DNA of 64,000 nt from Siphonodentalium dalli. Lineage: Eukaryota > Mollusca > Scaphopoda > Gadilida > Siphonodentaliidae. The first letter of the stretch is position 1; the number at the start of each line of letters is the position of its first letter. The stretch spans positions 45,089,835-45,153,834 of the forward strand of contig CP136066.1 in assembly GCA_032622095.1 (NCBI GenBank). The letters run 5' to 3'. The notes beneath the pieces are model-generated. The model saw only the letters and a program-made list of their open reading frames with translations, was not told where the DNA came from and did not search any database. Positions 1 through 64,000 of the stretch are shown piece after piece. A program made the position numbers and the translations under genes.

Positions 1-270
1 TGGCGGTGGGTATCCTGTGAAAATATTTCCACCCGTCAAAAACCGCCACAAACAGAAAGAACAACAAAATGTAGACAGACTTTGTCCGTATACAAATAAG
101 AAATATCGCATAAACAGTATGTTATTGTCATATATTTGACCATTGTTATGTAAACAAAAGCATAAAAAGTAACTTTTCTGGTGTTTGTTTATATTATGAT
201 GGTAAACATAAAGAGCGTTCTTTGTTGGTGAATTCCTGATATGGAACGAATAAAGAGCGTTTATGCCATT
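1..270 (+). repeat. Interspersed repeat, copy 1, cut by window edge
   Basis: This stretch is a diverged reverse complement of 47378-47638. Both share the blocks TGGCGGTGGGT, TTTGTTTACAT-like T-rich segments and the phrase ATAAAGAGCG near the inner end. Similar ATAAAGAGCG phrases occur near 6110 and 46640. No open frame is convincing, and the element class is not recognised. Confidence 0.6.
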
Positions 271-656
271 TGTGTGTGATTAGCCAGCAGCATTGTGCTG
301 TCTTATGTAACACAATCAGGCTCTTGCTTAGGTAAAATATAGTAAATCTTTATGATAACATGCTGTTAACGCGATGGTCATGGTATATATGAACGAAACT
401 GTTTGCGTTTTAATGCTTTTCTGTTTACGGTGATTGGAACAAATATGAATATTTTCGACAACTAAGGCCTCACGTGCCTTTAACGACTGAACATTATAAA
501 TTATATATTTAGTCAATCTCTCGAACAAATCCATAAAAAATTGTTACCTTACATGAGACATGGATCGTTGTTAATCGCGTGATTGGAATAGTAGTGGTCT
601 ATTACAGCGGAAATGACGGAGCCGTTAAAGTGTGTGTGATGTGAGGGTGGCCTCAC

Positions 657-819
657 ACGCCTGTCTGGAACACTGACAGAGCCCAACCTCCTCCACACTT
701 CTGGTTCCCGTCTCCTGGGCAAATAAAGTCACATGATGATTCAGGAAGGCGTCCATATCTACCATAGCTCATTCCACAGAAACACTGCTTCCCGATCTGC
801 ACGCCAGCATAAGGATATC
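657..819 (-). CDS. Gene 1 exon: second half of a WSC domain
   Basis: This exon encodes the second half of a WSC domain, a cysteine-rich extracellular module that binds carbohydrate in several families. The residues read GYPYAGVQIGKQCFCG, then a YG-rich loop, CDFICPGD, and CGGGWALSVF, the expected end of the domain. A polypyrimidine-AG acceptor (ttttcag) lies just before base 819, and a GTGAGG donor lies at about 656 (a GTGTGA two bases upstream is the alternative). It begins in phase 1. The phase-1 exon at 25731-25868 ends in CATQG and supplies exactly the missing first half, so the two are consecutive exons across a 24.9 kb intron. The gene continues past the left edge. The WSC call is strong; the exact donor base is not settled. 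Confidence 0.85.
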
Positions 820-1229
820 CTGAAAAATGACCATAAGAAATTAGAATATGTTCTCCCACATTAAAGCAATGAAATGAAAATTCATTCTGAGCCAGTGTCT
901 TAGTAAATCTGATATATACATACATGCAGACGATAGTTTTCATTTCTGAATAACGTACGATGTTTCTCCTCGAGCACGATATGAATGGCAATTTAAAAGA
1001 AATAGTCATTGCGTCTCACGAGAGGAGAGATATATTTAACAGGGCTGCAACGATGCAAGACAAGACAACTTAGACAAGTTATCTTTCGATTTCTATCGTA
1101 CAGATAGGGTGCCCGCGTAAACAAAAACCGCAGTACTGAAACAGGGACGCCGGCGTCACCCCGGCTGTCCTTGCCGTCGATTCCAGAGCTAGCGGAATTA
1201 GGTACGTTGATGTCATCCCGGCGTTCATG

Positions 1230-1478
1230 CCAGCGACTTTTTGGTGGAGATGGACACACTTCCACCAAGGAAACCGGAATACAATCACATCTCGGTGTCC
1301 TCCATCTCCACCACCATCACCAACAACAACAACAGCGAGTCCACAAACAGATGTGGATCTGGCTGCTGTAATTAGACTAATGAGCGAGCTGGTGGCTGCT
1401 TCTAACATCCAAAGTAGTGCAGCGGCCAAACGCCAAAAGTGGTCGGGTACCCCTACCCACGGTAGAACAAGTTAAAAC
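1230..1478 (+). pseudogene. Possible C-terminal coding remnant ending TPTHGRT, copy 1
   Basis: A plus-strand frame reads Pro/Thr-rich sequence, then a helix-like segment (VIRLMSELVAASNIQSSAAA), then KRQKWSGTPTHGRTS and a stop. A second locus at 15450-15595 ends the same way (SAAAK, then TPTHGRTN and a stop), and the DNA stays alike for about 40 bases past the stop. Conservation of the final residues suggests a real protein C terminus, probably from a repeated gene or transposon. I do not recognise the family. Copy 1 is followed at once by a foldback MITE. Confidence 0.35.
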
Positions 1479-1505
1479 CAACTTTTTTTGAAGGAGAAAT
1501 ATATA

Positions 1506-2113
1506 AATTGGTGGTGGCTATTGTCAAATAGACGATGAACGACACCCACCAGTGACTTTTTCCAGAAATTAACGATTTTGGCAAAGCGAAGCCTGTGGCT
1601 ATGTCCTAACTTATTTTCCCACATTGTTGGTGTTAAAATTACTACATCATACCATATCTCTACCTGATATGCAAAAGTGTTGGTTCATTTAGATTTTCCT
1701 GCCATTTGGAGCAGAAACATTTATGTTTTGCTGAAAAATCGCTCTTTTTCACAAAAATAATATTGTTCAAACATTATCATTCAAACGTATATTGTAATAA
1801 TGCCGAAATATTTAATCCATATGATGTAGTAGTAATCTGACAAGCATATGAAGAAAGCAGTTAACAGTTAAGTGCGATTTTTCAGCAAAAAATAAATGTT
1901 TCGGCTCCAAATGGCAGGAAAATCGATATTAACAAACAATTTTTTCATATCAGGTATAGAGGTATGGTTTGATTCTCTAATTTTAACCCCAACAATGTTG
2001 GCAAATATGTTAGGACATAGCCACAGGGCTCGCTTTACCAAAATAGTTAATTTCTGGAAAAAGTCACTGGAGGGTATCGCTCATCGTCGATTTGACAATA
2101 GCCACCACCAATT
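1506..2113. mobile_element. Foldback MITE, about 608 bp
   Basis: The ends are inverted repeats starting AATTGGTGGTGGCTATTGTC on the left and ending GACAATAGCCACCACCAATT on the right. The arms run about 240 bp each (1506-1750 and 1870-2113) at roughly 85-90 percent identity by eye, with an AT-rich middle of about 120 bp. No coding capacity. A clear target duplication was not found. The longer frame through the right arm is a by-product of the repeat. Confidence 0.7.
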
Positions 2114-2151
2114 CCGTTATTTTTCACTATCATTTTCGTCAACAGTATATA

Positions 2152-2722
2152 CACTGTCGGATACCCGTTTAGGTTCGGACATTCCAAGATGGCGGCGCCC
2201 ACTAACGCAGATAAACGGTAATTGTATATATTGTCTCCAAGCAGCAATCAACAACATCTTTCGGTGATACACCTTGAAACAGTTATGTAGGAATTTGTAT
2301 GCCCAACACATACGTAACACGCCTTTCGCATGAGAGGCATGTGAATTGTTGTATTTGGCGTGTCAAGTCGTCATAATTTTTAGAAATTTTATCGAGGCGG
2401 CGAAATGTTCGCTTTTTCGTATTTTTCTGGCCCTGGGCTCATGCATCCGCAAATTTATGTATTGTTGTGGGTAGATTAGGTCACCACACATCTTCGGAAT
2501 GCAAAACCGGCGATATTTTTATTGTCTAACTCCGAAAAACGACCTTTGAAATTTTCAAAATGTTCAGGTTCGGATTCGCAACATTCGCAATGATTTTGTT
2601 CAGGTTCAGACATAATTTTCGTTCAGGTTCGGACAAATTTGGTTCAGGTTCGGACGCATCAAAAACTTCGCATAAAAATGACACGCCGAGGTACAGTCGC
2701 GTTCTTATTGCGTTTTTGTGCA
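2152..2722 (+). repeat. Terminal inverted repeat, left outer copy
   Basis: It begins CACTGTCGGATACCCGTTTA, followed by TTCGGACATTCC and the YY1-type AAGATGGCGGC, and ends in a run of TTCAGGTTCGGAC-like units (about five copies, 2565-2660). The same sequence occurs inverted at 18819-19389, directly at 15623-16200, and partly inverted at 14664-15026 and 5377-5547. It is the shared end of every unit in the palindrome. Confidence 0.8.
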
Positions 2723-2837
2723 TTTGGTTATCTTCCATTCGTAAAAGAAACGGTAAATGGGGAACACGAGGCATGGTTTTAGCCCACTCGTGAATAATTT
2801 GGGCGGACTTTCTTATTTTATTCGTGTGAGATGTATG

Positions 2838-3504
2838 CACAGTTGTTGGAAACTTGTCAAAAAAACCGAAAAGATATGTCACCACCACTACTTATTAATA
2901 TAATTGACAAGTAGGGAAAGCTACTGAGCCCACCCATCTCCCATAAAACCATTTCACCGCTCGTTTCGTGTTCAATTGCATCAATAAAACCATTAATTTC
3001 AGAAAAGTACCAATAAAACATATATTTCTTTTCATGTTTACCGTAAGTGCAGTAGAAAATTATCACTTTATAATTACTTTTATCGTATACAACATCCGAA
3101 AACAACTGTGCAACTGTGGGCTGACGATTCCACGAGTCGCCATCCGAGAGTCAAGGGCAGATAATTTCAAATGCTATTATCTGCGCTTGACTCTCGGATG
3201 GCGACTCGTGGAATCAGCGAGCCGCTGTTGTTTGGGAAGTTGTATACGATAAAAGTAATTATAAAGTGATAATTTTCTACTGCACTTACGGTAAACATGA
3301 AAAGAAATATATGTTTTATTACTAGGATGTGGTACTTTTCTGAAATTAATGTTTTTATTGATGCAATTGAACACGAAACGAGCGGTGACATGGTTTGATG
3401 GGAGATGGGTGGGCTCAGTAGCTTTCCCTACTTGTCAATTATATTAATAAGTAGGGGTGGTGACATCTCTTTTCGGGTTTTTTGACAAGTTTCCAACAAC
3501 TGTG
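2838..3504. mobile_element. hAT-like foldback MITE with 8 bp TSD, left arm
   Basis: The ends are CACAGTTGTTGGAAACTTGTC and its inverse, flanked by direct GATGTATG at 2830-2837 and 3505-3512. An 8 bp target duplication and a CA..TG end fit hAT-derived MITEs. The arms are about 330 bp and nearly complementary, with a tight inner stem around 3124-3222 (GATTCCACGAGTCGCCATCC and its inverse). No coding. The mirror copy sits at 18037-18703 with the inverted TSD, so it inserted before the arms were duplicated. Confidence 0.85.
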
Positions 3505-3598
3505 GATGTATGCGATCACTTGATTCCCCTCCACATCCACATACGATGCCACGAAGGTCGCCGCTCGTAGATGAGCAGATAACTGTCCATATTATAAG

Positions 3599-3689
3599 TT
3601 ACACGGCTTTTTAGGGGGATACTGTGTGGTATATGCCCCGGTAGAGGCTCGTATCCCCCGAGGCGATCCCCCATCAACAAGCCGTGTAA
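3599..3689. repeat. Short hairpin element, left arm
   Basis: The ends are TTACACGGCTT and AAGCCGTGTAA, with an inner pair GGGGGATAC/GTATCCCCC around a GGTAGAGGCTC loop. The mirror is at 17852-17942. This resembles other short hairpins here whose loops carry GAGGC/GCCTC (5010-5121, 48863-48958). Function unknown. Confidence 0.5.
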
Positions 3690-3699
3690 TGATGTATTT

Positions 3700-5009
3700 A
3701 CCCCCAGTCTCTATTAACAATATATTCACAGGCATAAAGCGCAGAAACGAGCCACGAACAGTAACTCTATTTTGTTGATTGATTGATTGATTTATTGCAT
3801 AAGTCACATAACAGTGAAACAAGCAAAACGTATATACACTATGTACACATTAGATTATACGATGAATGTGATTATATAGCTGTTCCCACAATTTGCCCAT
3901 AAATACTTGCTGATAGATAGACAATATATACCATGTTTTGTATCAATGATTGGATGATATATTTGGGTATTCACACGAAACATATTCTTTTCAATATAAG
4001 CCTTATGTGTTTTGCCTCATTTCTAAATGTTGAATCCAGTTACAAGTTAACCATTTGTCACACGACTATTATGCAGGACTATTAATTAGAGCCCGAACAT
4101 GTTGCGTTCTATTCAGCACTATGCGAACATAGAGAATACCTATGGTTTGCCGAATAACACCTAATATATTATTCGAGAAACCATATGTGTTCTCTTTATG
4201 TTATGCTTATGGTAAGCATTCTGCAAAACTACAAGTATTTGTTTATCGAAACAAGAATTTAGAAGCCGAAGTAGCGAAACTTATGCAAACAATATCAGCT
4301 GTCCCGTTGGCAAATTAAGCATCTCTAAATTTTGGTGGAAAATTTCCTTCATGCGCTTAAGAGAATAGTGCCTACACAATGGTTCAATATTACACACAGA
4401 AACCCAATTAACAAATAACTGAATACGTAATAAAACGGGATCATTTGTTTTTCTTTAGAACTTATCGCAGTAATAATCTATTTTCAGTCTTCCGCGGAAT
4501 TTCGCGTAGTTCCATTGATAATACACGCGTCAATAATTGTGTACCCTATTTTAAACAGAAGTATCTACAGTGAGATAACGTTTGAAAATTATTATCCATG
4601 CCAACGTCCTGACGAAAGAGAGCGCATCGTATGTCATTTAAAATTACAGCTATTTCATAGGGAAACATATAACAAACAACGCTTGTCCCCACACCCGGTT
4701 GTAACTAGCAATCTGATTGACAACAACGTCACGTTTAAATCATGCACCATGTCCCCGTAACTCTTGACAGTGGGCGTAAAAAGCACGTGAAACATCGTGG
4801 TTATGAATTACCCTTGAACTAGCAGTTTCACCAATCGTGACATTGTTCTAGCGCGCTGATATTAATTGACGTCACCTAAAACAGGATCGATAGGTCTGCT
4901 ACTGAATTATTCTTATTGGTGCTGATTGGTGTGAATTTATCTGATAACCTATAAAAAGCACACCACATGGTAGCTATTGATGTGGGACAAAATCGTTAGC
5001 TCCGCCAAC
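3700..5009. other. Arm segment without recognised gene
   Basis: AT-rich sequence with a GATT/AATC microsatellite near 3778-3792 and no convincing frame; the 81-codon frame at 4515-4760 is preserved in both arms but has no recognisable features. Around 4918-4955 there is ATTGGTGCTGATTGGTG, then CTATAAAAAG, which looks like CCAAT-type and TATA boxes of a plus-strand promoter, with a mirror near 16590. No downstream gene supports it. Confidence 0.35.
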
Positions 5010-5121
5010 ATCGTGGGATACTAGGAGATTTAATACCCGGATGTCTCTTTTTGAAACCCCTTGGCTCCGCCTCGGGGTTCAAAATCGAGAACCAGGTATT
5101 AAATATCCATGTATCCCCGAT
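5010..5121. repeat. Short hairpin element with CTCCGCCTC loop, left arm
   Basis: An imperfect inverted repeat running from ATCGTGGGATAC to GTATCCCCGAT, with inner stem GAAACCCC/GGGGTTC around TTGGCTCCGCCTC. The mirror is at 16419-16530. Confidence 0.5.
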
Positions 5122-5376
5122 ATTTCAGAAGATAAGTATAATACCACTGTTGCTCATATGTAAAATGTAATAATTCCCACTAGCTGGTTTATAGTAGACA
5201 TTTCTCGGGAATATTCAACTATGGCTTTTTTCCCATTAATTCGGAGAATTTACCACCTATATTTGGAAACTTCAGCTGACATATTTAGATATAACAAATT
5301 TAACAATGCATGTTCGTTAATAACACGCACAATAAGATCGCGACTGCACGTCGGCATGTCATTTATAGGTAAGATT

Positions 5377-5547
5377 TTGATGCGTCCGAACCTGAACTAA
5401 AATTGTCCGAACCTGAACCAAATTTGTCCGAACCTGAACGAAAATTGTGTCTGAACCTGAACAAAATCATCGCGAATGTTGCGAATCCGAACCTGAACAT
5501 TTTGAAAATTTCAAAGGTCGTTTTTCGGAGTTAGACAATAAAAATAT
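5377..5547 (-). repeat. Inner inverted copy of TIR repeats, truncated, left arm
   Basis: Five or so TCCGAACCTGAAC-type units are followed by the segment ending AGTTAGACAATAAAAATATC. It is the reverse complement of 2520-2690 and so the start of the inner end of the left flanking unit. It stops at AATATC and joins directly to AGAAGAATAGGGG. On the right arm the corresponding place holds 1.33 kb more (two complete ends and a spacer), so the left arm has lost them by a deletion with short ATAT homology. Confidence 0.7.
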
Positions 5548-5553
5548 CAGAAG

Positions 5554-5627
5554 AATAGGGGCCTCGTTAGCCTCACATCTAAAAATAGAATAGGGGCCTC
5601 GTTAGCCTCACATCTAAAAATAGAATC
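5554..5627. repeat. Tandem duplication, 34-35 bp unit, two copies
   Basis: The unit GAATAGGGGCCTCGTTAGCC followed by TCACATCTAAAAATA is present twice head to tail. The mirror is at about 14585-14655. An AT-rich run with repeated TTTTTTCCAAAAATTA and AATTTCCAAACTTCC phrases follows to about 5860. Confidence 0.6.
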
Positions 5628-6544
5628 TTTGGGGGTCTAAAATTGGTTGTACTAAAATATTCCCAAAATAACAAAACCCAAAAAAAATTTCAAAACTTCA
5701 AAAATTTATTTTTTCCAAAAATTATTTTTTCCAAAAATTATTTTTTCCAAAAAATTTAAAAATTTCCAAACTTCCAAATTATCAAAACCTCAAAATTTCC
5801 AAACTTCCAAATTATCAAAACCCTCAAAATTATTTCTCTAAAAAAAGTTTAAATAAAAAATTTATAACGAGTTTTCGGTTTCTGATAAACTCGATATTAA
5901 AAAATGTCGAATGTTAAATTATTTGCGCGTAATATCTTTCGTAATATTTTTTGTTCAAATATTTTTCAGGAATTTATTAATCGATGTTTAGAAATAGCTT
6001 TATTGGACATTGTGACCATCGATATGAATGCATACATTCCAGTGTTTTATCGGACGCAGTTCATATAATTGTCATACCTGAAAATAGACACCATTACTTT
6101 TACATAAATAATAAAGAGCGTTTATTCTTTACACTCTCTCTATCCCATATGACAGGTGAATTATTGGAAGTTTTGAGATGTACTATGTTCAATCCCTAAC
6201 GGTCGAAAATTGTAATGTGAAATTACAACCCTCCAGAATGAATTGTCATATTCGCTGTACACGCAATCACACGCGACATTGGTGGTAACAATGTGTCTTT
6301 CACACCTTTGCTTTACCAAATAAATTATATTATTTCCCCGGTCACAGTTATATGCTATTCAGAAAACATATCGATTTAATGTCTGAACAAACGGGTTAGT
6401 ATCAATTAAGGTTGATAAACTGTGTCATTCACACGATAATTAGTTAGCCAAAAACATGCATACGTCCAGGACACTCAATTATAGAAATTGCTTTGATGAC
6501 ATTGTTATAACAACATTACGTAATAACCACTTATCGCCCCACAT

Positions 6545-7060
6545 TCATACTTACGCTTTGGACATTTTATCAGTTTATCACGTGATCACTAAATGTGGCA
6601 ATCGGGTATCCACCGATGCCTGCAATATATTATTTATAATAATTGGACTCATTGATCTCACGTGAATAATACTCTTAGTTGTTCCAATAAAATAGTTATC
6701 AAATTCGATCACCAATAGATTTGACTGTGGAATGTAATGACCTTTTAACTTATTTATCGATCTAAAGGGACACTCATTATGAATGAATGTTAACAATACA
6801 AGCGCACGAATGAAGAGCGTTGAACATATACAAAATTACTACACGAATGAATTGAACCTTGAAATTTATATTTCACATCTTACCAACAACAGTTACAGAC
6901 ATAATCATAGTATTATACTGTCTTGCATGTACACACGCTATGACATCATTAAAGGCGGACAATCCACTCACGGTGTGACAACAGATACGGACATAGGCAT
7001 AGTGTTATACAGTCTTCTATGTACCCACGCTATGACACCATTAACGTACATTGGATGTTA
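6545..7060. repeat. Arm-internal repeats A and B, left arm
   Basis: Block A (about 6557-6770, with CACGTGATCAC and CAATCGGGTATCCACCGATG) recurs at 8068-8275. Block B (about 6775-7040, with GAATGAAGAGCGTTGAACAT and ACGCTATGACATCATTAAAG) recurs at 8680-8950 and, shortened, at 8436-8625. The order A-B-minisatellite-A-B-B is mirrored on the right arm (11600-13640). The frames through B are kept in copies only because the copies are young. Confidence 0.6.
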
Positions 7061-7088
7061 GGTCTATGACTCTTGAGTATGCACCAAT

Positions 7089-7787
7089 CAATGAGCAAAT
7101 GAGCAAAAAAATGAGCAAATGAGCAAAAAAATTAGCACATGAGCAAGAAAATGAGCAAATGAGCAAGAAAATGAGCAAGAAAATGAGCAAATGAGCAATA
7201 AAAATGAGCAAATGAGCAAAAAATGAGCAAATGAGCAAGAAAATGAGCAAATGAGCAATAAAATGAGCAAATGAGCAAGAAAATGAGCAAATGAGCAATA
7301 AAAATGAGCAAATGAGCAAAAAAATGAGCAAATGAGCAAGAAAATGAGCAAATGAGCAATAAAAATGAGCAAATGAGCAAAAAAATGAGCAAATGAGCAA
7401 AAAAATGAGCACATGAGCAAGAAAATGAGCAAATGAGCAAGAAAATGAGCAAATGAGCAATAAAAATGAGCAAATGAGCAAAAAAATGAGCAAATGAGCA
7501 AGAAAATGAGCAATAAAATGAGCAAATGAGCAAGAAAATGAGCAATAAAAATGAGCAAATGAGCAAAAAAATGAGCAAATGAGCAAGAAAATGAGCAAAT
7601 GAGCAATAAAAATGAGCAAATGAGCAAAAAAATGAGCAAATGAGCAAGAAAATGAGCAAATGAGCAAGAAAATGAGCAAATGAGTAATAAAAATGAGCAA
7701 ATGAGCAAATAAATGAGCAAATGAGCAAAAAAATGAGCAATAAAATGAGCAAATGAGCAATAAAAATGAGCAAATGAGCAAAAAAAT
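7089..7787. repeat. ATGAGCAA minisatellite, left arm (long allele)
   Basis: Head-to-tail units of about 20 bp, AAATGAGCAAATGAGCAAAA with a variable A/AG/TA spacer. On the minus strand it reads TTGCTCAT repeatedly and stays open in all three frames, giving Leu/Ile/Cys/Ser/Phe/His-rich frames (LLICSF, CSFAHF) that I do not accept as genes. The right-arm allele is about half as long (12773-13107). Confidence 0.85.
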
Positions 7788-9091
7788 GGGGATACCTGTA
7801 TGTAGGCCTATCAGTGGATGAATAGTCTGCCGGAGAAGTACTGTGTAGACAGGTCTTGACGGTAAGAGAGTCAGACGAGAAGTGAAGGCTTGGCTATTAA
7901 AACATAGTAATGCGATAGCGAACATCAAACGAGTCTGCGCACACATATCTGTCAAAAGGATACAATAGCAGTCATTGGTCAATTTATCCCCGGTGTCAGC
8001 TCAGTACCCAATCGGGACGAAGCCGAAGGTCAACTCATTTTTTTTTGTGCTCATTATAGTACGTCACTTGGACATTTTATCAGTTTATCACGTGATCACT
8101 AAATGTGGCAATCGGGTATCCACCGATGCCTGCAATTTATTATTTATAATAATTGGACTCATTGATCTCACGTAAATAATACTCTTAGTTGTTCCAATAA
8201 AATAGTTATCAAATTCGATCACCAATAGATTTGACTGTGGAATATAATGACCTTTAACTTATTTATCGATCTATGTTAGAACATGGTCTTAACAAAAAAC
8301 TTGACCATAACAAAAATTACCTTACATTTATGCATGAATCTAATTAGACCATACGTAAATATTGTCAGCTTATCGTCTGATGAGCAAATCCGATGTTTAT
8401 CAAAAATAGTACAACTTCCAGTTGGTAATTACTCTTACGAATGAAGAGCGTTGAACATATACGAAATTACTACACGAATGAACTGAAATTTATATTTTCA
8501 CATCTTACCAACAACAGATACAGACATAGTCATAGTGTTATACTATCTTACATGTACCCATGCTATGACATCATTCGAAGGGGCAATACACTCAAGGAGT
8601 TAAAGTGACACGAAACAAGGGACGTGATGTAATATTGGTATTTGAATCTTAAAGGAACACAAGACACTCTAAAGGGACACTCATTATGAATGAATGTTAA
8701 CAATACAAGCGCACGAATGAAGAGCGTTGAACATATACAAAATTACTACACGAATGAATTGAACCTTGAAATTTATATTTCACATCTTACCAACAACAGC
8801 TACAGGCATTATCATAGGGTTATACTGTCTTGCATATACACACGCTATGACATCATTAAAGGCGGACAATCCACTCACGGTGTGACAACAGATACAGACA
8901 TAGGCATAGTGTTATACAGTCTTCTATGTACCAATGCTATGACATAATTAAAGGGGGATAATACACGCACGGTGTGGAATGTTAAAGTGACACGCGGTAA
9001 GGGACGTGATGTAATATTGGTGAAACCCCCTCCCCCACTTATAGATATATAACGAAGACGAGAATAACATGTTGATGAAGTTTATTGAAAT

Positions 9092-9694
9092 TTAATCATT
9101 GTCTGAATCTTCGCCCGTTAGATTTACTGCTAAGAGTTTCTTGAATTTTCTCATCGCTTCATCCGCAGCCCATTCATTATTATATCCGTGTTTGGTCAGT
9201 TTGACCATTTTCTTCACGATAGCGTTATGTATGCGGGATGTTTTCAATCGATGCTGGTATTCTATCAATCGTCTGTAACTTTTGAGAAAGAGAGAAAACT
9301 CTGTGTCGATGCGTTCTAGCTGAGCTTTTCCATCATCCTCTTCTCCCGACACGCCCTCTTCTTCCATCAGTTGATCAAACTTATCAGACAATGCTTTCAC
9401 ATCATCGATGACGCGTTTCATCATACTTTTGAATGTGTTCATCTCATTGACGCATCGCGCAGCTTTCTTACGGCCGAATACCGTTCTACTACCGGCGATA
9501 GTATCATCCTCTGAATCTGATAGAGTTCCCCGTTCATCTTCATCTGAATCTAGACCCGCTTCGTCAGATTCATCGGTATCTTCTCCGAAGAGAGTTGGTT
9601 TTGTCTCGGACATAACTCCGTGTTTAATCTGTTTATGTCTTTGTAGATTGTAGTTCGTCGATAAAATAATGCCACATAAATCACACCCGTGCAT
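9092..9694 (-). CDS. Zinc-finger ORF2 of the palindrome, left copy (200 aa)
   Basis: One C2H2 finger at the N terminus (C4, C7, H20, H25; spacing C-x2-C-x12-H-x4-H) is followed by a strongly acidic Asp/Glu/Ser stretch (about 38-75), then a mostly helical, charged region with coiled-coil character and an acidic tail GEDSDND. Its ATG overlaps the last 14 bases of ORF1 in the +1 frame, so the two may be made by frameshift, re-initiation or separate translation. AATAAA lies just past the stop (9081-9086, minus). The right copy differs in at least one residue (Val versus Met in HNAI-KKM). The layout of finger, acidic linker and helical C terminus recalls accessory C2H2 proteins of Polinton/adinto-like elements; that resemblance is inference. 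Likely a nuclear DNA-binding protein encoded by a mobile unit. Confidence 0.65.
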   Translation of the reverse strand: MHGCDLCGIILSTNYNLQRHKQIKHGVMSETKPTLFGEDTDESDEAGLDSDEDERGTLSDSEDDTIAGSRTVFGRKKAARCVNEMNTFKSMMKRVIDDVKALSDKFDQLMEEEGVSGEEDDGKAQLERIDTEFSLFLKSYRRLIEYQHRLKTSRIHNAIVKKMVKLTKHGYNNEWAADEAMRKFKKLLAVNLTGEDSDND

Positions 9695-9771
9695 TATCGC
9701 GAATTATTGGAAGAACCATCACTCTTATAAGTAGTTGTTGTTGTTGTTGTGGCTGATGTGGCTGATGATAC

Positions 9772-9802
<31 letters not shown>

Positions 9803-9890
9803 CTGAAGGTGTGTGTTTAACTTTGATATGACGCTTCAAACTATCTTGCCAAGCATAGACACTTAAGCACTCTTCACATTGATACTTCAT
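9681..9890 (-). CDS. Zinc-finger ORF1 of the palindrome, left copy (69 aa)
   Basis: A small protein starting MKYQCEECLSVYAW. It holds one C2H2 finger (C5, C8, H21, H26), then a glutamine run of 10 from residue 31, HQP repeats, a second short Q run, and a hydrophobic end. A TATA box (TATTTATATA on the plus strand, 9935-9944) lies about 45-54 bases upstream, giving a short leader. Finger spacing and the residues around it match those of ORF2, so the pair may once have been, or may still be, a single two-finger protein read through a +1 shift. The right copy has 12 glutamines here. Confidence 0.6.
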
Positions 9891-10254
9891 TTTCCTATAT
9901 AATCAGTGAAATCGAGCGTTCTTCTATGCACCTATATTTATATAGAACAGAAACAAGGGAAACGTGGTGGACTAGTTAACTAGTTCAGGCTGTCGTTCAC
10001 AACGTCTCTTATTGTTGTTTGTACTGGATACAAATTTATCACATTAGCTACAATACAACCTACCTATCCAAATGTCAATGCAATTATGAGTGATTTCAAT
10101 ATGAACACTCTATTATATAGATATGTGTAACCTGGTGACTGACATGATGATACAGTTATGCACTAAATAATGGACTGCTTAACCACAGCAGAATTATAGG
10201 TAACTTTTCAGGAGTTAGTCGGAAATATGGCTTGTTGCCATTCATCGGAAAGCT

Positions 10255-10290
10255 CTCACCGCCGCCGGCGGCGGCGGCGGCGGCGGTGAG
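10255..10290. repeat. GC-rich hairpin loop at the palindrome centre
   Basis: CTCACC and GGTGAG flank 24 bases of GCC/GGC triplets. The stem continues 6 bp into the run, leaving about 12 bases of GGC repeats as the loop. It is the only GC-rich spot in an AT-rich region. Confidence 0.9.
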
Positions 10291-10600
10291 AGCTTTCCGA
10301 TGAATGGCAACAAGCCATATTTCCGACTAACTCCTGAAAAGTTACCTATAATTCTGCTGTGGTTAAGCAGTCCATTATTTAGTGCATAACTGTATCATCA
10401 TGTCATTCACCAGGTTACACATATCTATATAATAGAGTGTTCATATTGAAATCACTCATAATTGCATTGACATTTGGATAGGTAGGTTGTATTGTAGCTA
10501 ATGTGATAAATTTGTATCCAGTACAAACAACAATAAGAGACGTTGTGAACGACAGCCTGAACTAGTTAACTAGTCCACCACGTTTCCCTTGTTTCTGTTC

Positions 10601-10610
10601 TATATAAATA
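10601..10610 (+). promoter_or_regulatory. TATA box of the right zinc-finger unit
   Basis: TATATAAATA lies 45-54 bases before the ATG of ORF1. With the short leader and the AATAAA after ORF2 it marks a compact transcription unit. The mirror box is at 9935-9944. Confidence 0.6.
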
Positions 10611-10654
10611 TAGGTGCATAGAAGAACGCTCGATTTCACTGATTATATAGGAAA

Positions 10655-10742
10655 ATGAAGTATCAATGTGAAGAGTGCTTAAGTGTCTATGCTTGGCAAG
10701 ATAGTTTGAAGCGTCATATCAAAGTTAAACACACACCTTCAG

Positions 10743-10779
<37 letters not shown>

Positions 10780-10870
10780 GTATCATCAGCCACATCAGCC
10801 ACAACAACAACAACAACTACTTATAAGAGTGATGGTTCTTCCAATAATTCGCGATAATGCACGGGTGTGA
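10655..10870 (+). CDS. Zinc-finger ORF1 of the palindrome, right copy (71 aa)
   Basis: Same protein as the left copy, with one C2H2 finger (C5, C8, H21, H26), but with a 12-residue glutamine run instead of 10. The stop TGA lies inside the start region of ORF2; the overlap 10857-10870 is identical on both arms. Both copies being intact after other arm differences arose suggests either recent duplication or selection. Protein-level function is unknown beyond likely DNA or RNA binding. Confidence 0.6.
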
Positions 10871-11459
10871 TTTATGTGGCATTATTTTATCGACGAACTA
10901 CAATCTACAAAGACATAAACAGATTAAACACGGAGTTATGTCCGAGACAAAACCAACTCTCTTCGGAGAAGATACCGATGAATCTGACGAAGCGGGTCTA
11001 GATTCAGATGAAGATGAACGGGGAACTCTATCAGATTCAGAGGATGATACTATCGCCGGTAGTAGAACGGTATTCGGCCGTAAGAAAGCTGCGCGATGCG
11101 TCAATGAGATGAACACATTCAAAAGTATGATGAAACGCGTCATCGATGATGTGAAAGCATTGTCTGATAAGTTTGATCAACTGATGGAAGAAGAGGGCGT
11201 GTCGGGAGAAGAGGATGATGGAAAAGCTCAGCTAGAACGCATCGACACAGAGTTTTCTCTCTTTCTCAAAAGTTACAGACGATTGATAGAATACCAGCAT
11301 CGATTGAAAACATCCCGCATACATAACGCTATCATGAAGAAAATGGTCAAACTGACCAAACACGGATATAATAATGAATGGGCTGCGGATGAAGCGATGA
11401 GAAAATTCAAGAAACTCTTAGCAGTAAATCTAACGGGCGAAGATTCAGACAATGATTAA
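10857..11459 (+). CDS. Zinc-finger ORF2 of the palindrome, right copy (200 aa)
   Basis: A near-identical partner of 9092-9694: one C2H2 finger (C4, C7, H20, H25), a Ser/Asp/Glu-rich acidic block, a helical Lys/Glu-rich C-terminal half and tail GEDSDND. It is in the +1 frame relative to ORF1 with a 14-base overlap. AATAAA at 11465-11470 follows the TAA by a few bases, so the 3' UTR is very short. No splice sites are needed to read it. Neighbouring arm sequence has no other credible gene. Confidence 0.65.
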   Translation: MHGCDLCGIILSTNYNLQRHKQIKHGVMSETKPTLFGEDTDESDEAGLDSDEDERGTLSDSEDDTIAGSRTVFGRKKAARCVNEMNTFKSMMKRVIDDVKALSDKFDQLMEEEGVSGEEDDGKAQLERIDTEFSLFLKSYRRLIEYQHRLKTSRIHNAIMKKMVKLTKHGYNNEWAADEAMRKFKKLLAVNLTGEDSDND

Positions 11460-11464
11460 ATTTC

Positions 11465-11470
11465 AATAAA
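11465..11470 (+). terminator. Poly(A) signal of the right zinc-finger unit
   Basis: AATAAA lies seven bases after the ORF2 stop. The mirror TTTATT is at 9081-9086. Confidence 0.6.
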
Positions 11471-11599
11471 CTTCATCAACATGTTATTCTCGTCTTCGTT
11501 ATATATCTATAAGTGGGGGAGGGGGTTTCACCAATATTACATCACGTCCCTTACCGCGTGTCACTTTAACATTCCACACCGTGCGTGTATTATCCCCCT

Positions 11600-12560
11600 T
11601 TAATTATGTCATAGCATTGGTACATAGAAGACTGTATAACACTATGCCTATGTCTGTATCTGTTGTCACACCGTGAGTGGATTGTCCGCCTTTAATGATG
11701 TCATAGCGTGTGTATATGCAAGACAGTATAACCCTATGATAATGCCTGTAGCTGTTGTTGGTAAGATGTGAAATATAAATTTCAAGGTTTAATTCATTCG
11801 TGTAGTAATTTTGTATATGTTCAACGCTCTTCATTCGTGCGCTTGTATTGTTAACATTCATTCATAATGAGTGTCCCTTTAGAGTGTCTTGTGTTCCTTT
11901 AAGATTCAAATACCAATATTACATCACGTCCCTTGTTTCGTGTCACTTTAACTCCTTGAGTGTATTGCCCCTTCGAATGATGTCATAGCATGGGTACATG
12001 TAAGATAGTATAACACTATGACTATGTCTGTATCTGTTGTTGGTAAGATGTGAAAATATAAATTTCAGTTCATTCGTGTAGTAATTTCGTATATGTTCAA
12101 CGCTCTTCATTCGTAAGAGTAATTACCAACTGGAAGTTGTACTATTTTTGATAAACATCGGATTTGCTCATCAGACGATAAGCTGACAATATTTACGTAT
12201 GGTCTAATTAGATTCATGCATAAATGTAAGGTAATTTTTGTTATGGTCAAGTTTTTTGTTAAGACCATGTTCTAACATAGATCGATAAATAAGTTAAAGG
12301 TCATTATATTCCACAGTCAAATCTATTGGTGATCGAATTTGATAACTATTTTATTGGAACAACTAAGAGTATTATTTACGTGAGATCAATGAGTCCAATT
12401 ATTATAAATAATAAATTGCAGGCATCGGTGGATACCCGATTGCCACATTTAGTGATCACGTGATAAACTGATAAAATGTCCAAGTGACGTACTATAATGA
12501 GCACAAAAAAAAATGAGTTGACCTTCGGCTTCGTCCCGATTGGGTACTGAGCTGACACCG
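11600..12560. repeat. Arm-internal repeats B-B-A, right arm
   Basis: Mirror of 7980-8950: block B at about 11600-11875, shortened B at about 11930-12112, block A at about 12277-12480. They match the left arm closely. No gene. Confidence 0.6.
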
Positions 12561-12772
12561 GGGATAAATTGACCAATGACTGCTATTGTATCCTTTTGAC
12601 AGATATGTGTGCGCAGACTCGTTTGATGTTCGCTATCGCATTACTATGTTTTAATAGCCAAGCCTTCACTTCTCGTCTGACTCTCTTACCGTCAAGACCT
12701 GTCTACACAGTACTTCTCCGGCAGACTATTCATCCACTGATAGGCCTACATACAGGTATCCCCATTTTTTTG

Positions 12773-13107
12773 CTCATTTGCTCATTTTTATTGCTCATTT
12801 GCTCATTTGCTCATTTTTTTGCTCATTTGCTCATTTTTATTGCTCATTTGCTCATTTTCTTGCTCATTTGCTCATTTTTTTGCTCATTTGCTCATTTTTA
12901 TTGCTCATTTGCTCATTTTCTTGCTCATTTGCTCATTTTATTGCTCATTTGCTCATTTTCTTGCTCATTTGCTCATTTGCTCATTTTTATTGCTCATTTG
13001 CTCATTTTCTTGCTCATTTGCTCATTTTCTTGCTCATTTGCTCATTTTCTTGCTCATGTGCTCATTTTTTTGCTCATTTGCTCATTTTTTTGCTCATTTG
13101 CTCATTG
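12773..13107. repeat. TTTGCTCAT minisatellite, right arm (short allele)
   Basis: Same unit as 7089-7787 in the opposite orientation, but about 335 bp instead of about 699 bp. This is the largest copy-number difference between the arms in the inner part. Confidence 0.85.
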
Positions 13108-13129
13108 ATTGGTGCATACTCAAGAGTCA

Positions 13130-13640
13130 TAGACCTAACATCCAATGTACGTTAATGGTGTCATAGCGTGGGTACATAGAAGACTGTATAACACTATGCC
13201 TATGTCCGTATCTGTTGTCACACCGTGAGTGGATTGTCCGCCTTTAATGATGTCATAGCGTGTGTACATGCAAGACAGTACAATACTATGATTATGTCTG
13301 TATCTGTTGTTGGTAAGATGTGAAATATAAATTTCAAGGTTCAATTCATTCGTGTAGTAATTTCGTATATGTTCAACGCTCTTCATTCGTGCGCTTGTAT
13401 TGTTAACATTCATTCATAATGAGTGTCCCTTTAGATCGATAAATAAGTTAAAAGGTCATTACATTCCACAGTCAAATCTATTGGTGATCGAATTTGATAA
13501 CTATTTTATTGGAACAACTAAGAGTATTATTCACGTGAGATCAATGAGTCCAATGATTATAAATAATATATTGCAGGCATCGGTGGATACCCGATTGCCA
13601 CATTTAGTGATCACGTGATAAACTGATAAAATGTCCAAAG
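13130..13640. repeat. Arm-internal repeats B and A, right arm
   Basis: Mirror of 6557-7060. Block B (13156-13425) and block A (13430-13640) are present in inverted order relative to the left arm. No gene. Confidence 0.6.
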
Positions 13641-14663
13641 CGTAAGTATGAATGTGGGGCGATAAGTGGTTATTACGTAATGTTGTTATAACAATGTCAT
13701 CAAAGCAATTTCTATAATTGAGTGTCCTGGACGTATGCATGTTTTTGGCTAACTAATTATCGTGTGAATGACACAGTTTATCAACCTTAATTGATACTAA
13801 CCCGTTTGTTCAGACATTAAATCGATATGTTTTCTGAATAGCATATAACTGTGACCGGGGAAATAATATAATTCATTTGGTAAAGCAAAGGTGTGAAAGA
13901 CACATTGTTACCACCAATGTCGCGTGTGATTGCGTGTACAGCGAATATGACAATTCATTCTGGAGGGTTGTAATTTCACATTACAATTTTCGACCGTTAG
14001 GGATTGAACATAGTACATCTCAAAACTTCCAATAATTCACGATAATACACACCTGTCATATGGGATAGAGAGAGTGTAAAGAATAAACGCTCTTTATTAT
14101 TTATGTAAAAGTAATGGTGTCTATTTTCAGGTATGACAATTATATGAACTGCGTCCGATAAAACACTGGAATGTATGCATTCATATCGATGGTCACAATG
14201 TCCAATAAAGCTATTTCTAAACATCGATTAATAAATTCATGAAAAATATTTGAACAAAAAATATTACGAAAGATATTACGCGCAAATAATTTAACATTCG
14301 ACATTTTTTAATATCGAGTTTATCAGAAACCGAAAACTCGTTATAAATTTTTTATTTAAACTTTTTTTAGAGAAATAATTTTGAGGGTTTTGATAATTTG
14401 GAAGTTTGGAAATTTTGAGGTTTTGATAATTTGGAAGTTTGGAAATTTTTAAATTTTTTGGAAAAAATAATTTTTGGAAAAAATAATTTTTGGAAAAAAT
14501 AAATTTTTGAAGTTTTGAAATTTTTTTTGGGTTTTGTTATTTTGGGAATATTTTAGTACAACCAATTTTAGACCCCCCAAAGATTCTATTTTTAGATGTG
14601 AGGCTAACGAGGCCCCTATTCTATTTTTAGATGTGAGGCTAACGAGGCCCCTATTCTTCTAAT

Positions 14664-15026
14664 ATCGCCGGTTTTGCATTCCGAAGATGCGTGGTGACCT
14701 AATCTACCCACAACAATACATAAATTTGCGGATGCATGAGCCCAGGGCCAGAAAAATACGAAAAAGCGAACATTTCGCCGCCTCGATAAAATTTCTAAAT
14801 ATTATGACGACTTGACACGCCAAATACAACAATTCACATGCCTCTCATGCGAAAGGCGTGTTACGTATGTGTTGGGCATACAAATTCCTACATAACTGCT
14901 TCAAGGTGTATCACCGAAAGATGTCGTTGATTGCTGCTTGGAGACAATATATACACTTACCGTTTATCTGCTTTAGTGGGCGCCGCCATCTTGGAATGTC
15001 CGAACCTAAACGGGTATCCGACAGTG
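14664..15026 (-). repeat. TIR end of the inner unit, right arm only
   Basis: The reverse complement of 2152-2518, ending CCGACAGTG at 15026, including the YY1-type site. It stops at GCCGGCGATAT, just before the TTCAGGTTCGGAC repeats. With the left counterpart deleted, this shows that 5.55-15.03 kb was once its own unit with the same ends as the flanking unit. Confidence 0.75.
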
Positions 15027-15622
15027 AGTATGGTACGTCATACATAGTATATGAGGAAACTAATAATAAAATGTATAATATATAGTATAGACCGTCCAAT
15101 GCAGCTACGAAATAATAACTGCTGTTTGAGTAGGAACATATTTGACTGTAAACCGGCAAGGTCAGATCTGAGGACCATTCTAAGAATAAATGTTTTGTCA
15201 TTTCCAGAATACCATTTGAATGTAGCCATGACTTGCCCCCAGGATATTTGATGTGATCGAGAATTTGTATGAGAGTTCTTCTTTATTTGTGGTTTTATGG
15301 AGGGGCCCGGGACTGCCATGAGGTGTTTAAAGATTTTGGTGGGTATGTTGTGAGGTGTCACGAAAGGGTGGATAATGATCTAGACATTGTGATAATTTCT
15401 TTTCCTTTTACCTTTTTGGCTTTTGCCATTATTTTGGTAGTGTAGTAGTTGTTTTTGTTCAGGAGCTGGTGGCGTTGGTGGATTTTCTTCAGGAGATCCA
15501 ACGACAGATATATTTCTTTGCTTTAGTGCAGCGGCCAAATCGAAAAAGAGCTCTAGTTTTCGAGATACCCCTACCCACGGTAGAACAAATTAAAACCAAC
15601 TTTTTTTTAAGGAGAAGTATAT
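15027..15622. other. 596 bp spacer between two TIR ends
   Basis: Not palindromic, and absent from the left arm. It separates the end of the inner unit from the start of the flanking unit. Its last 150 bases contain the TPTHGRTN-ending frame and match 1413-1504, the sequence left of the MITE outside the palindrome. It is probably older DNA into which the units inserted. Confidence 0.6.
15450..15595 (+). pseudogene. Possible C-terminal coding remnant ending TPTHGRT, copy 2
   Basis: A frame reads SGAGGVGGFSSGDPTTD, then FSAAAKSKKSSSFRDTPTHG RTN and a stop, with the upstream part degenerate. It parallels copy 1 at 1230-1478. A CACTGTCGG end begins 28 bases past the stop. Family not recognised. 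Confidence 0.35.
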
Positions 15623-16418
15623 CACTGTCGGATACCCGTTTAGGTTCGGACATTCCAAGATGGCGGCGCCCACTAAAGCAGATAAACGGTAAGTGTATAT
15701 ATTGTCTCCAATCAGCAATCAACGACATCTTTCGGTGATACACCTTGAAACAGTTATGTAGGAATTTGTATGCCCAACACATACGTAACACGACTTTCGC
15801 ATGAGAGGCATGTGAATTGTTGTATTTGGCGTGTCAAGTCGTCATAATTTTTAGAAATTTTATCGAGGCGGCGAAATGTTCGCTTTTTCGTATTTTTCTG
15901 GCCCTGGGCTCATGCATCCGCAAATTTATGTATTGTTGTGGGTAGATTAGGTCACCACGCATCTTCGGAATGCAAAACCGGCGATATTTTTATTGTCTAA
16001 CTCCGAAAAACGACCTTTGAAATTTTCAAAATGTTCAGGTTCGGATTCGCAAAATTCGCGATGATTTTGTTCAGGTTCAGACACAATTTTCGTTCAGGTT
16101 CGGACAAATTTGGTTCAGGTTCGGACAATTCTAGTTCAGGTTCGGACGCATCAAAACCTTACCTATAAATGACATGCCGACGTGCAGTCGCGATCTTATT
16201 GTGCGTGTTATTAACGAACATGCATTGTTAAATTTGTTATATCTAAATATGTCAGCTGAAGTTTCCAAATATAGGTGGTAAATTCTCCGAATTAATGGGA
16301 AAAAAGCCATAGTTGAATATTCCCGAGAAATGTCTACTATAAACCAGCTAGTGGGAATTATTACATTTTACACATGAGCAACAGTGCATGGTATTATATA
16401 TTACTTATCTTCTGAAAT

Positions 16419-16530
16419 ATCGGGGATACATGGATATTTAATACCTGGTTCTCGATTTTGAACCCCGAGGCGGAGCCAAGGGGTTTCAAAAAGAGACATC
16501 CGGGTATTAAATCTCCTAGTATCCCACGAT
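16419..16530. repeat. Short hairpin element with CTCCGCCTC-type loop, right arm
   Basis: Mirror of 5010-5121. Confidence 0.5.
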
Positions 16531-17851
16531 GTTGGCGGAGCTAACGATTTTGTCCCACATCAATAGCTACCATGTGGTGTGCTTTTTATAGGTTATCAGA
16601 TAAATTCACACCAATCAGCACCAATAAGAATAATTCAGTAGCAGACCTATCGATCCTGTTTTAGGTGACGTCAATTAATATCAGCGCGCTAGAACAATGT
16701 CACGATTGGTGAAACTGCTAGTTCAAGGGTAATTCATAACCACGATGTTTCACGTGCTTTTTACGCCCACTGTCAAGAGTTACGGGGACATGGTGCATGA
16801 TTTAAACGTGACGTTGTTGTCAATCAGATTGCTAGTTACAACCGGGTGTGGGGACAAGCGTTGTTTGTTATATGTTTCCCTATGAAATAGCTGTAATTTT
16901 AAATGACATACGATGCGCTCTCTTTCGTCAGGACGTTGGCATGGATAATAATTTTCAAACGTTATCTCACTGTAGATACTTCTGTTTAAAATAGGGTACA
17001 CAATTATTGACGCGTGTATTATCAATGGAACTACGCGAAATTCCGCGGAAGACTGAAAATAGATTATTACTGCGATAAGTTCTAAAGAAAAACAAATGAT
17101 CCCGTTTTATTACGTATTCAGTTATTTGTTAATTGGGTTTCTGTGTGTAATATTGAACCATTGGGTAGGCACTATTCTCTTAAGCGCATGAAGGAAATTT
17201 TCCACCAAAATTTAGAGATGCTTAATTTGCCAACGGGACAGCTGATATTGTTTGCATAAGTTTCGCTACTTCGGCTTCTAAATTCTTGTTTCGATAAACA
17301 AATACTTGTAGTTTTGCAGAATGCTTACCATAAGCATAACATAAAGAGAACACATATGGTTTCTCGAATAATATATTAGGTGTTATTCGGCAAACCATAG
17401 GTATTCTCTATGTTCGCATAGTGCTGAATAGAACGCAACATGTTCGGGCTCTTATTAATAGTCCTGCATAATAGTCGTGTGACAAATGGTTAACTTGTAA
17501 CTGGATTCAACATTTAGAAATGAGGCAAAACACATAAGGCTTATATTGAAAAGAATATGTTTCGTGTGAATACCCAAATATATAATCCAATCATTGATAC
17601 AAAACATGGTATATATTGTCTATCTATCAGCAAGTATTTATGGGCAAATTGTGGGAACAGCTATATAATCACATTCATCGTATAATCTAATGCGTACATA
17701 GTGTATATACGTTTTGCTTGTTTCACTGTTATGTGACTTATGCAATAAATCAATCAATCAATCAACAAAATAGAGTTACTGTTCGTGGCTCGTTTCTGCG
17801 CTTTATGCCTGTGAATATATTGTTAATAGAGACTGGGGGGTAAATACATCA

Positions 17852-17942
17852 TTACACGGCTTGTTGATGGGGGATCGCCTCGGGGGATACGAGCCTCTAC
17901 CGGGGCATATACCACACAGTATCCCCCTAAAAAGCCGTGTAA
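17852..17942. repeat. Short hairpin element, right arm
   Basis: Mirror of 3599-3689, with ends TTACACGGCTT/AAGCCGTGTAA. Confidence 0.5.
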
Positions 17943-18036
17943 CTTATAATATGGACAGTTATCTGCTCATCTACGAGCGGCGACCTTCGTGGCATCGTAT
18001 GTGGATGTGGAGGGGAATCAAGTGATCGCATACATC

Positions 18037-18703
18037 CACAGTTGTTGGAAACTTGTCAAAAAACCCGAAAAGAGATGTCACCACCCCTACTTATTAATAT
18101 AATTGACAAGTAGGGAAAGCTACTGAGCCCACCCATCTCCCATCAAACCATGTCACCGCTCGTTTCGTGTTCAATTGCATCAATAAAAACATTAATTTCA
18201 GAAAAGTACCACATCCTAGTAATAAAACATATATTTCTTTTCATGTTTACCGTAAGTGCAGTAGAAAATTATCACTTTATAATTACTTTTATCGTATACA
18301 ACTTCCCAAACAACAGCGGCTCGCTGATTCCACGAGTCGCCATCCGAGAGTCAAGCGCAGATAATAGCATTTGAAATTATCTGCCCTTGACTCTCGGATG
18401 GCGACTCGTGGAATCGTCAGCCCACAGTTGCACAGTTGTTTTCGGATGTTGTATACGATAAAAGTAATTATAAAGTGATAATTTTCTACTGCACTTACGG
18501 TAAACATGAAAAGAAATATATGTTTTATTGGTACTTTTCTGAAATTAATGGTTTTATTGATGCAATTGAACACGAAACGAGCGGTGAAATGGTTTTATGG
18601 GAGATGGGTGGGCTCAGTAGCTTTCCCTACTTGTCAATTATATTAATAAGTAGTGGTGGTGACATATCTTTTCGGTTTTTTTGACAAGTTTCCAACAACT
18701 GTG
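18037..18703. mobile_element. hAT-like foldback MITE with 8 bp TSD, right arm
   Basis: Ends CACAGTTGTTGG/CCAACAACTGTG, flanked by CATACATC at 18029-18036 and 18704-18711, the inverse of the left-arm TSD. Mirror of 2838-3504. Confidence 0.85.
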
Positions 18704-18818
18704 CATACATCTCACACGAATAAAATAAGAAAGTCCGCCCAAATTATTCACGAGTGGGCTAAAACCATGCCTCGTGTTCCCCATTTACCGTTTCTTTTAC
18801 GAATGGAAGATAACCAAA

Positions 18819-19389
18819 TGCACAAAAACGCAATAAGAACGCGACTGTACCTCGGCGTGTCATTTTTATGCGAAGTTTTTTATGCGTCCGAACCTGAACC
18901 AAATTTGTCCGAACCTGAACGAAAATTATGTCTGAACCTGAACAAAATCATTGCGAATGTTGCGAATCCGAACCTGAACATTTTGAAAATTTCAAAGGTC
19001 GTTTTTCGGAGTTAGACAATAAAAATATCGCCGGTTTTGCATTCCGAAGATGTGTGGTGACCTAATCTACCCACAACAATACATAAATTTGCGGATGCAT
19101 GAGCCCAGGGCCAGAAAAATACGAAAAAGCGAACATTTCGCCGCCTCGATAAAATTTCTAAAAATTATGACGACTTGACACGCCAAATACAACAATTCAC
19201 ATGCCTCTCATGCGAAAGGCGTGTTACGTATGTGTTGGGCATACAAATTCCTACATAACTGTTTCAAGGTGTATCACCGAAAGATGTTGTTGATTGCTGC
19301 TTGGAGACAATATATACAATTACCGTTTATCTGCGTTAGTGGGCGCCGCCATCTTGGAATGTCCGAACCTAAACGGGTATCCGACAGTG
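18819..19389 (-). repeat. Terminal inverted repeat, right outer copy
   Basis: Reverse complement of 2152-2722, with the YY1-type site near 19343-19355 and the TCCGAACCTGAAC units at about 18888-18980. Confidence 0.8.
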
Positions 19390-19452
19390 ATACTACTCTT
19401 TTCGATTCTACAAATGTTCGATTTGGATGACAATAACTATACTCTAAATTAC

Positions 19453-19528
19453 GATTGGGGGTCCATTCTTTCGATGAACCGTGGTGTACAGATTGGGGGT
19501 CCATTCTTTCGATGAACCGTGGTGTACA
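19453..19528 (+). repeat. Tandem duplication, 38 bp unit, two copies
   Basis: GATTGGGGGTCCATTCTTTC followed by GATGAACCGTGGTGTACA is repeated exactly, just outside the right end of the palindrome. Confidence 0.9.
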
Positions 19529-19737
19529 GAGTGTAACTATTGATAATCACCACACGAATTATAGACTTATGTGAACCTTATTTGGTGGGAATACAGAGAG
19601 TATATACACCTAATTTGATAATAAAACAAAAATAAATTAAAAACCACAGCTACCCTCAAGTGAGTACTTTAACTTTGGTTCGTTAATTATAACTAGTGTA
19701 TGGTCATATTAAATATTTAGCATCACTAATAAGTATA

Positions 19738-20254
19738 CAAGAAAACCATAGTCAGAAATGGTAACACCACCAAGCTCATATCATTAGCCACAAATATAAA
19801 TTATAATATAAAATATATTGTTTACATGAATTCACCGGCTCAGAATTCCGTTAAAACAACTAATCCTTCAAATTATTACCAAAAAAATACGGCTTATTAC
19901 TGCAGGTTTCTCATTCACCACACCAGAAAGCTTCTAAATGCGGATACAAAATCGGAGGTATTGACTATTGTGTTCCCGCCAAGAGTGTATGGCCCAGTCA
20001 TTGTTCATACCTAAACGTCGAAAGCAATTAACGCGGTCATAACGGTTACATACTGCAACTATAAGATCATCCGGCGAATACACACCCCACGAAAAAAAAC
20101 CACGAATGTGTTTGCTTTTGCGCTGCGAGATATCCCATCGCTATAGCTCAATTTGACACGGCCAGATTAGCTTTTCTACAATATCCTAAAACAATAAAGC
20201 TTCTCAAATCACTGGCATTGTCAATAGAACTTTCACGAATTTGTACATTCCAGC
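19738..20254 (+). repeat. Interspersed family R1, copy 1, with LINE remnant
   Basis: Direct repeat of 20345-20700, inverted at 33236-33758, and weaker at 58650-58915. Shared phrases are GAATTCCGTTAAAACAACTA and GCAGGTTTCTCATTCACCAC. The end at 20160-20250 encodes KASQITGIVNRTFTNL in one frame, the same as part of the L2-like LINE at 33250-33350, so the family carries LINE-derived sequence. Confidence 0.7.
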
Positions 20255-20344
20255 TACAGCTTTTACCGGACTCGGGTTCGCAGTTCAACTTTAACGCGTC
20301 CCAAAATAACCGCATTCGGGGTAGCACTAGTACAGCTTTTAAAG

Positions 20345-20700
20345 CGACCCGATCTATTTACAAGAAAACCGTAATCAGAAATGGTAACGCCCTCAAGATC
20401 ATATTATTAGCCATAAATATAAATTATAATATAAAATATATTGGTTACATGAATTCACCCCCTCAGAATTCCGTTAAAACAACTAATCCTTCAAATTATT
20501 GCAAACAACTACGGCTTATTACTGCAGGTTTCTCATTCACCACACCATAAAACCTCTAAATGCGGATACAAAATCGGAGGTATTGTGTTCCCGCCACGAG
20601 TACATGGTCCAGCCATTGTTCATACCTAAAGATCGAAAGCAATTAACACGGTCATAATTATTACATACTGCAACTATAATACCATCACAACACAACCATC
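20345..20700 (+). repeat. Interspersed family R1, copy 2
   Basis: Tandem-oriented with copy 1 and about 90 percent alike by eye over the GTAACGCC...GCAACTATAA span. No coding. Confidence 0.7.
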
Positions 20701-20763
20701 AGGGGGCTGCAGAACGAAAAATATCTATAAAAGTTGAAATATAAGACTTACAAATTATCTTTT

Positions 20764-21238
20764 ACATTTCTTTTATTAGTAATTCACATAGCTTGTCACA
20801 AACCAAAAATCAACATTATTGACATAATAATGTAAAGGACAATAAACAGGATTGAAATTCCCAACTACACCTTTTACCGGTGACCGGCCTCCTGATCGCG
20901 CAGTTCGACTTTTAAACTAATAAACCATAAAAAACATAAAACCTACATGGGACCACGGAATTTTATAATTTGGCCCACAGTATACACCTGGTGGTGTTAA
21001 TACATTTCTTTTATTGGTAATTGACATAACTTGTCACAAACCAAAATCAACATTATTGACATAATAATTTAAAGGACAATAAACGTAATTAAAATTCCCA
21101 ACTACCCCTTTTACCGGTGACCGGCCTCCTGATCGCGCAGTTCGACTTTTAAACTAATAAACCGGAAAAACCATATAAACCTACATGGGACCACGGAATT
21201 TAATAATTTGGCCCATAATATACACCTGGTGGTGTTAG
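20764..21238 (+). repeat. Tandem duplication, 238 bp unit, two copies
   Basis: Units at 20764-21001 and 21002-21238 share CTTTTACCGGTGACCGGCCT, CTGATCGCGCAGTTCGAC and GGACCACGGAATTT. They differ by scattered substitutions. No gene. Confidence 0.85.
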
Positions 21239-21354
21239 TAAGAGTATGGTCTTGGTGTATGCATCATGATTTGCTGACAAATGCCAGTTCTCACGGTTCG
21301 AGCAACACATGGCCACCCGCAGTCACTTCCACTATAACTCTCAGTCTTATCTCG

Positions 21355-21434
21355 ATGAAATTTCAGCCTAGGAGCACGTGATCCGTAACACATATATGTG
21401 TTACGGATCACGTGCTCCTAGGCTGAAATTTCAT
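21355..21434. repeat. Perfect 80 bp palindrome without spacer
   Basis: The arms of 40 bases match exactly, with centre at CATA/TATG (21394/21395). Each arm carries GGAGCACGTGATCCG with an E-box CACGTG. No coding. Confidence 0.95.
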
Positions 21435-22635
21435 TTTTCAAAAAAGTGGCCTATTTCTGTCCATCACCATTTATTTGTAGAAAAGTTTATTAATGATCAC
21501 ATTTTTTTATTTTGAGATATAATATGGGATGGGGTCAACTTGTTGCAGACCCTATATCATCCGATCCTTGATATCTCTACAATCCAGAGGCTCGTAATAT
21601 GGCAAAAATGGCCAATTATGCCTGTCCCATTTTCCGAAATCTCCCCAAAAACAGACATTTTTGAATAAAATATGACCATTAAATACCACTTTATTAGACA
21701 ATTTGCATCACATGTAACACGCCTGATAATAAAATCACAAAATATGCACAATTTTTACCAAGTCAAGTAACATAATTTAGGTCACAAAACTGTCCCATGA
21801 TTGGTGGTCCCTACTGTTACCAAGAGAGAAACACATAATACAACAGTCCTGGCATTGGCGAATGAGGAAGTGCAAATTGGTTTCCAGTACTACTCATCAA
21901 TACACATGGCTATACAACTGTTATCCGCTGGTCGGTGCAATTAATTTGCCCGTAATTGACAGTATCATTCACCAGACAGGTGAGTACATTGGGAATGTGT
22001 CACTACTGTTACCGATAGATACAGGTCTGTGAGTTTATTATTACACAAATGTTTCTCTTCTTAGTTTTGTCCAATGTGATCCCCATGAGGCAACACATAC
22101 ATTTTGTTACATAACAGTGGACGACCGATGGGAATCCCCTTTATAAACCCGAAACATCCCTACTGTTACTGTCCCTACTGTTACCTTTTAAATTGTAACA
22201 GTAGGGAACACTTTGGTAACAGCATGGACAAAATTTAAAAAAATGGCATGGGTAAGTATTAGTTTGCATTTCGTAATGATTTTTACATCACCATGCTCTG
22301 GTTCCTGTCTTTTAACATCAATATTTTCACAGATTTTACTCTCATTCCTGTCTCCATCAGATAATGCTGGATGTGGTAACAGGAGGGACATTGCGGTAAC
22401 AGCAGTGAAAATAGATTACACAGTTGTTATTTTTGGCAGTGAATTGACATATATTTGTATTTCCTTGCAGAACGCCTTCCATTTCTGTCTTCCACACACT
22501 CATTTTGATATAGAATGTTTTCTATTATACTTGATTGAGATCCAGTAAATGAAAGTATACGTGCTCATTTGCAATGATCAAACAGTTTTCACATAAATTC
22601 ACTCAGGGCTAATTCCCAACGCAAGCCCATGTAAA

Positions 22636-22700
22636 CTGTCAGATATAGAAACACACCTGATCAAGTGGTCCTGCTAATATGCTATGATGCTGGTAGACCT
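22636..22700 (+). repeat. SINE-like repeat S1, partial copy
   Basis: Contains the phrase TCAAGTGGTCCTGCTAATAT GCTATGATG, shared with 28340-28440, 46108-46285 and 47025-47125. The start resembles a tRNA A box (TGGTCAAGTGG). Confidence 0.4.
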
Positions 22701-23574
22701 GCTGATATGCTTGATTTCAAAAACTCACGAAATTGAATTACTGCGGTCATGCACAAGGTACATGTATGTGAAAAGTGATTTAATTGTGAGGTACTATATT
22801 ATAATTCCAAACAAAGTATCTCCATCATTCCGCAGCAATTCCATTATTCATCTACGACATACACGAAATATACAGAGTTTACAATAATCAGTATTTAACG
22901 AGACCACTACTCGTGTGTAAACAAATAGCAATGAGCAAACGGTGTTAACTGGATATTAGCTATCAACATACTAGTAGTAAATGGTGCACTACCATTGTAC
23001 ATGACCATGCTGCAGAAGTAAGAAGTTGTTCAATCTAAACCTGTCTAGTAACCAAATCAAAATCTATTTTAAACCCAGTTACAGCAGTGGGGGGGGGGGG
23101 TCTGCAATTTTGTTTCGAACACTAGGCGGGTGGGTGGGTGAATCTTTCAGCAGCCCGACTGACACATTTTTTCCTGGCCCTGTAATCTTTATCCTCGAGT
23201 TAATTGTCTTCAACATGATGGGACAAAAGGATTTAAGAATGCTTCTATTACATGTATGTAATAGGTATGTACTTAACTCTTGGTAGGGGGGTTTGAGTTC
23301 ACCATCAGTTAATATGAGGGATGACACAAAGTGGCAATAAAAAGGTCAGCTTGCTAAATGTTTTCATCAGGGATCTATCAATGCACATTGACACGGAAAG
23401 GCTCAGATTTAAATAGTTCTAATAAAAATGATTTATTCAACATGATATAAATGAAAACAACACAAAAATAGATTCTTAAAAAAATGTAAACTCTTCACTG
23501 AACTCTTCAAATAAAAATAGAATATTCTAAAAACCATAATAAAATAAAACAAAGGTGTTAGAACAAACTTTGAC

Positions 23575-23880
23575 CGATTTCAACGATATTCGGTATATAG
23601 ATCTAGGGTCACCTCTAGATGGGAGTTGCCAAATTTGAATGACTTTTTATGAAAAATATGGCCGCTGGCAGCCATCTAGGATTTTACTCTTTGTATGACC
23701 AAATCCTTTAGCGCACTTTGCAGGTTACATTTCTCATCCAATCGTCATCAAACTTCCTATGGATCTTCGAAGTCACATCTAGATGGGAGCCTCCATGTTT
23801 TCCCCAAAATTTGTTTCAAACAAACATTGCTATCTTGGACTTTAAATGTCAATCCATCAGCATACTATACAGACCACATT
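23575..23880 (+). repeat. Degenerate tandem pair around CTAGATGGGAG
   Basis: Two related segments share GTCAYMTCTAGATGGGAG, followed by a CCATNTTGGA-like part. About 165 bp spacing. No coding. Confidence 0.35.
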
Positions 23881-25730
23881 TATTGGAGACTTGTTTTGAA
23901 ACATTACAGTCTTGTTGGTAAATAAAAGAAGGAATGCTTCTATAATCATTATATGGAACATTGATCAGATAAGATCATGAGAACTGAGTAAATAGTCATT
24001 TGAAGCAGTTTGGAGGGGTGGATCCCAATCACAGAATGGGATAAAAATTAGGGGGTGGTGAGTACCAACAGGGTAGAAAAATAAAAAAGCGCCTAGCGTC
24101 CGGAATTTTTTCTGACCCCTCCCCCTGATTACAGTGGAATTTCAAACAAACCGTATTTTATTCACGTTTCGACAGATGTACGCATGTATGCGTCGGGCAA
24201 AGGTAATTTTATCAAATTTTGCGCAGTGTGTCAATGAACATCGTGCGAAATGTATTATTGTATTATCATTTCAATACTATATTTAAACACAATGTTCATG
24301 TGTGTCTTGCTTATTGTGTGTCACTCTGTATTGTATCAATATGCCATTACCAGTATGTGATCTCTGTTTATAGTTAAAATTGTCACACAGTTCTGCAATA
24401 ATACATCATACGAAAAATAAAGCCACGGTTATAGTCTGACAACAAATATGAATTGCCAATATGCTATAGTTATAATATGCTAATGTCATCCCTGTTACCG
24501 GAGACCAATTGCGGCGTGTATGTCATAAATTTCATCAATTGCACCTATATTTGACGATCATAACGTTAGCTTTTAGTTATCCTATGCCGGTTCGCATAGT
24601 ATATTGTGTTGTTGGTCATATTTTGTATGTGTGTGTCCTTCATGTTACTACCTGTCCTTCCTGTTACCAAATGATAGGCTAATATGCATCAGACTATAGT
24701 TTAATACATTTTGTTTCCAGGTCTGGTACGTATTTGGTCCAGTTGGGTCTCGTTCACTTATGGAAAGTTACATTTTGTTTTATTGTTGGAAATAATGTTT
24801 CAACAAGTATGTTCATAATAAAACTGTCCCTTCTGTTACGTCAAGTGTCTCTCCTGTTACTGGCTTGTCCCATCTGTTACCGTCGAGTTTTTCTGTCGTA
24901 TCGAAGTTAATTTGAATTGGATTCCCTCATCCCGATAGAACTGTGGAGTATTTGATTATGGCCATATATTTTCCGAAGATTAAGGTAAACAGAAATGCAC
25001 ATCATTCCAGGTCGAGAAAACTCGATACCTGGATATCGGAAATTTATGCATATCACATATAAATTATCATAACTTGTTATTCTCATCATAATTTGGTGTT
25101 TATTTTTGCAAATTCTGATTACCACACAATGCACATGTTGCGCATATGTTATTTTCCACCTCTATATCACTCAAAATCATATTTTCATTGAAAAACATAA
25201 TGGCAACAGTAGGGACACTAGGTGTGTGTGCATCGTCATTGGACCTGATTCGGACAGGATATAGGGGTGATTAAGGTTGCATTTTACTATCCTCTGATCT
25301 ACTGGATACCCTCAACCACGAAAAGCGGCTAAAATGTGTTCTCTCGTTGAAATAATTTTTTGATTCTTGAATACCCAAATCGGCCACATTTTTTGAAAAA
25401 TGCCCATATGCTGTCGCTGGGACTTGATATATCAGTGTGCGTAATTCTCTACTGCTTTCAGAATCGCCAGAATACTAATATGTATAGAGTGCTATGACAG
25501 TCAAAACCCGCCCTTAATATAAGTTTGGTTGGTAGTACATTATCATCTACAATATGGTGGTAAGTTTGGCACTAAACATTTGTACATGTATCAGCCAATC
25601 TGTTTAAACATTGACCACCGCGAACCGGTGTGTTGGAGTCCGTACAATAAACTAACTGTAGCTTGATGAAATTCACGTTGTCACTTTGTGATACGAATCA
25701 TACGATCGTCTCTTCCTCGGAGTTACTCAC

Positions 25731-25868
25731 CTTGAGTTGCACAAAGGTTGATACAGAAAGCATGTGAGTTCTGATTTGCGATGACAAATATTCCGCACAG
25801 GTCCCGGTCCCAATCATCTTTGAAACACCCCATGTATTCTCCTCTGTCCTTGTCATCTTCATGTAGTT
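25731..25868 (-). CDS. Gene 1 exon: first half of a WSC domain
   Basis: Encodes EYMGCFKDDWDRDLCG, then NSHAFCINLCATQG, the standard N-terminal half of a WSC domain: the YxGC opening, D-R-D-L, and CxxxC before the GYPYAGVQ that lies on the exon at 657-819. The acceptor is CATCCACAG and the donor CAAG|GTGAGT. The exon is phase 1 at both ends (138 nt, 46 codons), so it can be skipped or shuffled without frame change. It lies between the PAN/apple exon (33763-34078) and the WSC second half. The product is expected to be extracellular. Confidence 0.85.
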
Positions 25869-28339
25869 CTGTGGATGAACATAACAAATGGTATAGACTC
25901 ATATAGCACGTCAACTTGTTATGTACATTTATAAATGTTTCGAACTAATTAACGTGGCACCTAATGTCTAAGCATCGAACTACAATTTAGTAACTGTAAC
26001 ACATGTCATGCTCATTTATAAGCCGTGTTACCTGCTGTAAAAACGGACATCTATCCTTATAGAGACAATGCTAATGTATGTATAATAGAAAACTTAATTT
26101 TATACCTGGTTCTATTCAGTATTCAGAAATAGCTCGCAATGGAAATTTGCATGGTACATATTTTGTTAAGATTTTTTGGTCAAAGGTGGTAGCCGGATAT
26201 TTGGTTTAAAAATAAGTGCTTTGGTTTGTTTTGTCCATCAGTCTGTCTGGATCAGTTTATGTTTTACTTTTACAAACATATTTCAGAGTTAATAAATGGC
26301 TGATATATAGAGTCCTGACGAATCTTCCAAAATGAGGACTTAGCCCACCAGATGTACACAGGTACAATGAACCTAAATGCCTGACTTAAATAACTAATAG
26401 TTGTATTAAATGCTATTTCTAAATTATGTATATGAACCCCATGTTATGTAAACAAACAGTACGGTATGTAAATAGTATGAGATAACCAAAACACTAATCG
26501 CCAGATATACCCCATGCATTAAGTGAACTTTGGTTAGAAATTCCACCAAATTGTTTATAACGTATCAGTACAGCGCTAGCTAACCCTCACCTTTCAAGAT
26601 TTCGGTGTTGAATGAGTCACTGCGAATAAGTCTCCTAAACACATTTCCTCGGTGTTGAGTGTTGTTCTTATTGCTCACTCTCTATGTGCTGTATATAAAC
26701 AAACGCTCGACTCACACAATGTGTGTTTTGAGGATAATATGGCATTCATACTATCATAGTATTATACTATTATAGTATAATATTACTTTATTAGTATATT
26801 CTTTACAACATACAGTGTCAGGGTATTATAATTTAGTAACTGGTATTCCTAAATTATAACCTATAATGAAGGCCATCCATGTCTTAACCAATAAGGTCCA
26901 AATGATATGTATGCTTTCAGTAACAGTGCGTGGAACATACATTCAATTGTTATATACCGGTACATTTCCGTGAAATATAAATACACGGCATCATTGAAAC
27001 CGGATTTAAACCGGCACATGCGACTTGAGAATATACTTCAAAGTATCAACCTGTGCGGGTACAATTATTATTCATCTAATCTAATTGTATATTTACCTAT
27101 CATGCCCTTGGATGGAGTAAGTTTTCGAATAACGTAGTACGTTCTTATCATATTATTTCTAACATCAAGATCAACAAGTATGTTACAAGTCATGACCAGT
27201 CCGTATATACGTATTACATGTTCTCAGATCCTCATAACGAACCATAGCCGGACGCTATCTGATTTTGTGACGTCACCAATTAGTATATAATACGACACTC
27301 CTGTTTTGAATTTTTGCGAGCATTTTTGTCGCAGAGTAGATTGGTGGGCTTAAAGCTTTATTGTCGTAATCTGAAATAAACGTGTGCATCTTTCAATGGC
27401 CGGCGTTCCAAAATGAGGGGAGTTACTATCGGAATTAATTATGCACAGTGAAGTTCATTCGTAGCCGCGGTTTACATTTTATTGAGAACATAATATTATA
27501 ACATATTATGGACTGTCAAATATTTGCATTGGAGTTGCCTAAAATATAAATGTCGCGTGCAACGGGAAAATCTCAATCACTCTGGCTGGGCTGGGGACAA
27601 TACTGGAATCGAAATCGAAATCCGTGATGCAAGCAAACGTTATTATATCGCGTTTAAATTATCCTAATATTACATAGTACATACGTGAATCTGATAATCC
27701 TCAGATATCCTTCTGTTTTCATGAAACACATACTTATGAACAAAGCAGAAGATACATTCAAGTTATCTCAAATTCGGTCAATGGTGAAAGCTACATGATG
27801 ACGTTGTTCGTCGAGTTTCTTTGAAAACGACATGATGACATTTTATGAATGAAATGAACATTGATGAAATCGACAAGCTACTTCATATAGTGCACATCTC
27901 AATCGGATTGCGCACACAGCGTCAATAGTATAACTGTTAATTTCAGTAAAATACTCCCCTCTAGACAACAACCAACAGTCTCTACTTTTGGATAATTTCA
28001 GTTTGATGTTGGTCGTTTATATTCTCTAATAATTTGTACAAAAGGAATGGTTTTTAAAAGTTTTTTATTTAGGTTTTAAGTCCGAGTCGGGGAGCTCGTA
28101 GTCTGTTTGCATTGTGAATCTCTGATTTCTCACATGCCTTTATGTATGGTATGATTGACCTAATTTATACACCAAATTGCTCTAGGACCCACTCTGTCTA
28201 TGCACCCTTGTGCATGTATGGAGTGTAATATATCATAATCACACCACGATATAAGGTCTAAGTTAATCTTATTTGATGGGAATATATATGCATCTGTGAA
28301 GTTATTTTATGGGATTAAAAAAGACACAGATATATCCTC

Positions 28340-28440
28340 ACCCCTGGTCAAGTGGTCCTGCAGAAGTGATATGATGTTGGTGGGTCCTGCTGTTTTGCTA
28401 TGATGTGGTTAGTACAAAGCGATGCTGGTGACCGCGAGCG
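28340..28440 (+). repeat. SINE-like repeat S1, copy
   Basis: CACCCCTGGTCAAGTGGTCC, then a TATGATG...GGTGGGTCCTGCTG segment and GCGATGCTGGTGACC. Confidence 0.4.
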
Positions 28441-31055
28441 CGTTCCGCATCGTGTTTACATCGAATATACACAATTAAAGTTTCAACATAAATGATCCAC
28501 TGGTGTATCAGGTATGTGTGCAGTTACGACGGAGGGCGACAAACTTCATTCTATGGTGAATGTTTAACTTCAGCACATATGTTCCCTCTGTATTCTTGGA
28601 ATAATACATGTTCAATATCCCATTTTCATCGTGTTGTCTTTCGTATAACAATAAGAGCATTTTATTATATATACTCGAAATTCGACATATTGGTCGCTTA
28701 TTGTGATATCAGCCTCACCGTTGTGCTCAAAGTTTCTATAATGCAAAGGTGGCCGTCTATAATGTAACATAGATGTCCCACCTGTAACACAGGGAATAAT
28801 GAAAAGTCGGTTGAGCCTATCGGGTTTATAACATTAAATCAATGCCCAATATTATAAAATATTATCTCTTGGTGCAATCTTGGGTATCGGCATAATGACA
28901 ACTCCAATATTAGTTGTAAGGTAACCAAATTTGACATGTTCACGTTAGAAAATGACGTAGTTCCCTTATTGTTTAAAGAATGCTTGTTGCCGACATTACC
29001 ATATGGCATTTAACCAACGCCCCCCCCCAAAATTTGAAATCTAATTGAAAAACCCAATTTTGATTTTATAACGGGAGCGACACAAGAATAAAATATATAG
29101 CATGACCATCCGCTAATTGGTTATATCAATCAATCAATCAATCAATCAATCAATTTTATTATTGTAAATTCATCGTCTTATTTGACATTTGTGGGTACTA
29201 TTGTCCTCATTTACAATTACAGAATAACATAAATGCTTATCAAATACATATCAAATATGGGGAATACACAGAAGAAAGTATTTATCAATATAAATATGAA
29301 TATCATCCAGGGGGGGGGGGGGTACCCGTACATGTGTATGTGGACTTTCATATAAATATGTGTGTGATAATGCACAGCGATGCCTCCGCGCTACCATTCA
29401 ATGCAAGCATGTTTCCAAACGACTGACTCCACCAATTGCTCATCGTTGGGAAACAAATGCACGGATTACAATTTTAACATTATACCTGCTTAAATATTGC
29501 AGCAATAACATGAAATCGGCCCATGAACCGTCCATGGGAACACATGTACCACATAACAGCTGCGGTAGGCACCACGAAAGGGCGCGGATCGTCACGGTGG
29601 GGAGGTCAAAACGGTTCACAACATCAATCAATGTGAGACAGGTATTTCACTACCTTCAATGTCGATCAACAGCCCATTCCTGTTCCTCATATTAAATTAT
29701 CAACATCGACACACAAACAACAAAGCCAACCCGATCATCACACTTTCAGGACCCGGCAATCGGAACGGATATGAACACCGTACTAATATAGAATGAACTG
29801 TCGAATCAACAAACAATGACCCTCTCGCAACGAAAAAAACTGTATGAGAAACATTTCAGATAACACGCCTGATTGATCTAGACAAAAAAGTTAATTTGAA
29901 GATAAATTATTATTTCAGCTTAGTTAGTAGATTGCGCATACAAAGGTGCACACGTACAATGCGGATGCACATGCCAGCTAATAGACATGGACGTCTACAT
30001 TGCAAACACGTTTGCCCAAACAATACCAACGCATGTGCTCTTGGAACAATCATAGCTGCCACAAATTGTCCATGTTCAAATTGCCATTGATCCAAACAGG
30101 GACGCCCGTAGCACAGTGTATATCGAGTCAGTCAACACTTCTGGATCATTTGGCCACTTGTCCTTATTAGCAACGTGCATGGATTGCGCTATGGTAACCT
30201 TATAGCTGTTCGGAGGTCATGTTGCTGGGAGATACTAATATGGTGTTCATAGGTGAACACATTGATGGAATACAAATATTAGCGTAGCAGCTGAAATGAG
30301 TACGTCAAAAGACCAACTTTAATGAATGGGGTGATAAACTGAGTTCATATTTTACCTGACATTGCAAATTTCCAACATGCAGGTATGACAGTTCCGTACA
30401 TCTGGTAAATTACACAACTTTGGTGAGTATACGTGAACTAATTTCGTACCAATTGCTGACGCAATATATTATTATGGTCTGCACGATATGTGAATTCCAT
30501 CATTCTGTCGAGTAGTATTGTATTTAGAGTGATGTTGGTATGCATTTAAATGCATCATACAGGAAACCAACATGACCAAAGTAATGGACAAATGGGGCTT
30601 CCAAAAGTGTCGAAAATCGATTTGTTATTATGGTGAATAGAGTTTATAGTTTTATTCTTAGTTGTCCTATGTTCCAAAATGACATATTTTTCGGAACATG
30701 GGACAACCTTGCCCTAAAATAGAGTTAAGGTCTGAACTGTCATTTGCGTGTTCAACAACAAATATTTAGTTCTATTTTGCTCTAAGTGCTAAATTTCGCA
30801 CTCAAGGTCTACATTTCTCAAAACTTAAGAGATATAACAGTCTTATGCGGATTCGTCTTGATATTTATTAATAGCTAAGACATTACGGAAGCCAACGATG
30901 TGAAGTTTTCAACTGTAAACCATATAGTTCAGTCGTGACTTTGAAAATCGATTTACTTAAAATCATAAAAAGTGCACTTAGGACAGATTGGAACTCAGGT
31001 CGCGAGTTGTCACCCTTGTTTTCGTGAGATCCGGGAATTTGTCGACGCTCTCGAA

Positions 31056-31085
31056 CTGGAATGTCACCCTCGGGTGACATTCCAG
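31056..31085. repeat. 30 bp hairpin
   Basis: CTGGAATGTCACCC, TC loop, then the perfect inverse. Isolated; no T-run follows. Confidence 0.5.
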
Positions 31086-31361
31086 GTCTCGATTATAGCA
31101 TGTGCACATTGTTAATAAAAGACTGACCATTGACCGTGTGTCTTTTCCTTGTGTCTGCTTGTGTCTGAAAATTTGAAATTGTCTTCGGTGTTTTTGTTTC
31201 AGAACTTCTTCAGTGCTTGATAAACATGTATTTACAATTCATTCCGGTCCAACTAGTAACATAACACAATTGATGGATATACTCTCGTCAAATATCGAAC
31301 ATTTGCGTTCACACCAACTGAATATGGTGTGCGATGATTAGATCTTTCTGGTAGTACCTTA

Positions 31362-31900
31362 CTCGTATTTAAATTCGCTCAGTTTTGAATTCGCGCACTT
31401 AAAATTCGCACACCTAGCTGCGCGAATTCAAAACTGACAATATATGTTCGTGATATTTTCATATATATATCTTGAAGCTGATGAAAGTTTCAGTTCTTAG
31501 TCATTGCTGGTGATAGTATAATTATGTGTATATTAAACACAATCGCGGCGGATTTACATCGTGTTGAAAATAAACTAGTAACCGCATCATAGTTTTGTGG
31601 AATACTAGTAGTTCTTATACAAGCATTTCAACAATGTATATGTTACAATGATTTGTCGCTTGGTATTGTGAGCAATGGTTTTGATAGCGGTTGGCCAAAT
31701 GTAAATATATGTATACATTTATAGGCGTTATTGTCAATTCAGCCGTTCATAATATATGTAAATTCAGCAACTTAGCCTCTTGTATTTCATATGGACTGCG
31801 GTTTAGATTAAACTTGGGAGTCGTACTATTTTTCGCACAGTTTTAAATTCGCGCACCATTGGGTGCGCGAAAAATAGTACTGCTCGAATTTAAATACGAG
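31362..31900. mobile_element. MITE, 539 bp, TA target site
   Basis: Ends CTCGTATTTAAATTCG and the perfect inverse, flanked by TA on both sides (31360-31361, 31901-31902), as for Tc1/mariner-type MITEs. Two inner hairpins carry GAATTCGCGCA and TTCGCGCACC motifs. No coding. Confidence 0.7.
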
Positions 31901-32255
31901 TAATGTATGTAAAAGAACATCTACAATATTACTAAGTTCAACAGAAGTGCAACAGATCAACATGAACTAATAAGCCATGTTTTGTATGTCTCCACAGAGA
32001 TGTCACCCATGCACTCAAATTTAATACATAGCTTCGTTATCGGTCTTTCAAAAGCGTGTCCATTACCCGTAGTTCAACCTCTTTTTGGCAAAACACGACC
32101 AACGTGCATAGGAACCAAATGCGTGAGTGATATTTGTTATTCGCCCCTCGGTGTATTCTGGTGTAGCAATTATGGTATCGCATGGGTGCATGGTCGTTTT
32201 ATTAATAGAAACGGGATTTTTTGGTACACAGTAAACGTTGTAGTGCGACGCCGAT

Positions 32256-32605
32256 GTCGACAATTTGCAGTAGGTCCCGTATTTGCGGAGGTCCATTTGC
32301 GGAAATGTCGAATTCGCTGCGATCGATTACAATTGTAGAAATATGTTTATTTTAATGAGGGAACGGGTGTGTATATCTCAATTGATACGTATTTTTAAGA
32401 GGTTAGTCGGATACAGCCGAGTCAACCACCGGTTCGTTAATTATGTGCTGATCGGTGTGACAATTTGCAATAAGTCTCTCTTTGCGGAGATTAATTTGAC
32501 CAGGTCCACGAATTCGCGGAGGTCCCTTAATGGTCGAAATAGGTTTATTATAATGAGTGATCGGGTGCGTAGATGTCAATTGATACGTATTTTAAACAAA
32601 TAACG
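32256..32605 (+). repeat. Degenerate tandem pair, about 203 bp
   Basis: GACAATTTGCARTARGTC, TTTGCGGAG and TCAATTGATACGTATTTT recur at a shift of about 203. Frames through it are not convincing. A (TCA)n microsatellite follows at 32643-32670. Confidence 0.5.
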
Positions 32606-32755
32606 ACACGAGCATAATAATAGTGGTTTGTTCTATCAATTATATCATCATCATCATCATCATCATCATCATAATACGGAACACGTCTTGCGACGTTTCG
32701 TCCCAATAACATTATTTGCAATGTTCGATATTTTCTTGCGAGTCACTTGAACATA

Positions 32756-33350
32756 TTACTTGCCGTTGAACTCGTATTTTATATAATAGAAGAATGAGTC
32801 TATGTATATTTTGAATTTATCGAGTGTTGGAGCCTCAACAGCGAAGTCTGGCAAAGAGTTCCATCTATTTACCACCCTCTGCATGCGTGAAGAAATCATT
32901 CCCTATGCCATTGTTAACAGTACGCATCTGTAGCTTTTTATTATGTTCGCTTGTTCTTATTGACGAATTTCTTTCTAATATGTCACAGGCATTGATATTG
33001 TAATGACCATTAAACAGTTTATATACCTCGATTACATCTCCTCTAAACATTCTATATTTTAAATACATCAGATTTAGTCTTATCATTCGGTCTCGGTAGC
33101 ATAGAGTTTGGATTTGACGAACTAGTTTCGTTGCTTTTTGTATTTTCTCTGACACAATGCTTTGACATTTGTGATGTGGGGTCCATGCAGAGTTACAGTA
33201 TTCGATGATAGGTCTGACCATGCTTATGTAGAGCGATCGGAAAGTGTCGATGTCCAAGTTCGTAAAAGTTCTATCGACTATGCCGATGATTTGAGAAGCT
33301 TTATTGTTTTAGGATATTGTAGGAAGGCTAATCTGGCCATGTCAAATTGA
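32756..33350 (-). pseudogene. L2/CR1-like LINE, 3' end of ORF2, frameshifted
   Basis: Minus-strand frames give IVDRTFTNLDIDTFRSLY, then VRPIIEYCNSAWTP, EKIQKATKLV, LKYRMFRGDVIEVYKL, and after a one-base shift near 32875 RVVNRWNSLPDFAVEAPTL and a stop at 32756-32758. This is the usual C-terminal part of L2/CR1 ORF2 after the reverse transcriptase core. A frame break also lies near 33290. 5'-truncated; dead copy. Confidence 0.8.
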
Positions 33351-33758
33351 GCTATAGCGATGTGATATCTCACAGGGAAACACATTTCGGGTTTTCGGGG
33401 GTGCGTATTCGCTGAATTGATCATTTCAATATGTAACCATTATGACAGCGTTAATTGCTTTCGATGTTTTGATATGAACAATGGCTGGGCCACTTTTGAA
33501 GATGTTATGGCGGGAACAGAATGCCTCCGGTTTTTGATCCGCATTTAGAGGTGTGGTGAATGAGAAACCTGCAGCAATAAGCCGTAGTTTTTTGTAATAA
33601 TTTGAAGGATTAGTTGTTTTAACGGAATTCTGAGGCGGTGCATTCATGCAACCAATATATTTTATATATTGTTTTATAATTTATATTTATGCCTAATAAT
33701 ATGATCTTGAGGGCGTTACCATTTCTGACTATGGTTTTCTTGTATGATATGATAACGC
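33236..33758 (-). repeat. Interspersed family R1, copy 3 (inverted)
   Basis: Reverse complement of 19738-20254, including the shared LINE-derived end. It stops a few bases from the donor of the PAN/apple exon. Confidence 0.7.
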
Positions 33759-33762
33759 TCAC

Positions 33763-34078
33763 CTTTCTCGAACACAGCTGCGCCAGTATCCCGCGTATAG
33801 AGCTCACGTTCGCTAACGTGGCAACGTGGCGAGTTGTATGAGAACCTCCGACATCCGGGTATGTTGAGGCAGTACACAGCACAGTCATCTCTCGATGATG
33901 CTGCAACAACCGCAAGGTTTGGGCACTGCAAATCCGGACCAACACTCGATGTGACCATTTCTTGTATTCTAAAAAATTCCGCATTCGCTCGTAATGCGAA
34001 CATGATCATGACACACAGTGATCCCATGGTGATTGAAGGCTTCAAGAAACGATTGGAAAGCACCATCATAACATCCAC
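33763..34078 (-). CDS. Gene 1 first exon: signal peptide and PAN/apple domain
   Basis: The frame starts MDVMM; a second Met at residue 18 precedes a hydrophobic stretch (LCVMIMFALRANA) that fits a signal peptide cut before EFF. A PAN/apple-type segment follows: LQCPNLAVVAASSRDDC, CLNIPGCRRFSYNSPRC and H at the usual places, ending VFEKG. The donor is AAAG|GTGAGC at 33763/33762, phase 1, matching the WSC exon at 25868. PAN domains mediate protein or sugar contacts outside the cell. So gene 1 probably encodes a secreted or membrane-anchored PAN-WSC protein. The link to the WSC exons rests on strand, order and phase only; start choice between Met1 and Met18 is open. Confidence 0.7.
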
Positions 34079-35017
34079 TGGTTCTAGACAATATGATAAA
34101 GTGAAACCTTGGTAAAAAAAATAAATACAAATCGTTCCCCAGAAATTATATCAGGTTTTACAATGTTGCTATCTATAACAAACCGATGCAATGTTAATAC
34201 CCAAGCAACAAGGGGAAGCCACACGCATTAGAGTACCAACGGATAATGGCCGATGTGCGCGCAAACACGTCTCCGAATCGATTGTGAGCATGCGTGGAAT
34301 ATTCTATGGCATTCCGTATAATGGCATATAGTTGATGGCACAAGGAATAAGTTCTTTTCCATTTGCACATTTTCTCTTGCTGTACAATCGGTTGTTTGCT
34401 GTGTTGTAGATCACAAGCTGGTCGATTAGACAGCGTACACCACGTACATCCAGCTTCCGGTTTGGGCGGATGTTTTAAAAAGTACACAAGACACTTGTTG
34501 TGGCCAGTTGTATCGAATTTACACTTAAACTGTCGTCACAAACTATTTCTGGGTATCGAACGAGTGGTACGTGTTTCAGTCCACATAAAGGCATTGGAAG
34601 CTGTCGGTACTTCAAGTTAACGATTACGTTTCTCTGGCCGCCGAGCTTGTTGATTCATTTAAAATACCTTCCTAAAATGTTCATGTTTGTATAATTCAAT
34701 TTAATATTATTTCCAGGGGATCACATGAATCAACTATAGATACATCCCTGGTGGCAGGCTTATATAAAGTCATCTCCATAATATGGGCAATACTATATGG
34801 TACGGTTTAAAGACATCTGAGTCCATGTATGTCAGGGATGGGATCTAGAGAGGGTGCATAAATAACAAAAACTGTTTTATCTTCGATTTCCACCAAACTG
34901 ATAGCCATCTCCGTGATACAGGGAATCTAATGGCGTGTTTAAAGATATTTAAATGGCATCGTCCATGTTACGTTTTACCCGGGCTAAAACCCTGCTAGTA
35001 CTATACGATTAGATACA
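34079..35017. other. Region upstream of gene 1
   Basis: No TATA box is clear. A minus frame at about 34194-34545 has a Cys-rich run (CKFDTTGHNKC, then CTWCTL) that could be part of an exon, but no donor supports it. Otherwise AT-rich with no repeats recognised. Confidence 0.3.
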
Positions 35018-35595
35018 ATACGTTCAATTCGCAAACACATCCAAATACGAACAGCATGGGTGTAATTAAATTCACAATTAAAACAGTTTACACCAGTCTA
35101 TTTTCTGTTGCTAAAGATTCGCCCATCTACGTTTTCGCTACCATATAATAATTCGATGGGACTCATGAATCCATTAACGGAGGGGTCAAATGTACAATTT
35201 TGAATGGGGACTTCCCTGTTAATGTGCGGAGCAAAAGTTATGTGTGAAGCAGTTGTCTGGAAACCAAAGCAGGCATATCATTGATCAGTCATAATATTTA
35301 ACTCTCAGATGCGCTAGGTTATTATAAAAGTTTGCAAATACGTTCAATTCGCAAACACACCAGTTTATTTTCTGTTAATAAAGATCCGACCATCTACGTT
35401 TTCGCTACCATATAATAATTCGATGGGACTCATGGATCCATTAATGGGGAGGTCAAGTGTACAATTTTTAATGGGGACTTCCCTGCTGATGCGCGGAGCT
35501 AAAGTTATGTGTGAAGCAGTTGTCTGGAAACCAAAGCATTGATCAGTCATGATATTTAACTCTGAGATGAGCTAGGTTAATTATAAAATTTTGGA
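35018..35595 (-). repeat. Tandem duplication carrying a conserved 55-codon frame
   Basis: Copies at 35018-35337 and 35338-35595. Both keep a minus-strand frame reading FQTTASHITxAP, then REVPI, NCT, MSPIELLYGSENVDGRIF, NRK and stop, despite many DNA changes. TTTGGTTTCCAG just before ACAACTGC in both could be a splice acceptor, making each a terminal exon. Family unknown; SPIELLYG recalls integrase tails, but the rest does not. Either a duplicated exon or a repeat-borne frame. Confidence 0.45.
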
Positions 35596-35819
35596 ATAAA
35601 TATGTTTATGAAAATTCTTTCTGGAATTACATCACATGACATACCTTTGGGAAATCAATATAAAAAGTATATGTGTTTATTGCTTGCTTCTTTCTATTGT
35701 TTCAGTCATATCTTGTTTCCATGATATGTAGTCATGTTTTTATTCAATCAAATTTGATATTTTAATTTGATTTATTCATTATTTATTCCTATGCGATCAA
35801 AATGGTTGGAAACTAACAA

Positions 35820-35988
35820 TTGTAATCAGATGTAATCGAAAAGTAATCAATTCCATTTACTAAAGTAAGTTTAATCGTAATCGATTACATTGGAAAAAAT
35901 GTAATCAGTAATTGTAATCGTAATCATGTAAATCAAAAGTAATTGTAATCGTAATCGATTACATTGGCATGTAATCGCCCCAACCCTG
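35820..35988 (-). mobile_element. hAT-like element end with GTAATCGATTAC repeats
   Basis: On the minus strand the end reads CAGGGTTGGGGCGATTACAT, a hAT-like CAGGG terminus, followed inward by repeated GTAATCGATTACGATTAC. The other end was not found, so treat it as partial. Confidence 0.45.
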
Positions 35989-36290
35989 CTATGTCCACAT
36001 ATTTCTTATCACTGAATATCATAAAGTTAGTTTTTTGAAATGCTCAGAGACAAATCATTAAGATTAATGCATGTGATGTTGATTTCTTTTAATGTTAATG
36101 TATGTGATATTGATTTCTTTTTTCTAGAATACTGTGATTCAGTCAAAACAGTATTTGTTTGAAGATGCTCAACAACGCGATTGTTGAAAAGTTTTTCAAG
36201 ACTTTTCGACAGCTGAGGCTATGCACGAATGTTTTCTGTTATCTCAGCCTTATTATCAAAACCAATGTCCGTTCCACTAAGGCTGGTGTA

Positions 36291-36517
36291 TTATAGTTCA
36301 CAAATGTAACCTGCCATGGAGGCACAGCCAATGTCATCTATCAGATAGTCGGCCGGTTTGTAGAAAATCATGCAGTCTTGACCGCCAGAGTTATCTGGTC
36401 TACCCGACTGCCAATTCGTGTATTGTAGAGGGCTTCCATCAAATGATACCCAGGAGCCCTCCTCGGCTTCGTCGTTCCCATCGAGCCAGAATCCATTAGT
36501 TGGTACTGATGTTTGAT
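36291..36517 (-). CDS. Gene 2 last exon: second half of a C-type lectin domain
   Basis: Encodes NGFWLDGNDEAEEGSWVSFD, then GSPLQYTNW, RPDNSGGQDCMIFY, and GCASMAGYICEL, with a TAA right after. This is the long-loop and C-terminal half of a C-type lectin-like domain. The acceptor is CTATATACAG and the phase is 1. The first half is at 52250-52420, which ends KILEID plus one base; together they make a complete domain. The sugar-site triplet usually QPD or EPN reads RPD, and the WND triplet is replaced (IDD), so classic calcium-dependent sugar binding is doubtful. No AATAAA was seen close by. Confidence 0.85.
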
Positions 36518-37113
36518 CTGTATATAGAAGCAACAGTACAATTAGTGACAGTGGTCCGCTCTACTGATTCGAGTAATTTTCGTTAGCCCCCACAAGCATA
36601 CATGTAAAGGCAAATATAACCCTATGTAATCCGACTATATAATATTCTATATTGTCCATTGTGGATACTCAGTCCGGATATTGATATACAAGATAAAAGG
36701 TCACATTTATTGATTTAGTAACCAGAATAATACCGTCGATATTGTTTTATTAACTCAATATATTTACACACTAAGTGTTGTCATCACTAAATCCAGCATT
36801 CTGATTGGTCGGCGCCCACGTGGCTAGTTGCAGTTATTTCTCGGTGAATGCGTAACGCCTCATAACACCAAGCTAATAACACCATCGATACGTCATTAGG
36901 TTTGGAAAGACGAACGCGTAATGCTTTGGGCGCATTTTGACTCGCGCAGGATTGACTTAATACATCATCGGGTTTCAACATGAAGAGAAATTGTTCCTAT
37001 TAACTTTTGCCAAGGGTGCTATTGGGTATTTTGGGCTGATCTTGTCACGATACACTTTTCGATTTAAATATATTTACAAAAGCGGCTTTTTCGCTAAATG
37101 TATATAAATATAA

Positions 37114-37266
37114 GGATTAACTGTCATGTGGACTATTTTTATGGAGATGTAACGGTGAGGTAAGTGGACATAACTTGTATGTAAAACCCTTCGGGTTTTA
37201 CACAAGTTATGTCCACTTACCTCACCGTTACATCTCCATAAAAACAGTCCACATGACAGTTAATCC
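37114..37266. repeat. 153 bp near-perfect hairpin
   Basis: The arms of about 75 bases start GGATTAACTGTCATGTGG and meet at AAACCCTTCGGGTTT. I count one substitution and a 2-base indel. No coding and no target duplication seen. Confidence 0.85.
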
Positions 37267-37589
37267 ATATGTAACAAATAGTGATATAGCTCCCGATGAT
37301 ATAAGCGAAGACTGCTCAAGATTGCACCAAGGCTGTTCCACATACATGTACCCAACTTTTATCAAAATGAATAATGGGCATAGTTCAAATAATAACTGAT
37401 GGTTGGGATGCATGTGTCTGCATGTGGAGATGGCAGGCATCAAATTATTTAACTAAATGATAAAGGAAACAACAGAACGGAAAATACAAACGCCGCTTGA
37501 AATTCGTCTCGAAATGCTTCTTCTGGCGGCACTGAGTGTATTGAGATCTGGTGTACCTAAAATGCTGAATCAGATCCTGTTCAGCAGTT

Positions 37590-38860
37590 TTGCATACTCA
37601 AATGCTGATCATCAGGATTTCCCGAATTCAGTTCAACTCAAATTCAATGAAGATATTATGTTGCATGTTGCGCAAATGACTTGTAATCGATGGGTTATAG
37701 TCACAGACGAGTGGACACCATTTGGTAGACCTCCATCCCAGTTCAGCAGTTCAGCAGATTCGCTCGAAGGCAGTTTAACTCAGTTATAACGAAGATATTA
37801 CGTTGCATGTTGTGAAAATGACTTGTAATATATGGGTTATGTCCAAATACAGTAAGAGAATATAATTTGACCGACCTTACCCCAGTTCAACAGTTCAGAA
37901 TACCGTTCAGCAGTTATCGTGTGCAGTTCAGCTGATTCTCACCAACGCAATTTAAAGACATATTATGTACTTGTTCGAGTGCGTGAAACTGATAAGTTAG
38001 TATTCAGGTGCTATGCCAAATGGAGGAATGTATCATTCTACTAACATCACCGAAAATATTAAGCAAATCGACCGTACCACTCCATAGAAAACATTGCCGA
38101 ACTACGCTAAATTGTAAATATTTACTACTCGAATCGGGACGCTACTATCGGCGATAAACTAACGAAAATGATTTCGTCATCCGCAGCCACTGCATTTAAA
38201 CAATAAATAAGAATGTCGGTGTTGTCAATTTAGTTATAATATTTGTAAAAATAACTACTTTGAACAAGATTATTCTCCATTTCTATTTTATCACCCTACC
38301 GGAGTGTTTCACATCACTTTAATTCATTTATGCAGAATATATTCGGGTGCTTGTTGTACAAATAACTTAGAATCGATGGGATATAAACAACTACAGTGAG
38401 AGGACACCATTTAACCGATCTCCACCCCAGTTCAGCAGTTCACAGTCCAATTCAGACGTTAACCAGTGCAGTTCAGATTCTCTCGAACGCAGCTAAATTC
38501 AATGATAACGAAGAATAACTGACTTGTAATCGATGGGCTATGACCAAAACACAGTGAATGAACACAAATTAACCGACCGATATGCGCGCTCAGTAGTTCA
38601 AAATTCCGTTCAACAATTTGTCGTGTGCAGTTCAGCAGAATCTCAACAATGCAGTGAAAATCAGTTAGAACGAAGATATTAGGTTGCATGTTGTGTAGGC
38701 GACTTGTAATTGGTAGACCATATCAAGATATTGTTAGAGAACATCATTGAACCCACCGCCATATCAGTTAAAAATCCCGTGCAGTACATCGTCGGGTACA
38801 TTTTAGCAGATTGTCCCAGCATACATAACCAAATTGCTGAAATACATACTTGTCCCTGAT
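37590..38860 (+). repeat. Degenerate tandem repeat with CAGTTCAGCAGTT
   Basis: Units of roughly 150-190 bp recur with TTGCATGTTG, ATGACTTGTAATCGATGGG and CCAGTTCAGCAGTTCA phrases (near 37660, 37803, 38345, 38515, 38690). Units are much diverged. The 110-codon frame at 37457 runs into it and is not convincing. Confidence 0.55.
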
Positions 38861-39437
38861 ATATGTAACATAATGGGATACAATCATCTATATCATGCAT
38901 TGTTCACAGATGGGGCTTCCATTATGTGCCCCACATGCTAAATTTAATTAATGAATTTGTTTGTAACATATTTATCGTGTCTCCCAATATATAGAGTACT
39001 AGCACGGTTACCCGACGTTGCACAGGTTAAAGTGTTGTGAAACCCTCTGTGGATATTTGGTGGGAATAGAGAATACTCTTGCTCTCAAAGTGTTACACGT
39101 ATTCTCATAAATTGTATATTCAAATGGCATCACAAAACATGATTCTTACACATGTTATACAAGTAGTGGCTCACCTTGTCAGGTCGGAGCAATTATAATT
39201 TTGTTTATTGCGTTTAATCCGTCCCACCAATAAAGAAGTATTTATTTATTTACAACTGTGTATACTTCAGACGTTATAGCATGAAACATGAATATCATAC
39301 ACATATTAATTCGAAAAATAAAAGACGACAATTGTATTATACATAGAGATGTATCAATAAAACAATCAATCAATCAATCAATTAATCTAGTTTATCATAT
39401 CTTTATGAAGATATATATGTTTTAAAGATATGTCCAT

Positions 39438-39701
39438 GTGCTCCTCTGTTATGGTGCTATGTACTGGCTGATCATGTTAAGTTTAAAAGAAATGATGTTA
39501 TGCACGTATAGCAGCTACATGTGCCCGACACAGCGAGAGTTTGAGTTGTTTATGTTAGGCGATGAGTCTGCTCTAAAAAAAATGGAAGAAATCCTCTGTA
39601 TCGGGCAGATATACCCTTGTCAGGTGTCACTATTGGAGGATCCTGAAAAGTCATGTGCTATGGACTGCGTTTTCCTTTATCTCAGAAGTAATCATATTTG
39701 A
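39438..39701 (+). CDS. Orphan 87-codon frame
   Basis: Reads CPTQREFELFMLGDESAL, then KKMEEILCIGQIYPCQVSLL and EDPEKSCAMDCVFLYL, with a stop. Its composition looks coding, but no splice or promoter signals fit and I do not recognise the family. It may be a remnant of a retrocopy. An AATC microsatellite lies just upstream (39362-39387). Confidence 0.25.
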   Translation: MLLCYGAMYWLIMLSLKEMMLCTYSSYMCPTQREFELFMLGDESALKKMEEILCIGQIYPCQVSLLEDPEKSCAMDCVFLYLRSNHI

Positions 39702-40754
39702 CTGCACACTGTAACCACTATTTTTATAACAGGCCTGCTCTACATTTCCATATCTCTTGGCCATTGTAACTTTTTTTGTGGAAACTATATTGAATGGGAC
39801 AGACTCAATCGTGTTAGAATATATACATGAGCCATTCTAATATACAATTCTCTGACGATTCAAGGTCCCTCAGTTTGAATGAATATATGTCGTAAATAGA
39901 TTGATATAAATATACTTTTAATGCTTTCTTCTATGTATCTGTGTTGCTAGATCATTATAGGAAAGCCCTGATTTCCATCCACAATTAAATATGATAGTTG
40001 AGAAGATATAATTGTTCAAGTGTCTTAATTCGGTCACCATTTGTCGAGATTGTGAAATTGGAATGCCATAAACTCCTTAGAACGACACGGATATGGCCTG
40101 GGAGATGACTATATATAACTTGGTTGACAATCGGCGAATTGAACAATCTTAGTGAATCTCCTCTCGCCATCCATGACCCAAACGACCCCAAATGTGATTT
40201 GATTTAGTTTAAACATATTTTATTGCCATATAATATATACATGTATATATACATACAACAATTGGGATTGGGACACAAGTGCCGACACTTAGATTTGTCC
40301 CGTTCCCAGATAAACAAACATGGGTTAGAGAGGCACCGACCGAATCGACAAGGCAAATATACATATATTGTTAATGTATTTATAATGTGTATACTATATT
40401 AGACCGGGTTGAACAACGGCGGGGCGTTGTATGCAGGACAATAATCTGCAATGTCATATAGTATATCTTTGGTATATAAATTCAGTGAAATCTTGGTTAC
40501 TGGTTACTGAGGGGGCGTGATAAGTGCTGGATTAATGGTCTGATGTGTGGTGGGAGTTGTGGCCAGGTCGGGCGGTGCCTCACTAAGCAAAGTATAAAGC
40601 GGCAAACAAACAAACAAAAATAATTTTTTTCAATTAGTGCAACAAAGAAAACGGTATATTGGGTAACTCCCATACATGTATGAAATTTTGTTTTGTATTA
40701 AGTTTTATAATAAGTAAGAAGTTTTGTAGTAAGACTGGTCCAAGTCCACTGGAT

Positions 40755-41543
40755 TCACGAGAATCGTTCTGACAGTGCAATGTATTTATGAACGGCCAAG
40801 AACATTTCAGTATTATCGCGGTCACTAATTAAGGGGTTTCCTATTACTAGGTTTTCAAGGGTTATATTACCAAATTGTATCAAATTATCGAATAGTTCCT
40901 GTCTTATTTGTGTATAATGAACACATTCAAAGAAGTAGTGATAGGCATCTTCGATTGGGCTACCACACGCACCCGATGGAGATAAAGCTATATAGTTATT
41001 TAATTTGTCGAGATTAAGATCGCTACAGCAGCATCTGATTCTACAATGAAGAATGTTCAGTGAACGTTTACCTGTATTATAGTACCTTGGCGGTCTTGGC
41101 ATTTTCACCTCAATAGCATTTTTAAAAGGATCGGTTTTTAAACACCTCTGCTCGGGTTTTAATTGATTCTACTCATTAACACAGGACGGGAGAAATGTTG
41201 CGCGGAAACTGGGTGCCGCTCGAAAGGGAATAAAGTTGGTACCGTTCCTCAAGTTATAATCAGTTGAATCTTCTACTTTCTGTGGTAAGGCTTTTAGTAA
41301 ATAATTTGGGGCGTTTCCGGTTGCGATTTTATGAAACAGTGTCATTTTTTTGACGTGTCGGCGTTCAGATAGTGTTTGCCAACCCACTTCTGAGAGTAGG
41401 CGAAAGTTGGGTACGGACCTTGTACAACCTATTCGTGCGGCATCACACTGTAAGTTTTCCAATTTTGTGAGATGAATATCGGCGGCACACGCCCAGACGG
41501 GGCTTGCATATTCTAGGATCGGTCTAATAAACGAGAAGTACAT
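40755..41543 (-). pseudogene. LINE ORF2: region after the reverse transcriptase
   Basis: Begins FIRPILEYASPVWA (the RT thumb region) and continues through LSERRHVKKMTLFHK. After an in-frame TAG near 41170 the same frame goes on to MPRPPRYYNTGKRS and a Cys/His cluster (CGSPIEDAYHYFFEC) typical of the ORF2 C terminus. Confidence 0.75.
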
Positions 41544-41591
41544 AATTTCTAGAGTGTGGCGATTTAATATGTTCTTTAATTTCCGTAACTG

Positions 41592-42851
41592 TCATAGTCG
41601 GGATGATGCTTTCTTGTATATTGATAGTATGTGTATATCCCATTTGAAATTAACTTGTAATTCGACGCCTAAATGTTGGTGTGTTTGGGCAAAGCTCACC
41701 GGTGTCCCAGAAAAATCAAGGCAAGGGTGTTGGTTGTTTGCTCGGCTGAATAGAAGGGCGTTTGTTTTATCCGGATTGAAATTCACTCGCCACCAAGCGG
41801 CCCAGTCATGAAGGGAGTTTAAATCACAATTGAGATTTGTTTCAATATCTTCAGTAATAAGTGCGGTTTGCATTATACACGTGTCATCGGCCAACAGGCG
41901 CGTGACCGAAGTAATGGTATCGGCTATGTCATTGATGTATATCAGAAATAGAGTAGGGCCGATAACTTACCCTTGAGGGACACCAGCACCAATTGTTTTG
42001 TATGACGACAAGTCATTGTTAACCCTAACTCTCTGCATACGGATATGGAGATAACTACCGAACCACTTTAATAAGCTGCCAGAAATGCCATAGCGTTCAA
42101 GTTTCAGGAGTAGGCCGCGATGCCAAACTTTGTCAAACGCCTTTGAGACATCACAAAAAACGCCACAGGTTGTCAGACCATCATCCGCCGCTTGCGATAA
42201 TTTGTGATATATTTCTAATAGCTGTAATTCGGTACTATGTCCAGGTAAGAAGCCAGATTGGTATTCATACAAGAGACTGTTGTCGTGCAAATGACTAAAG
42301 ACCTTTTTAAATATGATTTTTTCGAAAACTTTGGCTATACAACATAACAGGGAAATGGGTCTATAGTTATTTGCATCCCGTCTATCTCCTTTTTTGTAAA
42401 TTGGAAAAACATCGGCTTTTTTCCATTCAGACGGGAAGATACATGAGTTAAGTGACTGGTTAAAAATTATCTTTAGTGGTTTACACACGGTAAATTTGGT
42501 TTCACGCAACATCCGGTTACTTATTTCGTCATGGCCAGTAGCTTTTCCAGATGGCAAGGCTTTCAGTATGGTTTGGATTTCAGACTCACTGGTAGTTAAT
42601 GAGCTCAGTGTTTTCTTAGTTCTGAATCCGAAAGTAGGCAATTCGCCTGGTAAATTCGATATAAGACTATTTTTCTTGAACGTTTCGTTAATAAATTCTG
42701 CTTTCTTGAGGTCATTTTCGATGACATCCCCCGAGTCTAACAGGTCTGGTATGCTGGTATCCGAGTTGAAATTGTTTAAAAATTGTTTGGTGATTTTGCA
42801 GAATTTGTTTGAGTTTTTTTCCAATGTCAGGGAACAGTCAATCTTTTCCAT
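41592..42851 (-). pseudogene. LINE ORF2: reverse transcriptase core
   Basis: Contains NNYRPISLLCCIAKVFEK, the motif VFCDVSKAFDKVWH with its catalytic Asp, GAGVPQG, then an in-frame TAA where a serine is usual, then GPTLFLIYINDI and LLADDT with the catalytic Asp pair. A second in-frame stop (TGA) follows SSRL near 41592. The frame before 42851 is joined to the endonuclease part by a one-base shift at an A-run. Confidence 0.85.
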
Positions 42852-43454
42852 GAACGTGGCCTTTGCAATTTTTTCATATTATTTGCTTTATTTCGGGCGC
42901 GCTTATAAATGTCCCAATGGTGGGGTGTATTTTTGTTTATGGCAATTTTTCTTAGGCGATCACGCTTTCTTATCTGAGTTCGCAATTTGGAGTCAAACCA
43001 TGGTTTGTCATCTGTCCTAATTGTCGCCATGTGATTAGGTATGCATGTTTTAGCTATGGAAAGGAAACTGTTAGTGAACTTCTCAACCATGGTGTTTACA
43101 CAAGGTATATCGTCGTCACCACGGAGGTGACTAGGCCAATCAGTGTTACTGATAATATTATTCATTTTCACAAAGTTCGCTTTGTTATAATTCCAGACAC
43201 GTCTTTTGGTAGGTTTGGAGACAATACGATCACAGACAATTTCGACACACGTTGCGCGATGGTCTGACACACCGGGCTCAAGTGTTGAGGGATTAAGCGC
43301 CGATACGGTATCAGAGATGATAATCGGATCAATCAGCGTGCGCGTTGTACCGTCTATGCGCGTCGGTTCGTCGATGACATTTTTTAGTGTTAGCTCGTCC
43401 ATGTTAGAACATTTCCGTGACGTCATCCATTGTTTGTAGCAGGTGTCTATCCTG
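42827..43454 (-). pseudogene. LINE ORF2: C-terminal endonuclease part and linker
   Basis: Contains LTLKNVIDEPTRIDGTTRTL, SDHRATCVEI (the catalytic SDH) and a basic linker. It is separated from the N-terminal part by the 43455-44975 insertion. Confidence 0.8.
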
Positions 43455-44975
43455 ACGAATAGACACAATGGGCTTGTTGTCTTAATGTGTAATTGACACA
43501 AGCGTTGGATATCTGGGTGTGACAATTGGATATTACAGATATCCAACTGTTGGATATTATCCAACTGTTGGATCTAACAAATATCCAATTGTTGAGATAA
43601 TAAGTCAGACATGCGACCTATATGGCGGGGCTGTGTGTGTGTGTGGGGGAGGTATTACATACAAACACACAGCAGTATCAATTTAGAAAATACATTAAAA
43701 CGCCAATGTAAGTTATTTCCATTGAGGTCCGGCGACCGACCGTTATTTACTGCAAAAATATGCCAAATATTTAAATGTTGATAATCCAAATCAGTTTGTA
43801 ATGCCGAGTACGCCACACTAGAACTTAAGCGGAATAGTTACGTTGATTACATGGAATTGCATTAAATGTTAAGAATTTGCAGGTCAAAATGCGGAAATTG
43901 AAGATCGTTTTACACAGGCAACGACCTCTATATATAGTTACAGTAAATAAATGTCCGCCACCTGCGTCACGGACCTCATTCGATAACTTACGTTGGTCAA
44001 GAACTGCTTGTAAATCCAACTTCGAATTCATGGAATAAATAAATCCGATAAGCAGGAATACAAAAACGGCTCCTCGGAAAAAATTCTATTATTTTTTATT
44101 CCAGTATTAACGGAAACATCAGTTGGATCATCGGCCGTATCGCCATTTACCTCCCGGGCGCCTGTGATGTTTATTTCGCTTAAAAAAACGGAGGCCATGC
44201 TTATAACATATAACTATGTAATATCCATTTAGATAACGTCGACACAGAAAGTTTAGAAAATTACTCCGGTTAACTTCGCCGGACGAAAATAGCACTGTCA
44301 ATTACACATGCAGAATCAGTTTTGATAATATAAGTCAAACATTACTTAAATAGAATGCTAAGTCTAACTTTAAGTCCCCATTTTAAATGCGGATTGTGGT
44401 CGCGTCACGTTTTCAACCAATGTCATATTCATGTTCACGTTCGTGTGTGTTCGGCCCACATTCTGAAAGTTTTGTGGAAAAAAAAATAGCAAACGAGTAC
44501 GCCGGGTAGTATTTTGTGACGTGTGCATACTGTAACTGAGTTATACTCAGGTTATGATATACTGGCAAAATTCACTCTTCTCACCCATGCTGATATGGAA
44601 ATGAATAGCTGATTGGGGACATTCAATGAGCAAATGCGCACGACAATAACGTCTTAATTAATTAGATAAAGCGTGGGGTAAGCTACTCGCCTACATGGAC
44701 AATATCATGCTTGGGGCTCGCGAAGGGGGTAATAGAATATATAAATTTCATTTTTCAAAGATTATATATTACACAATCAATTAACATGATCTGCTTCTTT
44801 CTGGTATCTGGTTTCTGACAACTTGAACCACCAGACGGCCAGAAATGTTCTAAGTAAGATAGACACCTCGGTGGTATTGGATATGCAGGAGAAACAACCC
44901 CGTTTCGGGCCTACGGCCCTCAACGGTGTTGTTTCTCCCGCATATCCAATACCAACTCGGTGTCTATCTATAACA
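43455..44975. mobile_element. 1.5 kb insertion in the LINE, 7 bp TSD
   Basis: Flanked by TATCCTG at 43448-43454 and 44976-44982. Both ends carry ATAGACAC inverted. Most of its interior (43741-44720) is a diverged direct copy of 47745-48275, sharing GATAACGTCGACACAGAAAG and GGCCATGC...ATAACATATAACTATG. No transposase; a non-autonomous element. Confidence 0.65.
44858..44968. repeat. 111 bp hairpin at the end of the insertion
   Basis: GATAGACACC and GGTATTGGATATGC pair with GCATATCCAATACC and GGTGTCTATC; the loop region is GGGCCTACGGCCC. Confidence 0.7.
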
Positions 44976-44985
44976 TATCCTGCAG

Positions 44986-45645
44986 TCAACCAGTCGGCTT
45001 AAGGAGGTCACAATTCAAGTCACCGACTACGACAATAGAGGGGTTTAGCGATAATGCTAGGTGTAGTGAAGACAACAGATATGCCCAGTAGTTAGCTAGG
45101 CATTCGCGGTCCGATCTATACGTTACACATAATAGGAATTTGTCTCGGGCATTTACTTCGAACCATAGCACATCATCATCAAAATGAAGCTCAGGAAGGG
45201 GCCGATAGGAAACCTTGTTTGAAAAATACACCGCGACACCATCCCTTTTCTCTGTTTTGTCGTGCCGGATGGGCAATGAAAAGTTTGGAATTGAAATTTT
45301 TTCATTTGGGAAATTTTCCTGGAGGTGTGTCTCAGTGAAACATAATACATCATATTCTTCAATAATGTGCATGATACTTTCAAGCTTGTGTCGAATATTG
45401 TAGTGAAAAATAGATATTGTTTGTAAGTCTTTTGGTCCTGGGTTTAAATGGACGTTGCCTGATATCAGTAACAATAGAGATAACGTGAGGGCGGATACCA
45501 TGACGTGTCTCAAGTTATAGTGTTTTATCCTTAAGCCACATCGTGTACGACACACGTTTATTTTCGGTAATCTATGGCGGCCGCTGTTCAAGCAATTGTA
45601 GAATTTGCCAACTGCCTCTCTATGCATTGTTATTTCAGCTACCAT
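44986..45645 (-). pseudogene. LINE ORF2: N-terminal APE-type endonuclease
   Basis: SGNVHLNPGP, then IFHYNIRHKLESI, LCFTETHLQ with the catalytic Glu, and VVVGDLNCDLL with the Asp/Asn pair. A stop follows a few residues on, at the insertion site. The frame is open from the first Met shown, but the true 5' end is missing. Confidence 0.8.
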
Positions 45646-46107
45646 GGGCTATTACACTGATAAAAAGTTTGTACTCTCTGGCAGTGGCTAGCATTTGGGT
45701 AATGTCAGTATTCTCGTCAGTTAGACATGGATCAGTCTCAGTTAATCCACAGTCGCCCTATTTTCTATTGTTCTCCCTTGCACAATATCCAGCCGATTGC
45801 CCACTGGTAACAATAGCTGTGGATTATTTAAACAATAAGTGTGCATTATTTTAACAATAACTGTGGAATATTAAAATATTCCCCAGGTATTATCATAACA
45901 ATCACAAGTCATTGTCTGGTGTGTTCTCCACTTGCTGACACACCGGAATGTAGAATTGGTGTGACCAATCAATCAATCAAATAAGAAACTGAACAGTGTT
46001 AGGTGATTATAATGATCATAGGGATACTAAGAAAGAAGGTGGGTGGAATTTGTTTAATGTAATTACAATTTTACATCAATATTAGACAATTCGGACTAGA
46101 AAAATAT

Positions 46108-46285
46108 ATATCACCCCTGGTCAAGTGGTCCAGCAATATACTGAATTATTATCTAGTTATATGTTAATTTATTGTACTATTCATATGTGTATTGTAAATA
46201 ACATTATCCTATTTTATCTGCTATGATGCGGTTGGGTCCTGCTGAATTGCTCTGATGACGGTAGGGCAAACTGATGCTGTTAACA
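46108..46285 (+). repeat. SINE-like repeat S1, split copy
   Basis: ACCCCTGGTCAAGTGGTCC and, after a 70 bp AT-rich insert, CTGCTATGATGCGGTTGGGT and CTGATGCTGTTAAC. Confidence 0.4.
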
Positions 46286-47024
46286 AATTGTAACGTGAGT
46301 TGCACAACGAATTAAAAACAATGTACAAGCTAAAATTGAAGTCTGCTCTTGTGTGAGTTTGGACAACATGCATAGCACATGCATTGCTCAACGCCATATA
46401 TGTTAAGTCAGTGTCGTAATTTGGTTGCGAACAAACAAAATATTTATTATTTAAGCTATCAGTGTGATTATGGGAATAAGTGGTTAGAAGGTCTAAATTA
46501 TGCTCGCGTTTGTTATATTCGTATAAGGCCTCTGTGTGCCAAAATAGAGCCTAGTTCAAGAGACTGAATTGAGAAAGTTCGGTTCCCCAACTTCTTTGGC
46601 ATGGAACAATAAAGGGCGTTCCTTGTTAATACATTCCTGGTATGATATGAATAAAGAGCGTTTTTCTCTCACTTTTGTGCGAAATATTTAAAACAGCTTG
46701 AAAATATATGTTATATTAACATTTAGTTTCAGAGCACACGAAGCCGGCATATCAGTGGGCTCTCCTCGCCTTTGTCGATTATGCATAAGCTTGGAAACTT
46801 CACTGAAGTCAATACAAAACAAAACAACAAATTTATCATTTTCACGAAGAAATGGTCGAAAAATCTTCCCACATTTAAGTATAGAGGCTGTAGCCTAGAA
46901 ATAGTTAAAGAATTCACTTATGTAGGGGGTAAATTATTTTATAATGGTCGCTTCCGCCAGAACATAAAGAAAACAGTTACACACCAGAATGTGAAATTGG
47001 TCATTTCGGAATAGAAAAAATATA

Positions 47025-47125
47025 TACCACCCATGGTCAAGTGGTCCTGCTAATCTGCTATGATGCGGTTGGGTCTTACTGAATTTCTCTGAAGATGTTA
47101 GGGCAAACTGATGCTGATAACAAAT
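47025..47125 (+). repeat. SINE-like repeat S1, most complete copy
   Basis: CACCCATGGTCAAGTGGTCC, CTGCTAATCTGCTATGATGC, GGTTGGGTCTTACTG and GGGCAAACTGATGCTGATAA. The A-box-like TGGTCAAGTGG is one base from consensus; the B box is weak. Confidence 0.45.
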
Positions 47126-47377
47126 ACTACCGTTCTATTTTTTTTAATTTGTCTTTTTCGCGGTGTTGCGATAATCTGAACATATCCACGAAAAGCCATT
47201 ATGCGTATCAAACATTCAAAATATATATAATATCTATTGCGAAATATGTTTAATACTGGTTGTATTAGTAGTTGAAATTCGACTATATTTTCGTACGATG
47301 TTGTACGTAAACACGCATAAGTTGTGCTTCTGCTTATACAACACAGAGCAATACTATTGATTATTCATACACAATGA

Positions 47378-47638
47378 TATAAACGCGCTTTATTATTTCC
47401 ATACCAGGAAAACAGTAATAAGTAACGCTCTTTATGTTTACCATATCCGGATCTAAACAAAAGCCAGGAAACGTAACGTGTTTTGCTTTTGTTTACATAC
47501 CAAAGGGGAAAAATCGACAATAACATACTGTTTATGTCATATTTCTGATTGCTATAAGAACAAGGTCTGTCTATATTTCACTACTATTTATGGCGTTTTT
47601 TGACGGATGTGAATATGTTAACAGCACACCCACCGCCA
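47378..47638 (-). repeat. Interspersed repeat, copy 2 of the 1-270 family
   Basis: Reverse complement of the left edge of the window, diverged. Confidence 0.6.
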
Positions 47639-47744
47639 ACGCCGCCCGTATCTTTAACGACACACTTGCATTGTATTTGAGACTTGTTCTAATAATGAAA
47701 AACTTACGAATGTGGCGCCTTCTTATAACACGGAATCACTCGCA

Positions 47745-48275
47745 CGATATAATTTTCTGGTAAATGCTAAATATTTAAATGTTGAAGATCGTTTTATACA
47801 GGTAACGACTACTATATCAGTATATATTTATAGTAAATAAACATCATTCGATAACTTACTTTGGTCAAGAACTCCTTGTAAATCCAACATCGAATTCATG
47901 GAAATAAATCCGATAAACAGTACAATACGAAAACGGCTCATAAAAAGAATTTTCTTAATATTTTTATTCCAATATTAACGGAAAACATCAGTTGGATCAT
48001 CGGCCGGATCGTCATTTACCTCCGGGCGCTTGTGATGTTTATTTCGCTTATAAAATGAACGCCATGCTGATAACATATAACTATGTAATATCTATTTAGA
48101 TAACGTCGACACAGAAAGTTTAGAAAATTACTTCATTCCCTGTTCGAATGCGGAATTCACTCTTCTCACATTCAATTTGCAAATGCCCCCGAGAACGACG
48201 TGTTAATTAATTAGATTAAAGCGTGGGGTAAGCTAATCGACGACAAACACAATATCATGTTTGGGGCTACCTATA
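47745..48275 (+). repeat. Diverged copy of the LINE insertion
   Basis: Direct repeat of parts of 43741-44720 with internal deletions. It keeps TCAAGAACTNCTTGTAAATC, ATCAGTTGGATCATCGGCCG and GCGTGGGGTAAGCTA. Confidence 0.7.
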
Positions 48276-48555
48276 ACTGATATCCCGATAACCACTCATC
48301 ATAACTGGATTCCAACTCAAAGCGACAATTTTGATGTGTGACAATGCAGCGAGGACGCTCAGTATCAGGCCAAGCAAATTAAATGTTTGCTGTAACTGGA
48401 AGGTGTCCATGCACATATGCACTGGTGTCAATTAGACTTCCACCCATGTGTTATCTGAGATATAACATCATGTGAGTCATAAATATTGTGTTAATTAGGT
48501 TATACATGCACAGCTAAGTATGACATATCGCAGGATTGGCCATATTTCACGGAGC

Positions 48556-48584
48556 GGGGGGGGGGGGGGGGGGGGGGGGGGGGG
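48556..48584 (+). repeat. Run of 29 G
   Basis: Uninterrupted G, followed by TGGTGGG. Could form G-quadruplexes; length may be affected by sequencing. Confidence 0.8.
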
Positions 48585-48862
48585 TGGTGGGTCGATTGAC
48601 ACATTTTTAATGACGATTTTAATTCCAAATCTCCGGATCACTATTTAAAGTGGCAACTGAATTTGCGTATAAATCTGTATTTGTCTGACAGACTCGGAAA
48701 TTGTTTGATGGTCATGTTCACATTTTTCGTTAAAATTTTTATTGACTTTTAGTTAAATATATCATACATTGTAATGTCATTGATAAATTTCAAAGTAAAA
48801 AATAGGTAAAATTAAATTAAATTTCGTCTTGTTATTCTTTAAATACTGAGGATTAAGCCAGA

Positions 48863-48958
48863 TATTCCCCTCGCTGTCGGGGATTCGTCCAAATACTACC
48901 TCGGCTTCGCCTCGGTGAATTATTTCTCCGAATGCCCGACAGCTCGGGGAATATCCTA
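48863..48958. repeat. Short hairpin with GGCTTCGCC loop
   Basis: GATATTCCCCTCGCTGTCGG pairs with CCGACAGCTCGGGGAATATC around CCTCGGCTTCGCCTCGG. Similar in design to 5010-5121. Confidence 0.6.
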
Positions 48959-49640
48959 TACATACATAGTGTAGATTTGGTAAAATATTCACAAGTGCAC
49001 AAAACAAGCATACAAAATTCAATGGAATGATTTGGGATTCAGGCATATCTTCGTATAGGGTACTTGGGATGGGTGGCTTTAATTGAATGGGGGACCCGCT
49101 ACTCTTGTGTGTGATTGTTGTATTTAAAATCATTCAGCCGATGACATTGGCAAGCCATGCAGGCCTAGCTGTAGAATCTGAATCCAAAAATACAAAAACT
49201 TAGCAATGTCACTATCTGAATAATGTCACTGGTTAACCTCCTTAATTTTTGACCTACTGTTCGCGTTTAGAAACGGGTCGTGTATTGGTGGGACCTATTG
49301 GTTGTCGTATGCAGCGGTGATATTATTGCAGGAGCACTTAAGTTTTCGCAAATGTTTCCTCGATGTTTATGGAAGATGGGTGTCAGTGGGTGTTCAGGAT
49401 TGAAAGGAGGAATAATTTAATATTTAAGCAATCCCAGCCTTAGGGATGCATGGTAAGTGTGTATTCCGACTCGCCACACATGCTGGTAGTTGTTTTGGGA
49501 CAGGGTCATCATATGAAAGTATGTAGTGCTTACTGTTGCAATTTGAGTATGCAATTTGGGGGGGGGGGGTGACACTTAGACTTATGTGGTCGGATGGGGT
49601 TGACCGTGGCTTGGTCTGTGGAAACAATACAGTAGTGGGT

Positions 49641-49731
49641 GTCGAGTGAGGTAAATGTCGAGTGGGGTAAATGTCGAGTGGGGTAAATGTCGGGTAAATG
49701 TCGAGTGGGGTAAATGTCGAGTGGTGTGGGC
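49641..49731 (+). repeat. 16 bp minisatellite GTCGAGTGGGGTAAAT
   Basis: About five full units and one short unit, head to tail. Confidence 0.85.
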
Positions 49732-52147
49732 TTCGTTGGGCCCTGGTAATGTCTGTAACTCAGGGTGACTCAGGGTGCCACTGGGAGGAAGCCAGAATTT
49801 AGGTAGTCAGGCAGAATTAATGATCATGAGACCTCATTTGATATGTGATATATAGTGGCAGTTGTTTGTAAAGTTGTTCAATTTATTATTGGATTTTCTT
49901 GAGTTATATAATGTGGGACATTTTCGAATTAGTTTCGAAAAGAAATGGATTATTACACAAAGTCGATAGTGTTAATTGTTTTGTGTTTTGTTTTTAAAAT
50001 TAATTTATTTGTTTATTCTTTCAAAATTTCTTTACAAATATTATATTACAGTGCACACTTAATTTTTATTCTTTAATTTATTGATACATGTGTAGTGTAT
50101 TTTCGAGTGGATCTCCAAAAGAATAAGATGGTATAAAAGGGAAGGGGATACGGTCACGTGATCCTCAATTCGCAAGATTAAGTAAACTTGGTTTAGAGGT
50201 GTGGGAGATACATTGATGCATTAGTTTGTGTCAATGTGATTTTTGTGGGGTTTAGATTCCATCCCAATGGGTTGTGGTATAAAATGTGGTGAGCATGTGT
50301 AATTGGGAAGTAGGAATAAATCAACATAGGAAAGATTATGATGGGTGGCAAGAAAAGTCTGGTACAAAATACAGAGAATACAAATATTAAGGGTCAGACG
50401 CACGTTTTGCCAAAATTTCCTGGTATTTCAAAATGTATTTTCTCTAAATCTATCAGGAATATCTTTGTGAAATTTTGTACAAGAGATTAGTGTGGTACCA
50501 TACATAAGAACCATTGGACATTTGGTTATTATAATCTCATTTACTTTACTTTTATGGCATGAAATATCTTTAAAATTTCACTGTGTTCAGGTACCGAGAA
50601 CTACTCTAAAACAGATTTATTTCGAAAGTGCATTTCATATATACATTATATCATATCTGAAGATCATGAGAGGAGACTTAATTTTTCTTGATTCATGAAA
50701 TTAAATGATTATTTTCATTCAGAAAGACAACTACCATAAATATTTTTTTATTATTGAGAATTTTCATGCCATGCTTGTTGGTCATTGAAAAATTGGGCTC
50801 AGTTGAGTTCTGGGTCATGGGTTCATAACCAAGTTAAATCTGACCACCATATCTCTTAACACTGTGGCCTAATTTCTGTTGATTGCTCCCTGCTTGAGTG
50901 GACAGCACCACATTTGAACATTTGTTTTCATTGGGCTGGCATATTTGGGACTGCTTTATTCTTCATCATAATACATGGGGTATGATGCTATAATATGCAA
51001 TTAAAAAGCTAACTCAACATTATGATACAAATGAAGCCTCCTCTCATGGAGTCAAGACAATAAGCTATTTGATGGTTGACATGTTGTTTGAAATTATAAA
51101 TTTTTCTGGACAGAAACGAAACAAATATTTTCAACCTCTAAAATGTATTAAAATCCATTATTGTTATTGTCTCTTTATAATTGCTCTGATTCTATATATA
51201 ATGAAAATTATCATATGTAAAATTCAAGATTTTTCACCAGATAGATCCAGAGAAATTCTTTGTTGAAAATCACTTGCCATTTCTGGCTGGATTTACTGTG
51301 ATTTATGCAAAACGTGCGTCCCCCCCCCCTTAACAACACTGTAGTCAACAGTAAGAAGGCAACACATATTCATGCAATTAAAGTGATAGTCATGATTTCT
51401 GGTCAGCATTTACAACACAAAACTATTTGCTAATTTGATTTTGTGAGTCATACGTTTCTCAAGTAAGTGAATATTATGTTAAATAACCCAGCAATGACTT
51501 GGGTTATGGTAAATGACAAATAGCCAGCTGATCTGGGGTGATGAAGATAAGTCACATTTTGACATGATGAAAATCATCATCTTAAGGTAAAACTTAACCT
51601 TGGAATTAAAGTGATGATACATGTGATCTTAGATTCATGTGATTTGATTCATCATATCATTAGAGAAGAACGTGCATGAATTTGGTGGTATTAGTGCTAA
51701 ATTACTTTATTGAAGTTCAACGAAGAATTATTTAGAGAGCAGGGTGTTAATGTGAAATATTAGATCGATGGGGCATATCTGGGTGATTGGCGATAGTAGT
51801 TCACGCGTGATAAGCATTGATTGATAATTGACTCGATTCAGCACGAGTTTCTCGAACGTTCTAAAGTGTACTTGAATGTAAACAAGATTTTAGAGCTCAT
51901 TCTACGTTTATAGCTTCTTATGTGCACGGTTGGGCCCACCCTCCCACCCACATGTAGTAACGTAGATAATTCAATTATATATTGGCTTTTGAAAAAGTTG
52001 ATCATCAATACATACGAGAATATAGGCTGGATAATGTTTACTATAATGTCGTCGTATTCTGACGCTTTGTTTTGGTATGACGATTTCATCGCCGTGAGAT
52101 GTTGATTTCTAACTCAGGAGAATGTAGCTTCACATGCTTTAACAAAT

Positions 52148-52178
52148 GGGGGGGGGTCACGGGGGGGGGGGGGGGGGG
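52148..52178 (+). repeat. Double poly-G tract, G9-TCAC-G18
   Basis: Two G runs separated by TCAC and followed by TCAC again, about 70 bases from the lectin exon donor. On the gene's strand it is a C-rich tract just inside the intron. Confidence 0.8.
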
Positions 52179-52249
52179 TCACAAGACAAATCGTCAAGGC
52201 TCGAATTAGCAATCAAAGTTTCGTTCAATAAAGTCGCTTTCCTACATAC

Positions 52250-52420
52250 CGTCTATCTCCAGTATTTTAGCTCTGACTGCTTCGTAGGTCGCGAGAGAAT
52301 CGACTGTTAGCAGATGTTCCCCAAGACTGGCGCACGCTTTGCGAGCCTCATGCCATGTGAGAGCTACAATCTTGAACAACCGACACACTTTGAATCCATC
52401 AAGTTGTGCACACCAATTTA
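52250..52420 (-). CDS. Gene 2 exon: first half of a C-type lectin domain
   Basis: Encodes NWCAQLDGFKVCRLF, then VALTWHEARKACASLGEHLL, TVDSLATYEAVRAKILEID. This is the N-terminal half of a C-type lectin-like domain, with the W-x-E-A-x-x-x-C helix and the G-x-x-L strand. The extra N-terminal cysteine pair marks the long form. Acceptor TATTTTTCAG, donor GACG|GTATGT, phase 1 both sides (171 nt). Continues at 36517. Confidence 0.85.
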
Positions 52421-52821
52421 CTGAAAAATATCAGAATGGGCGTTTGTTGTCAAACGATATATGTAGCACGTACACATCAGATTAAATGATACACTGTGAA
52501 CTGCGCATTGAAGATGTAGTGATTGAAATCGAATTGAACATGGATCGACGTACATTGCCGCGAGTGAAATAACTATACAACCATGTAGATTGTTTAAAGA
52601 GGACTGAAATTCAAGTTTAATATTTGTCTCTCAGACACGCATTATGATTGGTCGAGAGTTGCTAACTGCACGTAGTTTTCGATTAACTTTTCGGCCGCTG
52701 TTGGTTAACTTAACACATTTTGAATGGAGCACCGCGTCATGACGAGGGTAAGATACGAAACCGCGGAGTCAGGAGTCGCATAATCGAGTCAACCGCTCAC
52801 ATATGTTTACAATACATGTAT

Positions 52822-54449
52822 TCGTGATCACGATATTTGATAATTCTGACGTATTTGAGGTTATATTGCACGACATACGCACAACTGTGCGTCATAAAGT
52901 GGAGTTCTTTTGGGCAGGTACAACAACGTAGCATCTAACAATGATGGGACGCAGCTGGGATATTTAGAAATATAGGTCACCACGGGAGCATAAACTATGC
53001 TTGATCACGATATCTGATGGTTCTGACGTGTTTGGTCCTATATTGCAGGACCAACGCACAACTGGGCGTCATAATGTGGATTTATGTGGACAGGTACATA
53101 ACCCACGCATCTAAAATGATGGGACGCAGCTGGGATTTTCAGAAATAGGTCATCACCGGAGCAGATTTTACGCGTGATCACGATATATGATGGTTCTGAC
53201 GTATTTGAGGAAATATTGAACGACTTACACACAACTGTACGTCATATTGTTGAATTATTTGGACAAATACTTCACCCAGACATCTAAAAATGATGGGACG
53301 CAGCTGGGATTTTCGAAAATATATAGGTCATCACGGGAGCAGATACTATGCGCGATCACGATATTTGATGGTTCTGAAGTGTTTGAACTTATATTGCACG
53401 ACCTAATTGTGCGTCACAAAGTGCAGTTATTTGGGCAGTTACACCATCCTAGCTTTTAAAATGATGGGACGCAGCTGGGATTTTCAGAAATAGGTCACCA
53501 CGGGAGCAGAAACTATGCTTGATCACGATATTTGATGGTTTTGACGTGTTTGAACTTATATTGCACGATCTGCACACAAATGTGCGTCAGAAAGTGTAGT
53601 TATTTGGGCAGTTACACCAACCTAGCATCTAGAAATGATGGGACTCAGCTGGGATATTCAGAAATAGGTCACAACGGGAGCAGAAACTATGCTTGATCAC
53701 GATATTTTATGGTTCTGACGTGTTTGACCTTATATTGCACGACCTACGCACGCACGAGATTTGATAGATCTGATGTATTTGAGATTATATTGCACGACAT
53801 ACGCACAATTGTGCGTCAGAAGGTGGAGTTATTTGGGCAGGTACATCAGCGTAGCATCTATAAATGATAGGACGCAGCTGGGATTTTAAAATTAAGTCAC
53901 CACGGGAGCAGAAACTATGCTTGATCACGATATTTGATGGTTCTGACGTATTTCTCGTTGTATTGCACGACATACGCATACATGTGCGTCATGATGTGGA
54001 GTTATTTGGACAGGTACATCACCCGCGCATCTAAAAATGATGGGACGCAGCTGGGATTTTCAGAAATAGGTCATTACGGGAGCAGAAACAATTCGTGATC
54101 ACGACATTCGATGGTTCTGACATATTTGCGGCTATATTGCACGCCATGCGCACAATTGTGCATCATAGCGTGGAGTTATTTGGGCAGGTACACCACCGTA
54201 GTATCTAAAATTGATGGGACGCAGCTGGGATTTTTTAGAAATAGCTCATCACGGGAGCAGAAACTATGCTTGATCACGATATTTGATGGTTCTGACGTGT
54301 TTGATCCTATATTTCACGACACACGCACAACTGTGCGTCATAATGTGGAGTATTTGGACAGGTACACCAACCACGCATCTATAAATGATAGGACGCAGCT
54401 GGGATTTTCATAAATAGGTCATCACGGGAGCAGATGCTATGCGTGATCA
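52822..54449 (+). repeat. Satellite array, about 174 bp unit, forward part
   Basis: About nine units, with TGATCACGATATTTGATGGT recurring at 52825, 53003, 53176, 53354, 53521, 53695, 53923, 54097, 54272 and 54444. Each unit has the small palindrome CGCACAACTGTGCG and GATGGGACGCAGCTGGGATT. One unit near 53750 carries a partial duplication. It lies in the intron between the EGF and lectin exons of gene 2. Confidence 0.9.
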
Positions 54450-55490
54450 CATAACTCCACATTATGACACACAGTTGTGCGTAGATCGTGCAATACAGCG
54501 AGAAATACGCCAGAACCATCAAATATCGTGAAAAGCATAGTTTCTGCTCCAGCGGTGACTTATTTCTAAAAATCCCAACTGCGTCCCATCATTTTTAGAT
54601 GCTTTTCTGGCGCACCTGCCCAAATAACGTCACTGTATGACGCACTGTTGTGCGCATATCGCATAATATAGCGTCAAATACGTCAGAACCATCAAATAGC
54701 GTGATCGTGCATAGTATCTGCTCCCATGATGATCTATTTCTGAAAATCCTAGCTGCGTCCCTTCATTTTAAGATGCGCTGGTGATGTATCTGTCCAAATA
54801 GCAACACATTATGACGTACAGTTGTGTGTAGGTCGTGCAATATAGCCTCAAATATATCAGAACCATCATATATCGTTATCACGCATAGTGTATGCTCCCG
54901 TGATGACCTATTTATGAAAATCCCAGCTGCGTCCAATCATTATTTTTAGATGCGCGGGTGATGCAACTGTCGAAATAACTCCACATGATGACGCACAGTT
55001 GAGTGTAGGTCGTGCAATATAGCGAGAAAAACGTCAGAACCATCAAATATCGTGAAAACGCTTAGTTTTTGCTCCCGTGGTGACCTATTTCTAAAAATCC
55101 CAGCTGCGTCCCATCATTCTTAGATGCTACGGTGCTGTACCTTCCCAAATAACTCCACTTTATGACGCACAATTGTGCGCAGATCGTGTAATATAGCGTC
55201 AAATACGTCAGAACCATCAAATATCGTGATTCAAGATAAGTTTCTGCTGCCGTGGTGACCTATTTCTGAAAATCCCAGCTGCGTCCCATAATTTTTAGAT
55301 GCTAGGGTGGCGTACCTGCCCAAATAACTCCACTTTAAGAAGCACAATTGTGCGCAGGTCGTGCAATATATATATAGCATCAAATACGTCAGAACCATCA
55401 AATATCGTGTTCGCGCATATATAGTATCTGCTCCCGTTGTGACCTTTATGACGCACAGTTGTGCGTAGGTCATGCAATATAAGGTTACCT
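54450..55490 (-). repeat. Satellite array, same unit, inverted part
   Basis: From ATAACTCCACATTATGAC onward the same unit runs in the opposite direction (AATCCCAGCTGCGTCCCATC, CAGAACCATCAAATATCGTG) for about six units. The switch falls inside a unit. Confidence 0.9.
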
Positions 55491-55579
55491 CTTTTGAAAA
55501 TCACAGTTTCATCCATCAATTCTATGTGTGTGGATGATAGACCTACTCAAATAACTTAACTGTATGACCCATAGTTCTA

Positions 55580-56170
55580 TGTAGGTGGTGTAATCTATTT
55601 CCAAGTATTCATCCATGTAGTAAAAGGCATTGCCACGCCCAACATTGAGCCAGTATTTCCGTTATCACACCACTGCCTTAATTATAAGTAAGCCCCCACA
55701 GACTCCATTTCGGGTCCTTGTATCGAACATAAGTATGCCCCAATGCAAAGTAGCCATTTTCGGCAACTATCCCTGTATTAAAAGCAGTAGCCCAATGCAC
55801 TGGGTCCCCGCTTTGATACACCACTGCATTAAACACTAGTCCCTCCCTCCAAACACAGCCCTGCATTAAATAGAAACGTTCCTGCACAAAAGACTTTATT
55901 TCCAATTATTTATCAATGTAATAGAAAGTATCCCCCCCCCACATAGACCCCCATTTCCGGAGACACATCCCTTCATTAAACATAAGTATGCCCCCACAAC
56001 AGAACCATATTTATGGTACTATCGTCCCTGTTTTAAAAATCCGCGGATATAAACCGAATTATACAGCCCTGCATTAAATAGAAGCGCTCCCATCCAAAAC
56101 ACAGGCTTCATTTCCAAGTATTCATCCTCGTATCGAACGGATTTGCTACCCCCCCCCCCCCGAAATAGTG
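55580..56170 (+). repeat. Degenerate array with CCCTGCATTAAA
   Basis: Higher-order units of about 250 bp start TTCCAAGTATTCATCC (55598, 55900, 56112) and contain several CCCTGCATTAAATAGAA and AACATAAGTATGCCCC phrases with C-runs. No coding. Confidence 0.6.
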
Positions 56171-56229
56171 CCCCCATTTCCAGTAATACAACACTGCATT
56201 AAATCCGTGAAAACAGTACCCCGACGCAC

Positions 56230-57075
56230 AGTGTACCCAGTTTGTACCCTTGAATTGATCATTTTGAAGGTGAAGGTCATGTCGGGGTGACCCGACTTCG
56301 TCCGGGCTTTGACCTTGAATTGTCCATTTTGAAGGTCAAGGTCAAGTGGGGTCAAAAACACTGCCCGGACAAAAGTACCCGACAAACGTGCCCGTCGAAA
56401 TCCATCCGGTTTTACCCGATTTGACCTTGAATTGATCATTTTGAAGGTCAAGGTCAGGTCGGGGTCACGACTCGACCGTCCAAAACACTCAGTGGACAAA
56501 AGTAACCCCACGTATCAAATTTCGTCGAAATCCCATCCAAATTAGGTATATGACCTTGAATTGACCCGATTTGAAGGTCAAGGTCACGTCGCACGGGCAA
56601 ATGAATATGCTTATGAGACTCCCCATACGAAAGTACCCCACATACCAAGTTTCATCGAAATCCCGTGATATTCGGGCGTTTGACCTTGAAATGACCCGAA
56701 TTCAATGTCAAGGTCACGTCGCATGGGCAAATGAATATGCTTATGAGACTCCCCGTACGAATGTATCCCCACATACCAAGTTTCATCGAAATCCCGTGAT
56801 ATTTGGGCGTTTGACCTTGAAATTACCCGATTTCAAGGTCACGTCGCACGGGCAAATTAATAGGCCTATGCCCGTTCCCGGCCAAAAATACCCCCACATA
56901 CCAAGTTTCTTCGAAATCGGGTCGGCCGTTTTCGAGCTCATCGCGAACACACACACAGACAGACAGACACACAGACAGATCTTCCAAAATATATAATAGA
57001 CTAGAAGGTGACCCGACTTCGTCCGGGCTTTGACCTTGAATTGACCATTTTGAAGGTCAATGTCAGGTGTGGTCA
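56230..57075 (+). repeat. Array of paired TGACCTTGA / TCAAGGTCA sites
   Basis: Seven units of about 110-130 bp (one spaced wider) each carry TGACCTTGAATTGACC, a short gap, and GAAGGTCAAGGTCA. TCAAGGTCA is the extended half-site bound by monomeric nuclear receptors of the ERR/FTZ-F1 type. GACCCGACTTCGTCCGGGCT and TTTCATCGAAATC also recur. A CA/CAGA tract and ATCTTCCAAAATATATAATA end the main block at 57000. A transposon family with these sites is likely. Confidence 0.8.
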
Positions 57076-57663
57076 AACACCAACACCCCAAAAATGGTGG
57101 AAATCGGCCCAGCGGATACCGGGAAATCGGTCCAGCGGATACCGAGATACCCTATATATGCATCAAATTTCGTCCGTAAAAATCCGCCAGTTTAACCCGA
57201 TTTGATTTCCACTCAAGTATATAAACGCGCCTCAAATAAACACGCTCATTAATTATCAAGTTTCAACGTGCCCGAGATATCGCCAAGACGTCTGAAACAG
57301 TCAAATGCATCGGCCGGTTAAGCGTTAACGTGATCTAACGTTATGACCTCTAACGGCGTCATAGAAGTTACGCATTGTTTTTATCCTGATGGAAGATAGT
57401 ACCACTTCTTCTTGATAATTGAGGCAGATAACTAAAACGGATACATACGCATTATATATCGTTGGAAAGAGGAAACACGAAAGATTCTCACAGTGTCATT
57501 ATTTTGACTGGCATTTTATTATTCGCGCTGTTTCGAATCGATTTGTAAGCACCGAACTCAAATGAAAGTCCCGTAACACAGCGTAAAAACAGATTTGACC
57601 TCGGCACGTGAAAAGTTTACCTCGGATCTGAAAATTAATATGCCTATGCCACTTCCCGACCGA

Positions 57664-57723
57664 TGGTAACCTCACATACGAAGTTTCATCGAAATCGGGT
57701 CGGCCGTTTTCGAGTTCATCGCG

Positions 57724-57798
<75 letters not shown>

Positions 57799-57826
57799 CA
57801 CACACATATCTTCCAAAATATATAAT

Positions 57827-57880
<54 letters not shown>
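57664..57880 (+). repeat. Repeat tail with (CA)n and (TA)n microsatellites
   Basis: TTTCATCGAAATCGGGTCGG, CCGTTTTCGAGTTCATCGCG, then (AC)n at 57726-57812, ATCTTCCAAAATATATAATA and (TA)n to 57880. It is the same tail as 56897-57000, in the style of an RTE-type LINE or SINE 3' end. Frames across it are spurious. Confidence 0.75.
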
Positions 57881-57883
<3 letters not shown>

Positions 57884-58437
57884 ATCAAACAAGTGGAACA
57901 AATCTATGTGGACACCTTGCTAAATATCGTGTCTAGACTTCTTTAATCCCACCCTTGTTACTTGGTCGTAAACGGATGCTTCAGGCAGCCATAAACTCCA
58001 GCACCAGTTTAAGTGTATCTTCAGACGACCACGATACAATCGTAAGTGGAAAGATTTCCGTCGTATGAAGTAACCGGTAGCTGGACTGCGCATGCGCACG
58101 TCAAAATCGTAGGTCATAAAATAATATCAGACACTGTTTGATTTTAGATGCGAAATCGTGGCGTATCCTTGGATACCTCCACTTGCGACGTAATCGCAGC
58201 CGTGTGTACGTAAAAATCGTAGCTGGGAATGATCGTAGGGTAGTCAATCACATGCTTTAGAACAACCTATGATATCATAATGCACGTGACATCGCAATCG
58301 TCTGAACAAACTATCTACGATCTCGTCGGGCCCGATTCCTCCACTTTCGATTGTATCGTGGTCGTCGTGGTCGTCTGAAGTTACACTAAGACAGACACAT
58401 CAAATGAATCAGCGCTAACATTCTGACGAATACGAAC

Positions 58438-58548
58438 CTTCGTCGCATAGCGTCCCTTCAAATGCATCTTTGCAGTCGCAGTGGAATCCGTTGATGACGT
58501 CATTGCAAATTCCATTCAAACATGGGTTGGAATTACATTCGTCAATGT
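58438..58548 (-). CDS. Gene 2 exon: calcium-binding EGF domain
   Basis: Encodes [15 protein letters not shown], then [11 protein letters not shown] and FEGTLCDE. Six cysteines are in EGF spacing, with the D-x-D-E-C calcium motif at the start and the C-x-D-x4-F-x-C-x-C pattern for Asp/Asn hydroxylation. Acceptor TATTTAACAG, donor GAAG|GTTCGT, 37 codons, phase 1 both sides. It sits between the other EGF exon and the lectin domain, as in extracellular adhesion or receptor proteins. Confidence 0.9.
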
Positions 58549-59788
58549 CTGTTAAATAAACATGTATAACATCATAATTATTGTTACGTTGTGGAATTAC
58601 CCGCTGTCAGGCGATGTATCTCACAGCCACATGGGAAGTTCCAGTCCACTATGCGTACAAGAAACTCATATTCTTAAATCGTAACGCCATCAAGATCATA
58701 TCATTAGACTTATCTATATACATAATAAAATATATTGGTTTCATATATGCACCACCTCAGAATTCCGTTAAAAATAATTAATCCTTCAAATTATTACTAC
58801 GGCTTATCACTGAATGTTTCTTATTTACCACAACAGAAAGTCTCTAAATACGCGGATCACAAATTTACTAATCGGATTAAATACTCCCCCCCGATACTTC
58901 GCAATGCGACCGTTAGTCTATATTCCAACTGAGACATACTTTATCAGTAATGTCAGCTGTCATAATATTTAGAAATCGCACAAGTATACAATTCTGAGTC
59001 ACAACCATTGACATGGATACAAAATCGCTCCTTCATATATAGACCAATTGTATGTTAACTTATTTCATTGACATATGTGCCATCATGATTAGTCATTAAT
59101 ATGAATTGATCTTGTCATGTTATTTCGTCACATGAGCACGGTACCGATTCAGTGCGACACTGCTTTTAAATATTTTTTGGTGTGAAATTTTTATGGTTTA
59201 GAGTTATGCCTCTTTTATCTAATTCACAAAGCGGCGTCATCTGTATTCACATGCATGTGCGATAGATTGTGGCTTTGCGCAGAAACATTATTTCTTGATA
59301 GGGTGCGCACTGATGGTTACACTGGTGTAAATGTTTTCCATAGGCCTCAGTGCTAACGTTTTAGCGTATACTGTTGGCAATATAAACTTTGGGTCCAAAC
59401 TTTTCTTTAAATCTGAAAAATTGACATTTGGGGAAACTTTTTGCGAAAAAAAAATCATGTCTGTCTAGCAGGGAATTCGCCTTTAAATCTTGTGTTTTCG
59501 TAACTAGTGTCAGAACCGCATACAAAATACTGTCATATATTTTAGACCACACCAAAATATTCAAACTTCACTACAGAGGGTTAATTATTGTGTCAATGGC
59601 TATTTTACCTATGGGAAATCATAGGGAAGAGGTGTGATGATATTTTTTTTATGTAAAAAGCACACAAGGCTATGGACCAATCAGGGTCCAGTGTCTATTT
59701 TATTCTCTCCTATATATTCCTCCCGCATCCGCTGGATGTCATTCCGAACCTTATTTACACCAGTGTAACCTGATAAGTCGATGCTTAC
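58549..59788 (-). other. Intron of gene 2 between the two EGF exons
   Basis: GTAAGC donor to TTAACAG acceptor. It holds R1 copy 4 (58650-58915, plus orientation) and otherwise AT-rich sequence without features. Confidence 0.7.
58650..58915 (+). repeat. Interspersed family R1, copy 4
   Basis: Keeps GTAACGCCATCAAGATCATA, CAGAATTCCGTTAAAA and ATCCTTCAAATTATTACTAC. More diverged than the other copies. Confidence 0.6.
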
Positions 59789-59902
59789 CATCCTCACAGT
59801 TCTTCCCACCATATCCATCGGCGCACGTGCAACTGTAGCGGTTGGGTTCATCTACACAAGTCGCCCCGTTCTTGCATGGGTCAGAGAGACACTCGTTTGT
59901 TT
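59789..59902 (-). CDS. Gene 2 exon: EGF domain
   Basis: Encodes [15 protein letters not shown], then [11 protein letters not shown] and GYGGKNCED. Six cysteines in EGF spacing, with NEC at the start and C-x-D-x4-Y-x-C-x-C for hydroxylation. Acceptor TTTACTTTACAG, donor GATG|GTAAGC, 38 codons, phase 1 both sides. It is the most upstream exon of gene 2 that I can see; the 5' part of the gene is probably beyond the right edge or in exons I do not recognise. Confidence 0.9.
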
Positions 59903-61440
59903 CTGTAAAGTAAACTGCTATATCGTATACGGTGTAACGCTATGAAGTCGGTAACATGTATAATATGTAGAGAACAACTATAATGTTATAAAATTACCAA
60001 CTGATTTTAGAGTTATCCATCTTCATCCGCAATTTGGTCTGATACCGTCTTCTCGTCGACTTTTTACCAGGCCACTAAAAAGTACCGGTGGTGAAAAATA
60101 TTAGATTTCAAAAATCGATATCTGATCACTCTGAGTTTGGTGTGTGGGTTCCTAGACTCGAATGAAATATTTTTTACACCGAAGCCAAAGAAATAGTAAT
60201 TTGCGAGCGTTATTTCGGATTATGCATCTTTAACTATTCTAATTATCATACACGGTTAGTTGCATGTTGCAAGAATATCGATGTGTATCATACATGTCGA
60301 GATATAATTATGTTTGGTTGTCCCGTTGTCCAATGCTGTGTTCGGCGAGAGTCATACTACGACGTGTTATCGTATTTAGTATACTAGACCGGCCCCCAGA
60401 TGAGGGTAGTGTCACACGAAAGGGTAGAAATTTTGACGCTATCTCCAATTATCTTTGTCCATGGGGGTTCCAAAACAATGAGGTATCCAGGGCGGAACAT
60501 GTGGAAAATATATTTTTTTAATCTTTTTGGTGTTTTTGACCTGCAAATTTCAGTATAATCAGGAAAACCAATAAAATAAGACAAATGTTGAATAAAATAT
60601 ACTTGAATATCAGATATTGATTCTATCTGGGTTGCTTAACATTTATGATGTGCAAAAAGTTATATTATCCAACAAATTTTGTGAAAAATTCACGAAAATG
60701 CCAAAAAAATGCATAAATTGCAGTGCTTTTTCAAAAAAGTTTTCCAGAAGATTTCCTATAAAATTTTAATTTTTGGTATAAAGCTCTCAGTGGTACATCA
60801 AAATTTTCAGCATTATATAACTGATTTAATAATAACGTCACAAGCAATGATATCCAAAAAGCCGAGATATTTCCAAAAACTTAACCCACCCCCCTAAAAC
60901 TGATTTTCTATCTGAAAATACCTGTCAAGTCAGAATAGCCCGTTTTCGTTCTGTTTTGTTAACCAATTCAGAGTCTTATCATATATCATGGAATTAGCAT
61001 GTATCTGAGGAGGTTTATGTTATGGTAGAGTCTATTTTTGTTCAAATTATTGATTTTTTTTGGGTAAATTAGCTAAAATTTTGATTATTTTTAAGTGAAA
61101 AATTTCTGAAAAATTCCCATGACTTTGTCAGTTTTATGGATACAGCTGCTCAACATGCGCTACAATAAGCATGAATTCTTCCCCAATATCAGACATGAAA
61201 TGCTATAATCATGTACCAGACCAGAATTAAGACATAAAGTAAAACTTAACCCTACCACAAGATAGTGTTCTCAATGCTCTCAATTTTATGCTATACTAAA
61301 CTCAAAAGGTTGTAATCATACTTAAGTGGATATAATTCATATCATAAATTGCAATAGTTCTGCCCACGGATTATGCAATCTCATTGTCAATTTCATCAAA
61401 TCTGATGGTATCAGTCAATAGAATTTCTGTGCAACATCTT
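59903..61440. other. Stretch without recognised gene
   Basis: AT-rich sequence upstream of the EGF exon on the gene strand. No exon, repeat array or hairpin stands out. Confidence 0.5.
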
Positions 61441-61483
61441 ACGGGAAGAATGGTTCAAACAACTCAGGCTGCCTATCGGCCGT

Positions 61484-61756
61484 TCATCCATGAAGTGCTA
61501 CACCGGGAGTGGTTGATTTGGCAACGATTGCAAGTCTCCACTGTTTTGTTATCATGTTGGCTCGTTTTGAGTGTAGAATTAAAGATTCCTCACATGGTGG
61601 AAGTGCAGAAAGATCAAATAGCTTCTGCTGATTCTCTAACTTATGTGGGAACATTATCCGCCCAGCTTGATTCATTTCTCGAACGTTGAACATATAAGGC
61701 ACATGTGTGTCACTGTCCAAAACCCAATCCGTTCCTAAATATGCCATGACTTCCAT
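61484..61756 (-). pseudogene. Fragment of an unknown repeat-borne protein
   Basis: Reads YLGTDWVLDSDTHVPYMFN, then NQQKLFDLSALPPCEESL, LHSKRANMITKQWRLA and TPGVALHG, then TGA where a Trp codon would continue the frame (TADRQPELFEPFF). The segment LPPC-x-x-x-L-x-LH-x-x-RAN recurs, from memory, in uncharacterised transposon-associated proteins of aquatic invertebrates. Broken and without splice sites, so I treat it as a pseudogene. Confidence 0.4.
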
Positions 61757-62039
61757 ATATTTTGATTGTCTTTCCCGTAACTTCCAAACAAGTTTTTTGT
61801 TCCTTTTTGGAAGGTATCATTACCCGTCAAGGAATGGAACCCAATAAGTGCATTCTTCTGTACATTTGACTTGAATCACCTGCCCATTAGCATCAAAATT
61901 GATTAACTATTATCAGGGGGAAATCATTTAACGTTTTCTCCAACGTGCATAAACGGCATCAAGATGGAGAACTTTCTGACATGACCTCTCTATCGATTAA
62001 TATGTCGTTGAGTTATTGTGGAAAGCAGTAGCAACCCAA

Positions 62040-63600
62040 GGTACACATGTATAACCAACCCAGTAACATACAGTCACTCCATATATACACATACACACCA
62101 CACAAATGACAAGATAGTCACTCACTCTGTGTACACATACATCTGACCCATGACCATATAGTCACTCCCTGTATACCTATTCACCACTTTCATGACCATA
62201 AGTCAATCCTTGTATACCTATTCATATCACCATTGGCCATACGGTACTATATCCCCGTATACCTATTCGCCATATACACCCCATCCATGACCATAGAGTC
62301 ACTCCATGTATACATATGCAATGCATCTCACCATTGGCCATATAGCAACTCGCTTGATATACGTACCCCTCACCCATGACCATATATATCCACACTTGTG
62401 TATACATGTACACCCCATACAGCCATGAGTCACCATGCATGCACACTAGGTATACTCATACACTTGACCCATGGCCATATAGTCACCCCATGTATACCTA
62501 TATTCAACACATTCATCATCATACAGTCAATCATTGTATATAAATTCACCTCACCATTGGTCATACGTCACTCACTGTATACATGTTCACCAAACCCATG
62601 GCAAAATAGCCATGCAAGATATACATATACCCCCAACCATGACCATAGAATCACTCCAGGTAAACATATGCACCTCACTAATTGTGATATAGCCACTCAC
62701 TGTATACACATATCTCTCCATAACCATACAGACACACTTATGTATACCCGTACACCATACGCATGACCATACAGCCATGCAGGCACACCAGGTATACCCT
62801 ACACCTTACCCATGACCATATAGTCACTCTATGTATACCTATTCACCACATTCATGATCATACAGTCACTCTGTGTATACCTGTTCACCTCACCATTGGC
62901 CATACAGTCACTCCCTGAAAACCTATTCACCTCACTATTGGCCATAGAGTCACTCACTGTATATATATTTGCCACGTCAATAGTCATATAGCCACTCGAT
63001 AAATGCATATACATCAACACATGACCATCCACACACTCGTCAATGACCATTCAGCATACATCAGGTACACATATACACATTATGACTACTGCCATTCCAT
63101 GTACACCTATACGCATTACACATAGCTGCACATCTATTTATCCATTCAATCCACCAATGATCATAAAGACAACACATGTATACATATACACCTATATATG
63201 ACAATACAGCCACACAAGATACATCTTTACATCTCACCCATGAACATACAGTCACTCCATATATACATAAACACACATATGACCATGTAGGTACTCTCGT
63301 TATTTACATACATGTAAACCACAGCAATGCCCATTGAGCCACATTATGTACACCTGTACTGGGTAATCATAACCATACAACCATACAGTCACTCCCTGTA
63401 TATATATTCACCTCACACATGACCATACTCTCACTCCTTGCATACATTTACATCTCACCATAGCCACCCCATTCATGAACATATAGCTAATCATGTACAC
63501 CGATTCACATCATTCATGACCATAAAATAACTCCGTAAAGTTTATACATATTCACCTCACCTATGACCACACGGTAACTCCTTGGTTGCCATATTGACCT
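62040..63600 (+). repeat. Minisatellite, about 43 bp unit, very degenerate
   Basis: About 35 units of the type CATGACCATATAGTCACTCC, then TGTATACCTATTCACCTCAC or variants (CCATTGGCCATA). The minus frames give Met/Tyr/Val/Cys-rich strings that only mirror the repeat. The last 400 bases of the window hold AT-rich sequence with nothing recognised. Confidence 0.85.
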
Positions 63601-64000
63601 CCAGCCTGTATCATGTTGATCAATGTTTATCCTAATAGGCCAGAATAGCCACAAATTATGATTCGTTTCAGTTCCATTTCAAAGAAAAAAATAATATATA
63701 GCCAGTATCCAAAAAGAGGTTTTCGGAAGAAAAAAAACAAATAAGGCAACTTTAAAATTAATTTATTATACCCCATAAGGAAATGGGACAACCAGAATAG
63801 AACATTTAGTTGTCAGTTGATTAGCTAACATGTAAAATAACCAAGTAACTCACAATTTGCCACATTTTCAGAAACGCAGAGAATAATGTTTGGGATATAT
63901 ATAAAAAATGGTTGCCATTTTGAGTAATTTAGTTTATAAACACATTAGTGTGACACATTTAAGGTAGATCAAAACAATAAACATCTTTCATACCAAACAA

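Follow-up and report, generated by a model that had tools for sequence, protein, structure and literature searches.

Positions 2152–19389 of the window (the whole 64,000-nucleotide stretch of DNA that was analysed) pair with themselves in inverted orientation about 10272/10273, except for a unique spacer and repeats of unequal length, and CACTGTCGG is present at both outer ends. The first-pass annotation had described both the fold near 10272 and the identical ends, and both are real. This 17-kb unit is a composite, consisting of a palindromic element (P) nested in one copy of another repeat (E1), plus an inverted copy of that repeat (E2) and the spacer (Table 1).

Table 1. Coordinates of the features in the window
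Feature	Position	Strand	Evidence
P, palindromic element, 9,112 bp, AGAAGAATAGGGG...CCCCTATTCTTCT	5549..14660	.	empty site, arm alignment, relatives with similar ends
Left 6-bp TSD, AATATC	5543..5548	+	empty site in E2
Right 6-bp TSD, AATATC	14661..14666	+	flank comparison
Left arm of P, 4,724 bp	5549..10272	+	arm alignment
Right arm of P, 4,388 bp	10273..14660	-	arm alignment
Fold point, GC-rich CGG hairpin, 75-nt stem	10236..10310	.	predicted fold, -51.4 kcal/mol, DNA parameters
107-bp repeat adjoining the fold point	10151..10257, mirrored at 10288..10394	+	repeat search
ATGAGCAA-type minisatellite, left arm	7090..7788	+	repeat analysis
Minisatellite, right arm, shorter	12763..13106	-	repeat analysis
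35-bp tandem repeat, left terminus	5552..5626	+	repeat analysis
35-bp tandem repeat, right terminus	14583..14657	-	repeat analysis
C2H2 zinc-finger ORF, 200 aa, left-arm copy	9092..9694	-	ORF list; finger score under the Pfam cut-off
C2H2 zinc-finger ORF, 200 aa, right-arm copy	10857..11459	+	ORF list, Pfam
Short C2H2 and polyQ ORF (MKYQCEEC...), left arm	9681..9890	-	ORF list
Short C2H2 and polyQ ORF, right arm	10655..10870	+	ORF list, Pfam
E1, first part, CACTGTCGG element; host of P, outside P	2152..5548	+	self-comparison, empty site, E1/E2 alignment
E1, last part	14667..15026	+	self-comparison, empty site
Unique spacer between E1 and E2	15027..15622	.	flank comparison
E2, uninterrupted inverted E copy with the empty site for P	15623..19389	-	self-comparison, E loci, E1/E2 alignment

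Palindrome P and its host repeat

P has the termini AGAAG...CTTCT, and an alignment of its arms over 4,369 columns shows 15 substitutions, besides 7 indels, 4 of them in the minisatellite. The arms do differ, as described earlier, in point changes and in the lengths of the minisatellite and the Q-run. A 1.33-kb segment that had also been called arm-specific is made up of the end of E1 (14667–15026), the unique spacer (15027–15622) and the beginning of E2 (15623 onwards).

E1 and E2 are inverted copies of a repeat of approximately 3.77 kb (E) that is common in the genome, with 5-bp target duplications at 6 of 7 loci. The two copies differ by 16 substitutions and 14 gap columns (the compared slices overran the ends by 1–4 bases). 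P splits E1 with a 6-bp duplication, and the same place is uninterrupted in E2. The region had been read as a single 17-kb palindromic element ending in CACTGTCGG, a reading that accords with outer arms that are inverted copies so few substitutions apart but has next to no probability left: it is excluded by the empty site of P inside E2 and by E copies standing alone with their own duplications, and the flanks of other P copies are different. The CACTGTCGG ends are those of another transposon, a common one, into which P inserted. The spacer is flanked by the pairs ATATA/TATAT and AGTAT/ATACT. Because the flanks of E1 and E2 match crosswise, the spacer appears to have been inverted between two independent insertions; duplication of E1 and E2 together with P was ruled out by the same crosswise match.

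In the ORF set of P, Pfam was applied to the two C2H2 ORFs, and the finger score stayed under its cut-off. A protein-database search with the C2H2 ORF gave no useful relatives (best PHROGs E-value, 0.015), and a 107-aa ORF (MSIPYIP) returned nothing from protein databases, Pfam or PHROGs. Additionally, NCBIfam matches were far under the cut-offs, and matches to PDB sequences (best E-value, 0.0092) fell within zinc fingers or low-complexity stretches. In related copies, each arm carries a gene for an A32-like packaging ATPase (Pox_A32, 26.9 bits vs. a cut-off of 22.8), which is absent from the window copy; a scan of this ATPase against IMG/VR gave nothing. At four loci (L033, L038, L041 and L042), the MKYQCEEC... 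start runs into the ATPase ORF. Going by length, no frame for PolB, an integrase or a capsid protein was seen among the ORFs of at least 60 aa in P, nor in one ATPase-type copy of which the right arm was read, and no large Rep/NS1-type (HUH + SF3) frame was seen in P or L069. The ORF list of P contains no transposase-sized frame.

Copies and fold points in the genome

The family of P is abundant and probably recently active. Perfect 6-bp TSDs were present in all eight copies with both ends found, namely, AATATC (window), GGTATC, TATAAG, TATATG, CTCGTT, TTAGAC, CAGATA and CACAGA. The termini AGAAG...CTTCT were likewise present in 8/8, although 4 of the 7 non-window copies were located by that end and the end search also used it. 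The printed flanks of these copies (approximately 20–25 bases per side) are unlike except for the 6-bp TSD. Copies measure 8.5–12 kb and carry their genes twice. An all-inverted-repeat mobile element with outward-facing gene copies, as the first-pass annotation proposed, is therefore present, with other limits and ends than those assigned to it (9.1 kb, AGAAG...CTTCT and a 6-bp TSD).

A 30-mer of the ATPase matched the genome 798 times (control, 0). Among the matches listed, contig C1 holds 98 tags, 70 of which form 35 pairs less than 8 kb apart, all divergent; 0.28 neighbours were expected at random. The exact hairpin motif of the fold point lies inside 18 of these pairs, at 0.43–0.52 of the interval in 16. 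The other 28 listed tags are unpaired at that distance; five of six examined were not locally palindromic, and L068 showed only a 74-bp inverted repeat. There seem to be a few hundred such palindromes in the genome, a figure extrapolated from the 35 tagged pairs on one contig (277 of 2,227 Mb).

The hairpin motif itself matched 352 times (control, 0). A fixed-centre palindrome test was passed by 22 of 27 sampled sites, and two more were palindromic off-centre, so that 24/27 lie in long palindromes; L055 and L056 were only partly palindromic and L058 was not. In the same test, none of 27 random points in the window (outside 1500–20000 and 52300–56000) had an inverted match of at least 200 bp. 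The idea that the hairpin is an unrelated genomic repeat merely lying inside P was rejected on the 24/27 count. A 92% copy of the 107-bp repeat adjoining the fold point stands alone in L016.

Six copies not chosen by their fold were read at that point (window, C3, C5, C6b, C9 and an older C5 copy), and each has a GC-rich, hairpin-forming fold point; the inner arms attached to it are of three or more types. The predicted folds are T-shaped (a stem and two small hairpins) at the centres of C3, C5, C6b and C9. At the centre of the window copy the hairpin is a plain CGG one, and the older C5 copy has its fold at (AAC)n(CGG)n, indicating that the T shape is not required. Seemingly unique centres of 1.4–2.1 kb in some copies are really inner-arm types missing from the window copy.

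Arms of one copy differ by 0.09–0.45% (segment A of C7, at 12%, was dropped as misaligned), whereas different copies mostly differ by 0.5–6.8%; in one segment, C9 and C5 are 0.20–0.37% apart, inside the within-copy range. Left and right arms were sisters with support of 90–100 in the A+B tree (window, C3, C6b and C9) and in the B tree (the same copies and C7); the tree of the inner segment did not join the two C6b arms as sisters. Near the fold, the structure matches in both arms of C9 and C6b. C5 is asymmetric, with a segment near the hairpin present in the right arm and missing from the left; in C3, the right arm is the longer one and the centre is asymmetric.

Possible origin of the palindromes

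The palindromic structure is observed directly in the assembly. As to its origin, we consider it fairly probable that P is one copy of a non-autonomous, Polinton-related family that forms palindromic dimers by hairpin copying, with helper Polintons acting in trans; the elements are probably hitch-hikers on these virus-like transposons. The mobile form would be a linear monomer of approximately 4–6 kb whose two ends are unlike, one being a terminus of the integrase type and the other a covalently closed hairpin. Replication, likewise provided by resident Polintons, would pass through this hairpin in the manner of an unresolved AAV duplex dimer and yield a palindromic dimer with an integrase-type terminus at each end, which a Polinton integrase could insert in trans. 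Forms with internal deletions could survive if they kept the outer terminus and a hairpin, like defective-interfering genomes. More tentatively, and with somewhat less than even confidence, we propose a class of chimeric replicons that join a parvovirus-like hairpin telomere to a Polinton-type integrase terminus, integrate only as hairpin-copied palindromic dimers and parasitise resident Polintons. In such replicons, dimerisation would be what provides two integrase-competent ends, so symmetry would be renewed at every transposition cycle.

According to earlier reports, Polintons have 6-bp TSDs (PMC10045372; PMC8097293) and AG/CT-type end motifs, and intact vertebrate Mavericks span 12.7–24.6 kb with TIRs of 46–1,447 bp and (AG)3 or (AGT)2 end motifs (PMC8097293). 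The 6-bp TSDs of the eight copies were therefore counted in favour of a Polinton relationship, together with the AG...CT ends, the A32-like ATPase of related copies and PolB frames in the same genome. Unlike Polintons, the P family is palindromic, with doubled genes; its copies, in the size range given above, are shorter than those intact vertebrate Mavericks, and its ends are not the vertebrate motifs reported there. The label "Polinton-related, non-autonomous" was chosen because P and the ATPase-type right arm show no frame of PolB size.

In AAV, an unnicked hairpin is copied through to give duplex dimers, and the head-to-head dimer, also known from self-complementary AAV, in which a T-shaped hairpin sequence marks the symmetry axis, resembles the present layout (PMC1131931). 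The T-shaped folds are predicted internally, at the centres of C3, C5, C6b and C9 and not in the window copy. Unlike AAV, the P family is multicopy and integrated with 6-bp TSDs, and no Rep or other parvovirus gene or terminal-resolution site was identified in it. Palindromic defective adenovirus genomes, in which one genome end is symmetrically duplicated in a protein-primed replicon, have a similar layout; a literature search on them found nothing relevant. Bidnaviruses are an earlier case of parts from parvoviruses and Polintons being combined, although their terminal repeats form no parvovirus hairpins, according to PMC4061559.

A rather unlikely alternative is an ordinary foldback transposon, of which the whole palindrome moves, by cut-and-paste or copying and with no hairpin-ended monomer, while gene conversion before or after insertion keeps the arms alike. 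Conversion between arms would also account for their similarity, and Foldback (FB) and Galileo elements share very long, internally repetitive inverted repeats with P. In those elements, a central region separates the repeats, and a P-superfamily transposase goes with 7–9-bp TSDs, whereas only a hairpin lies between the arms of P, the family has 6-bp TSDs in 8/8 copies and P lacks a transposase-sized frame. A foldback origin also leaves unexplained the GC-rich hairpin at all six fold points and its junction with several inner-arm types, and the matching of both arms near the fold in C9 and C6b (not C5) counts against it. The Tetris and Galileo papers do document elements with very long inverted repeats, Galileo being assigned to the P superfamily by its transposase.

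Mobilisation by a non-Polinton transposase that also gives 6-bp duplications appears less probable still: TSD length and short termini alone leave the superfamily open, and P has no transposase-sized frame of its own, but the packaging ATPase of related copies is expected of Polinton-type elements and the genome has many PolB frames. Palindromes do arise from missed adapters and inverted-duplication reads. An assembly or library fold-back artefact is nonetheless hardly credible, a view towards which the first-pass annotation already leaned, since in the assembly the symmetry halts at the element terminus in 8/8 two-ended copies, beyond which unlike flanks share only the TSD, and since point changes and a minisatellite of unequal length distinguish the two arms in the window.

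The first-pass annotation knew of no described family with this layout, and none was found in literature listings and the beginnings of abstracts, two of the listings covering the first 20 of 44 and of 47 papers; as far as that literature goes, the statement holds. Long chromosomal palindromes are expected to be unstable, yet this genome seems to carry a successful palindromic transposon family, which would make it natural material for studying how cells tolerate palindromes. The family would link Polinton-type integration and parvovirus-like hairpin copying within one element and, if confirmed, would consist of satellites that depend on virus-like transposons and have their own built-in route from one transposable end to two. 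Open PolB frames elsewhere in the genome, numerous among the matches listed, are possible helpers.

Layout of the inverted-repeat region

Self-comparison of the window confirmed that an inverted repeat makes up most of 2152-19389, which the first-pass annotation had read as a single 17-kb palindromic element with CACTGTCGG ends. The junctions, however, define three insertions rather than one element, namely a palindrome (P) and two copies (E1 and E2) of a ~3.77-kb repeat, E. The unoccupied P site, AAAAATATCGCCGG, is present in E2.

Insertions between 2152 and 19389 of the window
Feature	Position	Ends	Remarks
E1	2152-5548 + 14667-15026	CACTGTCGG termini	copy of repeat E, inverted relative to E2
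P	5549-14660	start AGAAGAATAGGGG, end CCCCTATTCTTCT	palindrome inside E1; AATATC on either side
E2	15623-19389	CACTGTCGG termini	copy of repeat E, inverted relative to E1

The arms of P (4,724 and 4,388 bp) meet at 10272/10273 and differ by 15 substitutions across 4,369 aligned columns, plus 7 indels, four of them in a minisatellite. Each arm carries a 200-aa C2H2 zinc-finger ORF reading outward from the centre and, upstream of it, a short C2H2 and polyQ ORF; the zinc-finger scores are below the Pfam cut-offs.

In the 2.23-Gb assembly of 9 contigs, the 16-base end of E had 909 matches (454 + 455), against 0 and 1 for its reversed control. Perfect 5-bp target-site duplications (TSDs) were found at six of the seven other E loci having both ends, including one (L009) only 84% like E, and the seventh had inverted flanks. 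We take the CAC termini and 5-bp TSDs to be reminiscent of Transib elements. E1 and E2 are separated by 16 substitutions. Their own flanks are mismatched (E1, ATATA/AGTAT; E2, TATAT/ATACT) and match crosswise as reverse complements, as expected from recombinational inversion of the 596-bp spacer; we infer that E1 and E2 were independent inverted insertions between which recombination inverted this spacer. Additionally, E, which occurs for example at G000:C1 2045031-2048077 besides other end-tag sites, has TIRs of ~500 bp, and E2 contains an internal 690-bp inverted repeat. A 6.6-kb E-ended unit (L010, 479-7125) has mutually reverse-complementary flanks (GGGTAA/TTACCC) and is perhaps located within a larger inverted repeat.

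Palindromic copies, fold points and genes of the P family

In a search for other genome copies, as suggested in the first-pass annotation, CACTGTCGG ends marked the common repeat E. The 24-base end of P had 12 exact matches (6 +, 6 -; reversed control, 0), two in P and the rest at five further loci. Both ends occurred at four loci, each with a 6-bp TSD (C3, GGTATC; C6b, TATAAG; C7, TATATG; C9, CTCGTT). The C9 copy is palindromic end to end (98.9% over 9,993 bp), and the arms of C7 match each other outside 5,000 N in its middle. In C3, the arms are of unequal length, the right being the longer, and a second left end is, judged by its identical flank, a local duplication. Having lost its left end, the C5 copy is now fused with an older palindromic copy (88% similar), parts of whose two arms are 95-96% alike; near C5:15464965 (L023/L031), loss of the intervening arm sequence fused two palindromic copies. 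Three further copies, reached via genes or hairpin, had the TSDs TTAGAC (8,498 bp), CAGATA (10,140 bp) and CACAGA (10,009 bp), the evidence for the latter two being ends and inverted gene pairs alone. Only a left end was found at C1:14190875. Altogether, TSDs flanked 8 of 8 copies having both ends, and another 2 copies had one end.

At the centres of C3, C5, C6b and C9, a GC-rich sequence folds into a stem (GCATTGC.GTATTTTACTGC and its complement) topped by two small hairpins, a T shape according to thermodynamic prediction; the surroundings of this hairpin are asymmetric in C3. The window copy has neither the T-shaped hairpin nor an ATPase domain, and its fold point is a plain 75-nt CGG hairpin. 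The older C5 copy folds at (AAC)n(CGG)n, within the zinc-finger gene. A 23-base tag including the stem had 352 exact genome-wide matches (control, 0). Among 27 contig C1 sites (two batches, 7 and 20, from 100 matches listed), 22 were palindromic in a fixed-centre test (at least 200 bp, at least 80%) versus 0 of 27 random window points. L034 and L042, which failed this test, are long palindromes in which the motif lies off-centre, raising the total to 24/27; L055 and L056 (the latter 7.5 kb from L057, also sampled) were only partly symmetric, and L058 was not symmetric. At least three inner-arm types adjoin the hairpin: the window type, the C9 type and one near arm position 2240-3340.

An ORF that joins a Walker-A ATPase (GPTSCGKT or a near variant) to a polyQ run and a C2H2 finger at the N-terminus was found in the arms on both sides of L033, L037, L038, L039, L041 and L042, although it is frame-broken in L038, exceeds several of the 3-kb loci and was shown without its N-terminus in one L033 arm. 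Its Pfam match to Pox_A32 (26.9 bits; cut-off, 22.8) assigns the predicted product to the viral packaging ATPases. A 30-base ATPase tag had 798 matches (390 + 408; control, 0). Among the C1 matches listed, 70 of 98 formed 35 pairs less than 8 kb apart, all 35 divergent, and 28 were single. Eighteen of these pairs enclosed an exact hairpin motif, which in 16 cases lay 0.43-0.52 of the way along the interval. One of six single tags fetched was palindromic, and five were not locally palindromic. Moreover, a 629-bp gene segment of the window had at least 40 full-length matches with a printed identity of 100% (40 of 1,841 candidates scored), 30 of which formed 15 inverted pairs when the list was read by eye. 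These results indicate that the P family is numerous, as counted by exact short tags, and recent. Several copies carry in each arm a 107-aa ORF (MSIPYIPADLEMWRKHF...; L025:6719-7039 and 7542-7862), which had no Pfam match and no relative in a protein search.

Arm identity within and between copies

Inside copies, the arms differed by 0.09-0.45% in three segments (A, B and C), excluding segment A of C7 (12% left versus right), where the left-arm slice overran into other sequence. Between copies, the difference was 0.55-1.56% in B, 0.6-1.2% in C (5.9-6.8% for the window copy) and 0.8-2.8% in A, where the C7 right arm reached 3.5-4.3% and C9 versus C5, as an exception, 0.20-0.37%. Left and right arms of the same copy were sisters (support, 90-100) in the B tree and in the A+B tree, the latter built without C7 and the C3 duplicate, and 45 inner-segment sites were common to both window arms and in no other copy. 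Each palindrome thus derives largely from one arm. The C6b arms were not sisters in the inner-segment tree, and a terminal-like segment near the hairpin was present in both C9 arms, neither C6b arm and only one C5 arm. The arm identity may stem either from copying before insertion or from later gene conversion, which these data separate in part. At the C9 centre (L029), a second copy of the outer terminal sequence (79% over 193 bp) adjoins the hairpin and has the same orientation.

Probable relation to Polintons and probable mechanism

Polinton TSDs are given as 6 bp (PMC10045372), and 6-bp TSDs are described together with AG/CT-type end motifs (PMC8097293). The 6-bp TSDs and AG...CT ends of the P family point to an integrase of Polinton type. 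In the right arm of the 8,498-bp ATPase-type copy (L041, L069), the ATPase was accompanied by no frame of PolB or integrase size. Open PolB frames of Polinton type are many in the genome, mostly ~950 or ~1,310 aa (69 of 1,596 candidates scored); those on C1 were not close to the C1 ATPase tags by eye among the matches listed. Resident PolB-bearing elements could provide replication and integration in trans. Nearly all PolB frames of both main size classes were without inner stops among the matches listed. We file the P family as a Polinton-related, non-autonomous variant form; the failure to find PolB and integrase frames lowers the case for its being a Polinton, not for its moving like one.

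The hairpin at the palindrome axis suggests copying via a closed hairpin end. In AAV, an un-nicked hairpin leads to head-to-head or tail-to-tail duplex dimers (PMC1131931). A monomer with one integrase-type end would allow no two-ended insertion, whereas a palindromic dimer could be inserted by both ends, which would explain why the integrated copies are dimers. Dimers copied through the hairpin would also explain why structural changes are mostly common to both arms.

Some features of the P family recur in each of foldback transposons, Polintons and AAV dimers, but we know of none with its layout. No description of palindromic Polinton-type elements was found among the papers listed by literature searches, at the level of titles and abstract beginnings, and at that level the first-pass remark that no described family was known with this layout holds.

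Elsewhere in the window, 19735-20248 and 33250-33745 are dispersed inverted repeat copies (82% identity), and long ORFs on the minus strand at 41172-45648 resemble, by eye, a non-LTR retrotransposon reverse transcriptase. Tandem repeats of ~174 bp at 52812-55451 switch strand at ~54450, forming two inverted arrays.
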